This document shows positions 1-64,000 of a stretch of DNA of 64,000 bases, piece by piece. The number at the start of each line of letters is the position of its first letter. Position 1 is the first letter of the stretch. Origin of the DNA: Halioglobus sp. (GTDB lineage Bacteria > Pseudomonadota > Gammaproteobacteria > Pseudomonadales > Halieaceae). The notes beneath the pieces are model-generated. The model was not told the DNA's origin. It ran no database searches and worked only from the letters and a program-made list of their open reading frames with translations. The translations under genes and the position numbers were made by a program. The stretch is taken from positions 1 to 64,000 of the forward strand of contig JAQWNG010000040.1 of the NCBI GenBank assembly GCA_029246385.1, written 5' to 3'.

Positions 1-849
1 AGCCGGGTTTTGCGACTCATGGTAATGCTTCTTCGCATTCCAAACCTTGAGATAACGATAAAACGGCACAGTAGGGTAGAGATGGTGCACGAGGTGATAG
101 TTCTGATAGAGCAATACCGGGGTTAACAACCACTCCATACCAACGCGATTTGATGTGCATCGAAAAGGCGCGTCTTTTGCAGTTGCTTGGTGCGGGTAGT
201 GAGGTAAAAAATCAAATGTGAGTGCCAAGAATATCGCTGTGAAACGTGTTGGAATAAAGAATAGCAATAGGTAATAGTCTAACCAACCCGCAAGGGTAAC
301 GGCTGTCACTATAACTGCCCCAAAAAGTAGCCCTAGATACAGTTCCCTGCGCTCGCTTTTTGGCCTGTCCATAAACACCGAGGGCTTAAAGTAGTAGTGA
401 AAATAATTCAGATCCAATGTTGCCCATTTAAAGGGCAAAAGCCAGCGCGGCCCGGCACCAAGGTGCGCGTCAGGATCTTTATTTGCCTCATTGGTAAACC
501 GGTGATGCTGCATATGTATGTAACGAAAGGTGCGAAAAAACGGCACGGGAGACTGCATGACAGTGGCAAGTCGACCGACCCATTCGTTCAGTTGACGATT
601 GGTGCTCACTGCATTGTGAGATGCATCGTGGGCGGGCGTAAAAGATATGTAGGCTGCAGTCGCATTCAACAGAATCGCCCAAAAAATCGACAAGCCGCCT
701 TGCAAATAGGCAAATGTTGATGAGACAAAGAGAGCAAAGGCAGCCCCAAGGAGGACAACCGTTGGCCAGGCAACCGTGGGGCGTTGGCTAAGCACTTCAA
801 AGAGTATTAGGTCATCAGCTTGATCAGCATGTTGCGCTTCTGTTCTCAT
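1..849 (-). CDS. Fatty acid desaturase family membrane protein (C-terminus beyond the window)
   Basis: An open frame runs from ATG 849 to the left edge without a stop (283 residues). Three histidine clusters are visible: HDASH near residue 74, HMQHH near 112 and HLVHH near 259. This is the di-iron ligand pattern of membrane desaturases and beta-carotene hydroxylase/ketolase-like proteins. Hydrophobic segments lie between the clusters. AGGAAG a few bases before the ATG supports the start. The likely role is oxygen-dependent desaturation or hydroxylation of a lipid or carotenoid in the inner membrane. The substrate cannot be read from the sequence. The gene stands alone, with about 126 bases to the next gene. 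Confidence 0.85.
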   Translation of the reverse strand, partial: MRTEAQHADQADDLILFEVLSQRPTVAWPTVVLLGAAFALFVSSTFAYLQGGLSIFWAILLNATAAYISFTPAHDASHNAVSTNRQLNEWVGRLATVMQSPVPFFRTFRYIHMQHHRFTNEANKDPDAHLGAGPRWLLPFKWATLDLNYFHYYFKPSVFMDRPKSERRELYLGLLFGAVIVTAVTLAGWLDYYLLLFFIPTRFTAIFLALTFDFLPHYPHQATAKDAPFRCTSNRVGMEWLLTPVLLYQNYHLVHHLYPTVPFYRYLKVWNAKKHYHESQNPA

Positions 850-975
850 ATCGCTTCCTATGGAGTCACTAGTAGACGCGGTACGGGTCACCACAAGCGT
901 CCATTATTCAAAAAATCGCCGCAGGGCAACCGAATAAACGGCACTGTTAGAGGACCTGCACAAACACCCCATTGG

Positions 976-2106
976 CTAGGCTTCCCAGACTTCTAAATTA
1001 TTGGCCCGGCCGATCCTGCGGTCAAGCTTCGCTGTCAGGATGTTTATCATGCTGCAGTTCTCCAGCAGTTGGTCTACGCTGGCCTGATCTTCCGGCGTCA
1101 GAGCCGTGTAGATATCCTGCACATTCTGTAATAGATAGAACCGATAGGGCTGCACCAGCGCACTGATCGTCCTATCACGCAGGGTAAATTCTGCGTTACC
1201 CAGTGATTGGGCCAGGCGCCCGACTGCCGGCGTACCGGCTTCCGGCTGTTCTTTCTCCAGCCAGGCATTGATAAACTCCGCCGCTGCAAGGGTCTCTGGG
1301 ACAAAATCCTCGGCCAACACCCGCAGTACGTCCACCAGCGTCTCCGGCACCTCGTCACCAGCCAGAAAATCGCTGCCGGCATTAAAGTACTCGGGCGCAT
1401 CCTGGTCCGCTCGATTCATCCGTTCTACCCAGCGGTACACTCTGGCAGCGCGCTGTTGCATCAAGCGCGCTGGATAAGGGTCGCGCCCAAGGTGGGCATA
1501 CATCGGAGCCAATAGACCAAAATCACCGATAGATGGGCGCCAGCCCAGCAGGTAGGGATACCGCTTGAAATGAGCATTTAGGGCATCGAGGTATTCAAGG
1601 TATAGCGTCTCCACTACATCCTGCGTCTGATCGGTGACACCGAAAATCATGCCGGCGTGGCGCATACGGTTCATCATGCGCTCGGTTTTTTCCGCGCGCG
1701 CCGGTGTATTACGCTGTGAGTGCAGGAAGTGGTAGCGCACGAAATCAAGGTTGTCTGCTGGGAAGTTCCAGCGATAGTGCATGGCCGGTCTCAGCAGCCC
1801 GTCGGAACCAATCACATCGAACAGTGCACTCACTATCTGTTGCCGTGATCCCAGAGGGCGACAGGGCCGATCATTGGCCGACTCGAAGTGCTCGATGATA
1901 GCGGCGCCATCGCGGATCACTTCACCTTCCGGCGTCACCAGCGTCGGTATTGTCGCGAGCTTGCCTTTGGGCAGCACTTCGGCCTTGAAACTCTCGTGCC
2001 CGGTGGACAACTCGCGAAAAGGTATGCCCTGCTTGATCAAGTAGGCACGTGCCCTGCCCGAGTAGAGTGAGTGCGTAATTGCATAGAGCCTGTATGGTTC
2101 AGACAT
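976..2106 (-). CDS. Glutathione S-transferase family protein
   Basis: 376 residues. The N-terminus (residues 4-75) reads as a thioredoxin-fold GST domain: a beta strand, then a SLYSGRAR segment where the catalytic Ser/Cys/Tyr usually sits, then a TIPTLV cis-proline loop and GAAIIEHFE. The remaining 300 residues are a helical C-terminal domain, much longer than in a classical GST of about 210 residues. It therefore belongs to a larger GST-like subfamily. It probably conjugates or reduces small electrophiles in the cytoplasm; the substrate is unknown. It is monocistronic, with more than 700 bases of non-coding DNA upstream. Confidence 0.75.
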   Translation of the reverse strand: MSEPYRLYAITHSLYSGRARAYLIKQGIPFRELSTGHESFKAEVLPKGKLATIPTLVTPEGEVIRDGAAIIEHFESANDRPCRPLGSRQQIVSALFDVIGSDGLLRPAMHYRWNFPADNLDFVRYHFLHSQRNTPARAEKTERMMNRMRHAGMIFGVTDQTQDVVETLYLEYLDALNAHFKRYPYLLGWRPSIGDFGLLAPMYAHLGRDPYPARLMQQRAARVYRWVERMNRADQDAPEYFNAGSDFLAGDEVPETLVDVLRVLAEDFVPETLAAAEFINAWLEKEQPEAGTPAVGRLAQSLGNAEFTLRDRTISALVQPYRFYLLQNVQDIYTALTPEDQASVDQLLENCSMINILTAKLDRRIGRANNLEVWEA

Positions 2107-2235
2107 CAGTTGAGGGCCTCTTCATCCGGCAAGTAATATAGAAAGGTAAGTGTTGCTCAATCAATTTCATCTTTTTCCCTCGCTAGCTCACAAATAGCCG
2201 GCGTTCTTGCCTTTGCTCTTATCGGATAGCAAATT

Positions 2236-2278
2236 TTCCGCCATAAAATGGCATATACTATGCCATTTTATGGCGGAA
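2236..2278. repeat. Perfect 20-bp inverted repeat made of two nested dyads
   Basis: Arms 2236-2255 and 2259-2278 are exact reverse complements around a 3-base centre (TAC). Each arm contains GCCAT-AAA-ATGGC or its complement, itself a small dyad, so the element is a palindrome of palindromes. It has no T-tract and lies far from gene ends, so a terminator is unlikely. A double operator for a dimeric regulator, or a remnant of a small mobile hairpin, would both fit. Confidence 0.7.
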
Positions 2279-2832
2279 TACAATCAAGGCACCGACACGG
2301 ACAAGACCGGCTCGGGTTCTGGCAATTTAAGTACTTGAGAAAATGAAAATTTAGCCGGTGACTATCAAACTATCGCTCTTTCCAAGTATAGGATAAATAA
2401 AAGGGCTATCGTGAGCAGATCTCCTTATTAAGAGAGAGCTGCCACCCTTAATGAGTACCGAATAAATATAATGCATTCCCTATAGTAGCAATGCTAGCAA
2501 CCAGCATAGTTGGACTTTTTACGGTTTGAGGGAGCGTCGCTATACCGTCGTATTTGTAGCCTGCAGGTTATGTATCAATACGAATGAGAACCTGATGAGG
2601 TGTAGTTTGCTCGCCTATCAGGAAGCCCTTTGCTGCAGAGACCGCTTGGTGGTGGACCGTACCCGAGAAAATGCGTGGTGCGGGTGCAGCGTTTGCCGTC
2701 TAGTGGACATGCGTTTTTGATCAGCGGTCCAGTCGCTGTTGGCGTGAATCGTGTCGCATCTTTGCTAGGCTCTGGATGCTCTTGTGCAGCGCTATATATG
2801 CGGCTAATTGCCATTCTGTCTGCACTCATTTT

Positions 2833-2860
2833 TTGCAACAGCTTAAAAATAGGCTACACT
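2833..2860 (+). promoter_or_regulatory. Sigma-70-like promoter for the small secreted protein
   Basis: TTGCAA (2833-2838), 16-base spacer, TACACT (2855-2860). The pair lies 34 bases before the ATG at 2895 in AT-rich DNA. It was matched by eye to the consensus only. Confidence 0.4.
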
Positions 2861-2894
2861 TATTGCAATTAAATTTTCTGAATGGGATATTAAT

Positions 2895-3170
2895 ATGATT
2901 AAAAAAATCGCAGTAGCGTCAGCTGTAGTAGCAGCACTGTCAGCGACTCAGGTAGGTGCTCAGGCTTATGGCTCTGCTGAGCAATCAGCCGCAGATACAA
3001 GCAACAGTGTTCAGCAGAACGTAAATGAAGCAGAGCAGCAAGCTGCGCAGTTGCAGCAGCAACGCGAAGAACAGGAGAGGCAGCTCGAACTGCAAAGTGA
3101 AGCACAACAGGATCAGCTCAAAAAAGATCAACAGCAAACTGACGCCATCATGAGCGGCGATGGTACCTAA
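2895..3170 (+). CDS. Small secreted Gln/Glu-rich coiled-coil protein, unknown function
   Basis: 91 residues. Residues 1-22 form a clear Sec signal peptide (MIKKIA, hydrophobic core, cleavage near AQA). The mature part, about residues 40-80, is almost entirely Q, E, A, L, K and D in heptad-like spacing, predicting one amphipathic helix or coiled coil exported to the periplasm. The ATG is preceded by a plausible promoter and a weak GGGAT-like ribosome site. I recognise no family. A structural or adhesive role, or an Lpp-like helical role, is conceivable, but there is no lipobox. Confidence 0.65.
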   Translation: MIKKIAVASAVVAALSATQVGAQAYGSAEQSAADTSNSVQQNVNEAEQQAAQLQQQREEQERQLELQSEAQQDQLKKDQQQTDAIMSGDGT

Positions 3171-3328
3171 ACTAATCGGCGCATAAACGTTTTTTTTGCG
3201 CGAAGCCGGTCAGCGTTGAAGCGATGCTAGATAGTATCGCACCGCTTCAGGATACTAGGCCGGTTCACCTTAGACTCCGTTCTTTTTTTATGGCGAGCTT
3301 TCCGGCTGGTCTGCCGCAAATATGCACA

Positions 3329-4474
3329 TTATTGGGCGGCTTCAGGGATGGATTCGACATTGGGCTTGGGGACATCTAGAGTCATCGTGGTGAAGGCAAT
3401 TTCAGCGTTATGACGATAAATGATCCGCCCCAAATCCATCATAATTTTGTCCTGAATGGCTTGGAACTTAAACCAATTGGTCACTTTCGTAAAGGTGTAG
3501 ACTGAAAAGTTTAGGGAGGACCCTCCGAAAAATCCTTCTGTAGTGGGCCCTACATTGGTGCTGCCATTCACCACGTTGACGAGGGTTAAGCAGCTTTGGT
3601 CAATGTCCGGGTGCTCACCAAGATAGGTATAGATGTCTTTTTGGATAGCTTCAAATTTGTCAAAATCGTCATATCTGAGGCCGATGTATTGCAATATTCT
3701 CCGATTTGACATTCTTGAGGCATTGACGACTGCTTGTGTAATTAATAGATTATTGGGTGTAAAAATCAGTCTTTTATCAAACGTCCTAATATGCGTTAGA
3801 CGCCAACTAATTTCTTCGACTGTACCTTCAATCGTTCCGTCTATGGTATATATCCAATCTCCTACCGCATAAGGACTATCCAAATAAATAATAAAACCAC
3901 CAAAAACACTGGAAAGGGTGTCCTTAAAGACTAGTGCGAAAATTGCCAGCCCCCCGCCTAAGTAAGCGATCCCTTGCGAAACTTTAAGCCCCAGAATTGC
4001 GGCAAGGATAAAAACCATAATGGCAGCCGTCAGTACTTGGCCGAGTTTATGTATTTGCTCAATTTTGGCAAAGTTATTATACCCGCCATCTGTTCGCGTT
4101 GTTTTGGTGATTGAGTAGGCTTTTAATCGTGATAAAAAGGTATTCATCAGCATAAAAAAACAAAGCGCCAAGGCGACATTAACCCCGGGTGTCACAACCT
4201 GATCAAAAAAACTGGTGAATCTAAACCAGGTCAAAATATGCATGGCCAAGAAGTAAAAACCAACAGCAATGGTTGCCAGCTGTAATGGCTTGTCAAAGGA
4301 CAGATAAAACAAAATCTTTATTGTTTGTGGGCGAGGTGTTGCTTTTCTGTAGCGTTGAAAAAAAAAGCGAATTGAGAGGAACACCCCTATTGTTACCGAA
4401 AAAATTATCGCCACAGTTAGAAGCTGTGACAATGAAATATCATATGCCTTAATAAAATCTAAAAACTTGTTCAT
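3329..4474 (-). CDS. MscS-family mechanosensitive ion channel
   Basis: 381 residues. Four or so hydrophobic segments (about 15-40, 60-85, 95-110, 130-190) lead into the MscS pore helix and beta domain. The region around GGGLAIFALVFKDTLSSVFGG matches the conserved pore-lining helix, and DWIYTIDGTIEGTVEEISWRLT matches the beta domain. The C-terminal part (about 265-381) forms the cytoplasmic vestibule. Family members open under membrane tension to release solutes during osmotic downshock. It is somewhat longer than the 286-residue E. coli MscS. It is flanked by non-coding DNA on both sides and is apparently monocistronic. Confidence 0.85.
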   Translation of the reverse strand: MNKFLDFIKAYDISLSQLLTVAIIFSVTIGVFLSIRFFFQRYRKATPRPQTIKILFYLSFDKPLQLATIAVGFYFLAMHILTWFRFTSFFDQVVTPGVNVALALCFFMLMNTFLSRLKAYSITKTTRTDGGYNNFAKIEQIHKLGQVLTAAIMVFILAAILGLKVSQGIAYLGGGLAIFALVFKDTLSSVFGGFIIYLDSPYAVGDWIYTIDGTIEGTVEEISWRLTHIRTFDKRLIFTPNNLLITQAVVNASRMSNRRILQYIGLRYDDFDKFEAIQKDIYTYLGEHPDIDQSCLTLVNVVNGSTNVGPTTEGFFGGSSLNFSVYTFTKVTNWFKFQAIQDKIMMDLGRIIYRHNAEIAFTTMTLDVPKPNVESIPEAAQ

Positions 4475-4643
4475 GATCCGATGGTTTGCCTCGCTAAAAT
4501 ACTCTGAGGGATTTTTTGCATGCTTTGGCTTTAATCAATGCAACTGAAGCCTAAACGGTTCACGGCAAGATAAATAGCCTAGGGTAGCCATACTTGGATG
4601 CTCGTGTGGCGATTCGTCATCATGTTGATCGGGAAGAGCCCCA

Positions 4644-6323
4644 TTACACCTCTAGATATTTGTCGGTGACAGCGCCTTCACTGGCGGAGCTGACAAGTTG
4701 GGCATACTTGGCCAGGGTGCCGCGTGTCGCATAGGGTGCAGGTGCGGACCATGCAGCGCGGCGAGTTGCTAATTCGGTATCATCGACATGGAGAGTAATC
4801 TCGGCACTCTCTGCGTCAACGGTTATTTTGTCGCCGTCCTGCACCAGCGCAATAGGACCGCCAAGGTGAGCCTCTGGCGCCACATGACCGATTACAAATC
4901 CTCTGGACCCTCCAGAGAATCGTCCATCTGTGAGTAGCGCGACCTCTTGGGAAAGCCCGCGGCCATTGATCGCGCTGGTCGGGCTGAGCATTTCGCGCAT
5001 GCCGGGCCCGCCCTTGGGGCCCTCGTAACGGACAATCACCACGTCACCCGCGATAATACCACCCGCCATAATAGCGGCCATTGCAGCCTCCTCACCGTGA
5101 AAGCAGCGCGCGGTTCCAGTGAACGTTAAGCCCTCATGCCCAGTGATTTTAGCGACCGCGCCGTCTGGCGCTAGATTGCCGCGCAATATGACTAGGTGAC
5201 TATCTTTTTTAATAGGGTCTGACATTGAGCGAATAATTTTTTGCTCTGCTGGATAGTCTTCGACCGCCGCAAGGTTGTCCGCAAGTGTTTTGCCGGTCAC
5301 AGTCATGCAGTCGCCGTGCAACAAGCCTTCCCGCAGAAGCAGTTTCATTAGGGGCAAAATGCCGCCTACCGCGATCAATTCACTCATTGCATATCGGCCT
5401 GCCGGGCGCATATCAGCCAATACGGGAACACGCCTGCCGACGCGGCTAAAGTCGTCCAGCGACAAAGGAACATTAGCGGCGTGCGCGATCGCGATTAAAT
5501 GCAGCACTGCGTTGGTAGACCCTTCAAGTGCGATGGTGATGGTGATGGCATTTTCAAAGGCCTCACGGCTCAGCATATCGCTGGGTTTGAGGCCGAGTTT
5601 GATAAGGTTTCTAACTGCAGCTCCGGCGTTATAGCTGTCCTGCTCTTTGTCTCGACTAATGGCGTTCTGAGCCGAACTGCCTGGCAGCGATAGACCGAGT
5701 GCCTCCATTGCAGACGCCATCGTGTTGGCGGTATACATGCCGCCGCAGGAACCCGGGCCGGGGATTGCGCTGGTTTCAATTTCAGTCAATTCAATGTCCG
5801 ATACTCTGCCAGCGGCGTGCCCGCCAACCGCTTCAAATACAGAAACGATATCGCGTCGCTCGGCGCCAGGCAGAATGGTTCCGCCATAGACAAAGACACT
5901 GGGGCGGTCCATGCGTGCCATAGCGATTCCGCATGCAGGCATATTTTTATCGCAGCCACCGATGGTGACAAATCCGTCAAAGCCTTGTGCGCCGACTACG
6001 GTCTCGATCGAATCTGCGATAACCTCGCGCGATACCAATGAATAACGCATGCCAGGCGTTCCCATGGAGATGCCATCCGATACGGTAATGGTGTTAAATA
6101 CGATTGATTTTGCTCCGGCCTCATCAGCTCCCGCCGCAGCTGCGTCAGCCAGTTTGTCGATGTGCATATTGCAGGGGGTTACCATGCTCCAAGTGGAGGC
6201 GATACCGATCTGAGGCTTAATGAAATCCTCGCGGGCAAAGCCGGTGGGGTAAAGCATCGCTCGACTCGGTGCCTGCTCGACACCGTCAACAATTATAGAA
6301 CTGTAGGGTCGCTCGTTGGTCAT
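4644..6323 (-). CDS. ilvD: Dihydroxy-acid dehydratase
   Basis: 559 residues from the chosen start. The enzyme dehydrates 2,3-dihydroxy-3-methylbutanoate (and the isoleucine analogue), the penultimate step of valine and isoleucine synthesis, using an Fe-S cluster. Cluster cysteines are visible in [12 protein letters not shown] and [12 protein letters not shown]. The C-terminal [10 protein letters not shown] motif is also present. Two ATGs lie six bases apart. The AAGGA at 6330-6334 directly abuts the upstream one (6329) but is correctly spaced for 6323, which I prefer. It is of the short bacterial IlvD type (about 560 residues). No other branched-chain amino acid gene is in the window. Confidence 0.95.
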
Positions 6324-6488
6324 GAACATTCCTTGCTTTTAGTCTGAGATTTGTGACGGGGAGCAGAATAAAACGCTAGGGCCTTTGGAGTCAAATGGGG
6401 CGTTATTTCTGCTGTCACAGCAGAAGCTCTGCCAGCAATGTTATGTTTATCGCGGTTTAGATTTTCAGAGGGTGCAGCATAAAGCCCT

Positions 6489-8456
6489 TCAGACCTGCTC
6501 GGTGCCTGACACAGCAAGAGAAGGCAGCGGGCAATCCATTACTGCCGCCACACTAGCGATAATTTCTTGTTCCGTTGGGCTTAGTATGCCATCGCTGTGG
6601 GCCGTCAGAGTCATGGCTTTTAATAGGCGTGGCTTCTGCAGGGGGTAACAATCTGCTAATTCTCGTATGGCTCGTCCGAAGACTTCAACGCTAGCCAGCT
6701 CTCGGGCTAGGATGGCCATTCCGGTGAAGCCAAGACTGTCGGCCCCCAGACGAAATAGGGCCTGTGATTCACCATTTCCCTCATAAGCGAGGACGGACAA
6801 CGCCGTCTGCACCGGTACGGCTACTTTTTGCAGCTTGCGATGGCGTGCTCGGCTTGGTCTCACCCGGATGAATTCTGGTTCTAGGTAATGCCGTACTAAT
6901 TGAAATAGGCACCATTCATGCAGGTCTGTTTGATGGTCGACGCGGATCAGCGTCACTAGAACATCCTTGAACGTGCGGTATTGAACTGCAGACATAGATT
7001 TCAAGGCTGGTAAACACCTTTCGATGAGGGGTAGACGATAAGGGGGACCCAGTGCGCAGACGCCGGGGTAAAGTGTTGTGATTAGCGTGTCTAGACCGAG
7101 TATTCCTGCAGCTTTGATGACGTTTAAGTGGGCTTGCTGCAAGGGCTTCTGTCCGCCTATGAGCAGACAATAGACTAGCGCATGCGCGCCTAAAGGTTCG
7201 TGACAGTGTTGCACAAATAGCAGCGGTATCTCGACTAGCGCAGCGTCCTGCTGATCCAACGGGTCGAGCAGGGGTTCAAAATCCGCGTCCTCGACCAGCT
7301 CTCTCTGCATGGGCTCATTCGCTTGCGTCCCTGCGATAGCGGCGGCAACTAGGGCGTATCTTTCAACTCCTGCTTCTGCTGATGTAGCCTCTGAGGACTG
7401 CTGCGCGTAGCGCACGATTTCGCGCTCAATGTAGTGGCCATCCCACTGTGGGTCGACTCGCTGGATACGTTTATGCAGAGGAGGGTGGGTGGCAAATCCT
7501 TGCCATAATCGGTGCTCGATCTGCCCGAAAAAAATATGTGACATCTCGGTGGCACGAGCAGCGTGAACTAAGGTGCCAGAGGTATAGGCACCAATCACTT
7601 TTAGGGCATCGCCTATGCCATCAGAACTGCGGGTAAGTTGTACGGCGCTGGCATCCGCCCAATATTCTTTTTGTCGCGAAATCGCAGCCTTGATAAAACC
7701 CGCTGCAGCGCCGCCCAGCCAGCCTAGTAGCCACAGGGACAGCCCGATGAGGGTCAGGCCGCCAAATATTTTGCCGCTGCGAGCATTCGTCCCTGTGCGA
7801 ACCCGACTGCTGCGCAGCATAACATCGCCTACATCGCCAATAAAGGTGATGCCCTTCAACAGGGCGGCGAGGCGAATATTGAGGCGCATATCGCCGTTGA
7901 GGATATGACTGAATTCATGGGCGATCACGCCTTGTAATTCATCGCGTTTGAGATGTTCGATGGTCCCGCGGGTGACCGCCACCACAGCATCAGCTGGGCT
8001 TATACCGGCGGCGAAGGCATTGATACCCCGTTCAGCATTCAGCACATATAAGGGCGGCACAGGCATATTGGCTGCTAGCGCCATCTCTTCAACGGCGTTG
8101 AGACAGCGACGCTCTGCGGCATCCCGAGACTGAGGCAGAATCCGCGTGCCACCCATACTTTCGGCAACGGCCTTACCGCCGTTGGATAATGCTACCCACT
8201 TGGCTAGCACAACCAATGCGACGGTGGCGGTTATTAGTAAGCCAATATTACCAAAACGTGCCCAACCAAAGTAGGACAGGAAGTCGGTCATTCCTTTTGA
8301 ATTGCCACTGTAAACGTTGTAATTTTGGCCGAAAAACAGGAATGCTGCCACTGCGACATTGGCAATAATGACTAGTATCAGGACCGCAATTAAAAATAAT
8401 AGCACTAACATCCGCGTATTGCGCCGAGCGAGATCCTGTTGCTCAAAAAAATTCAT
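6489..8456 (-). CDS. M48 family zinc metalloprotease with N-terminal membrane domain
   Basis: 655 residues. Two membrane segments (about 16-43 and 70-90) precede an M48 peptidase domain with the zinc motif HEFSH (180-184) and a downstream KEYWADASA segment supplying the third ligand Glu. A further membrane pair lies near 195-255. About 300 extra residues at the C-terminus form an unannotated helical domain. HtpX/M48 proteases degrade damaged membrane proteins. The gene begins 20 bases after the lemA-like gene and is probably co-transcribed with it, a pairing seen in many bacteria. GAGCAGG before the ATG can serve as ribosome site. Confidence 0.88.
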   Translation of the reverse strand: MNFFEQQDLARRNTRMLVLLFLIAVLILVIIANVAVAAFLFFGQNYNVYSGNSKGMTDFLSYFGWARFGNIGLLITATVALVVLAKWVALSNGGKAVAESMGGTRILPQSRDAAERRCLNAVEEMALAANMPVPPLYVLNAERGINAFAAGISPADAVVAVTRGTIEHLKRDELQGVIAHEFSHILNGDMRLNIRLAALLKGITFIGDVGDVMLRSSRVRTGTNARSGKIFGGLTLIGLSLWLLGWLGGAAAGFIKAAISRQKEYWADASAVQLTRSSDGIGDALKVIGAYTSGTLVHAARATEMSHIFFGQIEHRLWQGFATHPPLHKRIQRVDPQWDGHYIEREIVRYAQQSSEATSAEAGVERYALVAAAIAGTQANEPMQRELVEDADFEPLLDPLDQQDAALVEIPLLFVQHCHEPLGAHALVYCLLIGGQKPLQQAHLNVIKAAGILGLDTLITTLYPGVCALGPPYRLPLIERCLPALKSMSAVQYRTFKDVLVTLIRVDHQTDLHEWCLFQLVRHYLEPEFIRVRPSRARHRKLQKVAVPVQTALSVLAYEGNGESQALFRLGADSLGFTGMAILARELASVEVFGRAIRELADCYPLQKPRLLKAMTLTAHSDGILSPTEQEIIASVAAVMDCPLPSLAVSGTEQV

Positions 8457-8476
8457 GAGACCTGCTCATCAGTCCA

Positions 8477-9073
8477 TTAAAAAGTGACTTGAGGTGCGGC
8501 CTGTATTTGCGCGGAGTCATCAAACGTCAGCAGTGACGCATCCTGCGGGTGGCCGAATTTTCGGGTCAGCAATGTGGGCGGAAAGCTTTGGCGATAGCTG
8601 TTGTAGGCCATGACTGCATCATTAAAGCCCTGCCGCGCAAAGGCGACACGATTTTCTGTGGTGATGAGTTCTTCAGATATCTGCATCATGGTTTCGTTAG
8701 CCTTCAGGTCTGGATAGGCTTCCATTGTGACATTGAGCTTGCTCAAGGCGCCGCTCAGTTTGCCTTCGGCGGAGGCTAATTTACCCAGGTCAACTTTGTC
8801 GAGATTGCCGCTGTCCATCGCCGTCAAGATTGCAGCCGCATCGTTGCGGGCGTTGACTACGGTCTCCAGCGTCTCGCGTTCATGCGCCATATAGCCTTTA
8901 GCCGTCTCCACAAGATTGGGTATAAGATCGTAACGCCGTTTGAGCTGAACCTCAATTTGCGCGAAGGCGTTGAGATAACGATTTCTGAGTGTCACCAGTG
9001 TGTTGTAGATGCCGATGGAGTAGATAATCAGACCCAGCAAGATTAGCCAGAATACGATGGTGGATATCTCCAT
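8477..9073 (-). CDS. LemA family protein
   Basis: 198 residues. An N-terminal membrane anchor (about 5-25) is followed by the LemA signature. The key segments are YNTLVTLRNRYLNAFAQIEVQLKRR, DLIPNLVETAKGYMAHE and the NEFV-like region near residue 140. The rest is a helical bundle. The family's function is poorly defined; it is probably a membrane-associated stress or signalling partner. GGGAGA seven bases before the ATG is a good ribosome site. It lies directly upstream of the M48 protease, so a LemA-protease functional unit is likely. Confidence 0.9.
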   Translation of the reverse strand: MEISTIVFWLILLGLIIYSIGIYNTLVTLRNRYLNAFAQIEVQLKRRYDLIPNLVETAKGYMAHERETLETVVNARNDAAAILTAMDSGNLDKVDLGKLASAEGKLSGALSKLNVTMEAYPDLKANETMMQISEELITTENRVAFARQGFNDAVMAYNSYRQSFPPTLLTRKFGHPQDASLLTFDDSAQIQAAPQVTF

Positions 9074-9132
9074 GTAAGATTCTCCCAGTCGGTAAATCGT
9101 TAATTGCAGTCTTAGGCGTCGATGTGGCCGGT

Positions 9133-12100
9133 CTATAGCTCACGCACACGAATGTTACGATACCACACAGGGTCGCCATGATCCTGCAGTACTAGATAGC
9201 CCTCCTCAAATTTCCCATAGTCGGGCATGTCTGCGAATTTGCTCTCCGCAGCCAGCGCGTTCCACTTAGCGCTGCCGCGTTCAATGCTGACGACCTTAAC
9301 CCCGTTTAGCCAGTGCTCGATATGATTGTCCTTTACTCGAAGTAGCACATCATTCCATTCTCCGGGCGCCCGCACGGTCTCAGGGTCCGCAGCAACCATA
9401 TCATAGAGGCTTCCTGCTGTGTGGGTCTTGATCTGCCCATCGCGATGGCCTTCGTTGTCCAGTACTTGCATTTCAATGCCGGTGCGCCAAGAGACATTTT
9501 CCGTTTCATCTTTCACGAGATAAAAAATACCGCTGTTACCTCCAGGGGAAATCTTCCACTGCAGACTGAGCTCAAAATTTTGGAATGTCTCACGGTAATA
9601 AACTAGGTCGCCGCCAGGGCCGCCGAAGGCGGCACTTTTGATCATATCCCACATTGGGAACGCCCCACTCTGCACCAGAGCCAATGTGCCGTTCTGCGCT
9701 TCCCATTTGCGCACAGCATTGGTAGCGCCCCCATAGTTGCGCCACCCCGAGAGTGTTTCGCCATCAAAGATATTTCGCCATCCGTCTTCAGATGTCGCGC
9801 TTACTGATTCGGCGGGCACTGCTTCAGGAATTACATTCAGTGTGTACCAGGCTTCCGCGGTCCAAAGTGGCTTGTTAGTGTCCGAGCGAAGCCGATCATC
9901 GAGTCGCAGATAGATAACATATCCTGCCTTCAGACCTGGAATCTTCAGGCGCAGACTGCGCCGATCTGTGGCGATTTCTAGGGCTGAAACGGCGAGCACG
10001 GTTTCATCGTATTTAGGTCCACCATACTGCTCGTCGGGATGATAGAACCATTGTTTTACCAGCAAATCCGAGGGAGATATTTCTTGGTTAACTGCCAGCG
10101 GTTGCGTAAGTTCAATAAGAAAGCCATCCTCTTGGGCTTTCATCGTCACTATTTCGAAAGCGACATTGTCGACCCAAACCATGCGCTCCAGACCGTACCA
10201 GAGTTTGTCGTGCTCGCCCCAGTTGGGTGGATTGCCAACCTCACCCAAGTAGATGGCGCCGTCTGGTCCGCGCGCCATCCGATTTACGCCGCCTTGCAAT
10301 CCTCCGCTGAAGTGAAATACGGCACCCTGCTGTCGCCCATCTACGGTTTCCAAAAACAGTCGCTTGATGCCGCCGTTATAGACGTCGCCATGGATCATTT
10401 GTCCGGCATATGGTCCCTCTGTTAAGAGTAGCGGTTGTGTCGGTGAATTGCCGACTTCATCCTGCGGCAACCAAGCAGTAGGAGGAGTTTCTTCGAGTCT
10501 ATTTGGCCCTGCATCTGCCACTGCCCTTGAACCGTAAAAGCCGCCCTCATTGACCTGAATGACTTTGCTCGAGGGCAACCAGTCACCCTGATTGTCGGTG
10601 ACGTAAATATCATCGTTTGGCCCAAACGCAATGCCGTTGGGTGTGCGGAAGCCTGAAGCGTATGTTTCCACATCCCCAGCTTTGTCCGCGCGCAGTAGCT
10701 TACCCTGTGTTGGAAGTTGGTCTGGGCAACTGGCGCCACCAGGCAGGACGCAGATCGACAACAAGAAATAAAAGTAGTCATCTGCGTGCAAAAGGCCGAA
10801 GGCGAAGGAGTGAAAGTTAGTGCTGCTGGGCCAGTCATAGCTGACAGCTCGGTAACGGTCGATTACGCCGTCGCTATTGTTGTCGATCAGCTCCGTCAGT
10901 TCCTGCTTCTGTAACACAAACAGTCGATCGTCCACGATGGTCAATCCTAGTGGCTCGTGCAGGCCCTCTGCAATACGCTGCACCTGCGACTTTCGGTCTG
11001 GCTTGGGGTCAACTAAGAATACTGCACCGTCTTTGTCCCAACTGGCCACTACCAGCTTACCGTCATTGCGAAAAGCTAGCCCCCCGACTTTAGGCTCGAA
11101 ACCTTTAGGTGCCAGATTCTCCAACCGGAAAGAAGGGTGTTGCGATGCGAGCCGAGGCAGCACATCGTAATCCTGCGTGGCGACATAAGGCCGGCCGTTC
11201 GAATTTATGGGCAGATTGCGCTCGCCCCTCTCCCCAGGCACGCTCAAAATATAGGCGACCGCGGCAGCAGCCTCATCTTGGGACAGTTGCGGATGGGGCG
11301 GCATAGGTACTTTCCCCCATTGCCCAACACTGCCCTTGAGCACGCTATGGGTTAACGATGCTTTAACTGTCGACTGCGTCTTTCCCCTGAATTTGTCGGC
11401 AATCTGTGCCCATGCGGGACCAGTCACTTTATGACTCAGCGCATGGCATCCCGCACAGTCACTGCTGTCTATCACCATCTTGCCCCGCGCTAGTTCTGTG
11501 GTTGTAATACTGGCACTGAGGTCGGGCGATTTTTGTGCGGCAATTGCTGTGGTGGCACTGAGTGGGTGCTCTAATGTTGACTGCGCAAGATAACGCTCCC
11601 CGTTGCCGTCGCGAAACCCCGCTTTGACGCTTGTCTGACTGTCGACTCGTCTAAAGTGTCGTGCAAGGTAACGCACACCATCGCGTTCGGTAACGTCTGG
11701 TTGTTCCGTTAACTCCAGACGATAGCCATCTGCCGCGAGCGCAAAGCGCATGGCAGCAGTTTTTTGTCCTGTGCCATATTCGTGACCGAGATATTTGACG
11801 GTCGCGGGGATATCCTTTCCGTCAACTTCGATAAACCATTTGGCGCCTTTATCGTCGCGAAGGTACCACTCGCCTTGACTAATAGGTTGCGGACCATGCT
11901 TGTAATCGTAGGCCGCGCCCTCGAACAGTACATCACCCTCCCAAGCCTGATAGAGCGATTGTGTTTGTGTGTCATAAGCGGCCCATAAGCTCGGCGCGAG
12001 AGCAAACTGCAGCATTCGAGGACGCCCGTCAAGATTGCCGCGGATTACCCAGGGTGCATGACCACGCCCTGGGGTGTGTGCCCTGCCGAAAGACGGGTCA

Positions 12101-12306
12101 GGGTCGGAGGCAGGATCCACACCGTAAATCTGTCTTGTGATGACCTCGACGACAGCACCTGGCCCATGGCGCTGCCCCAGGTCGACCAGAAAGCGCAGGT
12201 CAGATTCGGACATTTTGTCCTGCTGCAGAGCGACCCCGATGAGCATTGCCAGCAGCAGAATCAGCAGGATGGGGATTAATGTCAGCGTGATGACTATTTT
12301 TTTCAT
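9133..12306 (-). CDS. Multidomain secreted/anchored protein: cytochrome c + beta-propeller + DUF1080
   Basis: 1057 residues. Residues 1-28 are a signal/anchor helix. A cytochrome c domain follows with CAGCH (about 284-288) and a likely distal Met near 335 (VPMPPHP). A six-blade-like propeller of the PQQ-glucose-dehydrogenase/membrane-bound dehydrogenase type spans about 395-720, with PNGIAFGPNDDIYVTDNQG. A linker is at about 730-845. The C-terminal DUF1080 domain (about 853-1057: FDGETLSGWRNYGG, GNSGIFYLV, GIEMQVLDN) is now often called a 3-keto-disaccharide hydrolase fold. The layout suggests periplasmic oxidation of a sugar or glycan with electrons passed to haem. The substrate is unknown. 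It ends 59 bases before the lemA-like gene. Confidence 0.82.
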   Translation of the reverse strand: MKKIVITLTLIPILLILLLAMLIGVALQQDKMSESDLRFLVDLGQRHGPGAVVEVITRQIYGVDPASDPDPSFGRAHTPGRGHAPWVIRGNLDGRPRMLQFALAPSLWAAYDTQTQSLYQAWEGDVLFEGAAYDYKHGPQPISQGEWYLRDDKGAKWFIEVDGKDIPATVKYLGHEYGTGQKTAAMRFALAADGYRLELTEQPDVTERDGVRYLARHFRRVDSQTSVKAGFRDGNGERYLAQSTLEHPLSATTAIAAQKSPDLSASITTTELARGKMVIDSSDCAGCHALSHKVTGPAWAQIADKFRGKTQSTVKASLTHSVLKGSVGQWGKVPMPPHPQLSQDEAAAAVAYILSVPGERGERNLPINSNGRPYVATQDYDVLPRLASQHPSFRLENLAPKGFEPKVGGLAFRNDGKLVVASWDKDGAVFLVDPKPDRKSQVQRIAEGLHEPLGLTIVDDRLFVLQKQELTELIDNNSDGVIDRYRAVSYDWPSSTNFHSFAFGLLHADDYFYFLLSICVLPGGASCPDQLPTQGKLLRADKAGDVETYASGFRTPNGIAFGPNDDIYVTDNQGDWLPSSKVIQVNEGGFYGSRAVADAGPNRLEETPPTAWLPQDEVGNSPTQPLLLTEGPYAGQMIHGDVYNGGIKRLFLETVDGRQQGAVFHFSGGLQGGVNRMARGPDGAIYLGEVGNPPNWGEHDKLWYGLERMVWVDNVAFEIVTMKAQEDGFLIELTQPLAVNQEISPSDLLVKQWFYHPDEQYGGPKYDETVLAVSALEIATDRRSLRLKIPGLKAGYVIYLRLDDRLRSDTNKPLWTAEAWYTLNVIPEAVPAESVSATSEDGWRNIFDGETLSGWRNYGGATNAVRKWEAQNGTLALVQSGAFPMWDMIKSAAFGGPGGDLVYYRETFQNFELSLQWKISPGGNSGIFYLVKDETENVSWRTGIEMQVLDNEGHRDGQIKTHTAGSLYDMVAADPETVRAPGEWNDVLLRVKDNHIEHWLNGVKVVSIERGSAKWNALAAESKFADMPDYGKFEEGYLVLQDHGDPVWYRNIRVREL

Positions 12307-12626
12307 GTTCGTCTTGTCCCAAAAAGTGCGGCAACAGGTTTTGAACGCCCCATGAGAGACCTATATTATTCCCGCTGTCATAAGGTGCAAGCCGGATTAA
12401 CTATACATTAGAAAGCTTCTGTCGCCCTACAACGCGGTGACCGGTAGACAAAGCAATGGATCCAGTAATTCGTATCGGGCTCTCGCTGGTTCCTTGGCGC
12501 GGGACTGCGGAATTGCTGGTTTTTTTTGAATAAAAGATGATTTTCTAGCATGCTGTGCGCGACCCCGTCTGGTATTTACTGCGGGTTAGGCTATGATTCC
12601 ATCTCACTGCTTATGAGGACTTCCAT
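12307..12626. other. Intergenic region between divergent genes
   Basis: 320 bases between the divergently transcribed cytochrome/DUF1080 gene and the Ddn-like gene. It contains one good promoter-like pair (12341-12369), an eight-T run at 12520-12527 without a stem in front of it, and no credible open frame. Confidence 0.5.
12341..12369 (+). promoter_or_regulatory. Sigma-70-like promoter pair
   Basis: TTGAAC (12341-12346), 17-base spacer, TATTAT (12364-12369). It points rightward but lies about 260 bases before the next ATG. It could drive the Ddn-like gene with a long leader, or a short non-coding transcript. Consensus match by eye only. Confidence 0.35.
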
Positions 12627-13094
12627 ATGACAGACTCTGTTAAACCCTATACACAAAAGCAAGAAAAAGTCGGCAGCTGGATTATTAACAGAGTTGGTCG
12701 CTGGCAAACAGCCGTCTATGAACTTACTGGCGGGCGTTTATGGAACACATTTTTGGGCGGCCCAGTTGCTGTTCTGACAACGGTTGGGCGGAAAACTGGC
12801 ACGGTTCGAAAAGTGCCGTTGTTGTTTCTGAAACACGGTGACAACGTTGTTATGACCGCCTCGAAGGGGGGAATGTCGAAATTACCGATCTGGTATCACA
12901 ATGTGGTGGCTGCCAATACTGTAGATATTCAGATTGGCACGGAGAAGAAGACTTATCGTATGCGTGAAGCCAACGTAGAGGAAGAGGCGACGCTTTGGCC
13001 GCTGCTCGAAGTGATGTATCCGGACTATAAAGAGTATCGTGCGCGCACCGAGGGTGTGCGTACAATACCAGTGTTGATTTTTGAGCCAGCCTGA
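12627..13094 (+). CDS. Nitroreductase/deazaflavin-dependent (Ddn-type) oxidoreductase
   Basis: 155 residues. It shows the Ddn-family core: VGRKTGTVRKVPLLF (about 55-69), a WYHNVVAANTVDIQIG segment and the C-terminal RARTEGVRTIPVLIFEP. Actinobacterial relatives use coenzyme F420; many proteobacterial homologues have no proven cofactor. GAGG lies before the ATG. The downstream GTG of the DUF1653 gene directly follows this stop, so the two are probably co-translated. Function in this host is not known; a flavin or deazaflavin reductase is the best guess. Confidence 0.8.
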   Translation: MTDSVKPYTQKQEKVGSWIINRVGRWQTAVYELTGGRLWNTFLGGPVAVLTTVGRKTGTVRKVPLLFLKHGDNVVMTASKGGMSKLPIWYHNVVAANTVDIQIGTEKKTYRMREANVEEEATLWPLLEVMYPDYKEYRARTEGVRTIPVLIFEPA

Positions 13095-13343
13095 GTGAAT
13101 CCGAGCGCTGAAAAGTCAGGTGTTGATGGGTCGGTAACGCTGAGGCCAGGCAAATATCGACATTTCAAAGGGGGTGAGTATCAGGTGCAGGGCATCGCTA
13201 CACACTCTGAGACAGGCGAGCGGCTGGTGGTCTATACGCCCTTGTACGGTGAGGGAGGGCTGTGGATTCGCCCGTTATCGATGTTTCTTGGAACGGTTGA
13301 TCGAGACGGCAAACAGCAGCCGAGGTTTGTCTACATTCAATAG
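13095..13343 (+). CDS. DUF1653 domain protein
   Basis: 82 residues with a GTG start immediately after the TGA of the preceding gene. Residues 15-80 match DUF1653: LRPGKYRHFKGGEYQV, then TGERLVVYTPLYG, then GGLWIRPLSMFLG, RFVYI at the end. Members are small soluble beta-rich proteins of unknown function, sometimes fused to NUDIX or other enzymes. The tight junction suggests translational coupling to the Ddn-type reductase. Confidence 0.85.
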   Translation: MNPSAEKSGVDGSVTLRPGKYRHFKGGEYQVQGIATHSETGERLVVYTPLYGEGGLWIRPLSMFLGTVDRDGKQQPRFVYIQ

Positions 13344-13551
13344 CCGTGGCGCAAGGGGCTGTCTTTCTGATGTTCGTTTAGCCATTGCGCGGCAGTCATT
13401 GTGACAACGCCGGGCCTTAATGAGTCTAAACGGGAGCTCACTTTCGATTGCGAGCCGCATGCCGTCGAAATCCTGATTGCCATGCAACGGTGATACCCTG
13501 CTATATGATCAAAAAGCTGCATGGGCTGTGACCAGAATTTAGGAGATTAAA

Positions 13552-14199
13552 ATGCAATTTCAGTCGTCAGATATCAAGGCAATGGATTCACGTCGTCGCG
13601 CCGCGTTTATTAATTCGGTGTCGGGTTTTAAGTCTGCAAATTTAGTAGGCACCGTGAATGCAAAGGGTCAGAGCAATCTAGCGATTATGAGTTCAGCTGT
13701 GCATTTGGGATCAAACCCCCCGCTGCTGGCGCTAATTATCAGGCCCAGTAGTGAAGAGCACCAGACGCTTGCCAATATTTTAGATAGCGGTTGTTATAGT
13801 CTTAATCATGTGTCGGCATCTATGGTGGAGCAGGGGCATCAGACGGCAGCAAAGTATCCAGAGGCTATATCCGAGTTCGATGCCACGGGCCTTTCGCCAG
13901 CCTGGCATTCAGATTTTGGCGCACCGATGGTGGCCGAGGCCAGCATCAAGTTAGGCTTAACTCTGCGCGAGCATCATGAACTGGAGATAAACGGCACAAA
14001 CCTCGTTATTGGCGAGGTGGTGTTAGCCGATGTGCCGTCTGGTTGCGTGGGTGAGGACGGCGCCCTCGATTTGGTGAGTGCAGACACGGTTGCACTCACC
14101 GGTTTAGACACCTATTGTCGGGCGGCTACCTTTAAGCGTATGGCCTACGCTAAACCTCACTTGGCGCCGCAGGTGCTATGGGATTCGAGCGCGCAATAG
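13552..14199 (+). CDS. Flavin reductase-like domain protein (DIM6/NTAB type)
   Basis: 215 residues. The split-barrel FMN-binding region is recognisable at about 20-160 (FKSANLVGTVNAKGQSNLAIMSS, GCYSLNHV). These proteins reduce FMN/FAD with NAD(P)H or bind FMN. A strong AGGAG lies seven bases before the ATG. It sits 130 bases upstream of an HsaA-like flavin monooxygenase on the same strand. A reductase/oxygenase two-component system is the natural reading, although the spacing leaves room for a separate promoter. Confidence 0.75.
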   Translation: MQFQSSDIKAMDSRRRAAFINSVSGFKSANLVGTVNAKGQSNLAIMSSAVHLGSNPPLLALIIRPSSEEHQTLANILDSGCYSLNHVSASMVEQGHQTAAKYPEAISEFDATGLSPAWHSDFGAPMVAEASIKLGLTLREHHELEINGTNLVIGEVVLADVPSGCVGEDGALDLVSADTVALTGLDTYCRAATFKRMAYAKPHLAPQVLWDSSAQ

Positions 14200-14329
14200 T
14201 GACTATTACGTGTGCAGCCTAAAACAGCGAATAGTGATCTGAATGAGCCGCTTTCCCCCATACAGGGGATGTTTCTTTATTTTGAAGGGGTAATCTAGGG
14301 TTGTGAAATAAACAAATTGGAGACAAACA

Positions 14330-15517
14330 ATGAATATATCTGTGAATGCTGACACGCTCCGAATCGCTGACGATGGTGCTGCTATGCTGCAAAGAGTAGA
14401 GTCTCTGCATCCGCTGCTGCAAGCCAACACCGGCAAGGCACTTGAGGATCGGCGTGTGCCCGCGGAAAATATTGAGGCTCTTCAAGAAGCGGGATTCTTC
14501 CTCGCGCTGCAGCCGGCGCGCTGGGGAGGCTATGAGCTAAATCCTCAAGATTTTTTTCGTATGCAGATGGCGATTGGTGAAAGCTGCATGTCGACGGCTT
14601 GGGCCAGCGGTATCGTAGCCGTGCATGCCTTTCAAATTGCGTTGATGGACCCGCAGGCCCAAGAAGATGTATGGGGGGAGGACATTCACACTCGTGTATC
14701 GTCCTCTTATGCCCCGATGGGCAAGGTTGAAAACGCGGACGGTGGTTTTCGATTCAGCGGCCGCTGGGGTTGGAGCAGCGGCTGTGATCATTGCACATGG
14801 GTATTGCTGGGCGGTATCTTGCCAGACGGCACGTATCGCACATTTTTGCTTCCCAAAAGTGATTATCGTATCGAAGATACGTGGAACTCTATGGGACTCA
14901 CTGGCACGGGATCTAACGACATCGTGGTGGAAGATGTTTTTGTGCCCGACTACCGCACGCACAAACAATCTGATGGATTCGAGGGGACTAACCCCGGAGT
15001 AACTAGCGATAGCGCGCCTTTATATCACCTGCCGTGGGCACAATTGTTTATTCGAGTCGTGTCTACGCCGGCGATAGGTGCTGCCAGGCATGCACTATCC
15101 CTTTATACCGAATTAGTAAAGGGTAAGGCCAGTGGTGATATCACAAAACTGGCGCAGGACACTGGCACGCAAGTGCGAATCGCTGATGCTAAAAATAGCA
15201 TTGAAGAGATGACCACTATAATGCTGTCTAACTTTGATGCGATGATGGATGCTGTGCGGGAGGGCGGCGTCATCCCTCTGGACGATAGGATTCTCTATCG
15301 TTATCAGGCTTCGTTGGTGATAGAGAAGTCTATTGGTGTTGTGGATTCCTTGTTTTCTTCAGCCGGCGGCTCGTCTGTATTTCATGGTAGCGCTATTCAG
15401 CAGTGTTTCTTGGATATTCACACGGCCAGGGCGCATGTGGCAAACAACCCTATTGGTTTTGCGCGCAACATGGGTGCCGTGGCCCTTGGCGCTGCCAATC
15501 AAGATTTCTTTCTTTGA
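14330..15517 (+). CDS. HsaA-like flavin-dependent monooxygenase (acyl-CoA dehydrogenase fold)
   Basis: 395 residues, the usual length of group D flavin monooxygenases. Motifs match my memory of HsaA, which hydroxylates the phenolic seco-steroid 3-HSA: GFFLALQPARWGG (55-67), SSSYAPMG (124-131), WSSGCDH (148-154), LTGTGSN (190-196) and VFVP (about 204-207). The acyl-CoA dehydrogenase C-terminal Glu motif is missing, as expected for the oxygenase branch. It would use FMNH2/FADH2 from a partner reductase, for which the preceding gene is a candidate. GGAG precedes the ATG. The substrate may be another phenol, since no hsaB-, hsaC- or hsaD-type gene is in the window. Confidence 0.8.
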   Translation: MNISVNADTLRIADDGAAMLQRVESLHPLLQANTGKALEDRRVPAENIEALQEAGFFLALQPARWGGYELNPQDFFRMQMAIGESCMSTAWASGIVAVHAFQIALMDPQAQEDVWGEDIHTRVSSSYAPMGKVENADGGFRFSGRWGWSSGCDHCTWVLLGGILPDGTYRTFLLPKSDYRIEDTWNSMGLTGTGSNDIVVEDVFVPDYRTHKQSDGFEGTNPGVTSDSAPLYHLPWAQLFIRVVSTPAIGAARHALSLYTELVKGKASGDITKLAQDTGTQVRIADAKNSIEEMTTIMLSNFDAMMDAVREGGVIPLDDRILYRYQASLVIEKSIGVVDSLFSSAGGSSVFHGSAIQQCFLDIHTARAHVANNPIGFARNMGAVALGAANQDFFL

Positions 15518-15725
15518 ATCGAAAAGGCCAAGGTTTGCTGGTGCTCTAAGGCATCGGCAGACATTTTTTGTTCAACGCTGCTGTGGTCTTATCGAACGGC
15601 CTTGTTGTGCTGTCAGGGCCTATCTTCAGAAAGCCCAATGTCCATTCGGGACGCGAAGTAATCCAAAATCACTGTGCTAGCGTATACCCACCCAAGTCAA
15701 ACAGAGGAAGATTTGGAGGTCGAGC

Positions 15726-15956
15726 ATGATTGAGCGTAATTTGGGCAACATTGAGCGTGTGGTGAGACTCCTTCTAGGCATAGCTTTTGGTGCATGGGCG
15801 TTTTTGCAGCCACAGTTAAACGGTGTCGAGTGGCTGGTAATGGTGATTGCCCTCGCACTTATTCTGAATGGCATCTTTTCTCGCTGCTATGTATGGTATG
15901 TGCTCGATGTTAACACCAGCAAGAAACCCAGTGCCAACAGTACGTCTATTTGCTAG
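15726..15956 (+). CDS. DUF2892 small inner-membrane protein
   Basis: 76 residues. NLGNIERVVRLLLGIAFGAWAF is the family's N-terminal signature, followed by a second membrane helix (about 38-50) and a Cys-containing tail (RCYVWY). DUF2892/YgaP-like proteins are two-helix membrane proteins, sometimes linked to rhodanese. GGAGG before the ATG supports the start. It precedes the secreted glutathione peroxidase by 66 bases and may share its transcript. Confidence 0.8.
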   Translation: MIERNLGNIERVVRLLLGIAFGAWAFLQPQLNGVEWLVMVIALALILNGIFSRCYVWYVLDVNTSKKPSANSTSIC

Positions 15957-16022
15957 CGACAAACATCGGGGCAACATTTGCCCCCGCGGGCAACGGGGCT
16001 AATTTTAGAGGCGAGGAACGCT

Positions 16023-16553
16023 ATGGCACGCATAATAACTATGTTGGCAGCTTTGTACTTCACAGGCATGGCAGGAGCAGCCTGTCCTGACTATTTAAAC
16101 AGTGATCTCCGCAAACTTCATTCGCAAGATACCGTCAACCTCTGTCAGATCAGCGCAGGCCAAGCACTTCTTATTGTCAATACTGCCAGTCATTGCGGCT
16201 ACACAAACCAGTTTAAAGGTTTGCAAGAATTGAATGACCAGTACCGCGACCAAGGCCTCAAAATCGTTGGCTTTGCGAGTGACGACTTCCGTCAAGAAGC
16301 AGATAACGAGGCAGAGGTAGCTGACATATGCTACGTCAATTACGGAGTCACTTTTACTATGATTGCTCCCAGCGGTGTGCGCGGCGATGAGGCGAATCCA
16401 ATATTTCGGGAGCTCGCCGCGCAAAGTGAGGCTCCCAGTTGGAATTTTAATAAATACGTCGTAGATTCCAATGGCAGAGTGGTCAAGCACTTCGGCAGTA
16501 GTACTTCTCCAGACAGTCCTGAGTTGAAAAAAACTATTGAGAGCATTCTATAG
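16023..16553 (+). CDS. Secreted glutathione peroxidase
   Basis: 176 residues from ATG 16023, which has GAGGCGAGGA upstream and begins a clean signal peptide (cleavage near GAA-CPD). An ATG at 15978 in the same frame would spoil the signal. The catalytic Cys is C58 in NTASHCGYTNQ. GFASDDF replaces the usual GFPCNQF, so the tetrad Gln is not in its usual place. The WNFNKY motif is present. It is a Cys-type peroxidase, probably thioredoxin- or glutathione-linked, reducing H2O2 or lipid peroxides in the periplasm. Confidence 0.88.
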   Translation: MARIITMLAALYFTGMAGAACPDYLNSDLRKLHSQDTVNLCQISAGQALLIVNTASHCGYTNQFKGLQELNDQYRDQGLKIVGFASDDFRQEADNEAEVADICYVNYGVTFTMIAPSGVRGDEANPIFRELAAQSEAPSWNFNKYVVDSNGRVVKHFGSSTSPDSPELKKTIESIL

Positions 16554-16619
16554 CATGATGAGGCTCGCTTACCTCGACGTAATGCTATTTAATGGCAAGT
16601 TTTTTTTAAGGCCAATATC

Positions 16620-17261
16620 GTGAGCTGCCCGCTATCCACGCCGAACAAAAATCCAAATCCGCAGGGAAAAGGTGTTGTTCCAATCCTCAAAGATTGGTCG
16701 ATGCTGCAGCCCACAGTGACTGGGCCAAAAGGGGCCGCAGAATTCCTTCGAGACTACGCGGTTTCTTCTCTTATTCTTACAGCGAACTTTGGTTTTAAAC
16801 CGGTTATCGGTAACACCTATTTTTTATATACCGGAGAAAAAGGTTGGACGCTGTCTCTGATTTCACCTAGTGAATGGGGGCAAAGTAGCCCTGGAGAATT
16901 TCTAGCGCGCTGCCGCCTGCGTATTGACATGACGTGGGAAATGATTATCGAAGAGCCGAGCGAGCATTCCGACGCACTAGCCAAAGCAAGATCTTTCATA
17001 AAGGGCTTCGTCGACGTCTTGGCGGAACAGAACGCAATTTCTACGCATCTACCTTTTTACGAAAGTCACTTGCCTTATTACCAGCGAATGCTTGGAACTG
17101 CGCTGGCGTCTTCGTTGAAAGCGTCCCTGCCTGCCTTTGGAGACAGTATGAAAACGCTGATGGCGGAGCAAAGTCCACCGCGGCCTGATTCGAGTTATCT
17201 GCTCTGTGCTGGCGCATCGGGCGCCAAAGTTCTCCAAGGGCGTCCGTCGCAGACTGCATAA
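16620..17261 (+). CDS. DUF2452-like protein of unknown function
   Basis: 213 residues from a GTG start. The N-terminal NPNPQGKGVVPILKDW segment and the centre (about 60-125, TYFLYTGEKGWTLSLISPSEW) fit my memory of DUF2452. The protein is soluble, with no signal peptide or membrane segment. The C-terminal 30 residues look unstructured. The start is preceded by AAGG. No role is known and the neighbours give no clear hint. Confidence 0.6.
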   Translation: MSCPLSTPNKNPNPQGKGVVPILKDWSMLQPTVTGPKGAAEFLRDYAVSSLILTANFGFKPVIGNTYFLYTGEKGWTLSLISPSEWGQSSPGEFLARCRLRIDMTWEMIIEEPSEHSDALAKARSFIKGFVDVLAEQNAISTHLPFYESHLPYYQRMLGTALASSLKASLPAFGDSMKTLMAEQSPPRPDSSYLLCAGASGAKVLQGRPSQTA

Positions 17262-17427
17262 TCTTTGCAATCGCGGCCGCAGCCGCGGCAGGGAAGACGC
17301 GGATGTGTATTGTGCACTTCTGTCTTGTCATGCCCGCCTGATTGCGCAGTAGATTTCGTTTTCATTGCTCTCAGCCTTTCATTTTCTGCAACTCTTGTGT
17401 AGGTTTATATTTAGAGATGACGTGACC

Positions 17428-18768
17428 TTAATTGGGTGAGGGTATCCAATTACCGTGGAAACCAAACGGTACTCGTCGTGGCAAGTGCACGGTAGCAGTA
17501 GGCCCTGCCGCGATATCCCTCGCTTCAAGGATGATGACGTCACTGGATTGAGTCTCTGCATCATAGACAAAAGACATTAACCAACCGTCGTCTTCGAACG
17601 TGCTGTTTTTTCTTGGCACAAAAACGGGCTCCATAAAATGTCGCGCTACCCCCTGGTTATACGTCTCTTTTTTGCCTTGCTGCAGATCATGTTTAATTAA
17701 CCCAGACGTAGAAAACCCAGCGTCGAGGGCAACGGTGTATCCATAGCGGTAAGGCTTGCCAGTGAGCCGTTCTGCGATGCGCGGGAACTCTTGGCCTTGA
17801 TCATCGAGTCGGCTCTCTTGTACGCGTGTTTTCGCGGGATCGATAACCCATCTATCCAAGGTTACAGTACCCTCGTTCGGCCCCCGCATGTCTGTTGCAA
17901 ACATTTTTGGATGGCGCAATACATCTAAGACTACGCGCCCAGAGGCGTCCTCATACCCGTTCATTGGATGAAAGACGTAGCATGGCTCGACCTCATGCCA
18001 GGTGACCTCCTCCGCTCCTCCGTGCCGTGGAAGCAGTCCTACCCTAGCGCCATATTCAGCGCTCCAGCGGTAAGGGAGGCTAGCGCCTGCCACTGCAGCC
18101 TCAATATTTAATATCACCGGCAAGTCCAAAAGGATGAAGTAATTTTTGGTAATCATGCAATCGTGAACCATAGGCTGTCCTGGAACAGGGACATTGATCG
18201 CGCGTATAACGTCGCCCTTTGCCCCGATTACGACATGCTGTATGTAATTCCACGCAGGAGAGTAGACTGCAGCATGCAATTCGCCGGTATCCGCATCAAG
18301 GTGGGGATGTGCAGAGAGTCCGCCTGGTAGTGTGCCATCGAGATTGGAACGCGTTACGGTTTCAAGTGAGGAATTCAACTGCACTGGGAGATTTCCCCCT
18401 TCCACCAGCGCCAGTCTTTTCCCAGCATGAGATATAATATTAGTGTTGACGACTCCGCCGCCAAGCTGTAGTTCATTTTTAGGACCTTGCACTGGGGGCC
18501 AGCCCTTGGCTGCGACCAAGTCATCATCGCGTACATAGCGACTTTTGAACCACTCGGCTTTTCCGTCGCGTAACTGCAGGCCGTGTACCATGCCGTTGCC
18601 AAGAAACCAGTGATGCGTGGCAGGGTCGGGATTCAGAGGGTTGGGGCCTATCCGAAGGAGTTGACCAGCCAATTCTGATGGTATATGACCGCTAACTTTG
18701 AGTGCCATGACTGTGATCTCGGTGTCTACTGGAGCAAAGTTTTCGGCAAGGTAGGGATTCTCTGTCAT
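17428..18768 (-). CDS. Carotenoid oxygenase family (carotenoid/stilbene cleavage) dioxygenase
   Basis: 446 residues. RIGPNPLNPDP and the seven-blade propeller pattern identify the RPE65/CCO family. The four Fe(II) histidines can be placed in AHPHLD (H154), VHDC (H202), YVFHPMNGYE (H267) and GFHGNW (H438). Family members cleave C=C bonds of carotenoids, apocarotenoids or lignostilbenes with O2. Length and N-terminus resemble bacterial apocarotenoid and stilbene oxygenases alike, so the substrate is open. It is divergent from the SDR gene at 18939 across 170 bases. Confidence 0.9.
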   Translation of the reverse strand: MTENPYLAENFAPVDTEITVMALKVSGHIPSELAGQLLRIGPNPLNPDPATHHWFLGNGMVHGLQLRDGKAEWFKSRYVRDDDLVAAKGWPPVQGPKNELQLGGGVVNTNIISHAGKRLALVEGGNLPVQLNSSLETVTRSNLDGTLPGGLSAHPHLDADTGELHAAVYSPAWNYIQHVVIGAKGDVIRAINVPVPGQPMVHDCMITKNYFILLDLPVILNIEAAVAGASLPYRWSAEYGARVGLLPRHGGAEEVTWHEVEPCYVFHPMNGYEDASGRVVLDVLRHPKMFATDMRGPNEGTVTLDRWVIDPAKTRVQESRLDDQGQEFPRIAERLTGKPYRYGYTVALDAGFSTSGLIKHDLQQGKKETYNQGVARHFMEPVFVPRKNSTFEDDGWLMSFVYDAETQSSDVIILEARDIAAGPTATVHLPRRVPFGFHGNWIPSPN

Positions 18769-18938
18769 AGTAGCGCTCGCCTCATTAAGGCTATTCTAAG
18801 TAATGTGAAATTGTAGCGTGCTTGCTGCGTTCTCCGATACAGCCGGGATCATAAAAACGTTTAAAACCCCTGAAATCATCCGATATGTCAGTGGGACCGT
18901 ATCACAAACATTAATAAATATAAGGAAGATCTACCAGT

Positions 18939-19937
18939 ATGGATAGCATCAAGCACGTTGTAACAGTCACGGGCGCAACAGGTTTTGTAGGCAGGCATTT
19001 TGTAGAACGGCTTGTCAGCGAAAAAAAATATCGTATCAGGTGCCTGGTTCGCCATACCAGTGATGTGTCTTCCTTGCGGGCCTTGGATTCTGATATCAGT
19101 TTTCATTACGGTGATATCACCCAAAAATCAACACTAGCGGCGGCGTTTAACGGCGCTTGGGGCGTTGTAAATATAGCGGGATATCGTGAGTTTTGGAGCC
19201 GCGATAAGAGATATTTTTATGCACTCAATGAGCGCGGGGCCACCAATGTATTCGAAGCCTGTCTCGAAGCAGGTGTAAAAAAAGTGGTCCAGGTAAGCAC
19301 GCCGCTTGCCTATGGAGTGCCGGATGCCATACCTTTCAACGAGCAGACCTTATCGGGTCGCCATCCCAGTGATTACGCGAGAAGTAAATACTTGGGTGAC
19401 CAAGCAGGTTGGGCGCTGCACAAAAGTCAAAGCTTGCCGCTTACCATTGTGCACCTAGCAGCGGTCATAGGTGCGGGGGATGACAAAGAGACTATGGAAG
19501 TGAAGAGAGCGGTGGATGGGAAGCTGCCGGCATTGATAGGGGCCGACACCACTTACACCTATGTTTATGTCAGAGACGCCGCCGATGCAATTGCGCGAGC
19601 ACTGATGAATAAAGATTCTGTTGGGCGTAGTTATCTTATCGGCAATCAACGCGCTACCACGCGAGACTACTTTAAAACTATAGGCGAAATTGCTGATGTG
19701 TCTGTGCCAAAATGGAATATACCCGAGTCTTTTTTGTGGCCTCTGGCTTTTGGTATGGATATCGTGGCACGAAAGACCGGCAGGCGCCCTATGCTTCCTT
19801 TAGATGTATTGAAAACAACGGCGGCGGGTTCTCTGCTGTTTGACCCTTCTAGAGGGGTTAATGAGTTGGGTATGTCTTATACTGCATTAGAGACGGCGCT
19901 GGCCGAGTCAGTCGCAGAAATTCGACAAGCGTGTTGA
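18939..19937 (+). CDS. NAD(P)-dependent epimerase/3-beta-HSD-like reductase (extended SDR)
   Basis: 332 residues. The Rossmann signature is TGATGFVGRHF (about 11-21), with the catalytic YARSK (Tyr/Lys about 147-151) and the STPLAYG strand. It is close to the dihydroflavonol-reductase/3-beta-hydroxysteroid dehydrogenase branch. The likely reaction is NAD(P)-dependent oxidation or reduction of a hydroxyl on a hydrophobic substrate. TAAGGAAG before the ATG supports the start. It is followed 79 bases later, same strand, by a second NAD(P)-binding gene. Confidence 0.8.
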   Translation: MDSIKHVVTVTGATGFVGRHFVERLVSEKKYRIRCLVRHTSDVSSLRALDSDISFHYGDITQKSTLAAAFNGAWGVVNIAGYREFWSRDKRYFYALNERGATNVFEACLEAGVKKVVQVSTPLAYGVPDAIPFNEQTLSGRHPSDYARSKYLGDQAGWALHKSQSLPLTIVHLAAVIGAGDDKETMEVKRAVDGKLPALIGADTTYTYVYVRDAADAIARALMNKDSVGRSYLIGNQRATTRDYFKTIGEIADVSVPKWNIPESFLWPLAFGMDIVARKTGRRPMLPLDVLKTTAAGSLLFDPSRGVNELGMSYTALETALAESVAEIRQAC

Positions 19938-20016
19938 TCATTTTGTTGACGTCACTGCGTTATTTATTCGGGCATTTTCGCTGGACCTTCACTAACGAGC
20001 TATAAGGATAAAGTTC

Positions 20017-21096
20017 ATGTCATACCGAGTTGTAACATGGGGTACCGGAAACGTTGGGCGCTATGCTGTGCGGGCAGTACTGGGTCATCCGGAGCTTGAT
20101 CTGGTCGCGCATATTGTTAGTTCGCCGGAAAAATCGGGCCTTGATGTCGGTGAGTTAACGGGTCTTGAGGAGATGACAGGCATCTTGGCTACTGGCAGCA
20201 TTGATGAAGCCTTGGCGGCTAAACCTGACTGCGTTATTTATACCGCCCACTCAGAGACCCGGATGATGGAGGCGGCGGAGGATCAGGCAAGATGCCTGCG
20301 CCAAGGTATCAATGTGGTGTCTAGCTCATTGTTCATGCTGCAGTATCCTCATAACTCAGGAATCGCATTTTTGGCAGACCCCCTAAACGCGGCCTGCGAA
20401 GAAGGTCAATCTACCTGCTTTAATAACGGCATTGATCCGGGCTTCGCTAACGACACCATGCCACTCGTTTTTACCGGCCTGTCGGAATACTGGAGCAGTA
20501 TCCGCATGCGCGAAATAGTCAATTATGCGACCTATGAACAGGAGCACACGATTCGGGAGGTGATGGGTTTCGGTTATCCGATAGATCATGACTGCATGCT
20601 GTTCAGGGAGGGCATGCTGTCCTTGGGATGGGGTGGCTCGATTTATTCCGTAGCGGCGGGTTTAGGCATTACCCTCGATAAGGTTTATGAAATACATGAA
20701 CGGCTCCCTTTAACAGACGATATTCATAACGGTATGGGAATGTTTAAGGCAGGTACCACTGGCGCCATGCGTTTTGAAGTTAGGGGCGTCATGGATGGCA
20801 GGGACGTCATCGTGCTAGAGCACGTGACGCGCCTCACCGATGATATTGCGCCCGATTGGCCGAAAGGAAAGGGTTACAGGGTCATTATCGAAGGTGAACC
20901 GCGCATGGAAATAGCCATGGATATGGAAGATCGTAATGGCGATCATGCTGTGGCAGGTGTTATTCAAACGGCGACCGCTATCGTCAATGCGGTGCCGGCG
21001 GTGGTCGAACATAAGCCTGGTTTGGTTGCGGCAATGGAGCTTCCCAAAATAACTGGGAGGGGACTCTACCGTCCGCAATACACCGATGCGAGCTAG
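20017..21096 (+). CDS. Dihydrodipicolinate reductase-like NAD(P)-binding protein
   Basis: 359 residues. GTGNVGRYAVRAV (8-20) is a Rossmann motif. The overall plan (N-terminal nucleotide domain, then a FNNGIDPGFANDTMP segment near 142) matches the DapB-like/2,4-diaminopentanoate-dehydrogenase-like family rather than true DapB. Such genes occur in actinobacterial and proteobacterial catabolic clusters with unknown substrates. AAGGA lies before the ATG. The next gene's possible first ATG (21086) overlaps this gene's end, suggesting a transcript shared with the two following exported proteins. Confidence 0.75.
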   Translation: MSYRVVTWGTGNVGRYAVRAVLGHPELDLVAHIVSSPEKSGLDVGELTGLEEMTGILATGSIDEALAAKPDCVIYTAHSETRMMEAAEDQARCLRQGINVVSSSLFMLQYPHNSGIAFLADPLNAACEEGQSTCFNNGIDPGFANDTMPLVFTGLSEYWSSIRMREIVNYATYEQEHTIREVMGFGYPIDHDCMLFREGMLSLGWGGSIYSVAAGLGITLDKVYEIHERLPLTDDIHNGMGMFKAGTTGAMRFEVRGVMDGRDVIVLEHVTRLTDDIAPDWPKGKGYRVIIEGEPRMEIAMDMEDRNGDHAVAGVIQTATAIVNAVPAVVEHKPGLVAAMELPKITGRGLYRPQYTDAS

Positions 21097-21112
21097 CGGA
21101 GCGCTAGCTGCA

Positions 21113-21934
21113 ATGCGCAGCGCACGCCACCTTGTCTGTGTTTTCATGGTGGTCCTGTCTCCAGTGACGCAACGGGCCTATGCGCAAGAGTTAAGCGCCC
21201 GGATCGTTGGTGACGCTTTTGCCTTAGACAGCATGGAACCTTTGTATACCGAAACGCACTGTCTCAGTGACAACGCGCTTACGCAGGACGTGCTTTACAG
21301 AGATATGGAGCAAGAGTTGATCGCACATAAGGTGCTCAATTATGCATCCGGATTGCTAACACCATCTTTTGTACAGTACAATTTTTACTCTCAGGAGGAG
21401 ATAGCGGTAGCGCTGAGGCAGGAGCAACTGGTCATGGCTGTGAAGACAGCAGACAATCCGGAACCGCAAGAATTTCTGTTTTCGATTTCAAAAGCCAGTC
21501 TGCCGATTGTGATCGATGCTGGCTTCGACAACTTTGTTATACAGAACTGGAATGCTATTGTCGGCGGTCAAAGTAAACAGTTCCAATTTCCGTTTGCCGC
21601 CAGAGAGACCCTCGTGGATTTGCGCATCAGTGCCGTGCGCTGCAGTTATGATACTGAGGCAGACCAATGTTTTATTCTAAGACTAGACAATTGGCTGATC
21701 GGCAGGCTTGTCGCCTCTATTGAACTTGGATATGACTCGAATTTGAGGCGCCTCACTCGGTTTCGGGGGCTTTCTAACATCGGTGATGCGAAGGGCGCCG
21801 GGCAGTCGGTTGATATCCGCTACCGCTATGACAATATATCTGAGTTCGCCTGCTCTCTGGATGATTTGAAGTTGACGGGCAGTGCCTCAAATACCGACAT
21901 TGGTACTCCACACGTTAAGGACGGGTCATCATGA
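21113..21934 (+). CDS. Exported protein of unknown function
   Basis: 273 residues from ATG 21113; an in-frame ATG at 21086 would overlap the previous gene. GGAG lies before 21113, and the resulting signal peptide is clean, with cleavage near AYA-QE. The mature part is beta-rich with two Cys pairs (around HCLSDN, VRCSYDTEADQC), and segments such as ELIAHKVLNY resemble DUF3108-type periplasmic proteins. I do not recognise a family with certainty. Its stop overlaps the DUF3833 lipoprotein start by four bases, so the two are translationally coupled. Confidence 0.65.
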   Translation: MRSARHLVCVFMVVLSPVTQRAYAQELSARIVGDAFALDSMEPLYTETHCLSDNALTQDVLYRDMEQELIAHKVLNYASGLLTPSFVQYNFYSQEEIAVALRQEQLVMAVKTADNPEPQEFLFSISKASLPIVIDAGFDNFVIQNWNAIVGGQSKQFQFPFAARETLVDLRISAVRCSYDTEADQCFILRLDNWLIGRLVASIELGYDSNLRRLTRFRGLSNIGDAKGAGQSVDIRYRYDNISEFACSLDDLKLTGSASNTDIGTPHVKDGSS

Positions 21935-22464
21935 AAGCAAAGCCGGCGGCTTGGGTTTGCGTTGCATTTCTCGTAATACTCAATGGGTGTGCAGCGGTAC
22001 GTATTGAGGATTATGCTGAAAATACTCCTAGTCTTGTGGCTGAGACGTTTTTTAATGGCCAACTCACGGCAAGTGGCATCGTTAAGGACCGCAGCGGCCG
22101 TGTCATTCGCTACTTTAATGCCACCATTGATGCGAGCTGGGAAAATGGCGTTGGGACCCTTGATGAACGGTTCGTGTTTGATGATGGCGAGCATCAAACC
22201 AGAGTATGGACATTACGGCGCACAGGTAGTGGGGTTTATAACGCGACAGCGGGTGACGTTATCGGGGACTCCACGATGATGGTGTTGGGCAATAGTTTGT
22301 TTATGCAGTATGTGCTGCGTATTCCCTATGGTGAGGGGACTATAGATATCGACGTTGATGATCGGATGTATCAGGTCTCAGACACGGTACTGTTGAATGA
22401 GTCAGTGATGTCTAAGTGGGGTGTTAACGTTGGCCAAATCACCTTGGTTATTCAGAAGACATAA
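21931..22464 (+). CDS. DUF3833 lipoprotein
   Basis: 177 residues. Residues 1-20 are a signal peptide ending in the lipobox LNGC (Cys20). DUF3833 markers follow: IEDYAENTPSLVAETFFNGQLTASGIVKDRSG, then ENGVGTLDERFVFDDGEHQTRVWTL, and a terminal LVIQK. It is a lipocalin-like outer-membrane or periplasmic lipoprotein of unknown ligand. In other bacteria DUF3833 genes occur near lipid or carotenoid genes. Coupled to the preceding exported protein (ATGA overlap). Confidence 0.88.
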   Translation: MKAKPAAWVCVAFLVILNGCAAVRIEDYAENTPSLVAETFFNGQLTASGIVKDRSGRVIRYFNATIDASWENGVGTLDERFVFDDGEHQTRVWTLRRTGSGVYNATAGDVIGDSTMMVLGNSLFMQYVLRIPYGEGTIDIDVDDRMYQVSDTVLLNESVMSKWGVNVGQITLVIQKT

Positions 22465-22586
22465 CCGCCTGCTTACAACTGCTTGCCCAATCAAGCGCAG
22501 GTCTAGGAAATCCGTTATCATGCATTGCTAGAGCGTTGTTTTTGCAAGATAGCGTGATCTAACCGGTGACTTCTGGAGAAGGGAAC

Positions 22587-23030
22587 ATGACACTCGCTCT
22601 TAAAGGGCCTTGGGCGAAGGCTGAAATAGACACTTTCTTGCAGCAAAGTACGTTTCCTTTGAGGCTCGCATGCGTCGGTGAGGATGGATTTCCGCGTGTC
22701 GTGTCTGTCTGGTATGAATTCGATGGTCAACATTTCCGGTGTGTCTCGCACCGGTCCTCCCAATTGATCAAACTGCTTGAGCAAAGCGACCGCGTTGGCT
22801 TTGAATTAGCGCCTAATGAGCCACCCTATTACGGTGTCAGAGGGCAGGGTATTGCGCGGTTAAGTTCCGCCGCTGACGGTAAAGTACTTCGCGAAATGCT
22901 GCAGCGCTATCTCGGTGGCACCGATTCTAAATTGGGTAGCTGGCTGCTGTCTCGTGTCGAGGATGAAATTTTGATCACCATCGAGCCTGTGCGTTTATTT
23001 ACTTGGGATTATCGAGAGCGGATGGGCTAA
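22587..23030 (+). CDS. Pyridoxamine 5'-phosphate oxidase-like FMN-binding protein
   Basis: 147 residues from ATG 22587, which has GGAGAAGGG six bases upstream; an in-frame GTG at 22566 lacks one. The split-barrel fold is suggested by PLRLACVGEDGFPRVVSVWYEFDGQHFRCV (about 25-55) and the C-terminal ITIEPVRLFTWDYRER. It probably binds FMN, haem or F420 and reduces or degrades a small molecule. The exact activity cannot be assigned. It is convergent with the sirtuin gene, with only four bases between stops. Confidence 0.75.
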   Translation: MTLALKGPWAKAEIDTFLQQSTFPLRLACVGEDGFPRVVSVWYEFDGQHFRCVSHRSSQLIKLLEQSDRVGFELAPNEPPYYGVRGQGIARLSSAADGKVLREMLQRYLGGTDSKLGSWLLSRVEDEILITIEPVRLFTWDYRERMG

Positions 23031-23034
23031 CGCG

Positions 23035-23880
23035 CTAACCCTGATCAAAGTGCTTGAGGGTTTGTGTCAGAAGTGGGCCAGCCGGTGACTGTAATTTGAC
23101 TTGGGCCAGATCGTCAGCACGCGTGACGCCAGGGTTAATAATCACAACGGGCTTACCGAGTTGGCTGGCCCTGCGGCAGAAACGATAGCCGGAAAAAACC
23201 ATCAGTGAACTGCCTACTGCGATAAGGGCGTCCGCCTTGTCCAACGCGTCAAGGCATGTGGTCACTGTGCTTGCAGGGACACTGCCACCAAAAAACACCA
23301 CATTTGGCATAAGATCGCCGCCGCAGGTATGACATTTGGGAAGCGACAATGCCCGTGAAATATGCTCAGGCACCTCCATGTCACCGTCGGGTCTGGAAAG
23401 GTGACCGGATGGAACGGCGTCGAGCCATGGATTTTGCGTTTGCAGCAGACGTTGGATGCTGTCTCTGCAATGAAGGACATTGCAATCAAGGCAGCGTACC
23501 TGATCTATTCGACCATGTAAGTCTACGACGTTGTGGCCTCCCGCACGCTGGTGAAGCCTGTCCACGTTTTGGGTAATGATCAGGTCGATAGCGCCCCGCT
23601 TCTCTAGCTCTGCTAGTACAAAATGTGCAGGATTGGGGCGTGCATCGCGCATGATCGGCCAGCCGAACCACGAGCGAGCCCAATAGCGTTGCTGCGTAAT
23701 GTCATCACTCATAAACGCCTGTTCTTGGATGGGGTTTGCGTGTAGCCAGGTGCCCTGCTTATCTCGGTATGTGGGAATACCGGACTCGTGGCTGATGCCG
23801 GCTCCGGTCAAGACCACCAGTCTTGGATAGTTTGCCACAAGGTTAGCTAGGGTGAGTGCGTCTTTTTGTAGTTGTATCAT
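23035..23880 (-). CDS. Sir2-family NAD-dependent protein deacylase
   Basis: 281 residues from ATG 23880. An in-frame ATG at 23973 would add 31 unconserved residues; neither has a clear ribosome site. Motifs: LTGAGISHESGIPTYRD (about 25-41), TQNVDRLHQRAG (about 110-121), the catalytic LHGR His, two zinc Cys pairs (CLDC..., CHTCGG) and VVFFGGSVP. It removes acyl groups from lysines using NAD+. The zinc insert is longer than in CobB. It is monocistronic and ends against the FMN-binding gene. Confidence 0.85.
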   Translation of the reverse strand: MIQLQKDALTLANLVANYPRLVVLTGAGISHESGIPTYRDKQGTWLHANPIQEQAFMSDDITQQRYWARSWFGWPIMRDARPNPAHFVLAELEKRGAIDLIITQNVDRLHQRAGGHNVVDLHGRIDQVRCLDCNVLHCRDSIQRLLQTQNPWLDAVPSGHLSRPDGDMEVPEHISRALSLPKCHTCGGDLMPNVVFFGGSVPASTVTTCLDALDKADALIAVGSSLMVFSGYRFCRRASQLGKPVVIINPGVTRADDLAQVKLQSPAGPLLTQTLKHFDQG

Positions 23881-24144
23881 AAAATGAACATACGTCGACG
23901 GATAAGGATTGGATTCGGACCTACGTTGCGTGGGGTCTCGAGACGGCAATGGCGCCTTTTCTATTTTCAGCATTTTATTATCTGCAATTGAGTCAATGCA
24001 GATTGTTCTGCTATTTTAACTGTTTTTACTCAGGTTGACTTATAGCAGTGCATACCGAAGCTCTGGGGGATGGCGCATTGGTCACGCTCTGCGGTACGCA
24101 CAATGAAGTTGTATTTTTGCATAATTAACGATTTAATAAGCAAA

Positions 24145-24477
24145 ATGAAGAACGCGTCCAATCGCAACCTAAGCGTGTTAAAAGTCATTTTAATCGTGTT
24201 TGCCATCAACGCATCTTCGTCCTATGGCAGTTGTTTCTGGGGCGATGATCTGTCCCAAGCGCAGCCGCAGGCTGAGATGCCTTGCCATCAATCGGAAAAT
24301 ATTAGTGAGTCAGTGGATGAAAGCTGCTGCGCAGCTTGTGTTGGCTTACAAGCAGCATCGGACTATACAATAATGCCACTGGATGCTGCCGCTGTAGTTG
24401 TATCTTTGAGTTTTTCTGCACGTTCAACCAACTCTCCAGAACCCCGTTACAGGCCTCCCATAACTCATTTTTCTTAA
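24145..24477 (+). CDS. Small Cys-rich exported protein, probably metal-related
   Basis: 110 residues from ATG 24145; the frame is open from 24070 and the start is uncertain because no site has a strong ribosome sequence. Residues 1-28 look like a signal peptide. The mature part holds Cys30, Cys47 (MPCHQ), Cys61-Cys62 and Cys65 (CCAAC), a pattern like DUF2946/CopL-type proteins found beside copper genes. The C-terminus carries a second hydrophobic stretch (about 78-90). Its position 52 bases before an HMA-like periplasmic protein suggests a role in metal binding. Confidence 0.55.
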   Translation: MKNASNRNLSVLKVILIVFAINASSSYGSCFWGDDLSQAQPQAEMPCHQSENISESVDESCCAACVGLQAASDYTIMPLDAAAVVVSLSFSARSTNSPEPRYRPPITHFS

Positions 24478-24529
24478 ATTGGTGCGTCCCCGCGGCGCGT
24501 TACATTCAATTTTGAGAGGTGACTCTGTG

Positions 24530-24859
24530 ATGAAAAATCTGACAATATCAGTGTGTCTATCTATGCTGTTTGCAACAACCGCTAGTGGCCAGAACTATAT
24601 CGTCAACGTGCACGGAATGGTCTGCGAACTTTGTTCTCTTGGCGTTGCCAAGAACATCCGTAAATTGTCTTTTGTGGACGCCGCAGAATATGATGACGGC
24701 GTCAAAGTGGACATTAAAAACCAGATGGTCTTCGTTGCCGTGCGGGATGATGCGTCGCTTGATAGGCAGGCGCTGTTTGGCGCTATTGAAAAGGGTGGTT
24801 ATAGTCCTGTCGATATTTGGCGGGTAACAGATTCGGGAGAACGGTTGGAGTTGCAATAA
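24530..24859 (+). CDS. Periplasmic heavy-metal-associated (HMA) domain protein
   Basis: 109 residues from ATG 24530, which follows a GAGAGG ribosome site; the frame extends up to 24479 without one. The signal peptide ends near ASG-QN. The mature protein is a single HMA-like ferredoxin fold with VHGMVCELCSLGV (Cys32, Cys35), a variant of GMTCxxC, and a KGGYSPVDI end. MerP/CopZ-like proteins of this type carry Hg, Cu or Zn in the periplasm. Its TAA overlaps the next ATG by one base. Confidence 0.8.
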   Translation: MKNLTISVCLSMLFATTASGQNYIVNVHGMVCELCSLGVAKNIRKLSFVDAAEYDDGVKVDIKNQMVFVAVRDDASLDRQALFGAIEKGGYSPVDIWRVTDSGERLELQ

Positions 24860-25515
24860 TGCATAGGCTGTTCATCGTGTTGTTCTTGGGGGTGCCCTGC
24901 ACAGCGGCCTTAGCGCATCAGCCCGTCGTTGATATGGCCCCTAGGTGGAATGGTGGCTATGGTTTCCAAACCCGCGTCGAACACGCCAATTCCGATACCA
25001 TTACTTGGCTGGAAGGTGTCTATACGTTTAAGCCTGCGCTTCGAATGACTCTGAAGATACCTTTCACCGGCGACGGGCTTGGCAGTTCAATTTTTGCGAT
25101 ACCTCTGAAGAGGTACAAAAATGCTGCACAGTACACCTCGAACTGGGGGCTGACGCCGTCGGTGCGGGTGCCTACCGGTGGCGGCAGCGACTGGGATGGG
25201 GGTTTAAGTTTCAGTTATAGCGCCGAATCCGTTGATGTCTATCAGTTGTATGATCTACACGTTCTAGGTGATAGGCGTGGGCTCGATATCAATGTAGGGA
25301 CAGTACATTCTGATGGGCAGGGTTCTGCGTGGTTTACGCTTTGGGATGTTACTGCGGTTGACTCTAACTCTGGGCAGCGCGTTCTGACAGGCCCAGTATT
25401 CGTCTATTTTAAGCGTAATATCGCGGCTCGGCTGGAATATAAGCTGGCAGCCTATGACCGCGATGACGAGTGGAGTGGTAATTATTTGAGTTTTACTCTT
25501 GGCATCGTGTATTAG
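24859..25515 (+). CDS. Predicted outer-membrane beta-barrel protein of the metal cluster
   Basis: 218 residues from ATG 24859 (TAATG overlap with the HMA gene; GGTTGGAG upstream). The signal peptide ends near ALA-HQ. The remainder alternates polar and hydrophobic residues in strands and ends in a terminal aromatic (GIVY), as outer-membrane barrels do. The strand VRVPTGGGSDWDGGLSFSYS resembles the 'transporter'/MetA-pathway barrel family that often accompanies metal and aromatic-compound genes. Passive uptake or efflux of a metal species is an inference from context. Confidence 0.65.
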   Translation: MHRLFIVLFLGVPCTAALAHQPVVDMAPRWNGGYGFQTRVEHANSDTITWLEGVYTFKPALRMTLKIPFTGDGLGSSIFAIPLKRYKNAAQYTSNWGLTPSVRVPTGGGSDWDGGLSFSYSAESVDVYQLYDLHVLGDRRGLDINVGTVHSDGQGSAWFTLWDVTAVDSNSGQRVLTGPVFVYFKRNIAARLEYKLAAYDRDDEWSGNYLSFTLGIVY

Positions 25516-25524
25516 GAGAATGTT

Positions 25525-25887
25525 ATGCGAAAGCCTCGTTTCTGGAGTTGGCTTCTATTGTTCACAACCTCAGGCACGCTGCTGTGCTGCGCTATTCCGA
25601 TAGCACTAGTGTCACTGGGGCTGGGTGCAACGGTCGCGACTATGGTCAGCTCTGCGCCTTGGATTATTACCTTGAGCCAGTATAAAGACTGGATGTTCCT
25701 CCTCTCCGGCCTTTTGATCGGCCTGTCGGCTTGGTCTGTTTATCGATCGGCGCGAAATTGCCCATCGGACCCAAAGTTGGCTACAGCCTGTCAGCGCGCC
25801 GATGTATGGAATCGAAGATTTATTTGGGTCGCTGGGTACCTTTGGACGGCGGGGTTTCTTGCCGCTTATGCATTGCCGTCAATGTAG
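25525..25887 (+). CDS. MerT-like three-helix membrane protein
   Basis: 120 residues with AGGAGA upstream. Three hydrophobic helices lie at about 8-45, 55-72 and 95-117. A vicinal Cys pair, C21-C22, sits in the first (TLLCCAIPIAL), and a second pair, C79 and C89, lies in the loop (NCPSDPKLATAC). This is the architecture of MerT, which moves Hg(II) across the inner membrane, with C-terminal similarity (VWNRRFIWVAGYLW). No MerR, MerA or MerP-MerT-MerA order is present, so the metal could be another thiophilic ion. Confidence 0.7.
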   Translation: MRKPRFWSWLLLFTTSGTLLCCAIPIALVSLGLGATVATMVSSAPWIITLSQYKDWMFLLSGLLIGLSAWSVYRSARNCPSDPKLATACQRADVWNRRFIWVAGYLWTAGFLAAYALPSM

Positions 25888-26262
25888 TGACTGCGATCCA
25901 GAGGTGAACGGCACTGAAACACGCATTGCGTTTCCTCGTTAGGCTTGCACGCGGCGGCGGCATGAAAATATCGATCAAAACTACAAAAATTTACTCTTTT
26001 ATTATTGTTGTGTAACCCCAGGAAAAGGTAGGGTAGTAAATACAGTCTTTAGGAGTGAAAGCATAAGGCTGTGAGTCAGGGTGTTTTTCTTTTGGCTACG
26101 CGTTCATTGCTGCACACAGTGATAAACGTGCGCGAAGTTGAAAAACATAAGTGTGTACTAGCCCGCAGAGGCATAGCCACATCACGACCTGATTCAAGTT
26201 TCTTTCATCACGTTGAGAAACTGCTGCGGCAGTTATTTCGTGAAGGATGAGGAGGACGGAAG
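25888..26262. other. Intergenic region, nothing recognised
   Basis: 375 bases after the MerT-like gene. No open frame with a ribosome site, no tRNA-like fold and no clear terminator was seen; the centre is AT-rich. A promoter for the 48-residue ORF that follows must lie here but no convincing pair stands out. Confidence 0.4.
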
Positions 26263-26409
26263 ATGTTGTCTGTAGTTATTAATGTCGCATTGTTCTTTTT
26301 AGTGTTGTTTTTTTTGCTGCCCGGCATGATGATTTTTTCCATGCTGATGCGGGATCACGTTGATTCACACACGCTAGACGAACACGAACAACTCAGAAAT
26401 ACTCGATAA
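26263..26409 (+). CDS. 48-residue single-helix membrane protein
   Basis: A short frame of 48 residues with a very strong ribosome site (AGGATGAGGAGG) about eight bases before ATG 26263. Residues 4-29 form one hydrophobic helix with several Met, followed by a charged, His-containing tail (RDHVDSHTLDEHEQLRN). It is probably a small inner-membrane protein. The strong initiation region and the downstream hairpin (26424-26446) argue that it is real. Function unknown; nearness to the metal cluster and the His/Met content are only suggestive. Confidence 0.55.
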   Translation: MLSVVINVALFFLVLFFLLPGMMIFSMLMRDHVDSHTLDEHEQLRNTR

Positions 26410-26423
26410 CGAGGTTAGACGAC

Positions 26424-26446
26424 TAGGGAGACTGCTTAACTCCCTA
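26424..26446 (+). terminator. Possible terminator hairpin after the small ORF
   Basis: TAGGGAG (26424-26430), nine-base loop, CTCCCTA (26440-26446), then a short T-rich tail (ATACTTTT). The stem is perfect but short, so this is a weak intrinsic-terminator call. Confidence 0.35.
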
Positions 26447-26623
26447 ATACTTTTGCGAGTAGTTCTGTGTGCCAAGAAGCGTGTAATAGCGTGAGGCATT
26501 CTGCGCGTCCTGATTCGGGGTCAGAGTTCTGGCACCATTCGGGCTCAGCTCCTTTACCCCTGACGATTCTGCACTTTCCATCATATCCGCGCTATTCAAG
26601 CCAATGATAGCTTAGCCGCAGCG

Positions 26624-28648
26624 CTACTGTCCGACATAGATTTGCTGTGACACACCGCTAAATTTGCCGTCTGCGTCACTGTACCCAGAGTGTGTGAGTC
26701 TGTATTCGCCAGTGGGGGTGTCGGCCGGTATCTCCCAACTGATTTGGGCAGCGTAAGCACCCTTCTCTAGACGCCAGCGTATCCGTGTACTCCAGTCGCC
26801 ATCATCGGCAACTGCCTGCCACCCCGCTGTAGTTTTATGTTCTATTGACAAGAAATTATTGCCCGCTGGATAGTGTGCGGTAGGGTTGCTGGACCAGAAA
26901 TCAGTGACGACTGTCTCGCCGCCACGATATTGGGTTTTTTTCAGTGGCAACGTGTCACCGTAGTGGGCACCTTGTGGAGGTGGCTTGGCGGGTACTACTG
27001 GTAATGGCTGTCCCACTGACTTGTCGCGCCAGTCATCGTACTGAATGTCCGAGGTAATGGTTGTGCCTAACTCTAGGGCGCTCGCCAGTTGGCTGGCAAC
27101 CTGCTGATAGGCGGCGAGGGACCAGCGTCCGTGTAGCGTGTGCGCGGCTTCATACTGCTGCAGTAGATACTCCTGCGATGTGGTTACGTAACCAGCATAG
27201 CCATTAGCGTAGCCTGCTAATACGATGTACTGAGCCCAATCACCCAAAGCTTGCATGACGGTGTCTCGCAGGCGTCGGCCAGCCATTGTGGTTACTTCGA
27301 CCGGCAACGCCAGTATTACCAGCTGACCGATTCGAGCCACCGTAACCGAGTGTATCTGTGATTGCAGGGGTGGATTGCCAGTGCCGGTTTCGAACAAAAT
27401 CGGCTTCGGACTCTGACACGTTTTCACCGCTTGAGTCCATTTCGGCGCACCAGTGACCAGTCGAATCAGTCCGTCACGCCATAGGCTTTGATCAGTCATG
27501 CCCTCCTTAAAAAGGAAGTGTCCGCCACCATCTTCCGTTGAGCCGCCGGCGAAAGAGTAACCATAGGCAGAAGGGCAGGTGTGCTGAAGGCCCATGCCGG
27601 TGAAATCGCCATGCACTGGATAGTTGCTGAAGTCGACATAGGTACGTCGTGAATCGATAGGCCCCTGAAGCGCTTCCGATGCCTCGGCAAATAGCTGTTG
27701 CGCTACCTTTAACTGACGATCTCCCATAATGCGTGTCGTCTCCACGTCAGTCCCCCCCGGGCCTGTATTGTCCAGATTGGTATTCGGTGAGACGTCACCG
27801 GGATCTGAATTTGCGAAGGCCGCCACGAAATCATCGGAAGAGCTATAGGTCGTGCCGTACTGACGCTCCATTTGCAGTGACGCATAGCCCTTGTGATCAC
27901 CGGAGATCAGGTGATTGTAGAAGTTCATAGCAGTGGGATGCAGCGCATACCAATTGAAGGCGCCGATTTCACCGGAATCGTCGACGAACTTAAGTAAAAT
28001 CATTTCTGTGTTTGTGTCTTTCGCATAGCGTGCGCGTTCTTCTGCTGGGTTTTGCAGATATGCGATGACAGAGCGATTGGCACCGGCGCTTAGCACCTCG
28101 CCGCTGTTAATATACACAGTGCCTAATTGCAGGTCCTCGTCGGCCTTCACAATGGAGGCAGTGATGCCTGCTACAATGGCTTCAAAATGGTCCGGATACA
28201 GGCCCCCATCAAGTCCGGTTGTGCTGCGTGACTGCCAATAGCCACCCGGCCCTGAATGGGTATGCGTCGCAGTAATAATGACATTGTTTAGCGTGTAGCG
28301 TTCGCCAAAACGCTTCTGCAGGCGGTCGACGACCGACAGTAGAACGTGATGGTCAATGCTGCCAAGATCCGCGCTGACCAGTGCCAGTCGGCTGCTGGGG
28401 TCGTCAGCCTGAACAATAATAAACGCGCGGGAGCGCTGACGAATATGGATGCCTTCGCCAACCTGGTCCGGGTGTCCAAAACCCCACAGCATTACTCCAA
28501 CGGCTGGACCCGTGACGTCGGCTATACCGCGGCCGACAAGATAGGGGTGCGCATTCTGTGCGTGGACAGAAGCTGTACACAACAGCGTGCTGAAACACAT
28601 TAGCAATACGTGTCGGATCGCATTGCCGCAGGGTGTTGTTGCCGTCAC
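26624..28648 (-). CDS. Neutral/alkaline ceramidase (secreted)
   Basis: 674 residues from a GTG at 28648, which has GGGAGAG five bases upstream and starts a sensible signal peptide (cleavage near VHA-QN). The frame is open back to ATG 28717, without a ribosome site. Neutral-ceramidase motifs: zinc-binding THTHSGPGGY, the ANRSVIAYLQNPAEER block, LHPTAM and the catalytic-Ser region DPGDVSPN. The C-terminal 150 residues form the usual immunoglobulin-like domain. It hydrolyses N-acyl-sphingosine to fatty acid and sphingosine outside the cell or in the periplasm. Bacterial relatives scavenge host or algal sphingolipids. Confidence 0.92.
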   Translation of the reverse strand: MTATTPCGNAIRHVLLMCFSTLLCTASVHAQNAHPYLVGRGIADVTGPAVGVMLWGFGHPDQVGEGIHIRQRSRAFIIVQADDPSSRLALVSADLGSIDHHVLLSVVDRLQKRFGERYTLNNVIITATHTHSGPGGYWQSRSTTGLDGGLYPDHFEAIVAGITASIVKADEDLQLGTVYINSGEVLSAGANRSVIAYLQNPAEERARYAKDTNTEMILLKFVDDSGEIGAFNWYALHPTAMNFYNHLISGDHKGYASLQMERQYGTTYSSSDDFVAAFANSDPGDVSPNTNLDNTGPGGTDVETTRIMGDRQLKVAQQLFAEASEALQGPIDSRRTYVDFSNYPVHGDFTGMGLQHTCPSAYGYSFAGGSTEDGGGHFLFKEGMTDQSLWRDGLIRLVTGAPKWTQAVKTCQSPKPILFETGTGNPPLQSQIHSVTVARIGQLVILALPVEVTTMAGRRLRDTVMQALGDWAQYIVLAGYANGYAGYVTTSQEYLLQQYEAAHTLHGRWSLAAYQQVASQLASALELGTTITSDIQYDDWRDKSVGQPLPVVPAKPPPQGAHYGDTLPLKKTQYRGGETVVTDFWSSNPTAHYPAGNNFLSIEHKTTAGWQAVADDGDWSTRIRWRLEKGAYAAQISWEIPADTPTGEYRLTHSGYSDADGKFSGVSQQIYVGQ

Positions 28649-28892
28649 GTTAGCTCTCCCATTTATTGGACGTGTATTATTAGTAGCAAGGGGCGTGGCG
28701 TAACACAACCGCATCATTTGTCGTCATGGTTGGGCCTCAGTTCCCAGCAGGCCCAGCGCGCGCTGCTGTCTACTGTAGGGTCAGGAGTGGAATCGCATAA
28801 AGTGCATCTGGATGCAAATTTTAACGCGTGCTTAGCGACGTTATAGCTTGGCGCAGTTTCCCTTAGGTGGCATGATGTTTTAACCTGAGGCG

Positions 28893-30209
28893 ATGGATAA
28901 CAGTACGGGCACGCACGCCGATATTCTAATGAATTACCTGAATTCACATTGCTCGTCCTACTATGCGGCGACAGCTAACGAACCCCTTGAGTATCCTCCT
29001 CTGTGCACTGATACCCGCACTGATGTCTGTGTGATTGGCGCGGGGTTTACTGGAATTGCTACGGCTTTGACTCTGGCGGAGCGCGGTTACAATGTTACGG
29101 TTCTGGAGCAAAATAAGGTCGGTTGGGGCGCCTCCGGTCGCAGTGGAGGGCAAATGGTTGGCGGTCTGCTTAGTGAGGCCAGCCTGAAAAAGCGCTGGGG
29201 TGATGCCCACGCCGACACGGTATTTGAGTTGGGCTATCGCGGGCACGCTATAATTGCCCAGCGCGTGCAGCAGTATGGCATCGGTTGTGATTTGAAATAT
29301 GGCTATATCGATGTGGCACTCCGGCCTCGCCACTTGGAGCAACAGAAGCGCTGGCATGAGGAGCTGTGCGGTCGAGGAATGGAGGACGATTTGCGCCTAG
29401 TGGCGGCTGATGAGTTGCCTGATGTGCTGGGCACTGATAAATACCTAGGCGGACTAATTAATAACCGCAATGGCCACCTGCATCCTCTCAACCTGTGTCT
29501 CGGAGAGGCGCGCGCTGCTGCCGGTCTGGGTGTCTGTATTTATGAGGGCACGGAGGTCACCGGCATTGAACACGGGCAAAGGCCTGTCGTTGCGACTCGG
29601 CAAGGAACGGTGAGCGCAGATTTCGTAGTGCTGGCCGGTAATGCCTATCATCATCTTGAGCCCGATAGGCTTTCGGGCTTGGTGTTTCCCTCCGGCACCT
29701 ATATTTTGGCAACTGAGCCGCTGACCGAGGCGGAGGTAGCGCAAATCAATCCATTGGACCTTGCTGTCTGTGACCAGAACCAAGTGCTGGATTATTTCCG
29801 GTTGTCTGCGGATCGTCGGCTGCTATTTGGTGGGGGGTGCAACTACTCCGGCCGAGAGCCCCGCAGCATCGAAAAAGCCATGGCGCCGCGTCTACGCAGA
29901 ATTTATCCGCAACTGGCTCACAAGAGGATTGACTATGCCTGGGGCGGAAAAGTGGGGTTCGTGCTGAATCGCACACCGTTATTGGGTCGCATCGGTGATA
30001 ACATATTTTATGCGCAGGGTTACAGTGGCCATGGCGTCAGCCTTAGCCATGCATGTGGTGAGGTCATGGCGGATGCGGTGGCCGGCACATTTGAATGTAT
30101 GGACATATTTTCTCAGGTGCCCCATCGAAGAATACCTTTCGGCCCCGCTGTCGGAGGCTATGCAGTGGCAATGGGCATGCTCTATTTTCGTCTGCGCGAT
30201 TTATTGTAA
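28893..30209 (+). CDS. FAD-dependent amine/amino-acid oxidase (DadA/PuuB-like)
   Basis: 438 residues. The dinucleotide motif is DVCVIGAGFTGIATALTLAERG (about 44-65), with GWGASGRSGGQ near 88, as in gamma-glutamylputrescine and related oxidases. The C-terminus has the GYSGHGV motif before a second FAD-contact segment. It probably oxidises a secondary or primary amine. GAGG lies just before ATG 28893; an ATG at 28929 is an alternative. It is followed after 44 bases by purU, which may point to an N-methyl or other one-carbon-releasing substrate, but this is inference. Confidence 0.82.
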   Translation: MDNSTGTHADILMNYLNSHCSSYYAATANEPLEYPPLCTDTRTDVCVIGAGFTGIATALTLAERGYNVTVLEQNKVGWGASGRSGGQMVGGLLSEASLKKRWGDAHADTVFELGYRGHAIIAQRVQQYGIGCDLKYGYIDVALRPRHLEQQKRWHEELCGRGMEDDLRLVAADELPDVLGTDKYLGGLINNRNGHLHPLNLCLGEARAAAGLGVCIYEGTEVTGIEHGQRPVVATRQGTVSADFVVLAGNAYHHLEPDRLSGLVFPSGTYILATEPLTEAEVAQINPLDLAVCDQNQVLDYFRLSADRRLLFGGGCNYSGREPRSIEKAMAPRLRRIYPQLAHKRIDYAWGGKVGFVLNRTPLLGRIGDNIFYAQGYSGHGVSLSHACGEVMADAVAGTFECMDIFSQVPHRRIPFGPAVGGYAVAMGMLYFRLRDLL

Positions 30210-30253
30210 ACTAAAATATGAAGTGGTATCTACGCCATATAGACTCTTGAATT

Positions 30254-31126
30254 ATGAATGACCCTAACCAAAACGGTAGTTATACCCTTGTCGTGTCTTG
30301 TCCGGACGCGATTGGTATCGTAGCCGCAGTTTCCAGCTTCGTTGCCGAGCGCGAGGGTTCTCTACTGGAGTCAAACCATCACACGGATGTAGAACAGGGT
30401 TGGTTCTACATGCGCAATGTCATTGGTGCTGCATCATTGGCGGTTAGTCTTGAGGCATTTCGTGCTGATTTTGGAGATCTGGCTGAGACGTTTGGGATGA
30501 AGTGGCGCGTCAGCGATAACAATGAACTGCGACGTGTGGTAATTCTTGTGAGCCAAGCCTCCCATTGCCTTATCGACATTCTCAACCGCTGGGAAAGTGG
30601 TGAACTTCCCTGTCAGATTCCTTGTGTTATTTCTAATCACGAGAATTTGCGCAGTATAGTGGAGTGGCACGGTATTCCTTTTCACCATGTGCCAGTGCCG
30701 CAATTGGACAAGGCCCCGGCGTTTGCCAAGGTGGCGGAAATCATCACGCAATATGAGGCCGACACGGTAGTTCTGGCCCGCTATATGCAGATTGTCCCGT
30801 CCACGTTATGCGAGCAGTTCGCGGATCGTCTGATTAACATTCACCATAGCTTTTTACCCTCCTTTATTGGTGCTAATCCATACCAAAAAGCCTATGAGCG
30901 TGGCGTTAAACTGATTGGTGCTACCTGTCACTATGTGACGGAAGAGCTTGATGAGGGACCTATTATTGAGCAGGATGTGGTCAGAGTGAATCACAGCTGT
31001 GACAAGGATGATATGGTGAGGCTGGGTCGCGACGCAGAGCAGGCCGTTCTGTCTCGGGGCTTACGCTACCACCTCGAAGACAGAGTGATTGTGCGAGGGA
31101 ATAAGACAATCGTATTCTCCTCCTGA
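30254..31126 (+). CDS. purU: Formyltetrahydrofolate deformylase
   Basis: 290 residues. An N-terminal ACT domain (about 8-85) precedes a formyltransferase-like hydrolase domain: VVILVSQASHCL, NHENLRSIVEWHGIPFHHVP and the active-site INIHHSFLPSF with Asn, His and a later Asp near DEGPII. It hydrolyses 10-formyl-THF to formate and THF, balancing the one-carbon pool. It lies close behind the FAD oxidase and is likely co-transcribed. The ATG lacks a good ribosome site. Confidence 0.92.
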   Translation: MNDPNQNGSYTLVVSCPDAIGIVAAVSSFVAEREGSLLESNHHTDVEQGWFYMRNVIGAASLAVSLEAFRADFGDLAETFGMKWRVSDNNELRRVVILVSQASHCLIDILNRWESGELPCQIPCVISNHENLRSIVEWHGIPFHHVPVPQLDKAPAFAKVAEIITQYEADTVVLARYMQIVPSTLCEQFADRLINIHHSFLPSFIGANPYQKAYERGVKLIGATCHYVTEELDEGPIIEQDVVRVNHSCDKDDMVRLGRDAEQAVLSRGLRYHLEDRVIVRGNKTIVFSS

Positions 31127-31145
31127 CTCGCGAAGTGGTGCTAAC

Positions 31146-32039
31146 TCACTGCGCTAGCAAACCTTCGCGCAGAGCGCGAGCTTGCTGCTTGAGTTGTCTG
31201 ATATTATCAGGTCCCATACGCAGCAGTTGCTTTTGCACGGCAGGCAAGTTTTCTAGTGCGGGATCTGCGAAAGTATATATGACAGACTTGGGTTGCAGCG
31301 CAATCGGTTCTGATATTTCTGGCGTTGCCAGTATCTGATCCAGCGCACGAATGATGGTATTGTCAAAGTCCGCGGGGTCAAGCCCCAGATATTGAAAGGC
31401 TTGCTCATACATTGGGCGCAACGTGTGAAATGCGCTCACAATTTGCGTGCTGTCGAGCGCTGTCAGCGCAGTGGTATAGCCATCATAGCGCCGATAGCCA
31501 GAAGGGCTCATATAAATTACCTCATCCTCCTGTATTACGCTAAAGGCCTTTTTGGGTGGGTCTCCCGGCAACAGTTTGTGCAGAATAACTCCTCGCCCTA
31601 GTCCGTCGATGAAAGCTGCGCTTACATTTATTGGATGCTCGGTACTCATGAGTTTGTTCATGATCGAATCGGCTCCGGTGGCGGCCAGTTCCTGGCGCAG
31701 CATGCTATCACCATCCATAGGCATAGCGGGTAAGGCGTCGGTCGGTTCGACTTCATTGACACCTGCTCCCGCGTTCTGGATTGCGCTGTCTACGTCTGAT
31801 AATAAGGTAACGGGGTCAGGCTGTTGAGGGATGTTTGGAGTCGTGGGCAGATCGGTACCAATTTTTGGGGCAATGACGGCCGGCGTCGATTTGGCACTGG
31901 GTGCCGTGTTTTTCTCCGCTGACTGCAACCAGTAAAACACCAGCCCTCCGATGATGGCAAGTGCGAGGACTATCTCAAGGAAGGGAAACCTGCTGCTCTT
32001 TGACCGCTGTCCCAAATGCTCATCAGGATTTGCTTTCAT
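31146..32039 (-). CDS. DUF3014 membrane-anchored protein
   Basis: 297 residues. A short cytoplasmic N-terminus and one membrane helix (about 22-42) are followed by a proline/threonine-rich linker (45-85) and a DUF3014 domain (about 90-297). The domain ends KQLLRMGPDNIRQLKQQARALREGL, with the typical GYRRYDGYTTAL segment. It is a periplasm-facing inner-membrane protein of unknown role. AAGGA eight bases before the ATG supports the start. It is convergent with purU. Confidence 0.85.
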   Translation of the reverse strand: MKANPDEHLGQRSKSSRFPFLEIVLALAIIGGLVFYWLQSAEKNTAPSAKSTPAVIAPKIGTDLPTTPNIPQQPDPVTLLSDVDSAIQNAGAGVNEVEPTDALPAMPMDGDSMLRQELAATGADSIMNKLMSTEHPINVSAAFIDGLGRGVILHKLLPGDPPKKAFSVIQEDEVIYMSPSGYRRYDGYTTALTALDSTQIVSAFHTLRPMYEQAFQYLGLDPADFDNTIIRALDQILATPEISEPIALQPKSVIYTFADPALENLPAVQKQLLRMGPDNIRQLKQQARALREGLLAQ

Positions 32040-32304
32040 GGGTTATATTCCTTTCATGGTGGGTTAGCCCGGTGCAGTAGTGCGGGAAAGTCTATTGTTT
32101 GAGACAGGATACGCTAGGTAAAGTTCACGGGCTAGCGACTGGTCTGTGCGGATTTAAGGCGCTGAGGCCAAGCGTGTCATTTACGGCGAGTGCAGGAAAA
32201 CAGCGGATAATGACTGAGGTCTGAATTTCTGTGCTGTGTCTAGAGTCGCATTTGAGGATATTTGATTCTATGATGTCTAGAAGCATCACCCTATAGGAGG
32301 GGTC

Positions 32305-32970
32305 ATGAGGCAGCCGCTTCAAGTTCAGGCGTTACACGTCGATATTGTGTCAGATGTGGTGTGCCCTTGGTGCATTATCGGTTACAAGCAGCTGATGTTG
32401 GCACTGTCGTTGATGCCGGGACAGTTTGATGTGGTAATTCATTGGCACCCGTTCGAGCTTAATCCGCAGATGCCCGAGGATGGACAGAATCTGCGCGAGC
32501 ATTTGGCACAGAAATACAATAGTTCTCCCGAGCAAAGCCAGACGGCGCGAACGCGACTTTCAGTGCTGGGCGAATCTCTGGGTTTTACCTTTGATTACTT
32601 TGACGGCATGCGTATGGTCAATACCTTTCGCGCGCACCAGTTATTACACTGGGCCGGTGAGCAGGGTTTGCAGACAGCATTGAAGTTGGCCCTGTTCGAA
32701 GCATTTTTTACGTGCAGGGAAGATATTAACGTTCCGGATGCGCTGACTGCAGTAGCCGCAAGGGTGGGTCTGGACGGCACAGAAGCAAGCCTGGTCTTGT
32801 CTGACCAGCGCTATGCGAGCGAGGTTCGTGCTGAGCAGCAGCACTGGCTAGAGCAGGATGTGCATGCTGTGCCGACATTTGTCTTTCAGCGGCAATATAT
32901 TGTCCCGGGAGCACAAGAGGCGGAGTCCTTCGTTCGATTGTTGAAGAAGATTCAACGGAAGGCCGTTTAA
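32305..32970 (+). CDS. DsbA-family oxidoreductase (FrnE/2-hydroxychromene isomerase-like)
   Basis: 221 residues. VDIVSDVVCPWCIIG carries the CPWC active pair (Cys20, Cys23), followed by the helical insertion and a cis-proline region (HAVPTFVFQRQY). There is no signal peptide, so it is cytoplasmic, like FrnE. It may act as a disulfide reductase/isomerase under oxidative stress. A near-perfect AGGAGGGG lies before ATG 32305. It is apparently monocistronic. Confidence 0.88.
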   Translation: MRQPLQVQALHVDIVSDVVCPWCIIGYKQLMLALSLMPGQFDVVIHWHPFELNPQMPEDGQNLREHLAQKYNSSPEQSQTARTRLSVLGESLGFTFDYFDGMRMVNTFRAHQLLHWAGEQGLQTALKLALFEAFFTCREDINVPDALTAVAARVGLDGTEASLVLSDQRYASEVRAEQQHWLEQDVHAVPTFVFQRQYIVPGAQEAESFVRLLKKIQRKAV

Positions 32971-33157
32971 TGAATGGATTCGTTGCGATCTGCGTTGCGC
33001 GGTTGGAGTGTCGGGCACAACTCGTCGCAACAGATAGCGTTTGAATGGCATTATTCCCACACAGAACGGCGTGTTAGCCCAGTGGGGGAATTTACATTCG
33101 CGGCCGTGCTGGTTAGAGTTGCCGTCCCGTTTGCGCAGCGAGCACGGCTAGACTTGG

Positions 33158-33931
33158 ATGTATATGACCAACTGCACTCTCTCTTCACTTTTCGTCGCCA
33201 TAACGTTTTTCTCTCTACTGGGAGGTTGCGAGATAATTCCTGTGACGGCAACGGCCGATGATTCGCGTCTCGATCAGCTTGTTTCTGGCATGGATCAGAC
33301 CTTGGTCAATCAGACAGCGGTTAATACGCAGCTGCAGGAGCAGCGACGACAGCTGGAGTCCCAGCAACAATATTTAACGTTGATGAGTCAGGATATTGGC
33401 GCGGCGATTAAGGATTTTGTTGAGAAAAATTGTCCTAAGGTGGAGGCCTGCCCTGCGCCACTAGGGTTATCCGATAAGATGCGCGTGGGGGCGCTGGAGA
33501 CGATCTGGCTGCCTGATCTTGATGTGGCGCTAATCGCGAGAATTGATACGGGTGCGAAAACCTCCTCCATCGACGCCAGCAACATTAAGCTGTTCGAGCG
33601 CGATGGAAAGCGATGGGTGCGGTTTGAGATTCTAGATCCCATAGCGGGTGCATCGGTGTCTTTGGAGCGCAGGCTTGAGCGCACGGTGGGCATTGTGAAT
33701 TCAGGCAAGCAGGGCTCGAAGCGTCGTCCTGTGGTAAAAATGAGTGTTTTAATTGGAGAACTCGAGCAGATTGCGGAGTTTAGCTTGAATAGTGGCAGCC
33801 ATAAGGGCTATCAGGCGCTGATCGGTCGTAGCATTCTGAAGGACGTCATGATCGTAGATGTGAGCAGGAACAATATTGCGCCGTATGTCCGATCTGAGAT
33901 GTCATCCTCCCGCGAAGATAAAATCCAGTGA
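33158..33931 (+). CDS. Retropepsin-like aspartic protease lipoprotein
   Basis: 257 residues. Residues 1-24 form a lipoprotein signal with LLGGC (Cys24). A Gln/Glu-rich coiled coil (about 35-90) and a CPKVEAC pair precede a retropepsin-like domain (107-250) with the catalytic DTGA (130-133) and the LIGRSIL strand near 221. Databases name such proteins 'ATP-dependent zinc protease', but the fold is a pepsin-like single-domain aspartyl protease. Its stop overlaps the next gene by four bases. Aravind-group genome analysis described this protease with 7-TM/transglutaminase-like and RimK-like genes as a predicted amidoligase system; the physiological target is unproven here. Confidence 0.8.
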   Translation: MYMTNCTLSSLFVAITFFSLLGGCEIIPVTATADDSRLDQLVSGMDQTLVNQTAVNTQLQEQRRQLESQQQYLTLMSQDIGAAIKDFVEKNCPKVEACPAPLGLSDKMRVGALETIWLPDLDVALIARIDTGAKTSSIDASNIKLFERDGKRWVRFEILDPIAGASVSLERRLERTVGIVNSGKQGSKRRPVVKMSVLIGELEQIAEFSLNSGSHKGYQALIGRSILKDVMIVDVSRNNIAPYVRSEMSSSREDKIQ

Positions 33932-35445
33932 ATCAGAAGTGGACGTTCCATGCGATTCTGATTCTGATGGCTTTAATCGGGATAGGGACCGCAGTGGTGC
34001 GCCATCTGTCGGCTGGAACGCCGTTTTTGCCAGGACAGGAGAAGTCCGTATGGCTGGTTGAGGCGAGGGTCGATTTTGACGTTACAGGAGGTCCCATTAG
34101 TGCCAGCCTTAGCTTGCCCGATGCCCAACCGCCGGGCTTTGATCTGTTTGATGAGCAGGCGGCTTCTCCCGGCTATGGTTTTACCGTTCTAGGCGAAGGT
34201 AGCAATCGTCGTGCAGAGTGGACCAAACGTGAGGCGGAGGGGGAGCAATCACTCTATTACAGCGCCCAGTTGGTGGAATCAGATAGCCATGGTGTTAGTC
34301 CGGCTGGGGCGGTTTTTCCGTCCAGGGAATACAACAATTATTGGGAGAATGCGCAGGAGCTGGCGGCCAAGGAAGTGCTTGATCTGGCGCGAGAAAAGTC
34401 CAGCACCCCGCTAAGCCTGACGCGTGAACTAATCAAGTTGCTTAATAATCCTTCGTCGCAGAATGCCGGCCTGTTGCGCTCAGATACGTTGAGTCAAGCG
34501 GAGCTGTTGATACATTTTCTGAGTCGTGCCGATATTCCTGCTCGGTATGCGATGGGGCTTTATCTGGAGGATGCGCGGCGCCGACAGATACTGACACCTA
34601 TGGTCGAGATTTACACCGAGCAGGAGTGGCTGCTGGTCAACCCTAAAACGGGTGATGTAGGCGTGCCATCGAACTTGCTGCTTTGGCACCGCGGTGGCGT
34701 TTCTGTACTGGATGTGTCGGGTGGCGAGAATTCACGGGTTCATTTTTCAATGATTCGACAGACGGTTCCTGCCGCACAGTTGGCTCAGATCACAAAGAGC
34801 GACAGCATTTTCTCACGACTCGGTGTTCAACGCTTACCGATTGAAGAGCAGAGCATGTTTAAGTTGCTGCTGCTATTGCCGCTGGGTGCAGCGGTGGTGG
34901 TGTTTATGCGAGTCATTATTGGCTTGAAGACATCGGGTACCTTCATGCCGGTACTCATTGCTTTGGCTTTTCTGCAGACCTCTTTAGTAGAGGGCCTGAT
35001 CAGTTTTGTTCTGATCGTTGCTGCTGGTTTAGCACTGCGCGGGTACCTGAGTCGGCTGAATCTTCTATTGGTGTCCCGGATCGCCGCACTGATTGTACTA
35101 GTGATATTCATGATTTCGGCCTTCAGTATTATCGGTTATCAACTGGGTTACAGTGCTGGTATGGCGATTACTTTTTTCCCTATGATTATCATTGCATGGA
35201 CGATTGAGCGGATGTCGATTCTCTGGGAGGAGGATGGTCCCAGCGAGGTATTGACTCAGGGCGGCGGCAGCTTGTTGGTGGCGGTGATCGCATACCTTTT
35301 GATGCAGATGCCACTCTTCGTTCATCTCACCTTTAATTTTCCAGAGCTTAATTTGGTGTTGTTGGCCTCTATCCTGGCGATGGGGCAATACACCGGTTAC
35401 AAACTGTCTGAGCTATGGCGCTTTAGAGCAATGGATGACCTTTAA
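33928..35445 (+). CDS. 7-TM protein with degenerate transglutaminase domain (UUP1 family)
   Basis: 505 residues from a GTG overlapping the previous stop (GTGA). A membrane helix (8-24), a periplasmic UUP1 domain (about 35-150), a transglutaminase-like region (185-250: SQAELLIHFLSRADIPARYAMGLY, then VEIYTEQEWLLVNP) and seven C-terminal helices (310-500) are visible. The positions where active transglutaminases carry Cys and His are Gln/Ala and Met, so it is probably a binding, not catalytic, domain. It sits between the retropepsin and ATP-grasp genes and likely works with both at the inner membrane. Confidence 0.82.
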   Translation: MNQKWTFHAILILMALIGIGTAVVRHLSAGTPFLPGQEKSVWLVEARVDFDVTGGPISASLSLPDAQPPGFDLFDEQAASPGYGFTVLGEGSNRRAEWTKREAEGEQSLYYSAQLVESDSHGVSPAGAVFPSREYNNYWENAQELAAKEVLDLAREKSSTPLSLTRELIKLLNNPSSQNAGLLRSDTLSQAELLIHFLSRADIPARYAMGLYLEDARRRQILTPMVEIYTEQEWLLVNPKTGDVGVPSNLLLWHRGGVSVLDVSGGENSRVHFSMIRQTVPAAQLAQITKSDSIFSRLGVQRLPIEEQSMFKLLLLLPLGAAVVVFMRVIIGLKTSGTFMPVLIALAFLQTSLVEGLISFVLIVAAGLALRGYLSRLNLLLVSRIAALIVLVIFMISAFSIIGYQLGYSAGMAITFFPMIIIAWTIERMSILWEEDGPSEVLTQGGGSLLVAVIAYLLMQMPLFVHLTFNFPELNLVLLASILAMGQYTGYKLSELWRFRAMDDL

Positions 35446-36434
35446 TGAGTAAACGGTGGGTCTCGATCAGACGCTTGCAAGAGTTCGGCATGTTGGGGAT
35501 GAACTGCCGAAATGTGGATTTTATCAACCGCTATAACCGGCGCAAAGACTTTCCGCTGGTCGATAATAAACTCAAAACCAAGCTTTTAGCACAAGAGTAT
35601 GCCGTCCCCACGCCGGGACTCAAATTTGTGGTCCGCGAGCAGCATGAGATTAGCCATATCGAGCAACAGCTGACGGATATAGCCAGCTTTGCACTCAAGC
35701 CGGCAAAAGGTTCGGGTGGGAAAGGCATACTGGTCGTCACAGGCCGCCAGGGCGATCAGTTTGTGCGCAGCTCAGGTGCGTTGCTTGATATTGCCGATAT
35801 TCGTCGTCACATGAGCAATATTCTTGCGGGTCTTTATTCCCTAGCTGGTTCGGCTGACGTGGTAATCATCGAAGACCTTATCGCCTTTGACGACTGTTTT
35901 AGGGGGTATTCTCACGAGGGTGTCCCCGATATTCGTATCATTGTGTTTCGGGGTTATCCAGTGATGGCTATGCTGCGTCTTGCTACCGCTGCCTCCGATG
36001 GCAAAGCCAACTTGCATCAGGGGGCAGTGGGTGTCGGGCTAGCGCTTGATTCGGGCCGCTGCCTGCAGGCGGCGCAGTTCGGTAGGCCCATTAAGTTACA
36101 TCCCGATACCGGGTGCCCACTTAGCGATATTCGAATATCCGGATGGCGGGAGATTCTTCTATTAGCATCACAGTGTTATGATATGACCAGATTAGGTTAT
36201 ATCGGTACTGATATCGTATTGGACAAGTTTGCGGGTCCCCAGTTGCTGGAACTGAACGCTAGGCCGGGCTTGGCGATCCAAATTACCAATGGTCGCGGTC
36301 TGTTGCCCCGTCTGCGTCACATTGAACATATGAGCCTGAACCGGCGCTTTCGTGCCGAGCAGCGAGTGGACTACGCTATGCAGCAGTTTGCCGAGGATGG
36401 GTCTGCTGCCCTGAGCCCGATGCAGGATAAATAA
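35445..36434 (+). CDS. RimK-like ATP-grasp ligase (alpha-L-glutamate ligase-like)
   Basis: 329 residues; its ATG overlaps the previous stop by one base. ATP-grasp features: SFALKPAKGSGGKGILVV (about 85-102), DLIAFDD, PDIRIIVFRGYP and the metal-binding ELNARPGLAIQITN near 268. It is cytoplasmic and would join an amino acid or peptide to an acceptor by an acyl-phosphate route. The family is named after RimK but lacks its ribosomal context. Coupled expression with the two membrane/periplasmic partners suggests synthesis, export and processing of a peptide-modified product. Confidence 0.85.
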   Translation: MSKRWVSIRRLQEFGMLGMNCRNVDFINRYNRRKDFPLVDNKLKTKLLAQEYAVPTPGLKFVVREQHEISHIEQQLTDIASFALKPAKGSGGKGILVVTGRQGDQFVRSSGALLDIADIRRHMSNILAGLYSLAGSADVVIIEDLIAFDDCFRGYSHEGVPDIRIIVFRGYPVMAMLRLATAASDGKANLHQGAVGVGLALDSGRCLQAAQFGRPIKLHPDTGCPLSDIRISGWREILLLASQCYDMTRLGYIGTDIVLDKFAGPQLLELNARPGLAIQITNGRGLLPRLRHIEHMSLNRRFRAEQRVDYAMQQFAEDGSAALSPMQDK

Positions 36435-37369
36435 TGCAAGCCCCCGTTGAGCCAGTATTGACCTCGCGAAAAGACATGGCCCGCCTGATGCGCCTGGCGA
36501 CCTATGCTTCTATTTCCGTTGCCATCATTCTGGTTTTTGGTAAAACGATCGCCTGGGTCCTGACGGATTCGGTGAGTCTGCTGGCCACTCTGATTGATTC
36601 TACTTTAGACGGGCTGGCCTCGCTGATAAACCTGTTTGCAGTGCGTCATGCGATCACTCCGGCCGATAAAGAGCACCGTTTTGGTCATGGCAAGGCTGAG
36701 GCCCTAGCAGGACTCGCTCAGGCTGCATTTATTGCAGGGTCTGCCGGTTTTTTATTGCTGGAATCGAGTCGGCGTTTAATTGATCCCGTGCCCTTGGAAT
36801 CCTATGGGCTCGGTCTGGTGGTGATGATTTGTTCTATTATTCTGACGCTGGCGCTGATGTCTTTTCAGCGGTATGTCATTCGTAAGACAGGCTCTACGGC
36901 GATCAAGGCAGATGCACTGCATTACCGCACAGATTTTCTCGTCAACGTGTCGGTTATTATTGCACTAGTGCTTGCCGCTGAGGGCTGGGGAGGATTCGAT
37001 GCGGTGTTCGCGATAGGCATTGCGCTTTTTATCTTGTATAGCGCTTGGGGGATTGTCAGTCAGTCCCTCGACGACCTGATGGATAGAGAACTCCCTGTCG
37101 CCGAGCGCGACGCCATCATTACCATTGCGGTTGCGCACTCCAAAGTGCATGGCCTGCATGACTTGCGGACTCGACGATCAGGCATCGCCACATTTGTTCA
37201 ACTGCATCTAGAAGTAGATGACGAACTGACGTTATTGGAAGCGCACAAAATCTCTGACGAGGTCGAGTTGGTCCTACAGGAGGCTTACCCCTCAGCGGAA
37301 ATTATTATTCACCTTGATCCGATCTCGATAGTGCCTTTTGAAACGGTACCCGACTTTCTTAAAATATAG
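36434..37369 (+). CDS. Cation diffusion facilitator (FieF-type Zn/Fe exporter)
   Basis: 311 residues, ATG overlapping the previous stop by one base. Six membrane helices fill about 20-205. The metal site is D55-D59 (LIDSTLD) with H163-D167 (HYRTD), the tetrahedral DD-HD pattern of FieF. HRFGHGKAEALAGL is the conserved loop. The C-terminal cytoplasmic domain carries HLEVDDELTL and IIIHLDP. It exports Zn2+ or Fe2+ using the proton gradient. Being in the same operon as the ATP-grasp genes is unusual. Confidence 0.92.
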   Translation: MQAPVEPVLTSRKDMARLMRLATYASISVAIILVFGKTIAWVLTDSVSLLATLIDSTLDGLASLINLFAVRHAITPADKEHRFGHGKAEALAGLAQAAFIAGSAGFLLLESSRRLIDPVPLESYGLGLVVMICSIILTLALMSFQRYVIRKTGSTAIKADALHYRTDFLVNVSVIIALVLAAEGWGGFDAVFAIGIALFILYSAWGIVSQSLDDLMDRELPVAERDAIITIAVAHSKVHGLHDLRTRRSGIATFVQLHLEVDDELTLLEAHKISDEVELVLQEAYPSAEIIIHLDPISIVPFETVPDFLKI

Positions 37370-37391
37370 ACGCCAACGTAATCGATGCTAT

Positions 37392-39473
37392 TTAGAACCT
37401 GTACATCACGCGCGCAAAAATATTGGTGCCCGAGCTGGGTAGACGAGCACCGAGCGCAATGTCGGGGTTGATCGCCCGGTTGTAACCACCCAAGTGGGCT
37501 TCATAGCGCTTATCGAGTACATTATCGACGCCTGCGGCCAGTTGCAGATTTTTAGTGGCGTCCCACGTAGCATTCAGATTGATCAGGCCGTAGCTCGATG
37601 ATTCCTGCTCATCGTTGACCGCGCTGACATTATCCTGTTTGGCATAACCCACTGCTTCAAGCGTTGCGGTCCATGCGGGAGCCGTGTAGGTAAGCCGGAC
37701 AGTGGCGTTGGGTGGGGCTATTCGATAGAGGTTATCGTCACTCGAATCATCACGCTCGCCACGCACGTAATTTATCAGCCCGGATGCGGACCATTGCTGA
37801 CTCAGATGCCAGAACCAGTCCATATCAAATCCATAGAGCTCAGCGTCGACATTGGAGAATTGCAGGGGGTCTGGGTTGTTGGTGCCGTTCTGTGCATTCA
37901 TCATGCGCACAAAGGCAATCGCAGCAGGGTCTTCGCTTTTCGTTCCCTGAATAAAATCTTTGACCTTGCTATAAAAAATTCGCGGCGATAACGTTAGTGT
38001 GTCGCTGCTGTAGTTCAGCCCAGACTCGATCTGACGAGATACTTCAGGGTTGAGGGCCACCGTTCCCGTATAAGTATATCCATCTGCCAGCCCAGCCGTT
38101 GCTTGGAGCGGAAGCCATAGGTAACGTTCCTGATAGCTCGGCGAGCGATTTTTTTGCGCCACGCCAAGGTACCATTTGGTATGGTTGGTGCTCTGGAACC
38201 ACGCTTTTGCAGCAAGATCAAGATTATTGTCGACTTGCCTGAGTTTGGCGTTATTGAAGGCATCGCGCAGGCTCGCTGCGGCAGGCATCATCATTGACGG
38301 CGTGGCATTTACTTCATTAGCATCCATCTCTACGCGGTTGAAGCGTATACCAAACTCTCCACTCCAATGGGTGTTGAAGTTCTCAGTGCGTTCAAAAAAT
38401 GCCCCTAGCACTTCGCGCTTGGCATGATTAAATGTCTCGATAAAAAACATAGGGTTATTGGGGTTATCAACATCTGCATCGTGTTTTGCATTAAAGCCAT
38501 CGAATCCAAAGGTTGACGAACCCATAGTATCGAACACGGTGGTCATCAATTTAAAACCCATATTGTCACTAGAGGCGCTAATGCGTCTCCACTGGCTTGT
38601 CGCAGGTGCTTCGCGCAGTAGGTAATTCGTCATCGTATGGTCGAGGTTGCTGCTGAAAAGTGCGACCGTTATATTGACTACCTCATTTCTATCGAAGTTG
38701 TAGCGCAGGCTATACAAGTCCCCTTTTATCGTTTCTATGTCTGTTGGCAGTGCGGGCGTGCCGCTGTCACCGGTGTCGTTATAGCCATAGCTTAACTGTG
38801 CGGTGTGATTGCCCGTGCGAAAGCCGTAGCCGAGGTCGTAACGCTGGCGTTCGTATTCGGTTGGTCTAATTTTGCCATTGGGAAATTCAGCATCGTCACC
38901 TTTTTCCGTCATAGCGGCGATTCTGACCCTATTGTGTTTGTTGCTGGCATAGACCGCTGACTCGAGGTGATAGGCATCATTCACAGATTGGACATTGCTC
39001 ATCAGCCGGCCACCTATTGCGAACTCTTCTTCCTTGCTAAACTCACCCTCTATCGACTTGACGTCGATGGCGCCGCCGATGGACTCCTGCGCTACGCTGA
39101 CCGGGACGATGCCACGGTAGATCTTAAGCGACTCCAATTGGCCGCCTACCGCATAAGACATCGGCGGGTCCATCCAGTTCGGTCCTGAGGGGGCAAGATG
39201 TGTTCCATCCATGGATACGGCTATGCGCGAGCCGAACATACCTCGGTACTGCGGAATGCCGGTGAGCGGCCCGTTAGTGTTGACATTGCCCCCGGGTGCT
39301 TTCTTTAACAACTGTGCTAAATCTGAAGAGATCAGTAGTTCATCAGCGACATCAATAGTGCGCGTATTTTGGCTAGCAGTGACCACCAATTCCTCCAGAT
39401 GGTCTGCCTGAGCCCACAGTGAGCACAGCAGCATCATGACGGCTATAGGTATAAAGTAGGGTTTTGTTCGCAT
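37392..39473 (-). CDS. TonB-dependent receptor, OprC/NosA-like
   Basis: 693 residues. A signal peptide (to about 23, ADH) is followed by the TonB-box-like ELVVTAS, a plug domain (40-155) and a 22-strand barrel ending in MYRF. The segment SPSYQERYLWLPLQATAGLADG strongly recalls OprC/NosA copper receptors. Methionine/histidine-containing loops (TPSMMMPAA, TNYLLREAPA) could bind metal. It is convergent with the FieF gene, only 22 bases apart, which also fits metal homeostasis. A promoter-like pair lies at 39525-39552. Copper uptake is a family-based guess; zinc is possible. Confidence 0.8.
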   Translation of the reverse strand: MRTKPYFIPIAVMMLLCSLWAQADHLEELVVTASQNTRTIDVADELLISSDLAQLLKKAPGGNVNTNGPLTGIPQYRGMFGSRIAVSMDGTHLAPSGPNWMDPPMSYAVGGQLESLKIYRGIVPVSVAQESIGGAIDVKSIEGEFSKEEEFAIGGRLMSNVQSVNDAYHLESAVYASNKHNRVRIAAMTEKGDDAEFPNGKIRPTEYERQRYDLGYGFRTGNHTAQLSYGYNDTGDSGTPALPTDIETIKGDLYSLRYNFDRNEVVNITVALFSSNLDHTMTNYLLREAPATSQWRRISASSDNMGFKLMTTVFDTMGSSTFGFDGFNAKHDADVDNPNNPMFFIETFNHAKREVLGAFFERTENFNTHWSGEFGIRFNRVEMDANEVNATPSMMMPAAASLRDAFNNAKLRQVDNNLDLAAKAWFQSTNHTKWYLGVAQKNRSPSYQERYLWLPLQATAGLADGYTYTGTVALNPEVSRQIESGLNYSSDTLTLSPRIFYSKVKDFIQGTKSEDPAAIAFVRMMNAQNGTNNPDPLQFSNVDAELYGFDMDWFWHLSQQWSASGLINYVRGERDDSSDDNLYRIAPPNATVRLTYTAPAWTATLEAVGYAKQDNVSAVNDEQESSSYGLINLNATWDATKNLQLAAGVDNVLDKRYEAHLGGYNRAINPDIALGARLPSSGTNIFARVMYRF

Positions 39474-39524
39474 GGATGCTCCATCGTTGAAAGGGGGTGC
39501 TGGCCAGTGGATTTTTAGTTGGAT

Positions 39525-39552
39525 TGTATAGACGCTGCAGATTATCTTACAA
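39525..39552 (-). promoter_or_regulatory. Promoter-like pair for the OprC-like receptor
   Basis: Read on the minus strand: TTGTAA (39547-39552), 16-base spacer, TATACA (39525-39530), about 50 bases before the ATG at 39473. No obvious Fur or Zur box overlaps it by eye. Confidence 0.4.
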
Positions 39553-39707
39553 AGTAGGATGCATAATCAAATGCCCACCTGATCAGCAACCGCAGTAACC
39601 GCAGTTGTTCCGCAGGGCACCAGTACCGTCATTGGGGAAACGTCCGTCGCTCGGGAGGCACTTTTTTATAGCGACGCAGTCGTGACATTCAATTTTGCAG
39701 TGAGTGA

Positions 39708-39744
39708 TACTTGAACGCCGGCAAAACATACTGTATGTTCAAAT
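39708..39744 (+). promoter_or_regulatory. Promoter with embedded palindrome (copy 1 of shared element)
   Basis: TTGAAC at 39711-39716, 17-base spacer, TATGTT at 39734-39739. The perfect palindrome AACATAC-T-GTATGTT (39725-39739) covers the spacer end and the -10 box, where a repressor would block RNA polymerase. A second copy, same by 32 of 37 bases, lies at 47993-48029. It lies about 115 bases before the GTG of the first acyl-CoA dehydrogenase. Confidence 0.7.
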
Positions 39745-39856
39745 CCTGATTCTAGGCGAGTAAATGGCTCGCCGTTAACGTTTTCAATGCAGCGTTCTAC
39801 TTTCTTTGGCCGTCTGGCCTGTTGTCGGTAATACGCTTCACCAATGAGGTAACCCC

Positions 39857-41038
39857 GTGAGCGACCTTGAACAGTTTCGTCAGGAGACGCGAGTCTGGCT
39901 GCAGGAGAATTGTCCTGAGAGCATGCGTCAGCAGGCCAAAGGCTTTGAGGACATTTTTAATGGGGGCCGCAACCCCGAAATAACCCATCCAGAGCAAGAG
40001 CTTTGGTGCGACCGCATGGCAGCGCGTGGCTGGACTGTTCCCCACTGGCCGAAGGAATATGGTGGTGGTGGACTGAGCAAAGAAGAGGCAAACGTCCTTG
40101 CACAGGAGATGGCGGCCATCGGTGCACGCCCTGCGCTGACCAGTTTTGGTATCTCCATGCTTGGCCCTGCTCTCCTGCATTTTGGTTCTGAGGAGCAAAA
40201 GCTGGAACACTTGCCTAAAATCGTCCGCGGTGAGATTCGCTGGTGTCAGGGTTATTCTGAACCAAACTCTGGGTCAGACCTAGCAAGTCTCGCGACTAAA
40301 GCCGAAGACAAGGGTGATCATTATGTGATCAACGGCCAGAAAATTTGGACATCTTACGCAGACAAGTCTGACTGGATATTTTGTTTGGTGCGCACCGATA
40401 GCTCGGGCAGCAAGCACGAAGGCATCAGTTTTGTGCTATTCGATATGGCACAGGAAGGGGTGACGACTCGCCCTATTAAATTGATTAGTGGCAGTTCCCC
40501 GTTTTGCGAAACCTTCTTCGATAACGCGATCGCCGACAAAAAAAACCTGGTTGGCGAAGAGGGTAACGGCTGGACCATCGCCAAGTACCTGTTGACGCAT
40601 GAGCGGGAGATGATCTCTTCTTTCGGGGCTGCACCTAAAAAGTCTGTCGGGCAAGTCGCACTGGATAATATCGGAGCCGACGCCTCTGGTCGACTGTCTA
40701 GCTCAATACTGCGTCAAAATATCGCACAGTACCAGCTCGACACTATGGCTTTTGGCGCCACTATGGCGCGGGTCGGCGATGAATCAAAAGCCGGGAAGGG
40801 CCTCGGTGCGGCATCATCTATATTTAAATATTATGGCACTGAGCTAAATAAGCGACGCAATGAATTAAACTTGGCGGTGTGCGGCGAATCCGGTTTGGGT
40901 TGGGAGGGCGAAGAATACCGCCAGGGCGAGGTCAGTCGAGGCTGGTTGCGTTCCAAGGGAAATTCTATCGAGGGTGGTACCTCTGAGGTACAGCTTAATA
41001 TTATTGCCAAGCGTGTGCTCGGACTGCCCGACGCATAG
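39857..41038 (+). CDS. Acyl-CoA dehydrogenase, catalytic subunit of a likely heteromeric pair
   Basis: 393 residues from GTG 39857 (GAGG upstream). It has an N-terminal helical domain to about 115, the FAD-binding WCQGYSEPNSGSDLASL segment (about 130-146) and WTSY. The C-terminal motif is SIEGGTSEVQLNIIAKRVLGLP, with the Glu of IEGGT at the catalytic-base position. It oxidises an acyl-CoA to the 2-enoyl-CoA. The next gene is a diverged paralogue lacking that Glu, the layout of FadE26/FadE27 (ChsE4/ChsE5) and PimC/PimD pairs. It is the first gene of the block, under the shared palindromic promoter. Confidence 0.88.
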   Translation: MSDLEQFRQETRVWLQENCPESMRQQAKGFEDIFNGGRNPEITHPEQELWCDRMAARGWTVPHWPKEYGGGGLSKEEANVLAQEMAAIGARPALTSFGISMLGPALLHFGSEEQKLEHLPKIVRGEIRWCQGYSEPNSGSDLASLATKAEDKGDHYVINGQKIWTSYADKSDWIFCLVRTDSSGSKHEGISFVLFDMAQEGVTTRPIKLISGSSPFCETFFDNAIADKKNLVGEEGNGWTIAKYLLTHEREMISSFGAAPKKSVGQVALDNIGADASGRLSSSILRQNIAQYQLDTMAFGATMARVGDESKAGKGLGAASSIFKYYGTELNKRRNELNLAVCGESGLGWEGEEYRQGEVSRGWLRSKGNSIEGGTSEVQLNIIAKRVLGLPDA

Positions 41039-41066
41039 CTCCGGTTAAAGAGGGGATTAGTAAAAA

Positions 41067-42206
41067 ATGGCGTTAGTATTGAACGAAGAGCAGATAATGT
41101 TAAAGGAGTCTGCCGCTGGCTTTCTGGCGGAGAATGCTACTGTGACTCACCTGCGCGCATTACGTGACAGCAATAGCGAGCGTGGGTTCAGCGACGATGT
41201 CTGGAATGAAATGGCGCAGATGGGTTGGGCGGGTATCGCCATACCAGAGGCTTTTGGCGGTTTGGGCTATGGTTATACGGGTTTAGGCCTACTGTTGGAG
41301 CAGGCAGGGCGCAACCTCAGTGCCAGCCCTTTGCAATCTACCGTTCTGATTGCAGCAACCTTAATTGGCGAATTGGGAAGCTCGCAGCAAAAAGAGAAGC
41401 TATTGCCGGCCATTGCAGCGGGTAAGAAGTTAATTAGTCTCGGACTGCAGGAGGGGTCGCACCACACACCACATCAAAGTGCATTGAGTGCGACGTTGAG
41501 CGAGGGTGACTATATTCTTAACGGCACCAAAGTGATGGTGTTGGATGCTGTGTTTGCGCACACTTTTGTTGTCATCGCGCGCACCAGTGGGGCGCCGGCT
41601 GAGGAACAGGGATTAAGTGCCTTCCTCGTCGATGCGGGCACCGCGGGTCTGACCGTGGAGCGACGCAGCCTGGTAGATTCCCGCAGTGCAGGTGCACTGG
41701 TGTGCGACAATGTTCGGGTTCCCGCGACCAATCTTCTGGGTGCGCTCGGAAGCGCTTGGGTTGGTCTTAGTCGTGCATTGGATATTGCCAATATCGGCCT
41801 AGCGTCAGAGTTGCTTGGTGTGTCGACCGAAGTGTTTGAAAGGACTATCGCTTATCTGCAAGAGCGCAAGCAATTCGGCCGCGTGATTGGTTCTTTTCAG
41901 GGTTTACAACATCGTGCTGCGGAGCTATTTGCAGAGTTAGAGTTGGCGCGATCAATTGTATTGAAAGCACTGCATGCTATTGATGAGGACGACCCAGCGT
42001 TGCCTTTAATTGCCAGTGCGGCCAAGGCAAAGCTGTGTGAAGTGGCTCAACGTGCGACCAATGAGGCCATCCAGATGCATGGCGGCATCGGCATGACCGA
42101 TGAGTATGAGATCGGCTTTTTTATCAAGCGAGCGCGGGTCGTTCAGCACACCTTTGGCGACTATAATTATCACCTGGATCGCTTTGCTCGGTATAGTGGT
42201 TTTTGA
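41067..42206 (+). CDS. Acyl-CoA dehydrogenase, non-catalytic-type partner subunit
   Basis: 379 residues, 28 bases after the first dehydrogenase, with GAGGGG ten bases before the ATG. The fold is clear: WAGIAIPEAFGGLGYGYTGLGLLLEQAG, FGRVIGSFQGLQHRAAEL, then MHGGIGMTDEYEIGFF. Where catalytic subunits have a Y/F/I-EG-T motif, this protein has VVQHTFGDYNYH, so the usual catalytic Glu is absent. It is therefore likely the structural/FAD-sharing half of an alpha2-beta2 enzyme, as known for steroid side-chain and pimeloyl-CoA dehydrogenases. The TGA precedes the ligase ATG by 28 bases. Confidence 0.85.
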   Translation: MALVLNEEQIMLKESAAGFLAENATVTHLRALRDSNSERGFSDDVWNEMAQMGWAGIAIPEAFGGLGYGYTGLGLLLEQAGRNLSASPLQSTVLIAATLIGELGSSQQKEKLLPAIAAGKKLISLGLQEGSHHTPHQSALSATLSEGDYILNGTKVMVLDAVFAHTFVVIARTSGAPAEEQGLSAFLVDAGTAGLTVERRSLVDSRSAGALVCDNVRVPATNLLGALGSAWVGLSRALDIANIGLASELLGVSTEVFERTIAYLQERKQFGRVIGSFQGLQHRAAELFAELELARSIVLKALHAIDEDDPALPLIASAAKAKLCEVAQRATNEAIQMHGGIGMTDEYEIGFFIKRARVVQHTFGDYNYHLDRFARYSGF

Positions 42207-42234
42207 GCATGCGGTAGAGACGGAACCCGCAATA

Positions 42235-43947
42235 ATGAAAGCAGAACTCAAACAATTTGATGAAGTGGTTGCCAGCCTCACCGCAGTCGGTCAGGGGTTT
42301 GAAGTGAACACAGTGGAGCTGAGGGGTGTCCCATACCGCAACTTTGCCGCGTTGCCTGCCAATCTGGCGCAGTTCTTTACAGTCATGTTGCAGCACGCAG
42401 AAAAGGATTTTGCGGTTTACTTAAAAGAGCGCTACACCTTCGGTCAAGGCTACCAGCGCAGTTGTGAATTTGGCGCGGCGTTAGTAGAGCGCTATGGTCT
42501 GGTTAAGGGCGACCGCGTTGCCATCCTGAGTCGCAACAATCCGCAGTGGATGATGGCCTTTGTTGGCATCACTTCTGTGGGCGGGGTGGCCGTACCAATG
42601 AATGGTTGGTGGACCACAGAAGAGCTGGACTACGGTTTTTCAGACAGTGGTGCAAAGATTGTAGTCGCCGATCGCGCGCGGGTGCAGCGTCTCACGCCTA
42701 TCGCAGAAAAACATGGTCTACAAATTATCGCCATTGATGACTGTGACGGCCTCGGCGTTGAGTGTACGTCATTTGACGAATTATTGTGGGAGTTTTCCGG
42801 TCGCAGTATGCCTGAGGTGACGGTTACTCTAGAAGACCACGCGACCATTATGTATACCTCTGGCTCTACCGGTCACCCTAAAGGCGCGCTGTCTAGCCAT
42901 AGAGGTGTTTTGGCGGCACTTTACAGTTGGATGTGTATGGGGGTTGCTACCAAAATGACAGGGGCTCAGGTTGCTGGAGATGAGGGGCTGCCGCCCTGCG
43001 CGCTGGTGACAATTCCATTGTTTCACTGTACTGGAAGCCACTCAGCTTTCATGCTGTCTTTAGTGGTAGGTCGAAAAATGGTGATTATGCATAAGTGGGA
43101 TGCAGAGGAGGCCCTGCGTCTGATCGAGGCGGAAAAAGTGACATGGTTCAATGGCGTTCCGACGATGTCGGCGGAATTGCAGGCGGCCGCGAAGACCACG
43201 GCTCGTGATATTACATCGCTGACGGAGATTATGGCGGGCGGTGCGGCGCGGCCTCCGGAGCAGGTAAAAAAAATCAGTGGTACGTTTAAAAATTCTACTC
43301 TGGGGATTGGTTACGGGCTGACGGAAACGAATGCATTGGGGGCGGTGAATGCCGGCGCCTTTTACGTTGCTAGGCCTGACAGTGCGGGCCGGGTTGTACC
43401 TCCGGTGACCGAATTTCGTGTTGTCTCAGAAGAGGGCCTTGAGCAGCCTGTAGGTGAACGGGGTGAACTGTGCATCAAGTCTCCTGCCAATATACTGGGT
43501 TACTGGAACAAGCCCGAAGCCACAGCAGAAGCCTTTGTTGACGGCTGGTTTCACACCGGCGATATCGCCTATCTGGACGAAGACGGATTTCTCTATATCG
43601 TTGATCGGATGAAAGAAATCATTATTCGCGGGGGTGAAAACATCAGCTGCATTGAAGTGGAGGCCGCTATTTATTTGCATTCGGATATCCTCGAAGCGGC
43701 AGTATTTGGGCTGCCTGATGAACGTCTTGGCGAGATCGTAGGTGCCGCTGTGGTGCTGCGAGAAGACGCTCACCTCGGCGCCGACGAACTGCGTATATAC
43801 TTGGCGAGTCACCTAGCGCCCTTTAAGATACCCGCTCACATATGGTTTTCTGCTGAACAGCTGCCGCGCATCGCATCAGGCAAAATTTTTAAACGTCAAA
43901 TAAAAGCGGACTACGCCGCTGAACTGGTTCGTAATAATCAGCTATGA
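42235..43947 (+). CDS. Acyl-CoA ligase (AMP-forming)
   Basis: 570 residues from ATG 42235. The open frame reaches back to 42100 inside the previous gene but has no ribosome site there. Adenylation motifs: IMYTSGSTGHPKGAL (about 205), GYGLTETNA (about 360), GWFHTGDIAYLDEDGF and DRMKEIIIRGGENIS, with the final K in SGKIFKRQIK. It activates a free carboxylic acid with ATP and CoA. The gene order FadE-FadE-FadD matches fadE26-fadE27-fadD17 of Mycobacterium tuberculosis, which suggests a branched or cyclic acid, but the ligase itself does not reveal its substrate. Confidence 0.9.
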   Translation: MKAELKQFDEVVASLTAVGQGFEVNTVELRGVPYRNFAALPANLAQFFTVMLQHAEKDFAVYLKERYTFGQGYQRSCEFGAALVERYGLVKGDRVAILSRNNPQWMMAFVGITSVGGVAVPMNGWWTTEELDYGFSDSGAKIVVADRARVQRLTPIAEKHGLQIIAIDDCDGLGVECTSFDELLWEFSGRSMPEVTVTLEDHATIMYTSGSTGHPKGALSSHRGVLAALYSWMCMGVATKMTGAQVAGDEGLPPCALVTIPLFHCTGSHSAFMLSLVVGRKMVIMHKWDAEEALRLIEAEKVTWFNGVPTMSAELQAAAKTTARDITSLTEIMAGGAARPPEQVKKISGTFKNSTLGIGYGLTETNALGAVNAGAFYVARPDSAGRVVPPVTEFRVVSEEGLEQPVGERGELCIKSPANILGYWNKPEATAEAFVDGWFHTGDIAYLDEDGFLYIVDRMKEIIIRGGENISCIEVEAAIYLHSDILEAAVFGLPDERLGEIVGAAVVLREDAHLGADELRIYLASHLAPFKIPAHIWFSAEQLPRIASGKIFKRQIKADYAAELVRNNQL

Positions 43948-43995
43948 CTTAATGATAGTCTAGTGACAGTCCGACAATGAAGAAGGAGAGAGACA

Positions 43996-45213
43996 ATGGA
44001 TTTAGGCGTTAGCGCAAAACTGGTACCGCTGCTGGAAGAGGTGCGAAGCTTTATTGAGAAGGAGATTTTGCCGGTCGAGGTCGAGTTCTATGAAGATATT
44101 GCAGTGGGTGATCGATGGGAGTGGACTCAGCGTCAAACTGACATTCGGGAAGGCCTGAAAACCAAAGCAAAAGCACGGGGGTTATGGAATTTCTTTCTTA
44201 CTGAAGGTGACGCCGGTTCTGGCCTGAATACAGTGGAGTACGCTTATCTTGCCGAGGAAATGGGCAAGTCACACTTGGCTGCAGAAATATTTAACTGTGC
44301 CGCCCCGGATACGGGGAATATGGAAGTGCTACATAAATACGGTACCGAGGATCAGAAAAAGCAGTGGCTGGAGCCGCTGTTAAACGGTGATATCCGTTCT
44401 GCTTTTTCTATGACCGAGCCCGGAGTAGCATCATCGGACGCGACCAATGTCTGCACGCAGGCAGTACTCGATGGTGACGACTGGGTTATTAACGGAGAAA
44501 AGCACTATGTGTCTGGCGCCGGCGATCCGCGCTGTAAGATAATGATCGTAATGGTAAAAACCGAGCCGGACGCACCCAAACATCAGCAGCAGTCACAGAT
44601 ACTCGTTCCAACAGACACCCCCGGATTTGAAAACCTGCGCGGCATGAATGTGTTTTCCATGGATGATGCGCCCCATGGTCATATGCATCAGAAATTTACC
44701 AACGTGCGCGTGCCCAAAGAAAATATTCTGTTAGGATCTGGTCGTGGTTTTGAGATTTCTCAGGGTCGACTGGGACCAGGCCGCATACACCACTGCATGC
44801 GCGCCATCGGTGCTGCAGAAAAAGCATTGGAGCTCCTTTGCCAACGGTCGATGTCGCGTGTCGCTTTTGGTAAGCCGCTAGCGCGTTTGGGCGGAAATAT
44901 CGACATCATCGCTAATGCGCGAATGGACATTGAGCAGGCTCGTCTGCTGACGTTAAAGACCGCTTGGATGATGGATAACGTGGATGCGAAAGAGGCCCGC
45001 GTATGGATTTCGATGATCAAGACGGCGGTGCCGAATATCTCTATCCGCATTGTGGACGAGGCAATTCAAATGTTTGGCGCACTGGGAGTGAGTCAGGATA
45101 CGCCGCTGGCCCATATGTATATGTCTCAGCGCACGCTGCGCCTAGCTGATGGTCCTGATGCAGTGCACCGCATGGTGGTGGGCCGCAATGAGCTGAAACA
45201 ATATATCCAATAG
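43996..45213 (+). CDS. Acyl-CoA dehydrogenase, ACAD10/11-like
   Basis: 405 residues with an AAGGAG ribosome site. Core: FSMTEPGVASSDATNV (about 136-151), HYVSGAGDPRCK, LGPGRIHHCMRAIG, and the C-terminus LADGPDAVHRMVVGRNEL. The DGPDxVH end, with Asp instead of the usual Glu, is typical of the ACAD10/11-like subfamily, which prefers long or branched substrates. It follows the ligase by 48 bases and is probably in the same transcript. Confidence 0.88.
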   Translation: MDLGVSAKLVPLLEEVRSFIEKEILPVEVEFYEDIAVGDRWEWTQRQTDIREGLKTKAKARGLWNFFLTEGDAGSGLNTVEYAYLAEEMGKSHLAAEIFNCAAPDTGNMEVLHKYGTEDQKKQWLEPLLNGDIRSAFSMTEPGVASSDATNVCTQAVLDGDDWVINGEKHYVSGAGDPRCKIMIVMVKTEPDAPKHQQQSQILVPTDTPGFENLRGMNVFSMDDAPHGHMHQKFTNVRVPKENILLGSGRGFEISQGRLGPGRIHHCMRAIGAAEKALELLCQRSMSRVAFGKPLARLGGNIDIIANARMDIEQARLLTLKTAWMMDNVDAKEARVWISMIKTAVPNISIRIVDEAIQMFGALGVSQDTPLAHMYMSQRTLRLADGPDAVHRMVVGRNELKQYIQ

Positions 45214-45401
45214 CCGTGAAGTACACCTACGCGCAGTAATGACTTCAAACGCTCCTGCTGACGCTGGGCAAGACGCTTGGCCATTTAAAAGCCTTTGCTG
45301 ACGCTACGGCATCTTTACCGTTATGACTTAAAAATTTGCTTTAAATTGCGGTTGGACTGATGTAGGTTCTAGAGACTACTAATAAGAATGGCCTCAATCG
45401 T

Positions 45402-47870
45402 ATGAATATAGCTTTAAAGCGGTGCGCGCCGTTTGTCGCCCTGATGGCTTTTTCCTCTGCGACAGTGGTTTATGCTGCTGTTGCAGCCAATTCGCTTGAA
45501 GAAATCATCGTAACGGCCAGTAAGCGCGAAGCTTCCCTTATGGATACTGCGGCGTCGATCAGCGCTTTCGATAGTGCTACGCTGGATCAGCTGGGCATAA
45601 CCGGCAGCCAAGACCTCACGGCGCATACGCCCTCCCTCTCAATTACAACGTTTAGGGTCAGCATCCGTGGAGTAGGGCGACCTAATCTGGCGGTAGGTTC
45701 AGAGCCGGGGATCGGCATTTACTGGGACGGGGTTTACAATACTGAAAACGGTATATTCAACTACTCCGAGTTCATGGATATTGAGCGCATTGAGGTGTTG
45801 CGGGGGCCGCAGGGCATTCTCTATGGGCGCAATTCTGTTGGCGGCGCCATAAGCTTTATCAGTAAGCGACCTAGCGAGGAGTGGGAAGGTAACGTCACAG
45901 CGCAACTTACCAATTACGACGGCAGACTCATTCAGGGGTTGGCTAGTGGCCCGATCACTGACACATTAAGTGTGTTGGCGGGTGCGTCTTATATCAGCCA
46001 CGAGGGATTCCAGAAAAACACCTACAACGGCAAGGACTATGAACAGGACAAAACGCCCTATGGTACGGTGAGTCTGGAGTATGAGCCCAATGATCGATGG
46101 AATACCGTGCTCAAGGTCATAGGCGTAGACCGCGATTACCGGCAGGGAAACGGCTACATACTGGAGCCTTTTGCACGTGGGTTAGCGCAACCCGTAGCGA
46201 ATGATACTACGGGTGAGACCATTAGCTTGCCGGGTATGTTCCCCGCGCAGAACTTCGTCAATATGCGCCAGGGCCTAGCCATAGATAATCCCGCGCTGCA
46301 AGATGAAAATAAAGTAACACAAGACCGTAATCCAAATCTCAAGAACCGGCGCTGGGCGCTTTTTCTGAATAGCGAATACAGCGCAGACACCTTCACCCTC
46401 AAGTATACCGGGGGGTATAACAAATACTGGTTTGATTCGACAATTGATGCCGACGCTAGCGTTCAGGCGGACTCGGGCGTCGACTGGACCAAGCTCAATG
46501 CCCAAGTCGGAACTCTTGCTATTCCTGTCGCTAATCTCCCCGGCTTCCCAGCCCCAGAGAATCCGATTACCGGCGCCGATATGACCTTTAACGTCGACCA
46601 GGAGGCGAGATTCAGCTCCCACGAGTTGCAGTATTCGTCGGAATGGGATGGTGATTTCTCGCTGTTAGGCGGACTTTATTACTATCACAGCGATGAATCG
46701 CAGGTCGTGGATTTTCGAGAGTGGAATGATAAGTTAATGGAGACGTACCAATTTCTCGTCGATCTTGCTAATGCGGTTGGCGCCGATGTGGCCAACGTTG
46801 TAAGTAAAGACAACTATCTTTATCGTGGCGAAGCCACCGTAGATACCCGTTCATATGCATCCTATGGTCAGCTATCGTGGGATCTGTCGCCCCAAACTGT
46901 TCTGACCGCCGGTCTGCGCTATTCGTATGACGAAAAAAAGGGCAATGATAATACCTTTGTGCAGTATGTGGGTGATCCTGATAATCCGACCGTGTACAGG
47001 AATGAAGATGACAGTTGGGATAAGTGGACTTGGCGCTTGGGTGCAGACCATTATTTGACGCCGGATCAGTTTCTGTATGCCTTCATCGCGACGGGTTATC
47101 GTTCCGGTGGCTTTAATTTTCAGAAACCCAGTGCGGAAACGTTGGTAGACGTGGTGAAACCGGAAGAAATTATCTCCTATGAGATAGGCTATAAAGGGTC
47201 AACATTTGAAAACCGGTTGAATGTGGGTGCCTCTGTGTATTACTACGACTATACCGAGTTACAGGTGATTAAGCAGGACGTGGAAAACGGCATTGCTCTG
47301 AACACGTTTGAAAATGCCAAAGACGCAGAAGCTGCCGGTCTGGAACTGGACTTTAGAGCCCTGCCGATACCGAGTATCATGCTTAGCGGAACGTACTCGT
47401 ACAATTTTACGGAGTTTAAAACTTTTTCCAGCAAAGATGCCAACGCATGCACCTTGGGGCCCTATGCAGTGGGCGATACTCAGAATCCGCTATGCACGGA
47501 CGAGCAAGATCTCCAAGGCAATGAATTTGTGTTAACGCCCAAAAACAAGGCGTCTCTGAACGTCACTTATTTTTGGCAGATGTTTGATTTCGATTGGTCC
47601 GCTACTGGCACTTATGCTTACACCGGCAAACAGTGGATGTCGATTTTCAATGATCCGCAATATGATAGAGTCGACAGCTATGACCGTTGGGATGCGCGTG
47701 TGAATATGGCCGCCCTCGATCAGCAATGGGAGGTGACTGCATTCGTCAAAAATATCGCCGATGATAGGAATATCATTAGCCGAGGCCGGCCCAGTACTGT
47801 GACCCAAAACGCAATATCTGTCCTGTCTGATCCCCGTGTTTATGGGTTGAAACTTCAGTATAACTTTTAA
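45402..47870 (+). CDS. Large TonB-dependent receptor of the catabolic block
   Basis: 822 residues. Signal peptide to about 26 (YAA-VAA), TonB-box-like LEEIIVTASKREASLMDTA, plug domain (40-165, IERIEVLRGPQGILYGRNSVGGAISF) and barrel to the terminal YNF. It belongs to the sphingomonad-type receptors often found next to degradation genes for hydrophobic compounds, without carbohydrate (SusC) features. It probably imports the substrate of this block across the outer membrane. The weak ribosome site and 188-base gap suggest its own promoter. Confidence 0.88.
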   Translation: MNIALKRCAPFVALMAFSSATVVYAAVAANSLEEIIVTASKREASLMDTAASISAFDSATLDQLGITGSQDLTAHTPSLSITTFRVSIRGVGRPNLAVGSEPGIGIYWDGVYNTENGIFNYSEFMDIERIEVLRGPQGILYGRNSVGGAISFISKRPSEEWEGNVTAQLTNYDGRLIQGLASGPITDTLSVLAGASYISHEGFQKNTYNGKDYEQDKTPYGTVSLEYEPNDRWNTVLKVIGVDRDYRQGNGYILEPFARGLAQPVANDTTGETISLPGMFPAQNFVNMRQGLAIDNPALQDENKVTQDRNPNLKNRRWALFLNSEYSADTFTLKYTGGYNKYWFDSTIDADASVQADSGVDWTKLNAQVGTLAIPVANLPGFPAPENPITGADMTFNVDQEARFSSHELQYSSEWDGDFSLLGGLYYYHSDESQVVDFREWNDKLMETYQFLVDLANAVGADVANVVSKDNYLYRGEATVDTRSYASYGQLSWDLSPQTVLTAGLRYSYDEKKGNDNTFVQYVGDPDNPTVYRNEDDSWDKWTWRLGADHYLTPDQFLYAFIATGYRSGGFNFQKPSAETLVDVVKPEEIISYEIGYKGSTFENRLNVGASVYYYDYTELQVIKQDVENGIALNTFENAKDAEAAGLELDFRALPIPSIMLSGTYSYNFTEFKTFSSKDANACTLGPYAVGDTQNPLCTDEQDLQGNEFVLTPKNKASLNVTYFWQMFDFDWSATGTYAYTGKQWMSIFNDPQYDRVDSYDRWDARVNMAALDQQWEVTAFVKNIADDRNIISRGRPSTVTQNAISVLSDPRVYGLKLQYNF

Positions 47871-48188
47871 GCTTGCCATCGGCTTGCTTTGATTCGCTCA
47901 GAGTATTGCCGATTTCGCAGTGATTATGCCTCAGGCTAGGGTTTCTGAAGTCAGCCGGTCCTCCCCAGTCTCCAACGGGCTGGCAGATAAAGTACTTGAA
48001 CGCGCTAAATACATACTGTATGTTCAAATTCTTTTTTTGAGCCGAGTTGTGCCATCTCTATCTATTCTCGGTAGACACATTGGTATGTTGTTTCTTGCTT
48101 AGCGCACAGCGTGCGTTGGCGCTCAAACAGCGCAGCTCGATGATGATTACCCGTCTCTGTTGTAAAAAAAACCGACTAGGAGCACACC
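47871..48188. other. Intergenic region with second shared promoter
   Basis: 318 bases between the TonB receptor and the MaoC gene. The promoter/palindrome at 47993-48029 is the only feature I can support. About 160 bases of leader follow it before the ATG. Confidence 0.5.
47993..48029 (+). promoter_or_regulatory. Promoter with embedded palindrome (copy 2 of shared element)
   Basis: TTGAAC at 47996-48001, 17-base spacer, TATGTT at 48019-48024, and the palindrome ACATAC-T-GTATGT at 48011-48023 over the -10 region. It aligns without gaps to 39708-39744. It drives the MaoC-SDR-thiolase genes. TTGAAC and the later GTTCAA also form a wide inverted repeat. Confidence 0.7.
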
Positions 48189-48653
48189 ATGGCAGTAAAA
48201 ATCGTACCCAAGGAAGAAATGTTGGACGCTATCGGCACTAAGTTTGAGCCTGGCGAGTGGATTGAGGTGACACAGGACCGCATCAATGTTTTCGCCGATT
48301 GCACCGAAGATCACCAGTTTATTCATATAGACGAGGAAGCTGCAAAGAACACACCCTTTGGCGGCACTATCGCTCATGGATTTTTGACCCTATCTCTTCT
48401 CTCTAAGTTGATCGAAGGCAACGGCGTAATTCCTGAAAATATTGTGATGGGACTCAACTATGGTTTTGACAAGGTGCGTTTTCTGGCACCAGTGAAGTCC
48501 GGCAAGCGCGTCCGTGCGAACTCAGAAATCGCCGATATCGTTCGCAAAGACGAGAATCGTTTTTTAATTAAGCAGATTGTCTCCGTTGAGATCGAGGGCG
48601 AGGAGACGCCGGCACTGGTGGCAGAGTGGTTGAGTATGGTCATCGCCGGCTGA
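48189..48653 (+). CDS. MaoC-family enoyl-CoA hydratase
   Basis: 154 residues with AGGAG before the ATG. A single hot-dog domain with the hydratase-2 motif: DRINVFADCTEDHQFIHIDEEAA, whose Asp and His form the catalytic pair, and GGTIAHGFLTLSLL. It adds water to 2-enoyl-CoA giving the (R)-3-hydroxyacyl-CoA. It fits between the dehydrogenases and the SDR, and the three following genes complete a beta-oxidation cycle. Confidence 0.9.
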   Translation: MAVKIVPKEEMLDAIGTKFEPGEWIEVTQDRINVFADCTEDHQFIHIDEEAAKNTPFGGTIAHGFLTLSLLSKLIEGNGVIPENIVMGLNYGFDKVRFLAPVKSGKRVRANSEIADIVRKDENRFLIKQIVSVEIEGEETPALVAEWLSMVIAG

Positions 48654-48694
48654 TCAGTTGGGCTATTTATTTTTTTATTAAGAGGGGTTCAGTA

Positions 48695-49612
48695 ATGTCT
48701 ATTCGTTATGACGGTAAAGTCGCAATCGTGACCGGTTCTGGTCAAGGGTTGGGTCGCAGCCATGCCATCGAACTGGCTAAACGTGGAGCAAAGGTTGTAG
48801 TCAACGACTTAGGCGGTGGAGTCGACGGTTCCGGTGGTTCATCCGAGGCAGCCAAGGCTGTGGTGGCAGAAATCGAGGCGTTAGGGGGGGAAGCTATCGC
48901 CAACGGCGCCAATGTCGCCAAATATGACGAAGTCGAGGCCATGGTCAAGCAGGCCGTTGACAAATGGGGTCGCGTGGACATTCTGGTGAACAATGCGGGC
49001 ATTTTGCGCGACAAGAGTTTTACCAAGGGTGACTTAGACGACTTCAAACTCGTGCTTGATGTGCATCTGATGGGCAGCGTGAATTGCACTAAGGCATGTT
49101 GGGATATCATGCGTGATCAAGCCTATGGTCGCATTGTCGTTACGACATCTTCGTCAGGTCTATATGGTAACTTTGGCCAGACCAATTACGGTAGCGCGAA
49201 AATGGGCGTTATTGGAATGATGAATACGTTGACCCAGGAAGGTGCGAAGTACGATATCCGCATCAACGCTCTCGCACCGACTGCGGGCACGCGTATGACT
49301 GAAGGTCTGATTCCTGAAGAAGCGTTTGCACTGTTGACGCCAGAGACGGTCACGCCTGCGGTACTGTATATGGTTAGTGATGACGCTCCCAATAAGACGA
49401 TTATTTGTGCCGGCGCAGGTGCCTACTCCGTGGCCAAGATTGTTGAGACTGATGGCGCTTGGCTGGCACCCGAAGATCAGACTCCAGAGGGTATCGCGGC
49501 CAATTGGGATGCGATTACGTCCCCGGAGGGTCAAGCACAGCCTCAAGCGGGTTTTGAACAGACGGTAAAATTCACTGGCAAGGCTATGGAAGGCCTTGGC
49601 CTAAATAAGTAA
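48695..49612 (+). CDS. SDR, (R)-3-hydroxyacyl-CoA dehydrogenase-like (MFE-2/HSD17B4 type)
   Basis: 305 residues from ATG 48695 (AAGAGGGG upstream; the open frame starts at 48626 inside the MaoC gene). Motifs: TGSGQGLGRSHA (about 13-24), VVNDLGGGVDGSG, NNAGILRDKSF and catalytic YGSAK (Tyr/Lys about 165-169). The two inserted stretches DLGGG and LRDKSF are typical of the peroxisomal multifunctional enzyme type 2 dehydrogenase, which pairs with a MaoC-like hydratase exactly as here. Product: 3-ketoacyl-CoA. Confidence 0.9.
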   Translation: MSIRYDGKVAIVTGSGQGLGRSHAIELAKRGAKVVVNDLGGGVDGSGGSSEAAKAVVAEIEALGGEAIANGANVAKYDEVEAMVKQAVDKWGRVDILVNNAGILRDKSFTKGDLDDFKLVLDVHLMGSVNCTKACWDIMRDQAYGRIVVTTSSSGLYGNFGQTNYGSAKMGVIGMMNTLTQEGAKYDIRINALAPTAGTRMTEGLIPEEAFALLTPETVTPAVLYMVSDDAPNKTIICAGAGAYSVAKIVETDGAWLAPEDQTPEGIAANWDAITSPEGQAQPQAGFEQTVKFTGKAMEGLGLNK

Positions 49613-49663
49613 ACATTGACTCAAGGGGCCTTCATTGGCGCCCCGTTACTGGAGAGAACAAAT

Positions 49664-50842
49664 ATGAGAGAAGCCGTTATTGTATCCACCGCTCGCACGC
49701 CGATTGGCAAGGCCTTTCGTGGCGGTTTTAATAATCTTGGCGGGGCAACGTTGGGCGCTGCGTCCGTGGCTGAAGCCGTAAGGCGTGCCGGTATCGATCC
49801 GAGTCGCGTTGACGACGTGATAATGGGTAGTGCTTTGCAGCAGGGTACCACCGGTTCTAATATCGCACGTCAGATTGCGTTGCGTGCGGGGCTGCCGATT
49901 ACCACGTCTGGTATGACGATAGATCGTCAGTGCTCGTCCGGCCTGATGGCGGTAGCGACCGCTGCAAAGCAGGTCATGTACGACGGTATGGATTGTGTGA
50001 TCGGCGGTGGACTGGAGTCTATCTCGCTTGTGCAGAATGAACACATGAATCTGCACCGCATGGTAGACGACGAGTTGATGGCGATTGAGCCGAATATGTT
50101 TGTGCCGATGTTGCAGACAGCGGAAATCGTTGCTGAGCGTTATAAAATTTCTCGCGAGGCAATGGACGAGTATGGACTGCAGTCACAGGAGCGCACCGCT
50201 GCAGCTTATGCCGCCGGTAAATATGCCGATGAGCTAGTAGATGTTACTTGCAAACGTATCGCTTGGGACAAAGCGACCGGCGATTCTTCAGAGGTTGAAG
50301 CTACCGTGTCTGCTGACGAAGGTTTGCGTGGCACAACATTGGAAGGCCTCCAAGGATTAAAGACTGTTATCGAAGGCGGCACCATTACCGCGGGCAATGC
50401 ATCCCAACTCTCTGATGGCTCTTCCGCACAGTTGATTATGGACTCAAAAGTTGCCGCAAGCGAGGGTCTGCAGCCGTTGGGAATCTACCGCGGTATTGCT
50501 GTTGCTGGCTGCGCCCCGGATGAGATGGGGATTGGACCAGTGTTTGCTGTACCCAAGCTGCTTAAGCAGCACGGCCTGTCAGTTGATGATATTGGCTTGT
50601 GGGAACTTAACGAAGCCTTTGCTGTGCAGGTGATCTACTGTCGTGACCAATTGGGCATCGACAATGATAAACTCAACGTAAACGGCGGTGCGATTTCGAT
50701 CGGTCATCCGTATGGCATGAGTGGATCGCGCATGGTGGGTCACGCATTGATTGAGGGTAAGCGTCGCGGTGTTAAATATGTCGTTGTAACGATGTGTGTT
50801 GGCGGCGGCATGGGTGCGGCAGGATTATTTGAAGTCGCGTGA
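49664..50842 (+). CDS. Acetyl-CoA C-acyltransferase (thiolase)
   Basis: 392 residues from ATG 49664 with GGAGAG upstream; the frame extends back to 49616 without support. Active site: nucleophilic Cys90 in [29 protein letters not shown] and [11 protein letters not shown]. It thiolytically cleaves 3-ketoacyl-CoA. The Gly-Tyr in HPYG in place of the usual HPLG suggests a specialised substrate. A strong terminator follows at 50856-50881. Confidence 0.92.
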
Positions 50843-50855
50843 TGTCGTCATGAGT

Positions 50856-50881
50856 AAAACGGCGCTTACGGGCGCCGTTTT
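50856..50881 (+). terminator. Intrinsic terminator after the thiolase gene
   Basis: AAAACGGCGC (50856-50865), loop TTACGG, GCGCCGTTTT (50872-50881): a perfect 10-bp GC-rich stem ending in T's (TTTTCGTTTT). It separates the MaoC-SDR-thiolase transcript from the following genes, although read-through is possible. Confidence 0.85.
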
Positions 50882-50925
50882 CGTTTTAGTCTTTAACACG
50901 GACTTTTATGACCTGAGGAATACTA

Positions 50926-51903
50926 ATGAAAGCAGTGGCATGTAAAGAGCACGGTCTTCCTAATAAATTGGAGCTAGTGTCGGACTGGCCGGAACCACCA
51001 GTCGGGGAACACGACATCCTGATTGATGTTAAAGCGGCGGGTCTAAACTTCCCTGATGTGCTGATGATACAGGGCAAGTATCAGTATCAACCTGATCTGC
51101 CCTTCATTCCAGGGGGGGAATGTGCCGGGATAGTGGCTGCAGTCGGCGCTAAGGTCAGCCGCTTCAAATTAGGTGACAAGGTGCTATCTGCCGGTGGTTC
51201 CGGCGCTTTTTGCCAAAAAATCGCGGTGAATGAATTTGGCGCTTTTCCAATGCCTGATGGGCTGAGCTTCGAACAGGCTGCTGGCGTTAGCATCACATAC
51301 TTTACGTCCTACTACGCGCTCAAACAGCGTGCCAATATTCAGCCGGGCGAGACTCTGCTGGTGCTGGGCGCAGCGGGAGGTGTCGGCACCAGCGCTATTG
51401 AACTTGGTAAACAAATGGGCGCCAAGGTAATTGCTGCCGCCAGTAGCGATGAGAAACTGGCGCTGTGCAAGACATTGGGCGCTGATGAGCTTATTAATTA
51501 TAACGACGTAAACTTGAAGGACGCGATCAAGGCGTTGACCGAAGGAAAGGGTGTGGATGTGGTTTATGACCCTGTCGGAGGTGATTATGCAGAGGCTGCT
51601 CTGCGCGGCATGGCTTGGAAAGGCCGCTACCTCGTGATTGGCTTTGCGAGCGGCCCCATTCCGAAGATTGCACTTAATCTTACGTTGCTCAAAGGGTGCT
51701 CCATCGTGGGGGTATTTTGGGGTCGTTTTACAGGCGAGGAGCCTGAAGTTAATTTGAAGAATATCGAGGAACTCTGGGCGCTTTTTGCCAGCGGCAAAAT
51801 AAAGCCTGTTGTAACGGACAGTTTTCCTGTCGAGCAGTACGAAGAAGCCTTTAAATGTATGATAGAGCGTCGTGCGCGTGGCAAGGTCATCATCACGATG
51901 TAG
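50926..51903 (+). CDS. NADPH:quinone oxidoreductase-like (zinc-free MDR family)
   Basis: 325 residues with GAGGA before the ATG. VLVLGAAGGVGTSAIELGKQMGA (about 145-167, read with LL at the start) is the nucleotide-binding loop. The N-terminal catalytic domain lacks the zinc Cys/His ligands of alcohol dehydrogenases. GLNFPDVLMIQGKYQ is the quinone-reductase signature. It may reduce a 2-enoyl or quinone intermediate. It is the first gene after the terminator, followed nine bases later by an Fe-alcohol dehydrogenase. Confidence 0.85.
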   Translation: MKAVACKEHGLPNKLELVSDWPEPPVGEHDILIDVKAAGLNFPDVLMIQGKYQYQPDLPFIPGGECAGIVAAVGAKVSRFKLGDKVLSAGGSGAFCQKIAVNEFGAFPMPDGLSFEQAAGVSITYFTSYYALKQRANIQPGETLLVLGAAGGVGTSAIELGKQMGAKVIAAASSDEKLALCKTLGADELINYNDVNLKDAIKALTEGKGVDVVYDPVGGDYAEAALRGMAWKGRYLVIGFASGPIPKIALNLTLLKGCSIVGVFWGRFTGEEPEVNLKNIEELWALFASGKIKPVVTDSFPVEQYEEAFKCMIERRARGKVIITM

Positions 51904-51912
51904 GTATGGACT

Positions 51913-53079
51913 ATGCAGGATTTTGAGTTCAATACGGTTGCTAGAATAATCAACGGTCCGGGTAGCGCGCTAGAGCTAGAAGTGCAATGCCGGCATCTAA
52001 AAATAGAACGTCCCTTGCTGGTCACCGATCCGGGTTTGATGTCTATTGGGCTGATACAGCCGATTCTTGCTGCGCTAGAAGAAGCAGGGCTTTCTGCGCT
52101 AGTGTTTGATCAGGTGCGTGAGGATCCGCCGGAAGTTACGGTGCAGGCGGCTAGCGACCTGGCGCGAAGTGGTAACGTTGACGGCGTTATAGCGGTCGGG
52201 GGCGGCAGCTCAATGGATGTGGCCAAAGTGGTGGCAGTGTTGTTAGGTGGAAGTCAGGGGCTCTCTGATATCTACGGAGTGGGTCAGGTAGTCGGTGGTA
52301 GGTTGCCTTTGGTTTTAGTTCCCACGACGGCAGGAACCGGTTCCGAGGTCACACCGGTGGCAGTCATTACTACGGGTGAGACGACCAAGGCCGGCGTTTC
52401 GTCGCCGGTGTTGTTGCCGGATGTGGCGGTGTTAGATGCTGCACTCACGTTCGGGTTGCCCCCTACCATTACCGCTATGACGGGTGTTGATGCGATGGTT
52501 CACGCCATCGAAGCTTATACTTCCCGCCACAAAAAAAACCCTTTGTCTGACAACTTGGCGGTTAAGGCTTTAACGCTATTATCGCGTAATATTCGTGCCG
52601 CGGTGCACGACGGTGGCAATAGTGAAGCGCGAGGGAATATGCTTTTGGGTGCCTGTTTAGCCGGTCAGGCATTTGCGAATGCCCCAGTCGGGGCAGTGCA
52701 TGCGCTGGCCTATCCGCTGGGCGGGCATTATCACATTCCTCACGGCTTAAGTAATTCATTGGTATTGCCTGCGGTGTTAGAGTTTAATGCGTCGCACGCG
52801 GATGACCTCTACGCGGACTTAGCGGAGGTGGTGATTGGAGCCCCCATCGCGGGGAGCGCGAGTGCGAAAAGCGCCGCATTGATCGCCGCACTGCGGCAAC
52901 TTGTAGACGATGTTCAGTTGCCTGCTACCTTGCAACAGGCAAGAGTGAAAGAAAGCGATCTGGAAATGTTGGCCACTGATGCAATGTTACAGCAGCGCCT
53001 GCTAATGAATAACCCTCGAGAAGTGTCTTATGAAGACGCACTAGCGATTTATAAAGCGTCTTATCGCGGTGCCGCATGA
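51913..53079 (+). CDS. Iron-containing alcohol dehydrogenase
   Basis: 388 residues. GGGSSMDVAK (97-106) and PTTAGTGSE (138-146) bind NAD(P). Metal ligands are at D193, H197, H263 and H277 (DAMVHA, GAVHAL and IPHGLS). It oxidises an alcohol or reduces an aldehyde formed in the pathway. A short TAGG-like site and tight spacing indicate one transcript with the quinone reductase-like gene, and its stop overlaps the thioesterase start by four bases. Confidence 0.9.
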   Translation: MQDFEFNTVARIINGPGSALELEVQCRHLKIERPLLVTDPGLMSIGLIQPILAALEEAGLSALVFDQVREDPPEVTVQAASDLARSGNVDGVIAVGGGSSMDVAKVVAVLLGGSQGLSDIYGVGQVVGGRLPLVLVPTTAGTGSEVTPVAVITTGETTKAGVSSPVLLPDVAVLDAALTFGLPPTITAMTGVDAMVHAIEAYTSRHKKNPLSDNLAVKALTLLSRNIRAAVHDGGNSEARGNMLLGACLAGQAFANAPVGAVHALAYPLGGHYHIPHGLSNSLVLPAVLEFNASHADDLYADLAEVVIGAPIAGSASAKSAALIAALRQLVDDVQLPATLQQARVKESDLEMLATDAMLQQRLLMNNPREVSYEDALAIYKASYRGAA

Positions 53080-53504
53080 ACAAGGACGCACCGCCCAGCC
53101 GAGACGACTATAAAGTATTTTATCCTATTTCGACGCGCTGGTCCGACAACGATGTTTATGGCCATGTGAATAACGTCGCCTACTATGCATATTTTGATAC
53201 CGCCGCTAACCGTTATCTCATTGAAGAGGGCGGTCTGAATATAAGTGACGGGACTGTGGTCGGCTATGTGGTGAGTTCGGGGTGCAATTATCATGCGCCT
53301 ATTGCCTATCCTGAGCCAGTAGAGGCCGGCTTGCGTGTAGACAGGCTCGGAAACAGCTCTGTGCAATATGGTATTGCTATTTTTAGAGAGGGTGAGCAGG
53401 TCGCAGCTGCACATGGTCACTTTGTACATGTCTTTGTCGAGCGAGCGGAAAATCGTTCAGTGCCAATTCCGCAAAACTTGCGGGCAGCATTGGAGCGACT
53501 GTAA
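53076..53504 (+). CDS. Acyl-CoA thioesterase (4-hydroxybenzoyl-CoA thioesterase family)
   Basis: 142 residues, ATGA overlap with the Fe-ADH gene. The hot-dog fold begins TRWSDNDVYGHVNNVAYYAYFD (about 19-40), with the catalytic Asp in DVYGHVNN. It hydrolyses acyl- or aroyl-CoA, which may release CoA from dead-end intermediates. It is the last gene of the rightward block; the next gene is convergent. Confidence 0.9.
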   Translation: MNKDAPPSRDDYKVFYPISTRWSDNDVYGHVNNVAYYAYFDTAANRYLIEEGGLNISDGTVVGYVVSSGCNYHAPIAYPEPVEAGLRVDRLGNSSVQYGIAIFREGEQVAAAHGHFVHVFVERAENRSVPIPQNLRAALERL

Positions 53505-53563
53505 GCCTCGATGCATTATTTTGTGAGATCGCAGGGTGTGAATTACCGTATCACCTCCGGCTC

Positions 53564-54766
53564 TCAGCGGTCGTTGATGACTAAAACTACCCATGCAATA
53601 AAGAGTACCGACGTGCTAAACAGCGGCGCTAAAGGGCTGTGAAATTCATACAACGCACCGGCGCACACAGGGCCGAATGCAAAACCAATCGCGGGACAGG
53701 AGCTTACCAGTCCCGCCGCTGCACCTTGTTCCTCTGCCGACACTGCCAGCGAGGCACCACCGGCAATTGATGGCATACACATTGCCATTCCTATTCCAAG
53801 AAACGCCATCCCAAGCGCGAGCACCATAAAAGTCTCGAAACTGGCAATCACCGCTGAGCCTACTATCATACTTAACAAACCGATGCGTACGAAGTGCGTG
53901 GGTCTTAACTGCATCCGCTGCATCACGGTGATTTGTGTTAGGAAAGTAAAGATAGCGCAGACCATCAATGCGCCGCCCGTCATTTGCGCCGTCTCGATGC
54001 CACTGAGATTAAGTTTGTCTTGCAACTGGAAGCCCAGGGTTTGCTGTATACTAGAAAACCCAATGAATAGACTCACGGCAGTGATTAGCAGCAACGCAAT
54101 GCGCTTATCACTGTAGCGAAGTTTTTGTGAGGGTTCGCGTTTGGTGAATTGCACGCCTGGCGCTGTCGGCAACTTCCGCCATACCACCACGGCGGCTGCA
54201 CTGGCCAATCCGGCGGCAAAATATAATGGCGCTAGCAGCCCGAAGGTAGCGAGCGCGCCACTCACTGCAGGCCCAAGAATGGCACCCATACTGCTTGCTG
54301 TGCCAAGGCGGGCCATAGTTTTTGTGCGCTCATCTCTAATGGTGTTGTCAGCGGCATAGGCCGCGCTAGCAGGCGCAGTGGCGGACATGACGATCGATTG
54401 ACAGCAGCGCGTTATCAGCAGCACAGCATAGAGCAATGCGCCGCTAAGCAGGCCGGTCATTCCCGCGAGGAATACGCTGGTAAAAAGCACGGTGCCGACC
54501 GTGTATCCCAGTAGCCCCGTGATCATAATGGGTTTGCGCCCAACGTGATCACTAAGGCGACCCCAATAGGGCGCTGCAAGTCCGAAAATCAACGCTGATA
54601 ATGCGATGATAGACGTGATTTGTAATTCCCCAAGCCGTACTTCACGGCCTAAAGGCGCAAGGATAGCGAACACCAACGACTGTCCCATCCCGGTGGACAT
54701 AAGCGCCAGAATGAGAACAGTCAGCTGTTGACGAGTCAGTTGGCCTGACAGCGGCGGGCCATTCAT
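53564..54766 (-). CDS. MFS transporter
   Basis: 400 residues with 12 predicted helices. The MFS loop-2/3 motif is GRLSDHVGRKPIM near 69-81, and an arginine-rich counterpart follows the sixth helix. The drug:H+ antiporter-like N-terminal half may export a toxic intermediate or import an acid. The ATG lies six bases after the preceding dehydrogenase stop, so it is the last gene of the leftward operon. Confidence 0.85.
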   Translation of the reverse strand: MNGPPLSGQLTRQQLTVLILALMSTGMGQSLVFAILAPLGREVRLGELQITSIIALSALIFGLAAPYWGRLSDHVGRKPIMITGLLGYTVGTVLFTSVFLAGMTGLLSGALLYAVLLITRCCQSIVMSATAPASAAYAADNTIRDERTKTMARLGTASSMGAILGPAVSGALATFGLLAPLYFAAGLASAAAVVVWRKLPTAPGVQFTKREPSQKLRYSDKRIALLLITAVSLFIGFSSIQQTLGFQLQDKLNLSGIETAQMTGGALMVCAIFTFLTQITVMQRMQLRPTHFVRIGLLSMIVGSAVIASFETFMVLALGMAFLGIGMAMCMPSIAGGASLAVSAEEQGAAAGLVSSCPAIGFAFGPVCAGALYEFHSPLAPLFSTSVLFIAWVVLVINDR

Positions 54767-54772
54767 GCAGAA

Positions 54773-55972
54773 CTACTTGAGTTCAGACGAAGATTTTTCC
54801 AGCACCCGGCGCGCGACGATCAGTTGTTGTATTTGTTGCGTACCCTCGAAGATGTCCAAAATCTTGGAATCGCGCGCAAATTTTTCCAATAGAATATTTT
54901 CGCTATAACCAAGGCTCTGGCACAGAGCAACGCAGCGCAGGGTAATATCGTTCCCCACGCGACCGGCTTTTGCTTTGCACATTGACGCTTCCATAGAGTT
55001 AGGTATTTTGTTGTCTGCCATCCAAGCGGCTTTTAACACCAGTAATCTGGCGCCGTGCCATTCAGCTTCCATTTGGCACAATTCCGCTTCCACTGCAGTG
55101 AGGTTGGCCGGTTTCTTGTCGAATTTCAGTTCCACACCCTCCTCTTTTAGTAGCTCACGAGACATATCCAGAGCAGCACGCGCCGTGCCTATCGCCATCG
55201 CTGCGACCGGCGGGCGCGTGTTGTCAAAGGTTTGCATAACACCCCCAAACGCTTTCTTGCGGCCCTCCGCATCAGTTGCCAATTCTGCGCTGCCAAGAAT
55301 ATTAGTTTTGGGAATTCTGCAGTCATTAAAGCTGATCGCCGCTGTATCAGACGCGCGTATGCCAAGCTTGTGTTCTAATCGAGTGACTTCGCATCCGGGC
55401 GTACCCTTTTCGACAATGAAGGATTTGATGGCGGCTTTACCCAGCGATTTGTCCAGCGTAGCCCAGACGACCAGCGTGTCAGAGCGCTCGCCATCGGTGA
55501 CATAAATTTTCTCGCCATTGAGCACCCATTCGTCGCCATCCGCCACTGCTGTGGTGCTGATGCTGGCAGAATCCGAGCCTGTGCCCGGTTCCGTAATGCA
55601 CATCGCAGCGTAGCTGCCGCCATACCTCTCTACTTGCTCAGGTGTCCCTACCGCTGTAATCGCGGCGTTGCCCAAGCCGCTGCCGGGCATGGCTAAAAAT
55701 AGTCCAACATCGCCCCAACACAGGCCAAATAAGCCCACTACGGCGCCCATGTTGCCACCATTCACAACCGTGCCTGCTGGAATATCAACCTTTGGGCCAG
55801 AGGGATTAGAGCGCGCACCGCCGATCAATTTGGCAACCTCTTCCATTTCCTTGGGGTAGGTGTGTTCCGCTTTGTCATACTTGCGCGAGTAGGGCCGCAT
55901 CATGTGTTCGGCCAACATCATGACCTGTCCGAATGTTTCTTCATGCTTTTTACTGAGTTCGAGATTAATCAC
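54773..55972 (-). CDS. Acyl-CoA dehydrogenase
   Basis: 399 residues from GTG 55972 with AGGAG nine bases upstream. Core: MCITEPGTGSDSASIS (about 124-139) and the C-terminal DIFEGTQQIQQLIVARRVL with the catalytic Glu in FEGT. It is similar in plan to medium-chain dehydrogenases. It lies 32 bases downstream of another dehydrogenase in the same operon, again suggesting paired or sequential oxidation. Confidence 0.9.
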   Translation of the reverse strand: MINLELSKKHEETFGQVMMLAEHMMRPYSRKYDKAEHTYPKEMEEVAKLIGGARSNPSGPKVDIPAGTVVNGGNMGAVVGLFGLCWGDVGLFLAMPGSGLGNAAITAVGTPEQVERYGGSYAAMCITEPGTGSDSASISTTAVADGDEWVLNGEKIYVTDGERSDTLVVWATLDKSLGKAAIKSFIVEKGTPGCEVTRLEHKLGIRASDTAAISFNDCRIPKTNILGSAELATDAEGRKKAFGGVMQTFDNTRPPVAAMAIGTARAALDMSRELLKEEGVELKFDKKPANLTAVEAELCQMEAEWHGARLLVLKAAWMADNKIPNSMEASMCKAKAGRVGNDITLRCVALCQSLGYSENILLEKFARDSKILDIFEGTQQIQQLIVARRVLEKSSSELK

Positions 55973-56004
55973 GGGTTTTTCTCCTGAATTCGAAAGTCAT
56001 AGGG

Positions 56005-57120
56005 TCAGACGCTGGCCATGCCTTCCAGCATGGCGATGGCGCGAAGGTCTCTGTACCAAAGCTCTACCGGGTGCTCGGTGCAAAAACCATGGCCGCCCAG
56101 AAGTTGTACGCCGTCGGTGCCGATTTTCATCGCGTGTTCAGCGCAGAATACTTTAGCGAGGTAAGCATGTTCATGAAAATCTAGACCCTGCTCGGCCCGC
56201 GAGGCAGCGCGCCAAGTCATCAGGCGCATGGACTCTAATTCAATGGCAATGTCGGCAATCATAAACGCCACGGACTGGCGGTTAGTAATGGGTTCGTCAA
56301 AGGCAATCCTTTCGTTGCAGTAGGTTTTAACGTAATCCAGTACCGCTTGACACGTGCCCACAGCGAGTGCGCATATCCCGACACGGCTTAGGTCAATAAA
56401 GCGCTGCAGGTCAAAGGGGCCTTCGCCCAGCAGGGCGCTGGCCGGCAGTTGCACTTTGTCCAGCGTTAGTGTCGCTAGCTGCGCGCCGTGCAGTCCCATA
56501 TTGTCTTCTGCAGTGCGCGTCATGCCCGCTGGCGTACCCTCGACAATAAAGGCAGCAGGATCGCCATTTTCCATGCGCCCAATGATCAGTGTCAGTTCCG
56601 CGTCCATCCCCAATGGCACCATGGATTTGGTGCCTGACAGGGTAAACCCATCGCCGTTAGTCGTGACAATCGTTGCGGGTTCGGTAGGATCAAAGGTCGC
56701 TCGCGGCTCGAGTAGTGCGGTGGTCGCGGTCTTGAAGTCCTCTGCACAAAACAGCGGCAGATATTTTTCGCGCTGCGCATCTGAGCCTTGATCTATGAGT
56801 GTATTGACAAAAGCAACAGGGCTTATAGATCCTAGGGCCAGAGATAAATCACCGTGCGCGAGATCTTCCAAGATCAGGGCGTTGGAAGAGGGCGAGCGCT
56901 TCATCCCCGCACCCCCTAGTACTTCCGGGATGGGTAGCTGGGAGATTCCCAGCTCGACAGTTTTTGGATAAAACGTCTGCGCAGGATTATCGCCTGCGTC
57001 TACGCTTTTAGCGATGGGTCGGATTTCTGCGGTAGCAAAGCGCTGCATAGTTTCGCGATTCATGCGTTGATCGTCGGTAAGGGTCAGATCGAATATCAGG
57101 TCTTGAGTTTCGTCGGTCAT
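56005..57120 (-). CDS. Acyl-CoA dehydrogenase (diverged)
   Basis: 371 residues; GAGAGG within the end of the TetR gene serves the ATG at 57120 (four-base overlap). The dehydrogenase fold is recognisable from LEDLAHGDLSLALG, LSGTKSMVPLG and LLGGHGFCTEHPVE. The TTALLEPRATFDP segment replaces the usual TEP-GSD loop, and the C-terminus ends RAIAMLEGMASV, keeping a Glu (LEGM) at the base position. It may be a partner subunit of the following dehydrogenase. Confidence 0.85.
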   Translation of the reverse strand: MTDETQDLIFDLTLTDDQRMNRETMQRFATAEIRPIAKSVDAGDNPAQTFYPKTVELGISQLPIPEVLGGAGMKRSPSSNALILEDLAHGDLSLALGSISPVAFVNTLIDQGSDAQREKYLPLFCAEDFKTATTALLEPRATFDPTEPATIVTTNGDGFTLSGTKSMVPLGMDAELTLIIGRMENGDPAAFIVEGTPAGMTRTAEDNMGLHGAQLATLTLDKVQLPASALLGEGPFDLQRFIDLSRVGICALAVGTCQAVLDYVKTYCNERIAFDEPITNRQSVAFMIADIAIELESMRLMTWRAASRAEQGLDFHEHAYLAKVFCAEHAMKIGTDGVQLLGGHGFCTEHPVELWYRDLRAIAMLEGMASV

Positions 57121-57800
57121 TGCGTCCTCTCTGTTTTCGCGGGGTTATAGGCGGTCAGGCTGGGAGCCTGAAGACCGCCGATCAGGTAGTCAACCAAATG
57201 GTCCAGCAAGATATCCTCATCGAAATAACTGAGGTCCCCCAGTGGTGTGTTTGTGAGCCAAAAAACTTCCGCAACGCCGTGGAATACATTCGTGCTCATA
57301 AACATGAGCCGCAGACGACGGACGGGTGCTGGTAGTGTGGGTAATTGTTCTGCTAGCGCATGGTCCAGTCTCTGCGAGAAAGGCGCGCATATCGTATTGA
57401 CCATCTTGGCAATTTCGACGTCACTCTCACTTGCCAGTCGCGACAGGAACTTTAAGCCGTCGGCACCCCAGTCTTGTCTCTTGGGTAATTCCACTAGTGG
57501 GCGCAACGTGCCACGACACGCATTGCGCAGTGACCGTTTGGGCTGATGCTGCGGGCGTATGGCAGTGGCAATATGTGCTAACTCCTCTGCAATCATGTCT
57601 ATTAGTGCCTGTATCACACCCAATTTATTGTGGAAGTGGTAATGCATTGCGCCAGAATTTTTTGAGCCCCCCTCGATACTGATACGGCGGAGTGAAACCG
57701 CGTGCAAGCCTTCGCGGGCATAAAGTTGCAGTGCCATTAGCAGCAGGCTCTGGCGGGTGTCTGCGTTTTTCTTCGATGCTGCTTGCACGAGCGTTGTCAT
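57117..57800 (-). CDS. TetR-family transcriptional regulator
   Basis: 227 residues. The helix-turn-helix is at about 15-60 (LMALQLYAREGLHAVSLRRI, then GAMHYHFHNKLGVIQALID). The C-terminal ligand domain is helical. It is embedded between the SDR and the dehydrogenases with four-base overlaps both sides, so it probably autoregulates this operon. The palindrome at 58675-58690 in front of the SDR is its best candidate site. It may also control the twin palindromes of the neighbouring block, but their sequence differs. Confidence 0.9.
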   Translation of the reverse strand: MTTLVQAASKKNADTRQSLLLMALQLYAREGLHAVSLRRISIEGGSKNSGAMHYHFHNKLGVIQALIDMIAEELAHIATAIRPQHQPKRSLRNACRGTLRPLVELPKRQDWGADGLKFLSRLASESDVEIAKMVNTICAPFSQRLDHALAEQLPTLPAPVRRLRLMFMSTNVFHGVAEVFWLTNTPLGDLSYFDEDILLDHLVDYLIGGLQAPSLTAYNPAKTERTQ

Positions 57801-58621
57801 TTCAGTGACTTAGGCTCATTCCAGATCAGTAGTCTCAGTACTCGGGGGTAACTGACAGGAAATAGGCGGCACATAAGGGAAATTAATTTCGCGTCCATTC
57901 CAATGAGAAGCCGTTTTTTGCGTTTCGCGACGGCATCAATAATTCTTGCCGCGGCTTCTTCTGGTGTTGTGCGAGCTAATTTCTTAAATTCACCGTCACG
58001 CTCGTCGGCATTGACGTCAGTATTTTCGCTGCGTGCTGCGCGTGCGATATTGGTTTTAATGCCACCGGGGTGGACGCAGCATACGTGGATATTGCTGCCG
58101 ACCATTTCCTGACGTAGGGCTTCGGTATAACCACGCACGGCAAATTTAGCCGCATTGTAGGCCGACTGAGTGGGCGTTGACATTAACCCGAAGACAGAAG
58201 AAATGTTAACGACGTGTCCCTGCTGAGATTGACGTAATAGCGGCAAAAAAGCCTGTGTGCCATAAACTACGCCCCAGAAATTAATGCCCATCAGCCACTC
58301 GAAGTCCTGGTAGCGATTATCCTCGACGTTTGAGATGAGAGCGACGCCTGCGTTATTGATGATGATGTCAATATGCCCCTTGGACTTGGCAATTTGATCG
58401 GCCCAGGCATAGACGCTCAGCTTGTCAGCGACATCTAGCACATGGATATCGGCAGAAACATCTTTGCGCGTCAACATTGCGTGAGTTTCATTCAGATCAC
58501 CGGCACTGATGTCGCTGAGAAATAATTCACAGCCTTCGCGGTTTAGTTGCAGTGCCAAGGCGCGGCCTATACCTGAGCCCGCGCCAGTAACCGCAGCGAT
58601 TTTGCCGTTCACATAAGCCAT
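57797..58621 (-). CDS. Short-chain dehydrogenase/reductase
   Basis: 274 residues with GGAGG before the ATG. TGAGSGIGRALALQL (about 13-27), NNAGVAL, ISSVFG and catalytic YNAAK (about 154-158) define a classical SDR. The C-terminal 50 residues are hydrophobic (LMCRLFPVSYPRVLRLLIW), suggesting membrane association. It is the first gene of the leftward operon. Its substrate is unknown; a hydroxyl on a lipid- or steroid-like compound would fit the context. Confidence 0.9.
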   Translation of the reverse strand: MAYVNGKIAAVTGAGSGIGRALALQLNREGCELFLSDISAGDLNETHAMLTRKDVSADIHVLDVADKLSVYAWADQIAKSKGHIDIIINNAGVALISNVEDNRYQDFEWLMGINFWGVVYGTQAFLPLLRQSQQGHVVNISSVFGLMSTPTQSAYNAAKFAVRGYTEALRQEMVGSNIHVCCVHPGGIKTNIARAARSENTDVNADERDGEFKKLARTTPEEAAARIIDAVAKRKKRLLIGMDAKLISLMCRLFPVSYPRVLRLLIWNEPKSLK

Positions 58622-58983
58622 GCAAAAGCCTCCAACAATTTGATAGACGCCGTAATAATAGGTATTTTCTATATTAAAGCAACTGCTTTAGAGAGTTTTT
58701 CATCGACCAACGTATCGGAATCGCGGAATATTGGAAGCCGTTTGATTGCAGTAACATTGAATTCCTGTGTGAATCACTAGCCATCAGTCTGGACTCTAAG
58801 GACCGCATCCCCTAAACTCTTTCGCCAGATTATGCACCCCCCCTCGACCAGCGCATCGGGAGCAGAGTGCACCTGCGATTAACCAGAGCTGTATTCATGT
58901 GAAAAGGCGAGACGTGATTGACTTCATCTTGCTTTTTTGCGGGCGCGTAGCTGGCATTATGCCACTGAATGATGGAGGTTTGC
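58622..58983. other. Divergent intergenic region in front of carA
   Basis: 362 bases between the SDR operon and carA. The 58675-58690 palindrome belongs to the SDR side. Near carA there is a TTGACT at 58918 without a good -10, a T6 run and a small dyad TGGCA-TTA-TGCCA (58952-58964). I cannot tell whether these form a pyrimidine- or arginine-responsive leader. Confidence 0.45.
58675..58690. promoter_or_regulatory. Palindromic operator candidate of the SDR-TetR operon
   Basis: TAAAGCA (58675-58681), two-base centre AC, TGCTTTA (58684-58690). It lies 54 bases upstream of the SDR start, where a TetR-type autoregulator would bind. Perfect 7-bp arms. Confidence 0.6.
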
Positions 58984-60126
58984 TTGTCCACTCCGGCCAT
59001 ATTAGCCCTTGAAGATGGTAGTATTTTCAGAGGGTTGGCAGTAGGCGCCACGGGTATTTCGGTGGGTGAGGTGGTATTTAATACTGCCATGAGTGGTTAT
59101 CAGGAAATCCTCACAGACCCTTCCTATGCTCGCCAGATTGTCACGCTGACATACCCCCATATTGGTAACACGGGGGTTAATGATGAGGACGAGGAGTCCG
59201 ATGCGATTTGGGCAACCGGTCTGGTGGTCAGGAGTTTACCGCTACTTGCCAGCAACTACCGCAATCAGCAGGGTCTGTCCGAGTATTTATGCCGCCGTAA
59301 TATCGTTGCGATTGCTGAAATCGACACGCGTCGACTTACGCGTATTCTGCGCGAGAAGGGTGCTCTCAGCGGGTGCCTGATGGCCGGTGAAGGGGTCGAC
59401 GAAGCGCACGCTTTGGCGCAGGCGCGAGATTTTGCTGGCCTCAAGGGTATGGACCTTGCCAAAGAAGTCACAACGGCGCAGCACTACCCTTGGCGCGAAG
59501 GTAGCTGGACTATGAGTGTGGGTTGCAGTGAGCGTGCTGACGCTGATTTGCCCTGGCACGTTGTGGCCTATGATTTTGGCGTCAAACGCAATATTCTGAG
59601 GTTGTTGGTCGATTATGGTTGCCGCCTGACAGTGGTCCCTGCTCAGACGCCAGCAGCTGATGTTCTCGCCATGAATCCAGATGGGATTTTTCTGTCTAAT
59701 GGCCCGGGTGATCCAGAGCCGTGTCATTACGCGGTAAAGGCGATTCAATGTATTCTTGCCACAGATATCCCCGTGTTTGGTATTTGTCTGGGCCACCAGC
59801 TGTTGGGCTTGGCCAGTGGCGCGGCAACAGTGAAGATGAAGTTTGGCCATCACGGGGCCAACCATCCAGTACAAAACGTGGATGACGGGACGGTACTGAT
59901 TACCAGTCAGAACCACGGGTTTGCCGTTGACGAGCATAGTCTGCCCGATAATCTACGCGTTACTCATACATCTCTTTTCGACGGCAGCTTGCAGGGTATG
60001 CACCGCATTGATAAAGATGCCTTTGGCTTCCAAGGTCACCCAGAAGCTAGTCCGGGACCGCATGATGCGGCACCTTTGTTCCAACACTTTATCGAACTGA
60101 TCACTGCACGGGCCCGGAAGAAGTAA
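58984..60126 (+). CDS. carA: Carbamoyl-phosphate synthase small subunit
   Basis: 380 residues from a TTG at 58984. GGAGG (58974-58978) is five bases upstream and the protein then begins (M)[11 protein letters not shown], the usual CarA start; the in-frame ATG at 58969 has no ribosome site. The class-I glutaminase has the Cys of [13 protein letters not shown] and the His/Glu pair of [11 protein letters not shown]. It supplies ammonia from glutamine to CarB for pyrimidine and arginine synthesis. carB follows after six bases. Confidence 0.93.
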
Positions 60127-60132
60127 GCCACT

Positions 60133-63100
60133 ATGCCGAAGCGTACTGATATAAAAAGCATTCTGATTCTCGGTGCTGGCCCTATTATTATTGGGCAAGC
60201 CTGTGAGTTTGACTATTCTGGCGCGCAGGCCTGCAAGGCGCTGCGCGAGGAAGGCTACCGGGTCATTTTGGTGAACTCCAATCCCGCCACTATCATGACC
60301 GATCCAGTAATGGCCGATGCCACCTATATCGAGCCCATAGAATGGCAGACCGTGGCCCGCATTATAGAATTAGAGAATCCCGATGCTCTGTTGCCTACCA
60401 TGGGTGGCCAGACTGCGCTCAACTGTGCTTTGGATTTGGCCCGTGAAGGCGTGTTAGAGGCGCATGGGGTAGAGATGATAGGCGCTACCAAGGAGGCGAT
60501 TGACAAGGCGGAAGACCGGCAGCTTTTTGACAAGGCAATGAAGAGCATAGGCTTGGATACGCCGCGTTCTGTCCTTGCCCACAGTCTGGAGGAAGCTTTT
60601 CAGGTGCAGGATTCCATCGGCTTTCCATGCATTATTCGGCCCTCATTCACCATGGGAGGGTCAGGTGGTGGAATCGCCTATAATCGGAGTGAATTTGAGG
60701 AGATTTGTCGACGCGGACTGGACTTGTCGCCGACCAATGAGCTGTTGATAGATGAATCTCTTATCGGCTGGAAAGAGTTCGAGATGGAAGTGGTTCGTGA
60801 CAAAAACGACAACTGCATTATTATTTGTGCGATCGAAAACTTTGATGCGATGGGTGTGCATACGGGCGATTCAATCACGGTGGCGCCGGCACAGACACTC
60901 ACCGATAAAGAATATCAAATTATGCGCAATGCCTCTGTGGCCGTGCTGCGTGAGATTGGTGTGGAAACTGGCGGTTCTAATGTGCAGTTCGGGCAAGATC
61001 CGGAAACCGGCCGGATGGTCATCATTGAAATGAACCCAAGAGTGTCTCGCTCTTCGGCGCTGGCATCCAAGGCCACGGGCTTTCCCATCGCCAAAGTGGC
61101 CGCCAAGTTAGCGATTGGTTATACGCTGGATGAGCTGCGTAATGACATCACCGGCGGCGTAACGCCCGCGTCCTTCGAGCCCTCTATTGATTATATCGTG
61201 ACAAAGATCCCTCGGTTTGCGTTTGAAAAGTTCACCGGTGCAGACGATCGCCTCACGACGCAGATGAAGTCCGTAGGCGAAGTCATGGCTATAGGCCGCA
61301 CCTTTCAGGAGTCTCTGCAAAAAGCACTGCGAGGGTTAGAGGTGGATTCCGCCGGATTTGAACATATGATCGATGTCGACGACTCTGAACTTCGGGCTGA
61401 ACTCATATCAGAGCTTACCAATCCAGGACCGAACCGTATCTGGTATCTTGGTGATGCGTTCCGTGCGGGTATGAGTTTGGATGAGGTGTCTCGCTACTCC
61501 GGTGTGGACCCTTGGTTCCTCGTACAGATTGAAGATATTGTGTCTACGGAAGACAGCCTGAAGACGGTCAGCCTGCAGCAGATCGATCAAGCGAAAATGC
61601 TTGAAATTAAGCGCAAGGGCTTCTCGGACGAGCGTCTTTCGGTGTTGCTGGCTGCGTCAGAAACGAATGTGCGGGAGCACCGCCACAGCGTGGGTGTGCG
61701 TCCGGTATTCAAACGCGTAGACACCTGCGCGGCAGAGTTTGCGTCTACCACTGCCTATATGTATTCAACGTACGAGGAAGAATGCGAGGCGGCGCCGACA
61801 GGCCAAGATAAAATTCTAATATTGGGCGGTGGCCCCAATCGGATTGGCCAAGGTATCGAATTTGATTATTGCTGCGTGCATGCGGCGCTGGCACTGAGTG
61901 AGGATGGCTATGAAACCATTATGGTTAACTGCAATCCAGAAACTGTCTCCACAGACTACGACACTTCCGACCGCCTTTATTTTGAGCCTGTGACGCTAGA
62001 GGATGTTCTTGAAATCGTCGATGTAGAAAAGCCTAAAGGCGTAATCGTGCAGTTTGGTGGACAGACCCCGCTCAAGCTCGCGCGGGCACTAGAGGCTCAC
62101 GGTGTGCCCATTATAGGCACCACTCCGGATGCCATCGACCGAGCAGAGGATCGAGAGCGTTTTCAGAAAATGATAGAGAAGCTGAATCTAAAGCAGCCCA
62201 ACAATACTACGGTGCGCAGCACTGAAGAGGCAGTAGAGGCAGCTAAGGCCATTGGCTATCCTTTGGTAGTTCGTCCTTCCTACGTACTCGGTGGTCGCGC
62301 CATGGAGATCGTCTATCGTGAGGAAGACCTGTTGCGCTATATGCGTGACGCAGTTCAAGCGTCCGATGACGCTCCGGTTTTGCTGGACCGGTTTCTTAGT
62401 GCAGCAATTGAAGTGGATATCGATGCCGTTAGCGATGGGGAACAGGTCGTAATCGGCGCGATCATGCAGCATATTGAGCAGGCAGGTGTGCATTCAGGTG
62501 ACTCTGCCTGCTCCCTTCCGCCCTACAGTCTCAATGCTGAGGTGCAGGATGCGATGCGCGCGCAGGTGAAAAAAATGGCACTGGAACTGGGCGTCAAAGG
62601 ACTGATGAATGTTCAGTTGGCGTGGCAGGACGATGAGATCTATGTGATTGAGGTGAACCCACGTGCCTCGCGCACCGTGCCGTTTGTGTCCAAGTGTATA
62701 GGCGTCTCTTTAGCCAAGATTGCCGCCCGCTGTATGGCGGGGCAAACCCTGGCAGCGCAGAAGTTTACTCGTGAAATTGTGCCGCCATACTTTAGTGTCA
62801 AAGAGGCGGTATTGCCCTTTAATAAATTTCCGGGCGTGGATCCGATTCTGGGGCCAGAAATGAAATCCACTGGCGAAGTCATGGGCACCGGCGACACCTT
62901 TGCCGAGGCATTCGCCAAGGCCCAGTTGGGTGTTGGCACTGGAACGCCGACCGGCGGCACTGCTTTACTCAGTGTTCGCGATGTAGACAAGCCTGGCATC
63001 GTGGCGGTGGCTCAGGACCTTTCAGATTTGGGTTTCTCTCTGGTGGCGACTGGCGGTACCGCTCAAATGCTGGAGCAACAGGGCCTTATCGTGCGCCGTG

Positions 63101-63354
63101 TGAACAAGGTGACCGAAGGTAGGCCTCATATCGTGGATATGATTAAGAACGATGAGGCAAATTTTATTGTTAACACCACTGAGGGCAGACGCGCCATCGA
63201 GGATTCGGCTTCTATTCGTGCCAGTGCCGAAGCGCATGGCGTATTTTATACAACCACCCTCACAGCCGCGGAGGCAATTTGTATGGCGCTGAAGTTCAAG
63301 GGCGCAAAGACAGTGCGGCGCCTTCAAGATTTGCACGGGAGAGTTGACTTATGA
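60133..63354 (+). CDS. carB: Carbamoyl-phosphate synthase large subunit
   Basis: 1073 residues, the normal length. Two homologous ATP-grasp halves begin [21 protein letters not shown] and [20 protein letters not shown]. The first half phosphorylates bicarbonate and the second carbamate. The C-terminal MGS-like domain (about 935-1073) is the allosteric region (UMP/ornithine in enterics). The stop overlaps greA by four bases, so the three genes form one transcript. Confidence 0.98.
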
Positions 63355-63827
63355 CGAGATTTCCAATGACATTGGGTGGAGAAACTACACTTAGAGAAGA
63401 GCTGGATCGCTTAAAGAAAGTAGATCGGCCACGCATTGTGCAAGCTATCGCCGAGGCGCGAGCACACGGTGACCTCAAGGAGAATGCCGAGTATCACGCG
63501 GCGCGTGATCAGCAGAGCTTTGCTGAGGGGCGTATCTTGGAGATTGAGGGGAAACTGAGTAACGTTCAAGTCATTGATGTCACATCTATTCCCAATACGG
63601 GCAAGGTAATCTTTGGCACCACGGTTGATCTCGTCAATTTAGGGACCGATGAGACGGTGAGATACCGCATCGTGGGTGAGGATGAGGCTGATGTGAAGAG
63701 CAACATGATTTCGGTGGGTTCGCCCATTGCGCGCGCATTAATAGGCAAAGAAGAGGGAGATGTGGTGATTGTGAAGGCCCCCAGTGGAGATATCGAGTAC
63801 GAAATCGACCAGGTACACCACCTCTGA
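63351..63827 (+). CDS. greA: Transcription elongation factor GreA
   Basis: 158 residues, the usual length. The N-terminal coiled coil (about 10-75) contains [20 protein letters not shown] and [19 protein letters not shown]. Its tip has the Asp/Glu pair that enters the polymerase channel. The C-terminal FKBP-like domain ends [16 protein letters not shown]. GreA rescues backtracked RNA polymerase by stimulating transcript cleavage. The carA-carB-greA order is typical of Pseudomonas-like gammaproteobacteria. Confidence 0.97.
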
Positions 63828-64000
63828 TTAAGTTTTTCGAGACGCTCTCGTGGTGCGGACACTATTAAAGCTTTTTGTCGATATTGCAGAGATTGTGGTC
63901 TATCAGACAGCCGGCTTTTTGACCTAAAACTGCCGCTCGCTAATCCCTTCTTTGTCATGACGCAGCGTCTTCAACTGCTCATCGGAGTTTGGTTATAGGG

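Follow-up and report, generated by a model that had tools for sequence, protein, structure and literature searches.

The lipid-metabolism repressors KstR, KstR2, PsrA and DesT act as homodimers of chains of about 200 amino acids, which bind palindromic operators lying over the promoter and are released by acyl-CoA or fatty acid. In contrast to these, the regulator proposed in this study is a single chain of 441 amino acids for which operator symmetry appears to be dispensable. A closer architecture is that of Mce3R from Mycobacterium tuberculosis, presented in its report as an autoregulated double-TFR repressor binding asymmetric sites, with an operator of two non-palindromic 25-bp sites located 53 bp apart (PMC11667970). 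The same report terms the double-TetR architecture infrequent and gives the Mce3R structure as the first of its kind (PMC11667970), and a second report names the acyl-CoA dehydrogenase genes fadE17 and fadE18 among the members of the Mce3R regulon (PMC10843139).

The protein considered here resembles Mce3R in having two TetR domains per chain, in its similar length, and in the acyl-CoA dehydrogenase genes found downstream of the putative operators. Unlike the two spaced sites of Mce3R, the element described below is a single, compact and nearly palindromic site that overlies the presumed −10 box. In a phmmer comparison with Mce3R (PDB 9b7y), residues 30–85 alone were aligned (E 1e-4), and at 1e-8 Mce3R was not among the profile matches, so no full-length relation was found. 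Since the alignment is limited to one DNA-binding domain, the likeness is one of kind and not orthology. Going by their listings, literature searches on double or tandem TetR proteins and on Halieaceae regulators gave nothing on the double TetR or its motif; a literature text search with the operator core sequence gave, judged by titles, no paper on the element.

In this study, we analyzed a window of 64,000 nucleotides from Halioglobus sp. (contig JAQWNG010000040.1, positions 1 to 64,000) containing a catabolic gene cluster with two related sites, A and B. We consider it likely that both are operators of one double TetR switching the two halves of this β-oxidation-type cluster. The reality of the operator pair, and the reassignment of its presumed regulator to the unlinked double TetR, have good comparative support.

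Sites A and B and the catabolic gene cluster

Site A (39708..39744) and site B (47993..48029), both on the plus strand, are 37 bp long, and each comprises a predicted operator and a presumed promoter. As read from the window, site A has the layout TACTTGAACGC(CGGCAAA)ACATACTGTATGTTCAAAT (complete: TACTTGAACGCCGGCAAAACATACTGTATGTTCAAAT) and site B the layout TACTTGAACGC(GCTAAAT)ACATACTGTATGTTCAAAT (complete: TACTTGAACGCGCTAAATACATACTGTATGTTCAAAT). An initial sequence-only reading of the window had reported that the two agree without a gap at 32 of 37 positions, share TTGAAC-17-TATGTT and contain a perfect palindrome; all of this was confirmed, the palindrome being ACATAC-T-GTATGT (13 bp) in either site, while the seven diverged spacer bases also reported proved to be five. 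TTGAAC is located at 39711–39716 in site A and at 47996–48001 in site B, TATGTT at 39734–39739 and 48019–48024, respectively, and the operator core of site A extends over approximately 39723–39744. The ATACT of the operator recurs in site A 21 bases away, at the −35 region, where it may form a second contact; site B has GTACT there.

As promoters of the sigma-70 type, the sites are weak candidates. By hand count, TTGAAC and TATGTT at 17-base spacing agree with the consensus at 8 of 12 positions, and a promoter scanner with a threshold of 9/12 listed this pair at neither site. Around site A the scanner gave four other promoter-like matches, one of which (39682–39711, 9/12) overlaps the site; at site B it gave none. 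The two hexamers are treated as putative −35 and −10 elements in the following.

For the whole genome (3,315,667 bases in 45 contigs), a search for TTGAAC-N9-ACATACTGTATGTTCAA with up to three mismatches returned sites A and B only, and the reversed control returned none; the genome-wide scan suggested by the sequence-only reading therefore yielded two copies and not many unrelated ones. The palindrome by itself is less special than the full element. With up to one mismatch it gave seven genomic matches, four of them being sites A and B on both strands and three lying at further places (control: two), and with up to two mismatches it occurred five times in the window, a number reached by 2 of 100 shuffles. 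Searching the genome for the relaxed core with up to two mismatches gave 24 matches and 14 in the control; inspection of their sequence contexts disclosed no full-layout site apart from A and B.

All genes of the cluster are encoded on the plus strand. Site A is followed by a pair of acyl-CoA dehydrogenase (ACAD) genes, ACAD_L (39857..41038), the first gene past the site with its start 112 bases on, and ACAD_S (41067..42206); by the gene of an AMP-binding acyl-CoA ligase, LIG (42100..43947), whose listed open reading frame overlaps ACAD_S and probably has its true start later than 42100; by a third dehydrogenase gene, ACAD3 (43996..45213); and by the gene of a TonB-dependent receptor, TBDR2 (45402..47870), located between the cluster halves. 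Homologues of TBDR2 with 63–75% identity occupy the same place in the own-genus loci L009–L011 and L155–L157 and are absent from that place in L012–L016. After site B follow a MaoC-type hydratase gene (48189..48653), the first gene past the site with its start 159 bases on, and the genes of a short-chain dehydrogenase (SDR1, 48626..49612), a thiolase of the acetyl-CoA C-acyltransferase type (THIO, 49616..50842; PRK07108 with 611 bits vs. a cut-off of 615), two alcohol dehydrogenases, one of the zinc-type alcohol dehydrogenase/quinone oxidoreductase family (ZADH, 50926..51903) and one of the iron type (FeADH, 51913..53079), and a 4HBT thioesterase (TE, 53076..53504), which ends the conserved run.

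Top NCBIfam matches of ACAD_L and ACAD_S are the large subunit PimC and the small subunit PimD of pimeloyl-CoA dehydrogenase, respectively; these families and CasG (steroid-24-oyl-CoA synthetase) are the best or second-best NCBIfam matches of the two dehydrogenases and LIG. All three proteins score far under the curated cut-offs (290 of 624, 214 of 653, and 399 of 750 bits for ACAD_L, ACAD_S, and the ligase), too low to fix the substrate.

Distribution of the element and of the double TetR

The nearest relatives of ACAD_L came from records titled Halioglobus, Haliea, Kineobactrum, Halieaceae, and unclassified Gammaproteobacteria. Upstream of the ACAD_L orthologue, the element was present with 0–3 mismatches in all 16 nearest loci (L008–L023), six of which also have a downstream copy; some of the loci do not extend far enough to show one. 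It was absent from all 64 further loci (L024–L087), where a single match with six mismatches (L080) is not credible. Among 140 Halieaceae genomes of 28 genera, searched with up to three mismatches, the full element was found in 91 genomes of 24 genera with one to four copies each; the reversed pattern was not found at all.

Gene layout was compared in 48 loci (8 of the 80 loci of ACAD_L relatives plus 40 fetched ones, with at least two contigs appearing twice). With the exception of one site at a contig end (L149), the sites face ACAD_L, ACAD3, MaoC, a paralogue of the ACAD pair, or the gene of a luciferase-like oxidoreductase or a nitronate-monooxygenase-like protein; in L132, the latter is followed by an HMG-CoA reductase gene. 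ACAD3 directly follows a site in some genomes of genus g22 and in G208, a genome outside the family. Where the cluster is unbroken in relatives, e.g. in L012–L016, there is a single site, and where it is split or interrupted, every part has a separate one; in L154, an inversion affects the second half together with its site. GNAT-type genes near some sites (c35, c62) were considered and rejected as regulators. Judged from these comparisons, sites A and B look regulatory, and one TetR-type regulator very probably controls both cluster halves; such common control, which the sequence-only reading had proposed, is well supported by the rarity of the element, its conservation, and its gene context in the loci compared.

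A gene for a TetR protein of 441 amino acids is located on another contig outside the window (G000:C41:22170-23489, corresponding to L166:9168-10493, minus strand in L166). Like double-TetR regulators, the protein has two TetR_N stretches in one chain (82.6 bits). Its gene adjoins a thioesterase gene, with genes for a luciferase-like oxidoreductase and aceK nearby; in G056, genes of that kind follow the element, and the double TetR gene and the site occur within one 20-kb stretch (L131). A TetR_N scan of 12 genomes gave open reading frames of 426–563 amino acids bearing two TetR_N domains, and paired matches within one frame were present in at least 11 of the 12; for G027, the family-wide double TetR search gave none.

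Across the family, the double TetR was found in 105 of 140 genomes, i.e. in 81 of the 91 with the element and in 24 of the 49 without it. When only the 57 genomes with at least 95% completeness are considered, it was present in all 43 with the element and absent from 9 of the 14 without (Fisher 2e-7 for this association, the relatedness of the genomes being ignored). All ten element-bearing genomes without a double TetR match are less than 95% complete. In genus g10, all eight genomes have neither the element nor the double TetR, with the MaoC gene kept in each. The 24 genomes with the double TetR and without the full element comprise two of genus g27, where the degenerate site CATACTTAAAGTTCAA precedes ACAD_L, and 22 of genus g22. 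Seven g22 operons lacking the motif, six of them from genomes with the double TetR, were read; a different palindrome is clear in four of them and weaker in the other three.

The assignment to the double TetR is supported most strongly by cluster linkage outside the family, as judged from gene neighborhoods. In a sample of 390 genomes of the order, the double TetR occurred in 22, ten of them outside the family, and the surroundings of all ten genes were fetched (20 kb for G334, G353, and G443). In seven of the ten, the gene was found with the cluster, and six of these seven have the element. In G208, the double TetR gene and ACAD3-ZADH-FeADH-TE point away from each other, and the element (20 of 22 core bases) lies between them. 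In six of nine genomes of family f41, it adjoins FeADH and TE; five of these six have the element in the same stretch, four times before ACAD_L and, in G391, where the stretch ends. G492 has the linkage and no site at 12 bits; in G334, G353, and G443, neither linkage nor a site was present within the 20 kb fetched.

Candidate regulators

The screen for regulators covered TetR proteins. Those above the Pfam cut-off common to G000, G099, and G060 were the double TetR, L241, L242, and L181 (39%). L241 is SlmA and was set aside. L181, present in 32 of 140 genomes, fails the co-occurrence test, and L242 shows no association, being missing in 17 of the 43 element-bearing genomes of at least 95% completeness (present in 26) and present in 8 of the 14 element-less ones.

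The double TetR promoter itself carries a related site in most of the family. The relaxed asymmetric core CATACTNNNNGTTCAA with one mismatch had matches in the region preceding the double TetR gene of several genomes, and ATACTNNANGTTCAA with up to 2 of 12 mismatches was found there on the sense strand in 27 of 31 family genomes. A frequent form of this self-site is AAAAAATACTTAAAGTTCAAAT, located 17 bases past a TRGACA-like box. The likeness of the promoter to the operon consensus was matched by at most 1 of 100 shuffles in 26 of the 31 genomes, which are, however, not independent, as the 31 promoters share descent. Some self-sites are weak, including those of G001, G004, G010, and G048 (equaled by 16–25 of 100 shuffles) and that of the own genome, ATACTTAAAGTTGGAA (equaled by 12 of 100); the case for the latter therefore rests on the self-sites of its relatives. 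In nine f41 genomes, the region before the gene contained no such self-site (best matches with four to five mismatches). Autoregulation, as described for Mce3R, may apply in most of the family.

One argument against the double TetR is that its recognition helices have hardly changed in nine g22 genomes lacking the element. The self-sites take away most of its weight: since all nine examined g22 genomes keep one, it seems to be the operon, and not the regulator, that has changed there. The same observations bear on the possibility that the element is read by a regulator of another class, with the double TetR being only a neighbor or co-regulator. In its favor are the restriction of the screen to TetR proteins, the 24 of 105 double TetR genomes without the element, the nearly unchanged helices in the nine aligned g22 cases, and the nine f41 genomes without a self-site of the family form. 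We nevertheless regard it as unlikely, as the double TetR promoter retains a related site in nine of nine g22 genomes examined in which the operon site has been lost, gene and cluster are linked in two further families, and neither of the TetR alternatives L242 and L181 co-occurs with the element as its reader should.

More improbable still is control of both halves by the PsrA-like TetR protein encoded within the window (57117..57800, minus strand, TetR_C_30), which the sequence-only reading had named as the first TetR-family protein to test for binding. Its gene belongs to an SDR-TetR-ACAD-ACAD-MFS run at a distance of 9 kb from site B, a lipid-type context, and in the own genus it occurs together with the element in 18 of 18 genomes. 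Relatives of this protein were found, however, in only 21 of the 140 family genomes, compared with 91 having the element. Of these 91, 71 lack it, including 33 of the 43 with a completeness of 95% or more, and on this distribution it was rejected as the general regulator of the element.

Operator shape and proposed model

The 13-bp palindrome is perfect in sites A and B, but its right arm takes several forms over the family as a whole (GTATG, GTAAG, GTAGG), and at the position opposite a left-arm A, 81 unique sites have T 67 times, A nine times, and G five times. TTGA, CATACT, and GTTCAA are nearly invariant over these 81 sites, which was partly imposed by site selection; the AAA in front of CATACT and the ATAC in front of TTGA were not fixed by the search pattern and still show strong conservation. 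With the presumed self-sites being asymmetric as well, the conserved core reads as asymmetric and a perfect palindrome as not required. The symmetry reported by the sequence-only reading is real at both sites but apparently not essential, and a dispensable palindrome fits a single chain carrying two dissimilar DNA-binding domains better than a symmetric dimer. That the elements are plain promoters, alike through descent or gene conversion and not operators, would fit the preserved TTGA and TAnGTT at 17-base spacing but has hardly any probability left, given the strong conservation of bases superfluous to a promoter (AAA before CATACT and ATAC before TTGA, even where free in the search), the promoter match of just 8/12 unlisted by the scanner, and the rarity of the element (one to four per genome).

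For the double TetR as reader of both sites, the following model is proposed, in which binding, repression rather than activation, the inducer, and the transcription starts are inferred. At each cluster half, the site would cover the presumed −10 region of the respective promoter. The double TetR would be a single-chain pseudo-dimer with two non-identical DNA-binding domains, which may read ATACT and A.GTTCAA on successive turns of the DNA and thereby block transcription; in most of the family, the related site may let it repress its own gene as well. The predicted releasing ligand is an acyl-CoA intermediate from the pathway, upon which both halves would be switched on together, along with the TonB receptor gene between them if this is co-transcribed.

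On a broader view, for which we see about even chances, the gammaproteobacterial double TetR, perhaps independent of Mce3R in origin, would be the dedicated switch of a conserved marine lipid/isoprenoid catabolism regulon, consisting of the acyl-CoA dehydrogenase pair, MaoC, SDR, and thiolase genes and in some genera also of a luciferase-like oxidoreductase, HMG-CoA reductase, or alkyl sulfatase gene. Its unlike domains reading ATACT and GTTCAA would leave operator symmetry free to drift, from perfectly palindromic sites before the operons to asymmetric ones before its own gene. The model provides a candidate regulator and operator, together with a small candidate regulon, for a lipid-degradation cluster that most genera of this widespread family of marine bacteria possess, and a natural operator series from palindromic to asymmetric with which DNA reading by a single-chain double TetR can be tested.

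Further candidate members were obtained by a site scan of 1,070,171 bases of loci, a sample rich in these very regions, with a threshold of 12 bits. A scan of upstream regions intended as controls took in true sites and serves as a lead. The site scan gave 32 distinct matches, comprising 16 double TetR promoters, six cluster sites (two of them A and B), and ten others. Among the others are matches before an alkyl sulfatase gene (G001) and before ACAD genes (G058, G139). In G004 and G060, similarly placed sites were observed before unannotated genes of similar size.

Operons of genus g22 without the element, and a promoter in genus g3

In seven g22 operons without the 37-bp element (L205-L207, L212-L215), a different palindrome, about AATGRCATAA..TATGCCATTATA, was found upstream of the gene for ACAD3, the third acyl-CoA dehydrogenase of the cluster, with weaker versions in L205, L213, and L215. 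The sequences suggest that control of the same operon has been rewired here. In genus g3, TTGAAACAAAATAATACCTGAGGTACGTTCAAG, which contains the palindrome TACCT-G-AGGTA, is located at the same promoter position (L209:5861, plus strand), and no match to the double TetR, the 441-aa candidate regulator of the element, was detected in the three g3 genomes (60-88% complete).

Further genes preceded by the element or similar sites

A strong site (30 bits) is located upstream of an alkyl sulfatase gene in G001 (L170:131) and of a gene of similar size in G004 (L171:132). A palindromic ATGACATACTGTATGTCAAAAT lies 5′ of a sulfatase gene in G060 (L247:3045). At five g22 loci (L132, L135, L143, L151, L153), the element lies ahead of a nitronate-monooxygenase-like gene, which in four of them is followed by an HMG-CoA reductase-type gene. 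The run is divergent from an AAA ATPase-type gene; the family assignments come from L132.

Site A, ligase start, and local TetR gene in the window

ATACT occurs twice at site A (39708-39744), in the -35 region (39707-39711) and in the operator (39728-39732). The spacing is 21 bases, about two helical turns, and the -35-region copy is a possible second contact. Downstream, the listed ligase ORF begins within the preceding dehydrogenase gene (overlap 42100-42206); the true start is probably later than 42100. Adjoining carAB, an SDR-TetR-ACAD-ACAD-MFS run (53564-58621, minus strand) encodes a PsrA-like TetR, conserved mainly within the own genus, which probably controls this run.
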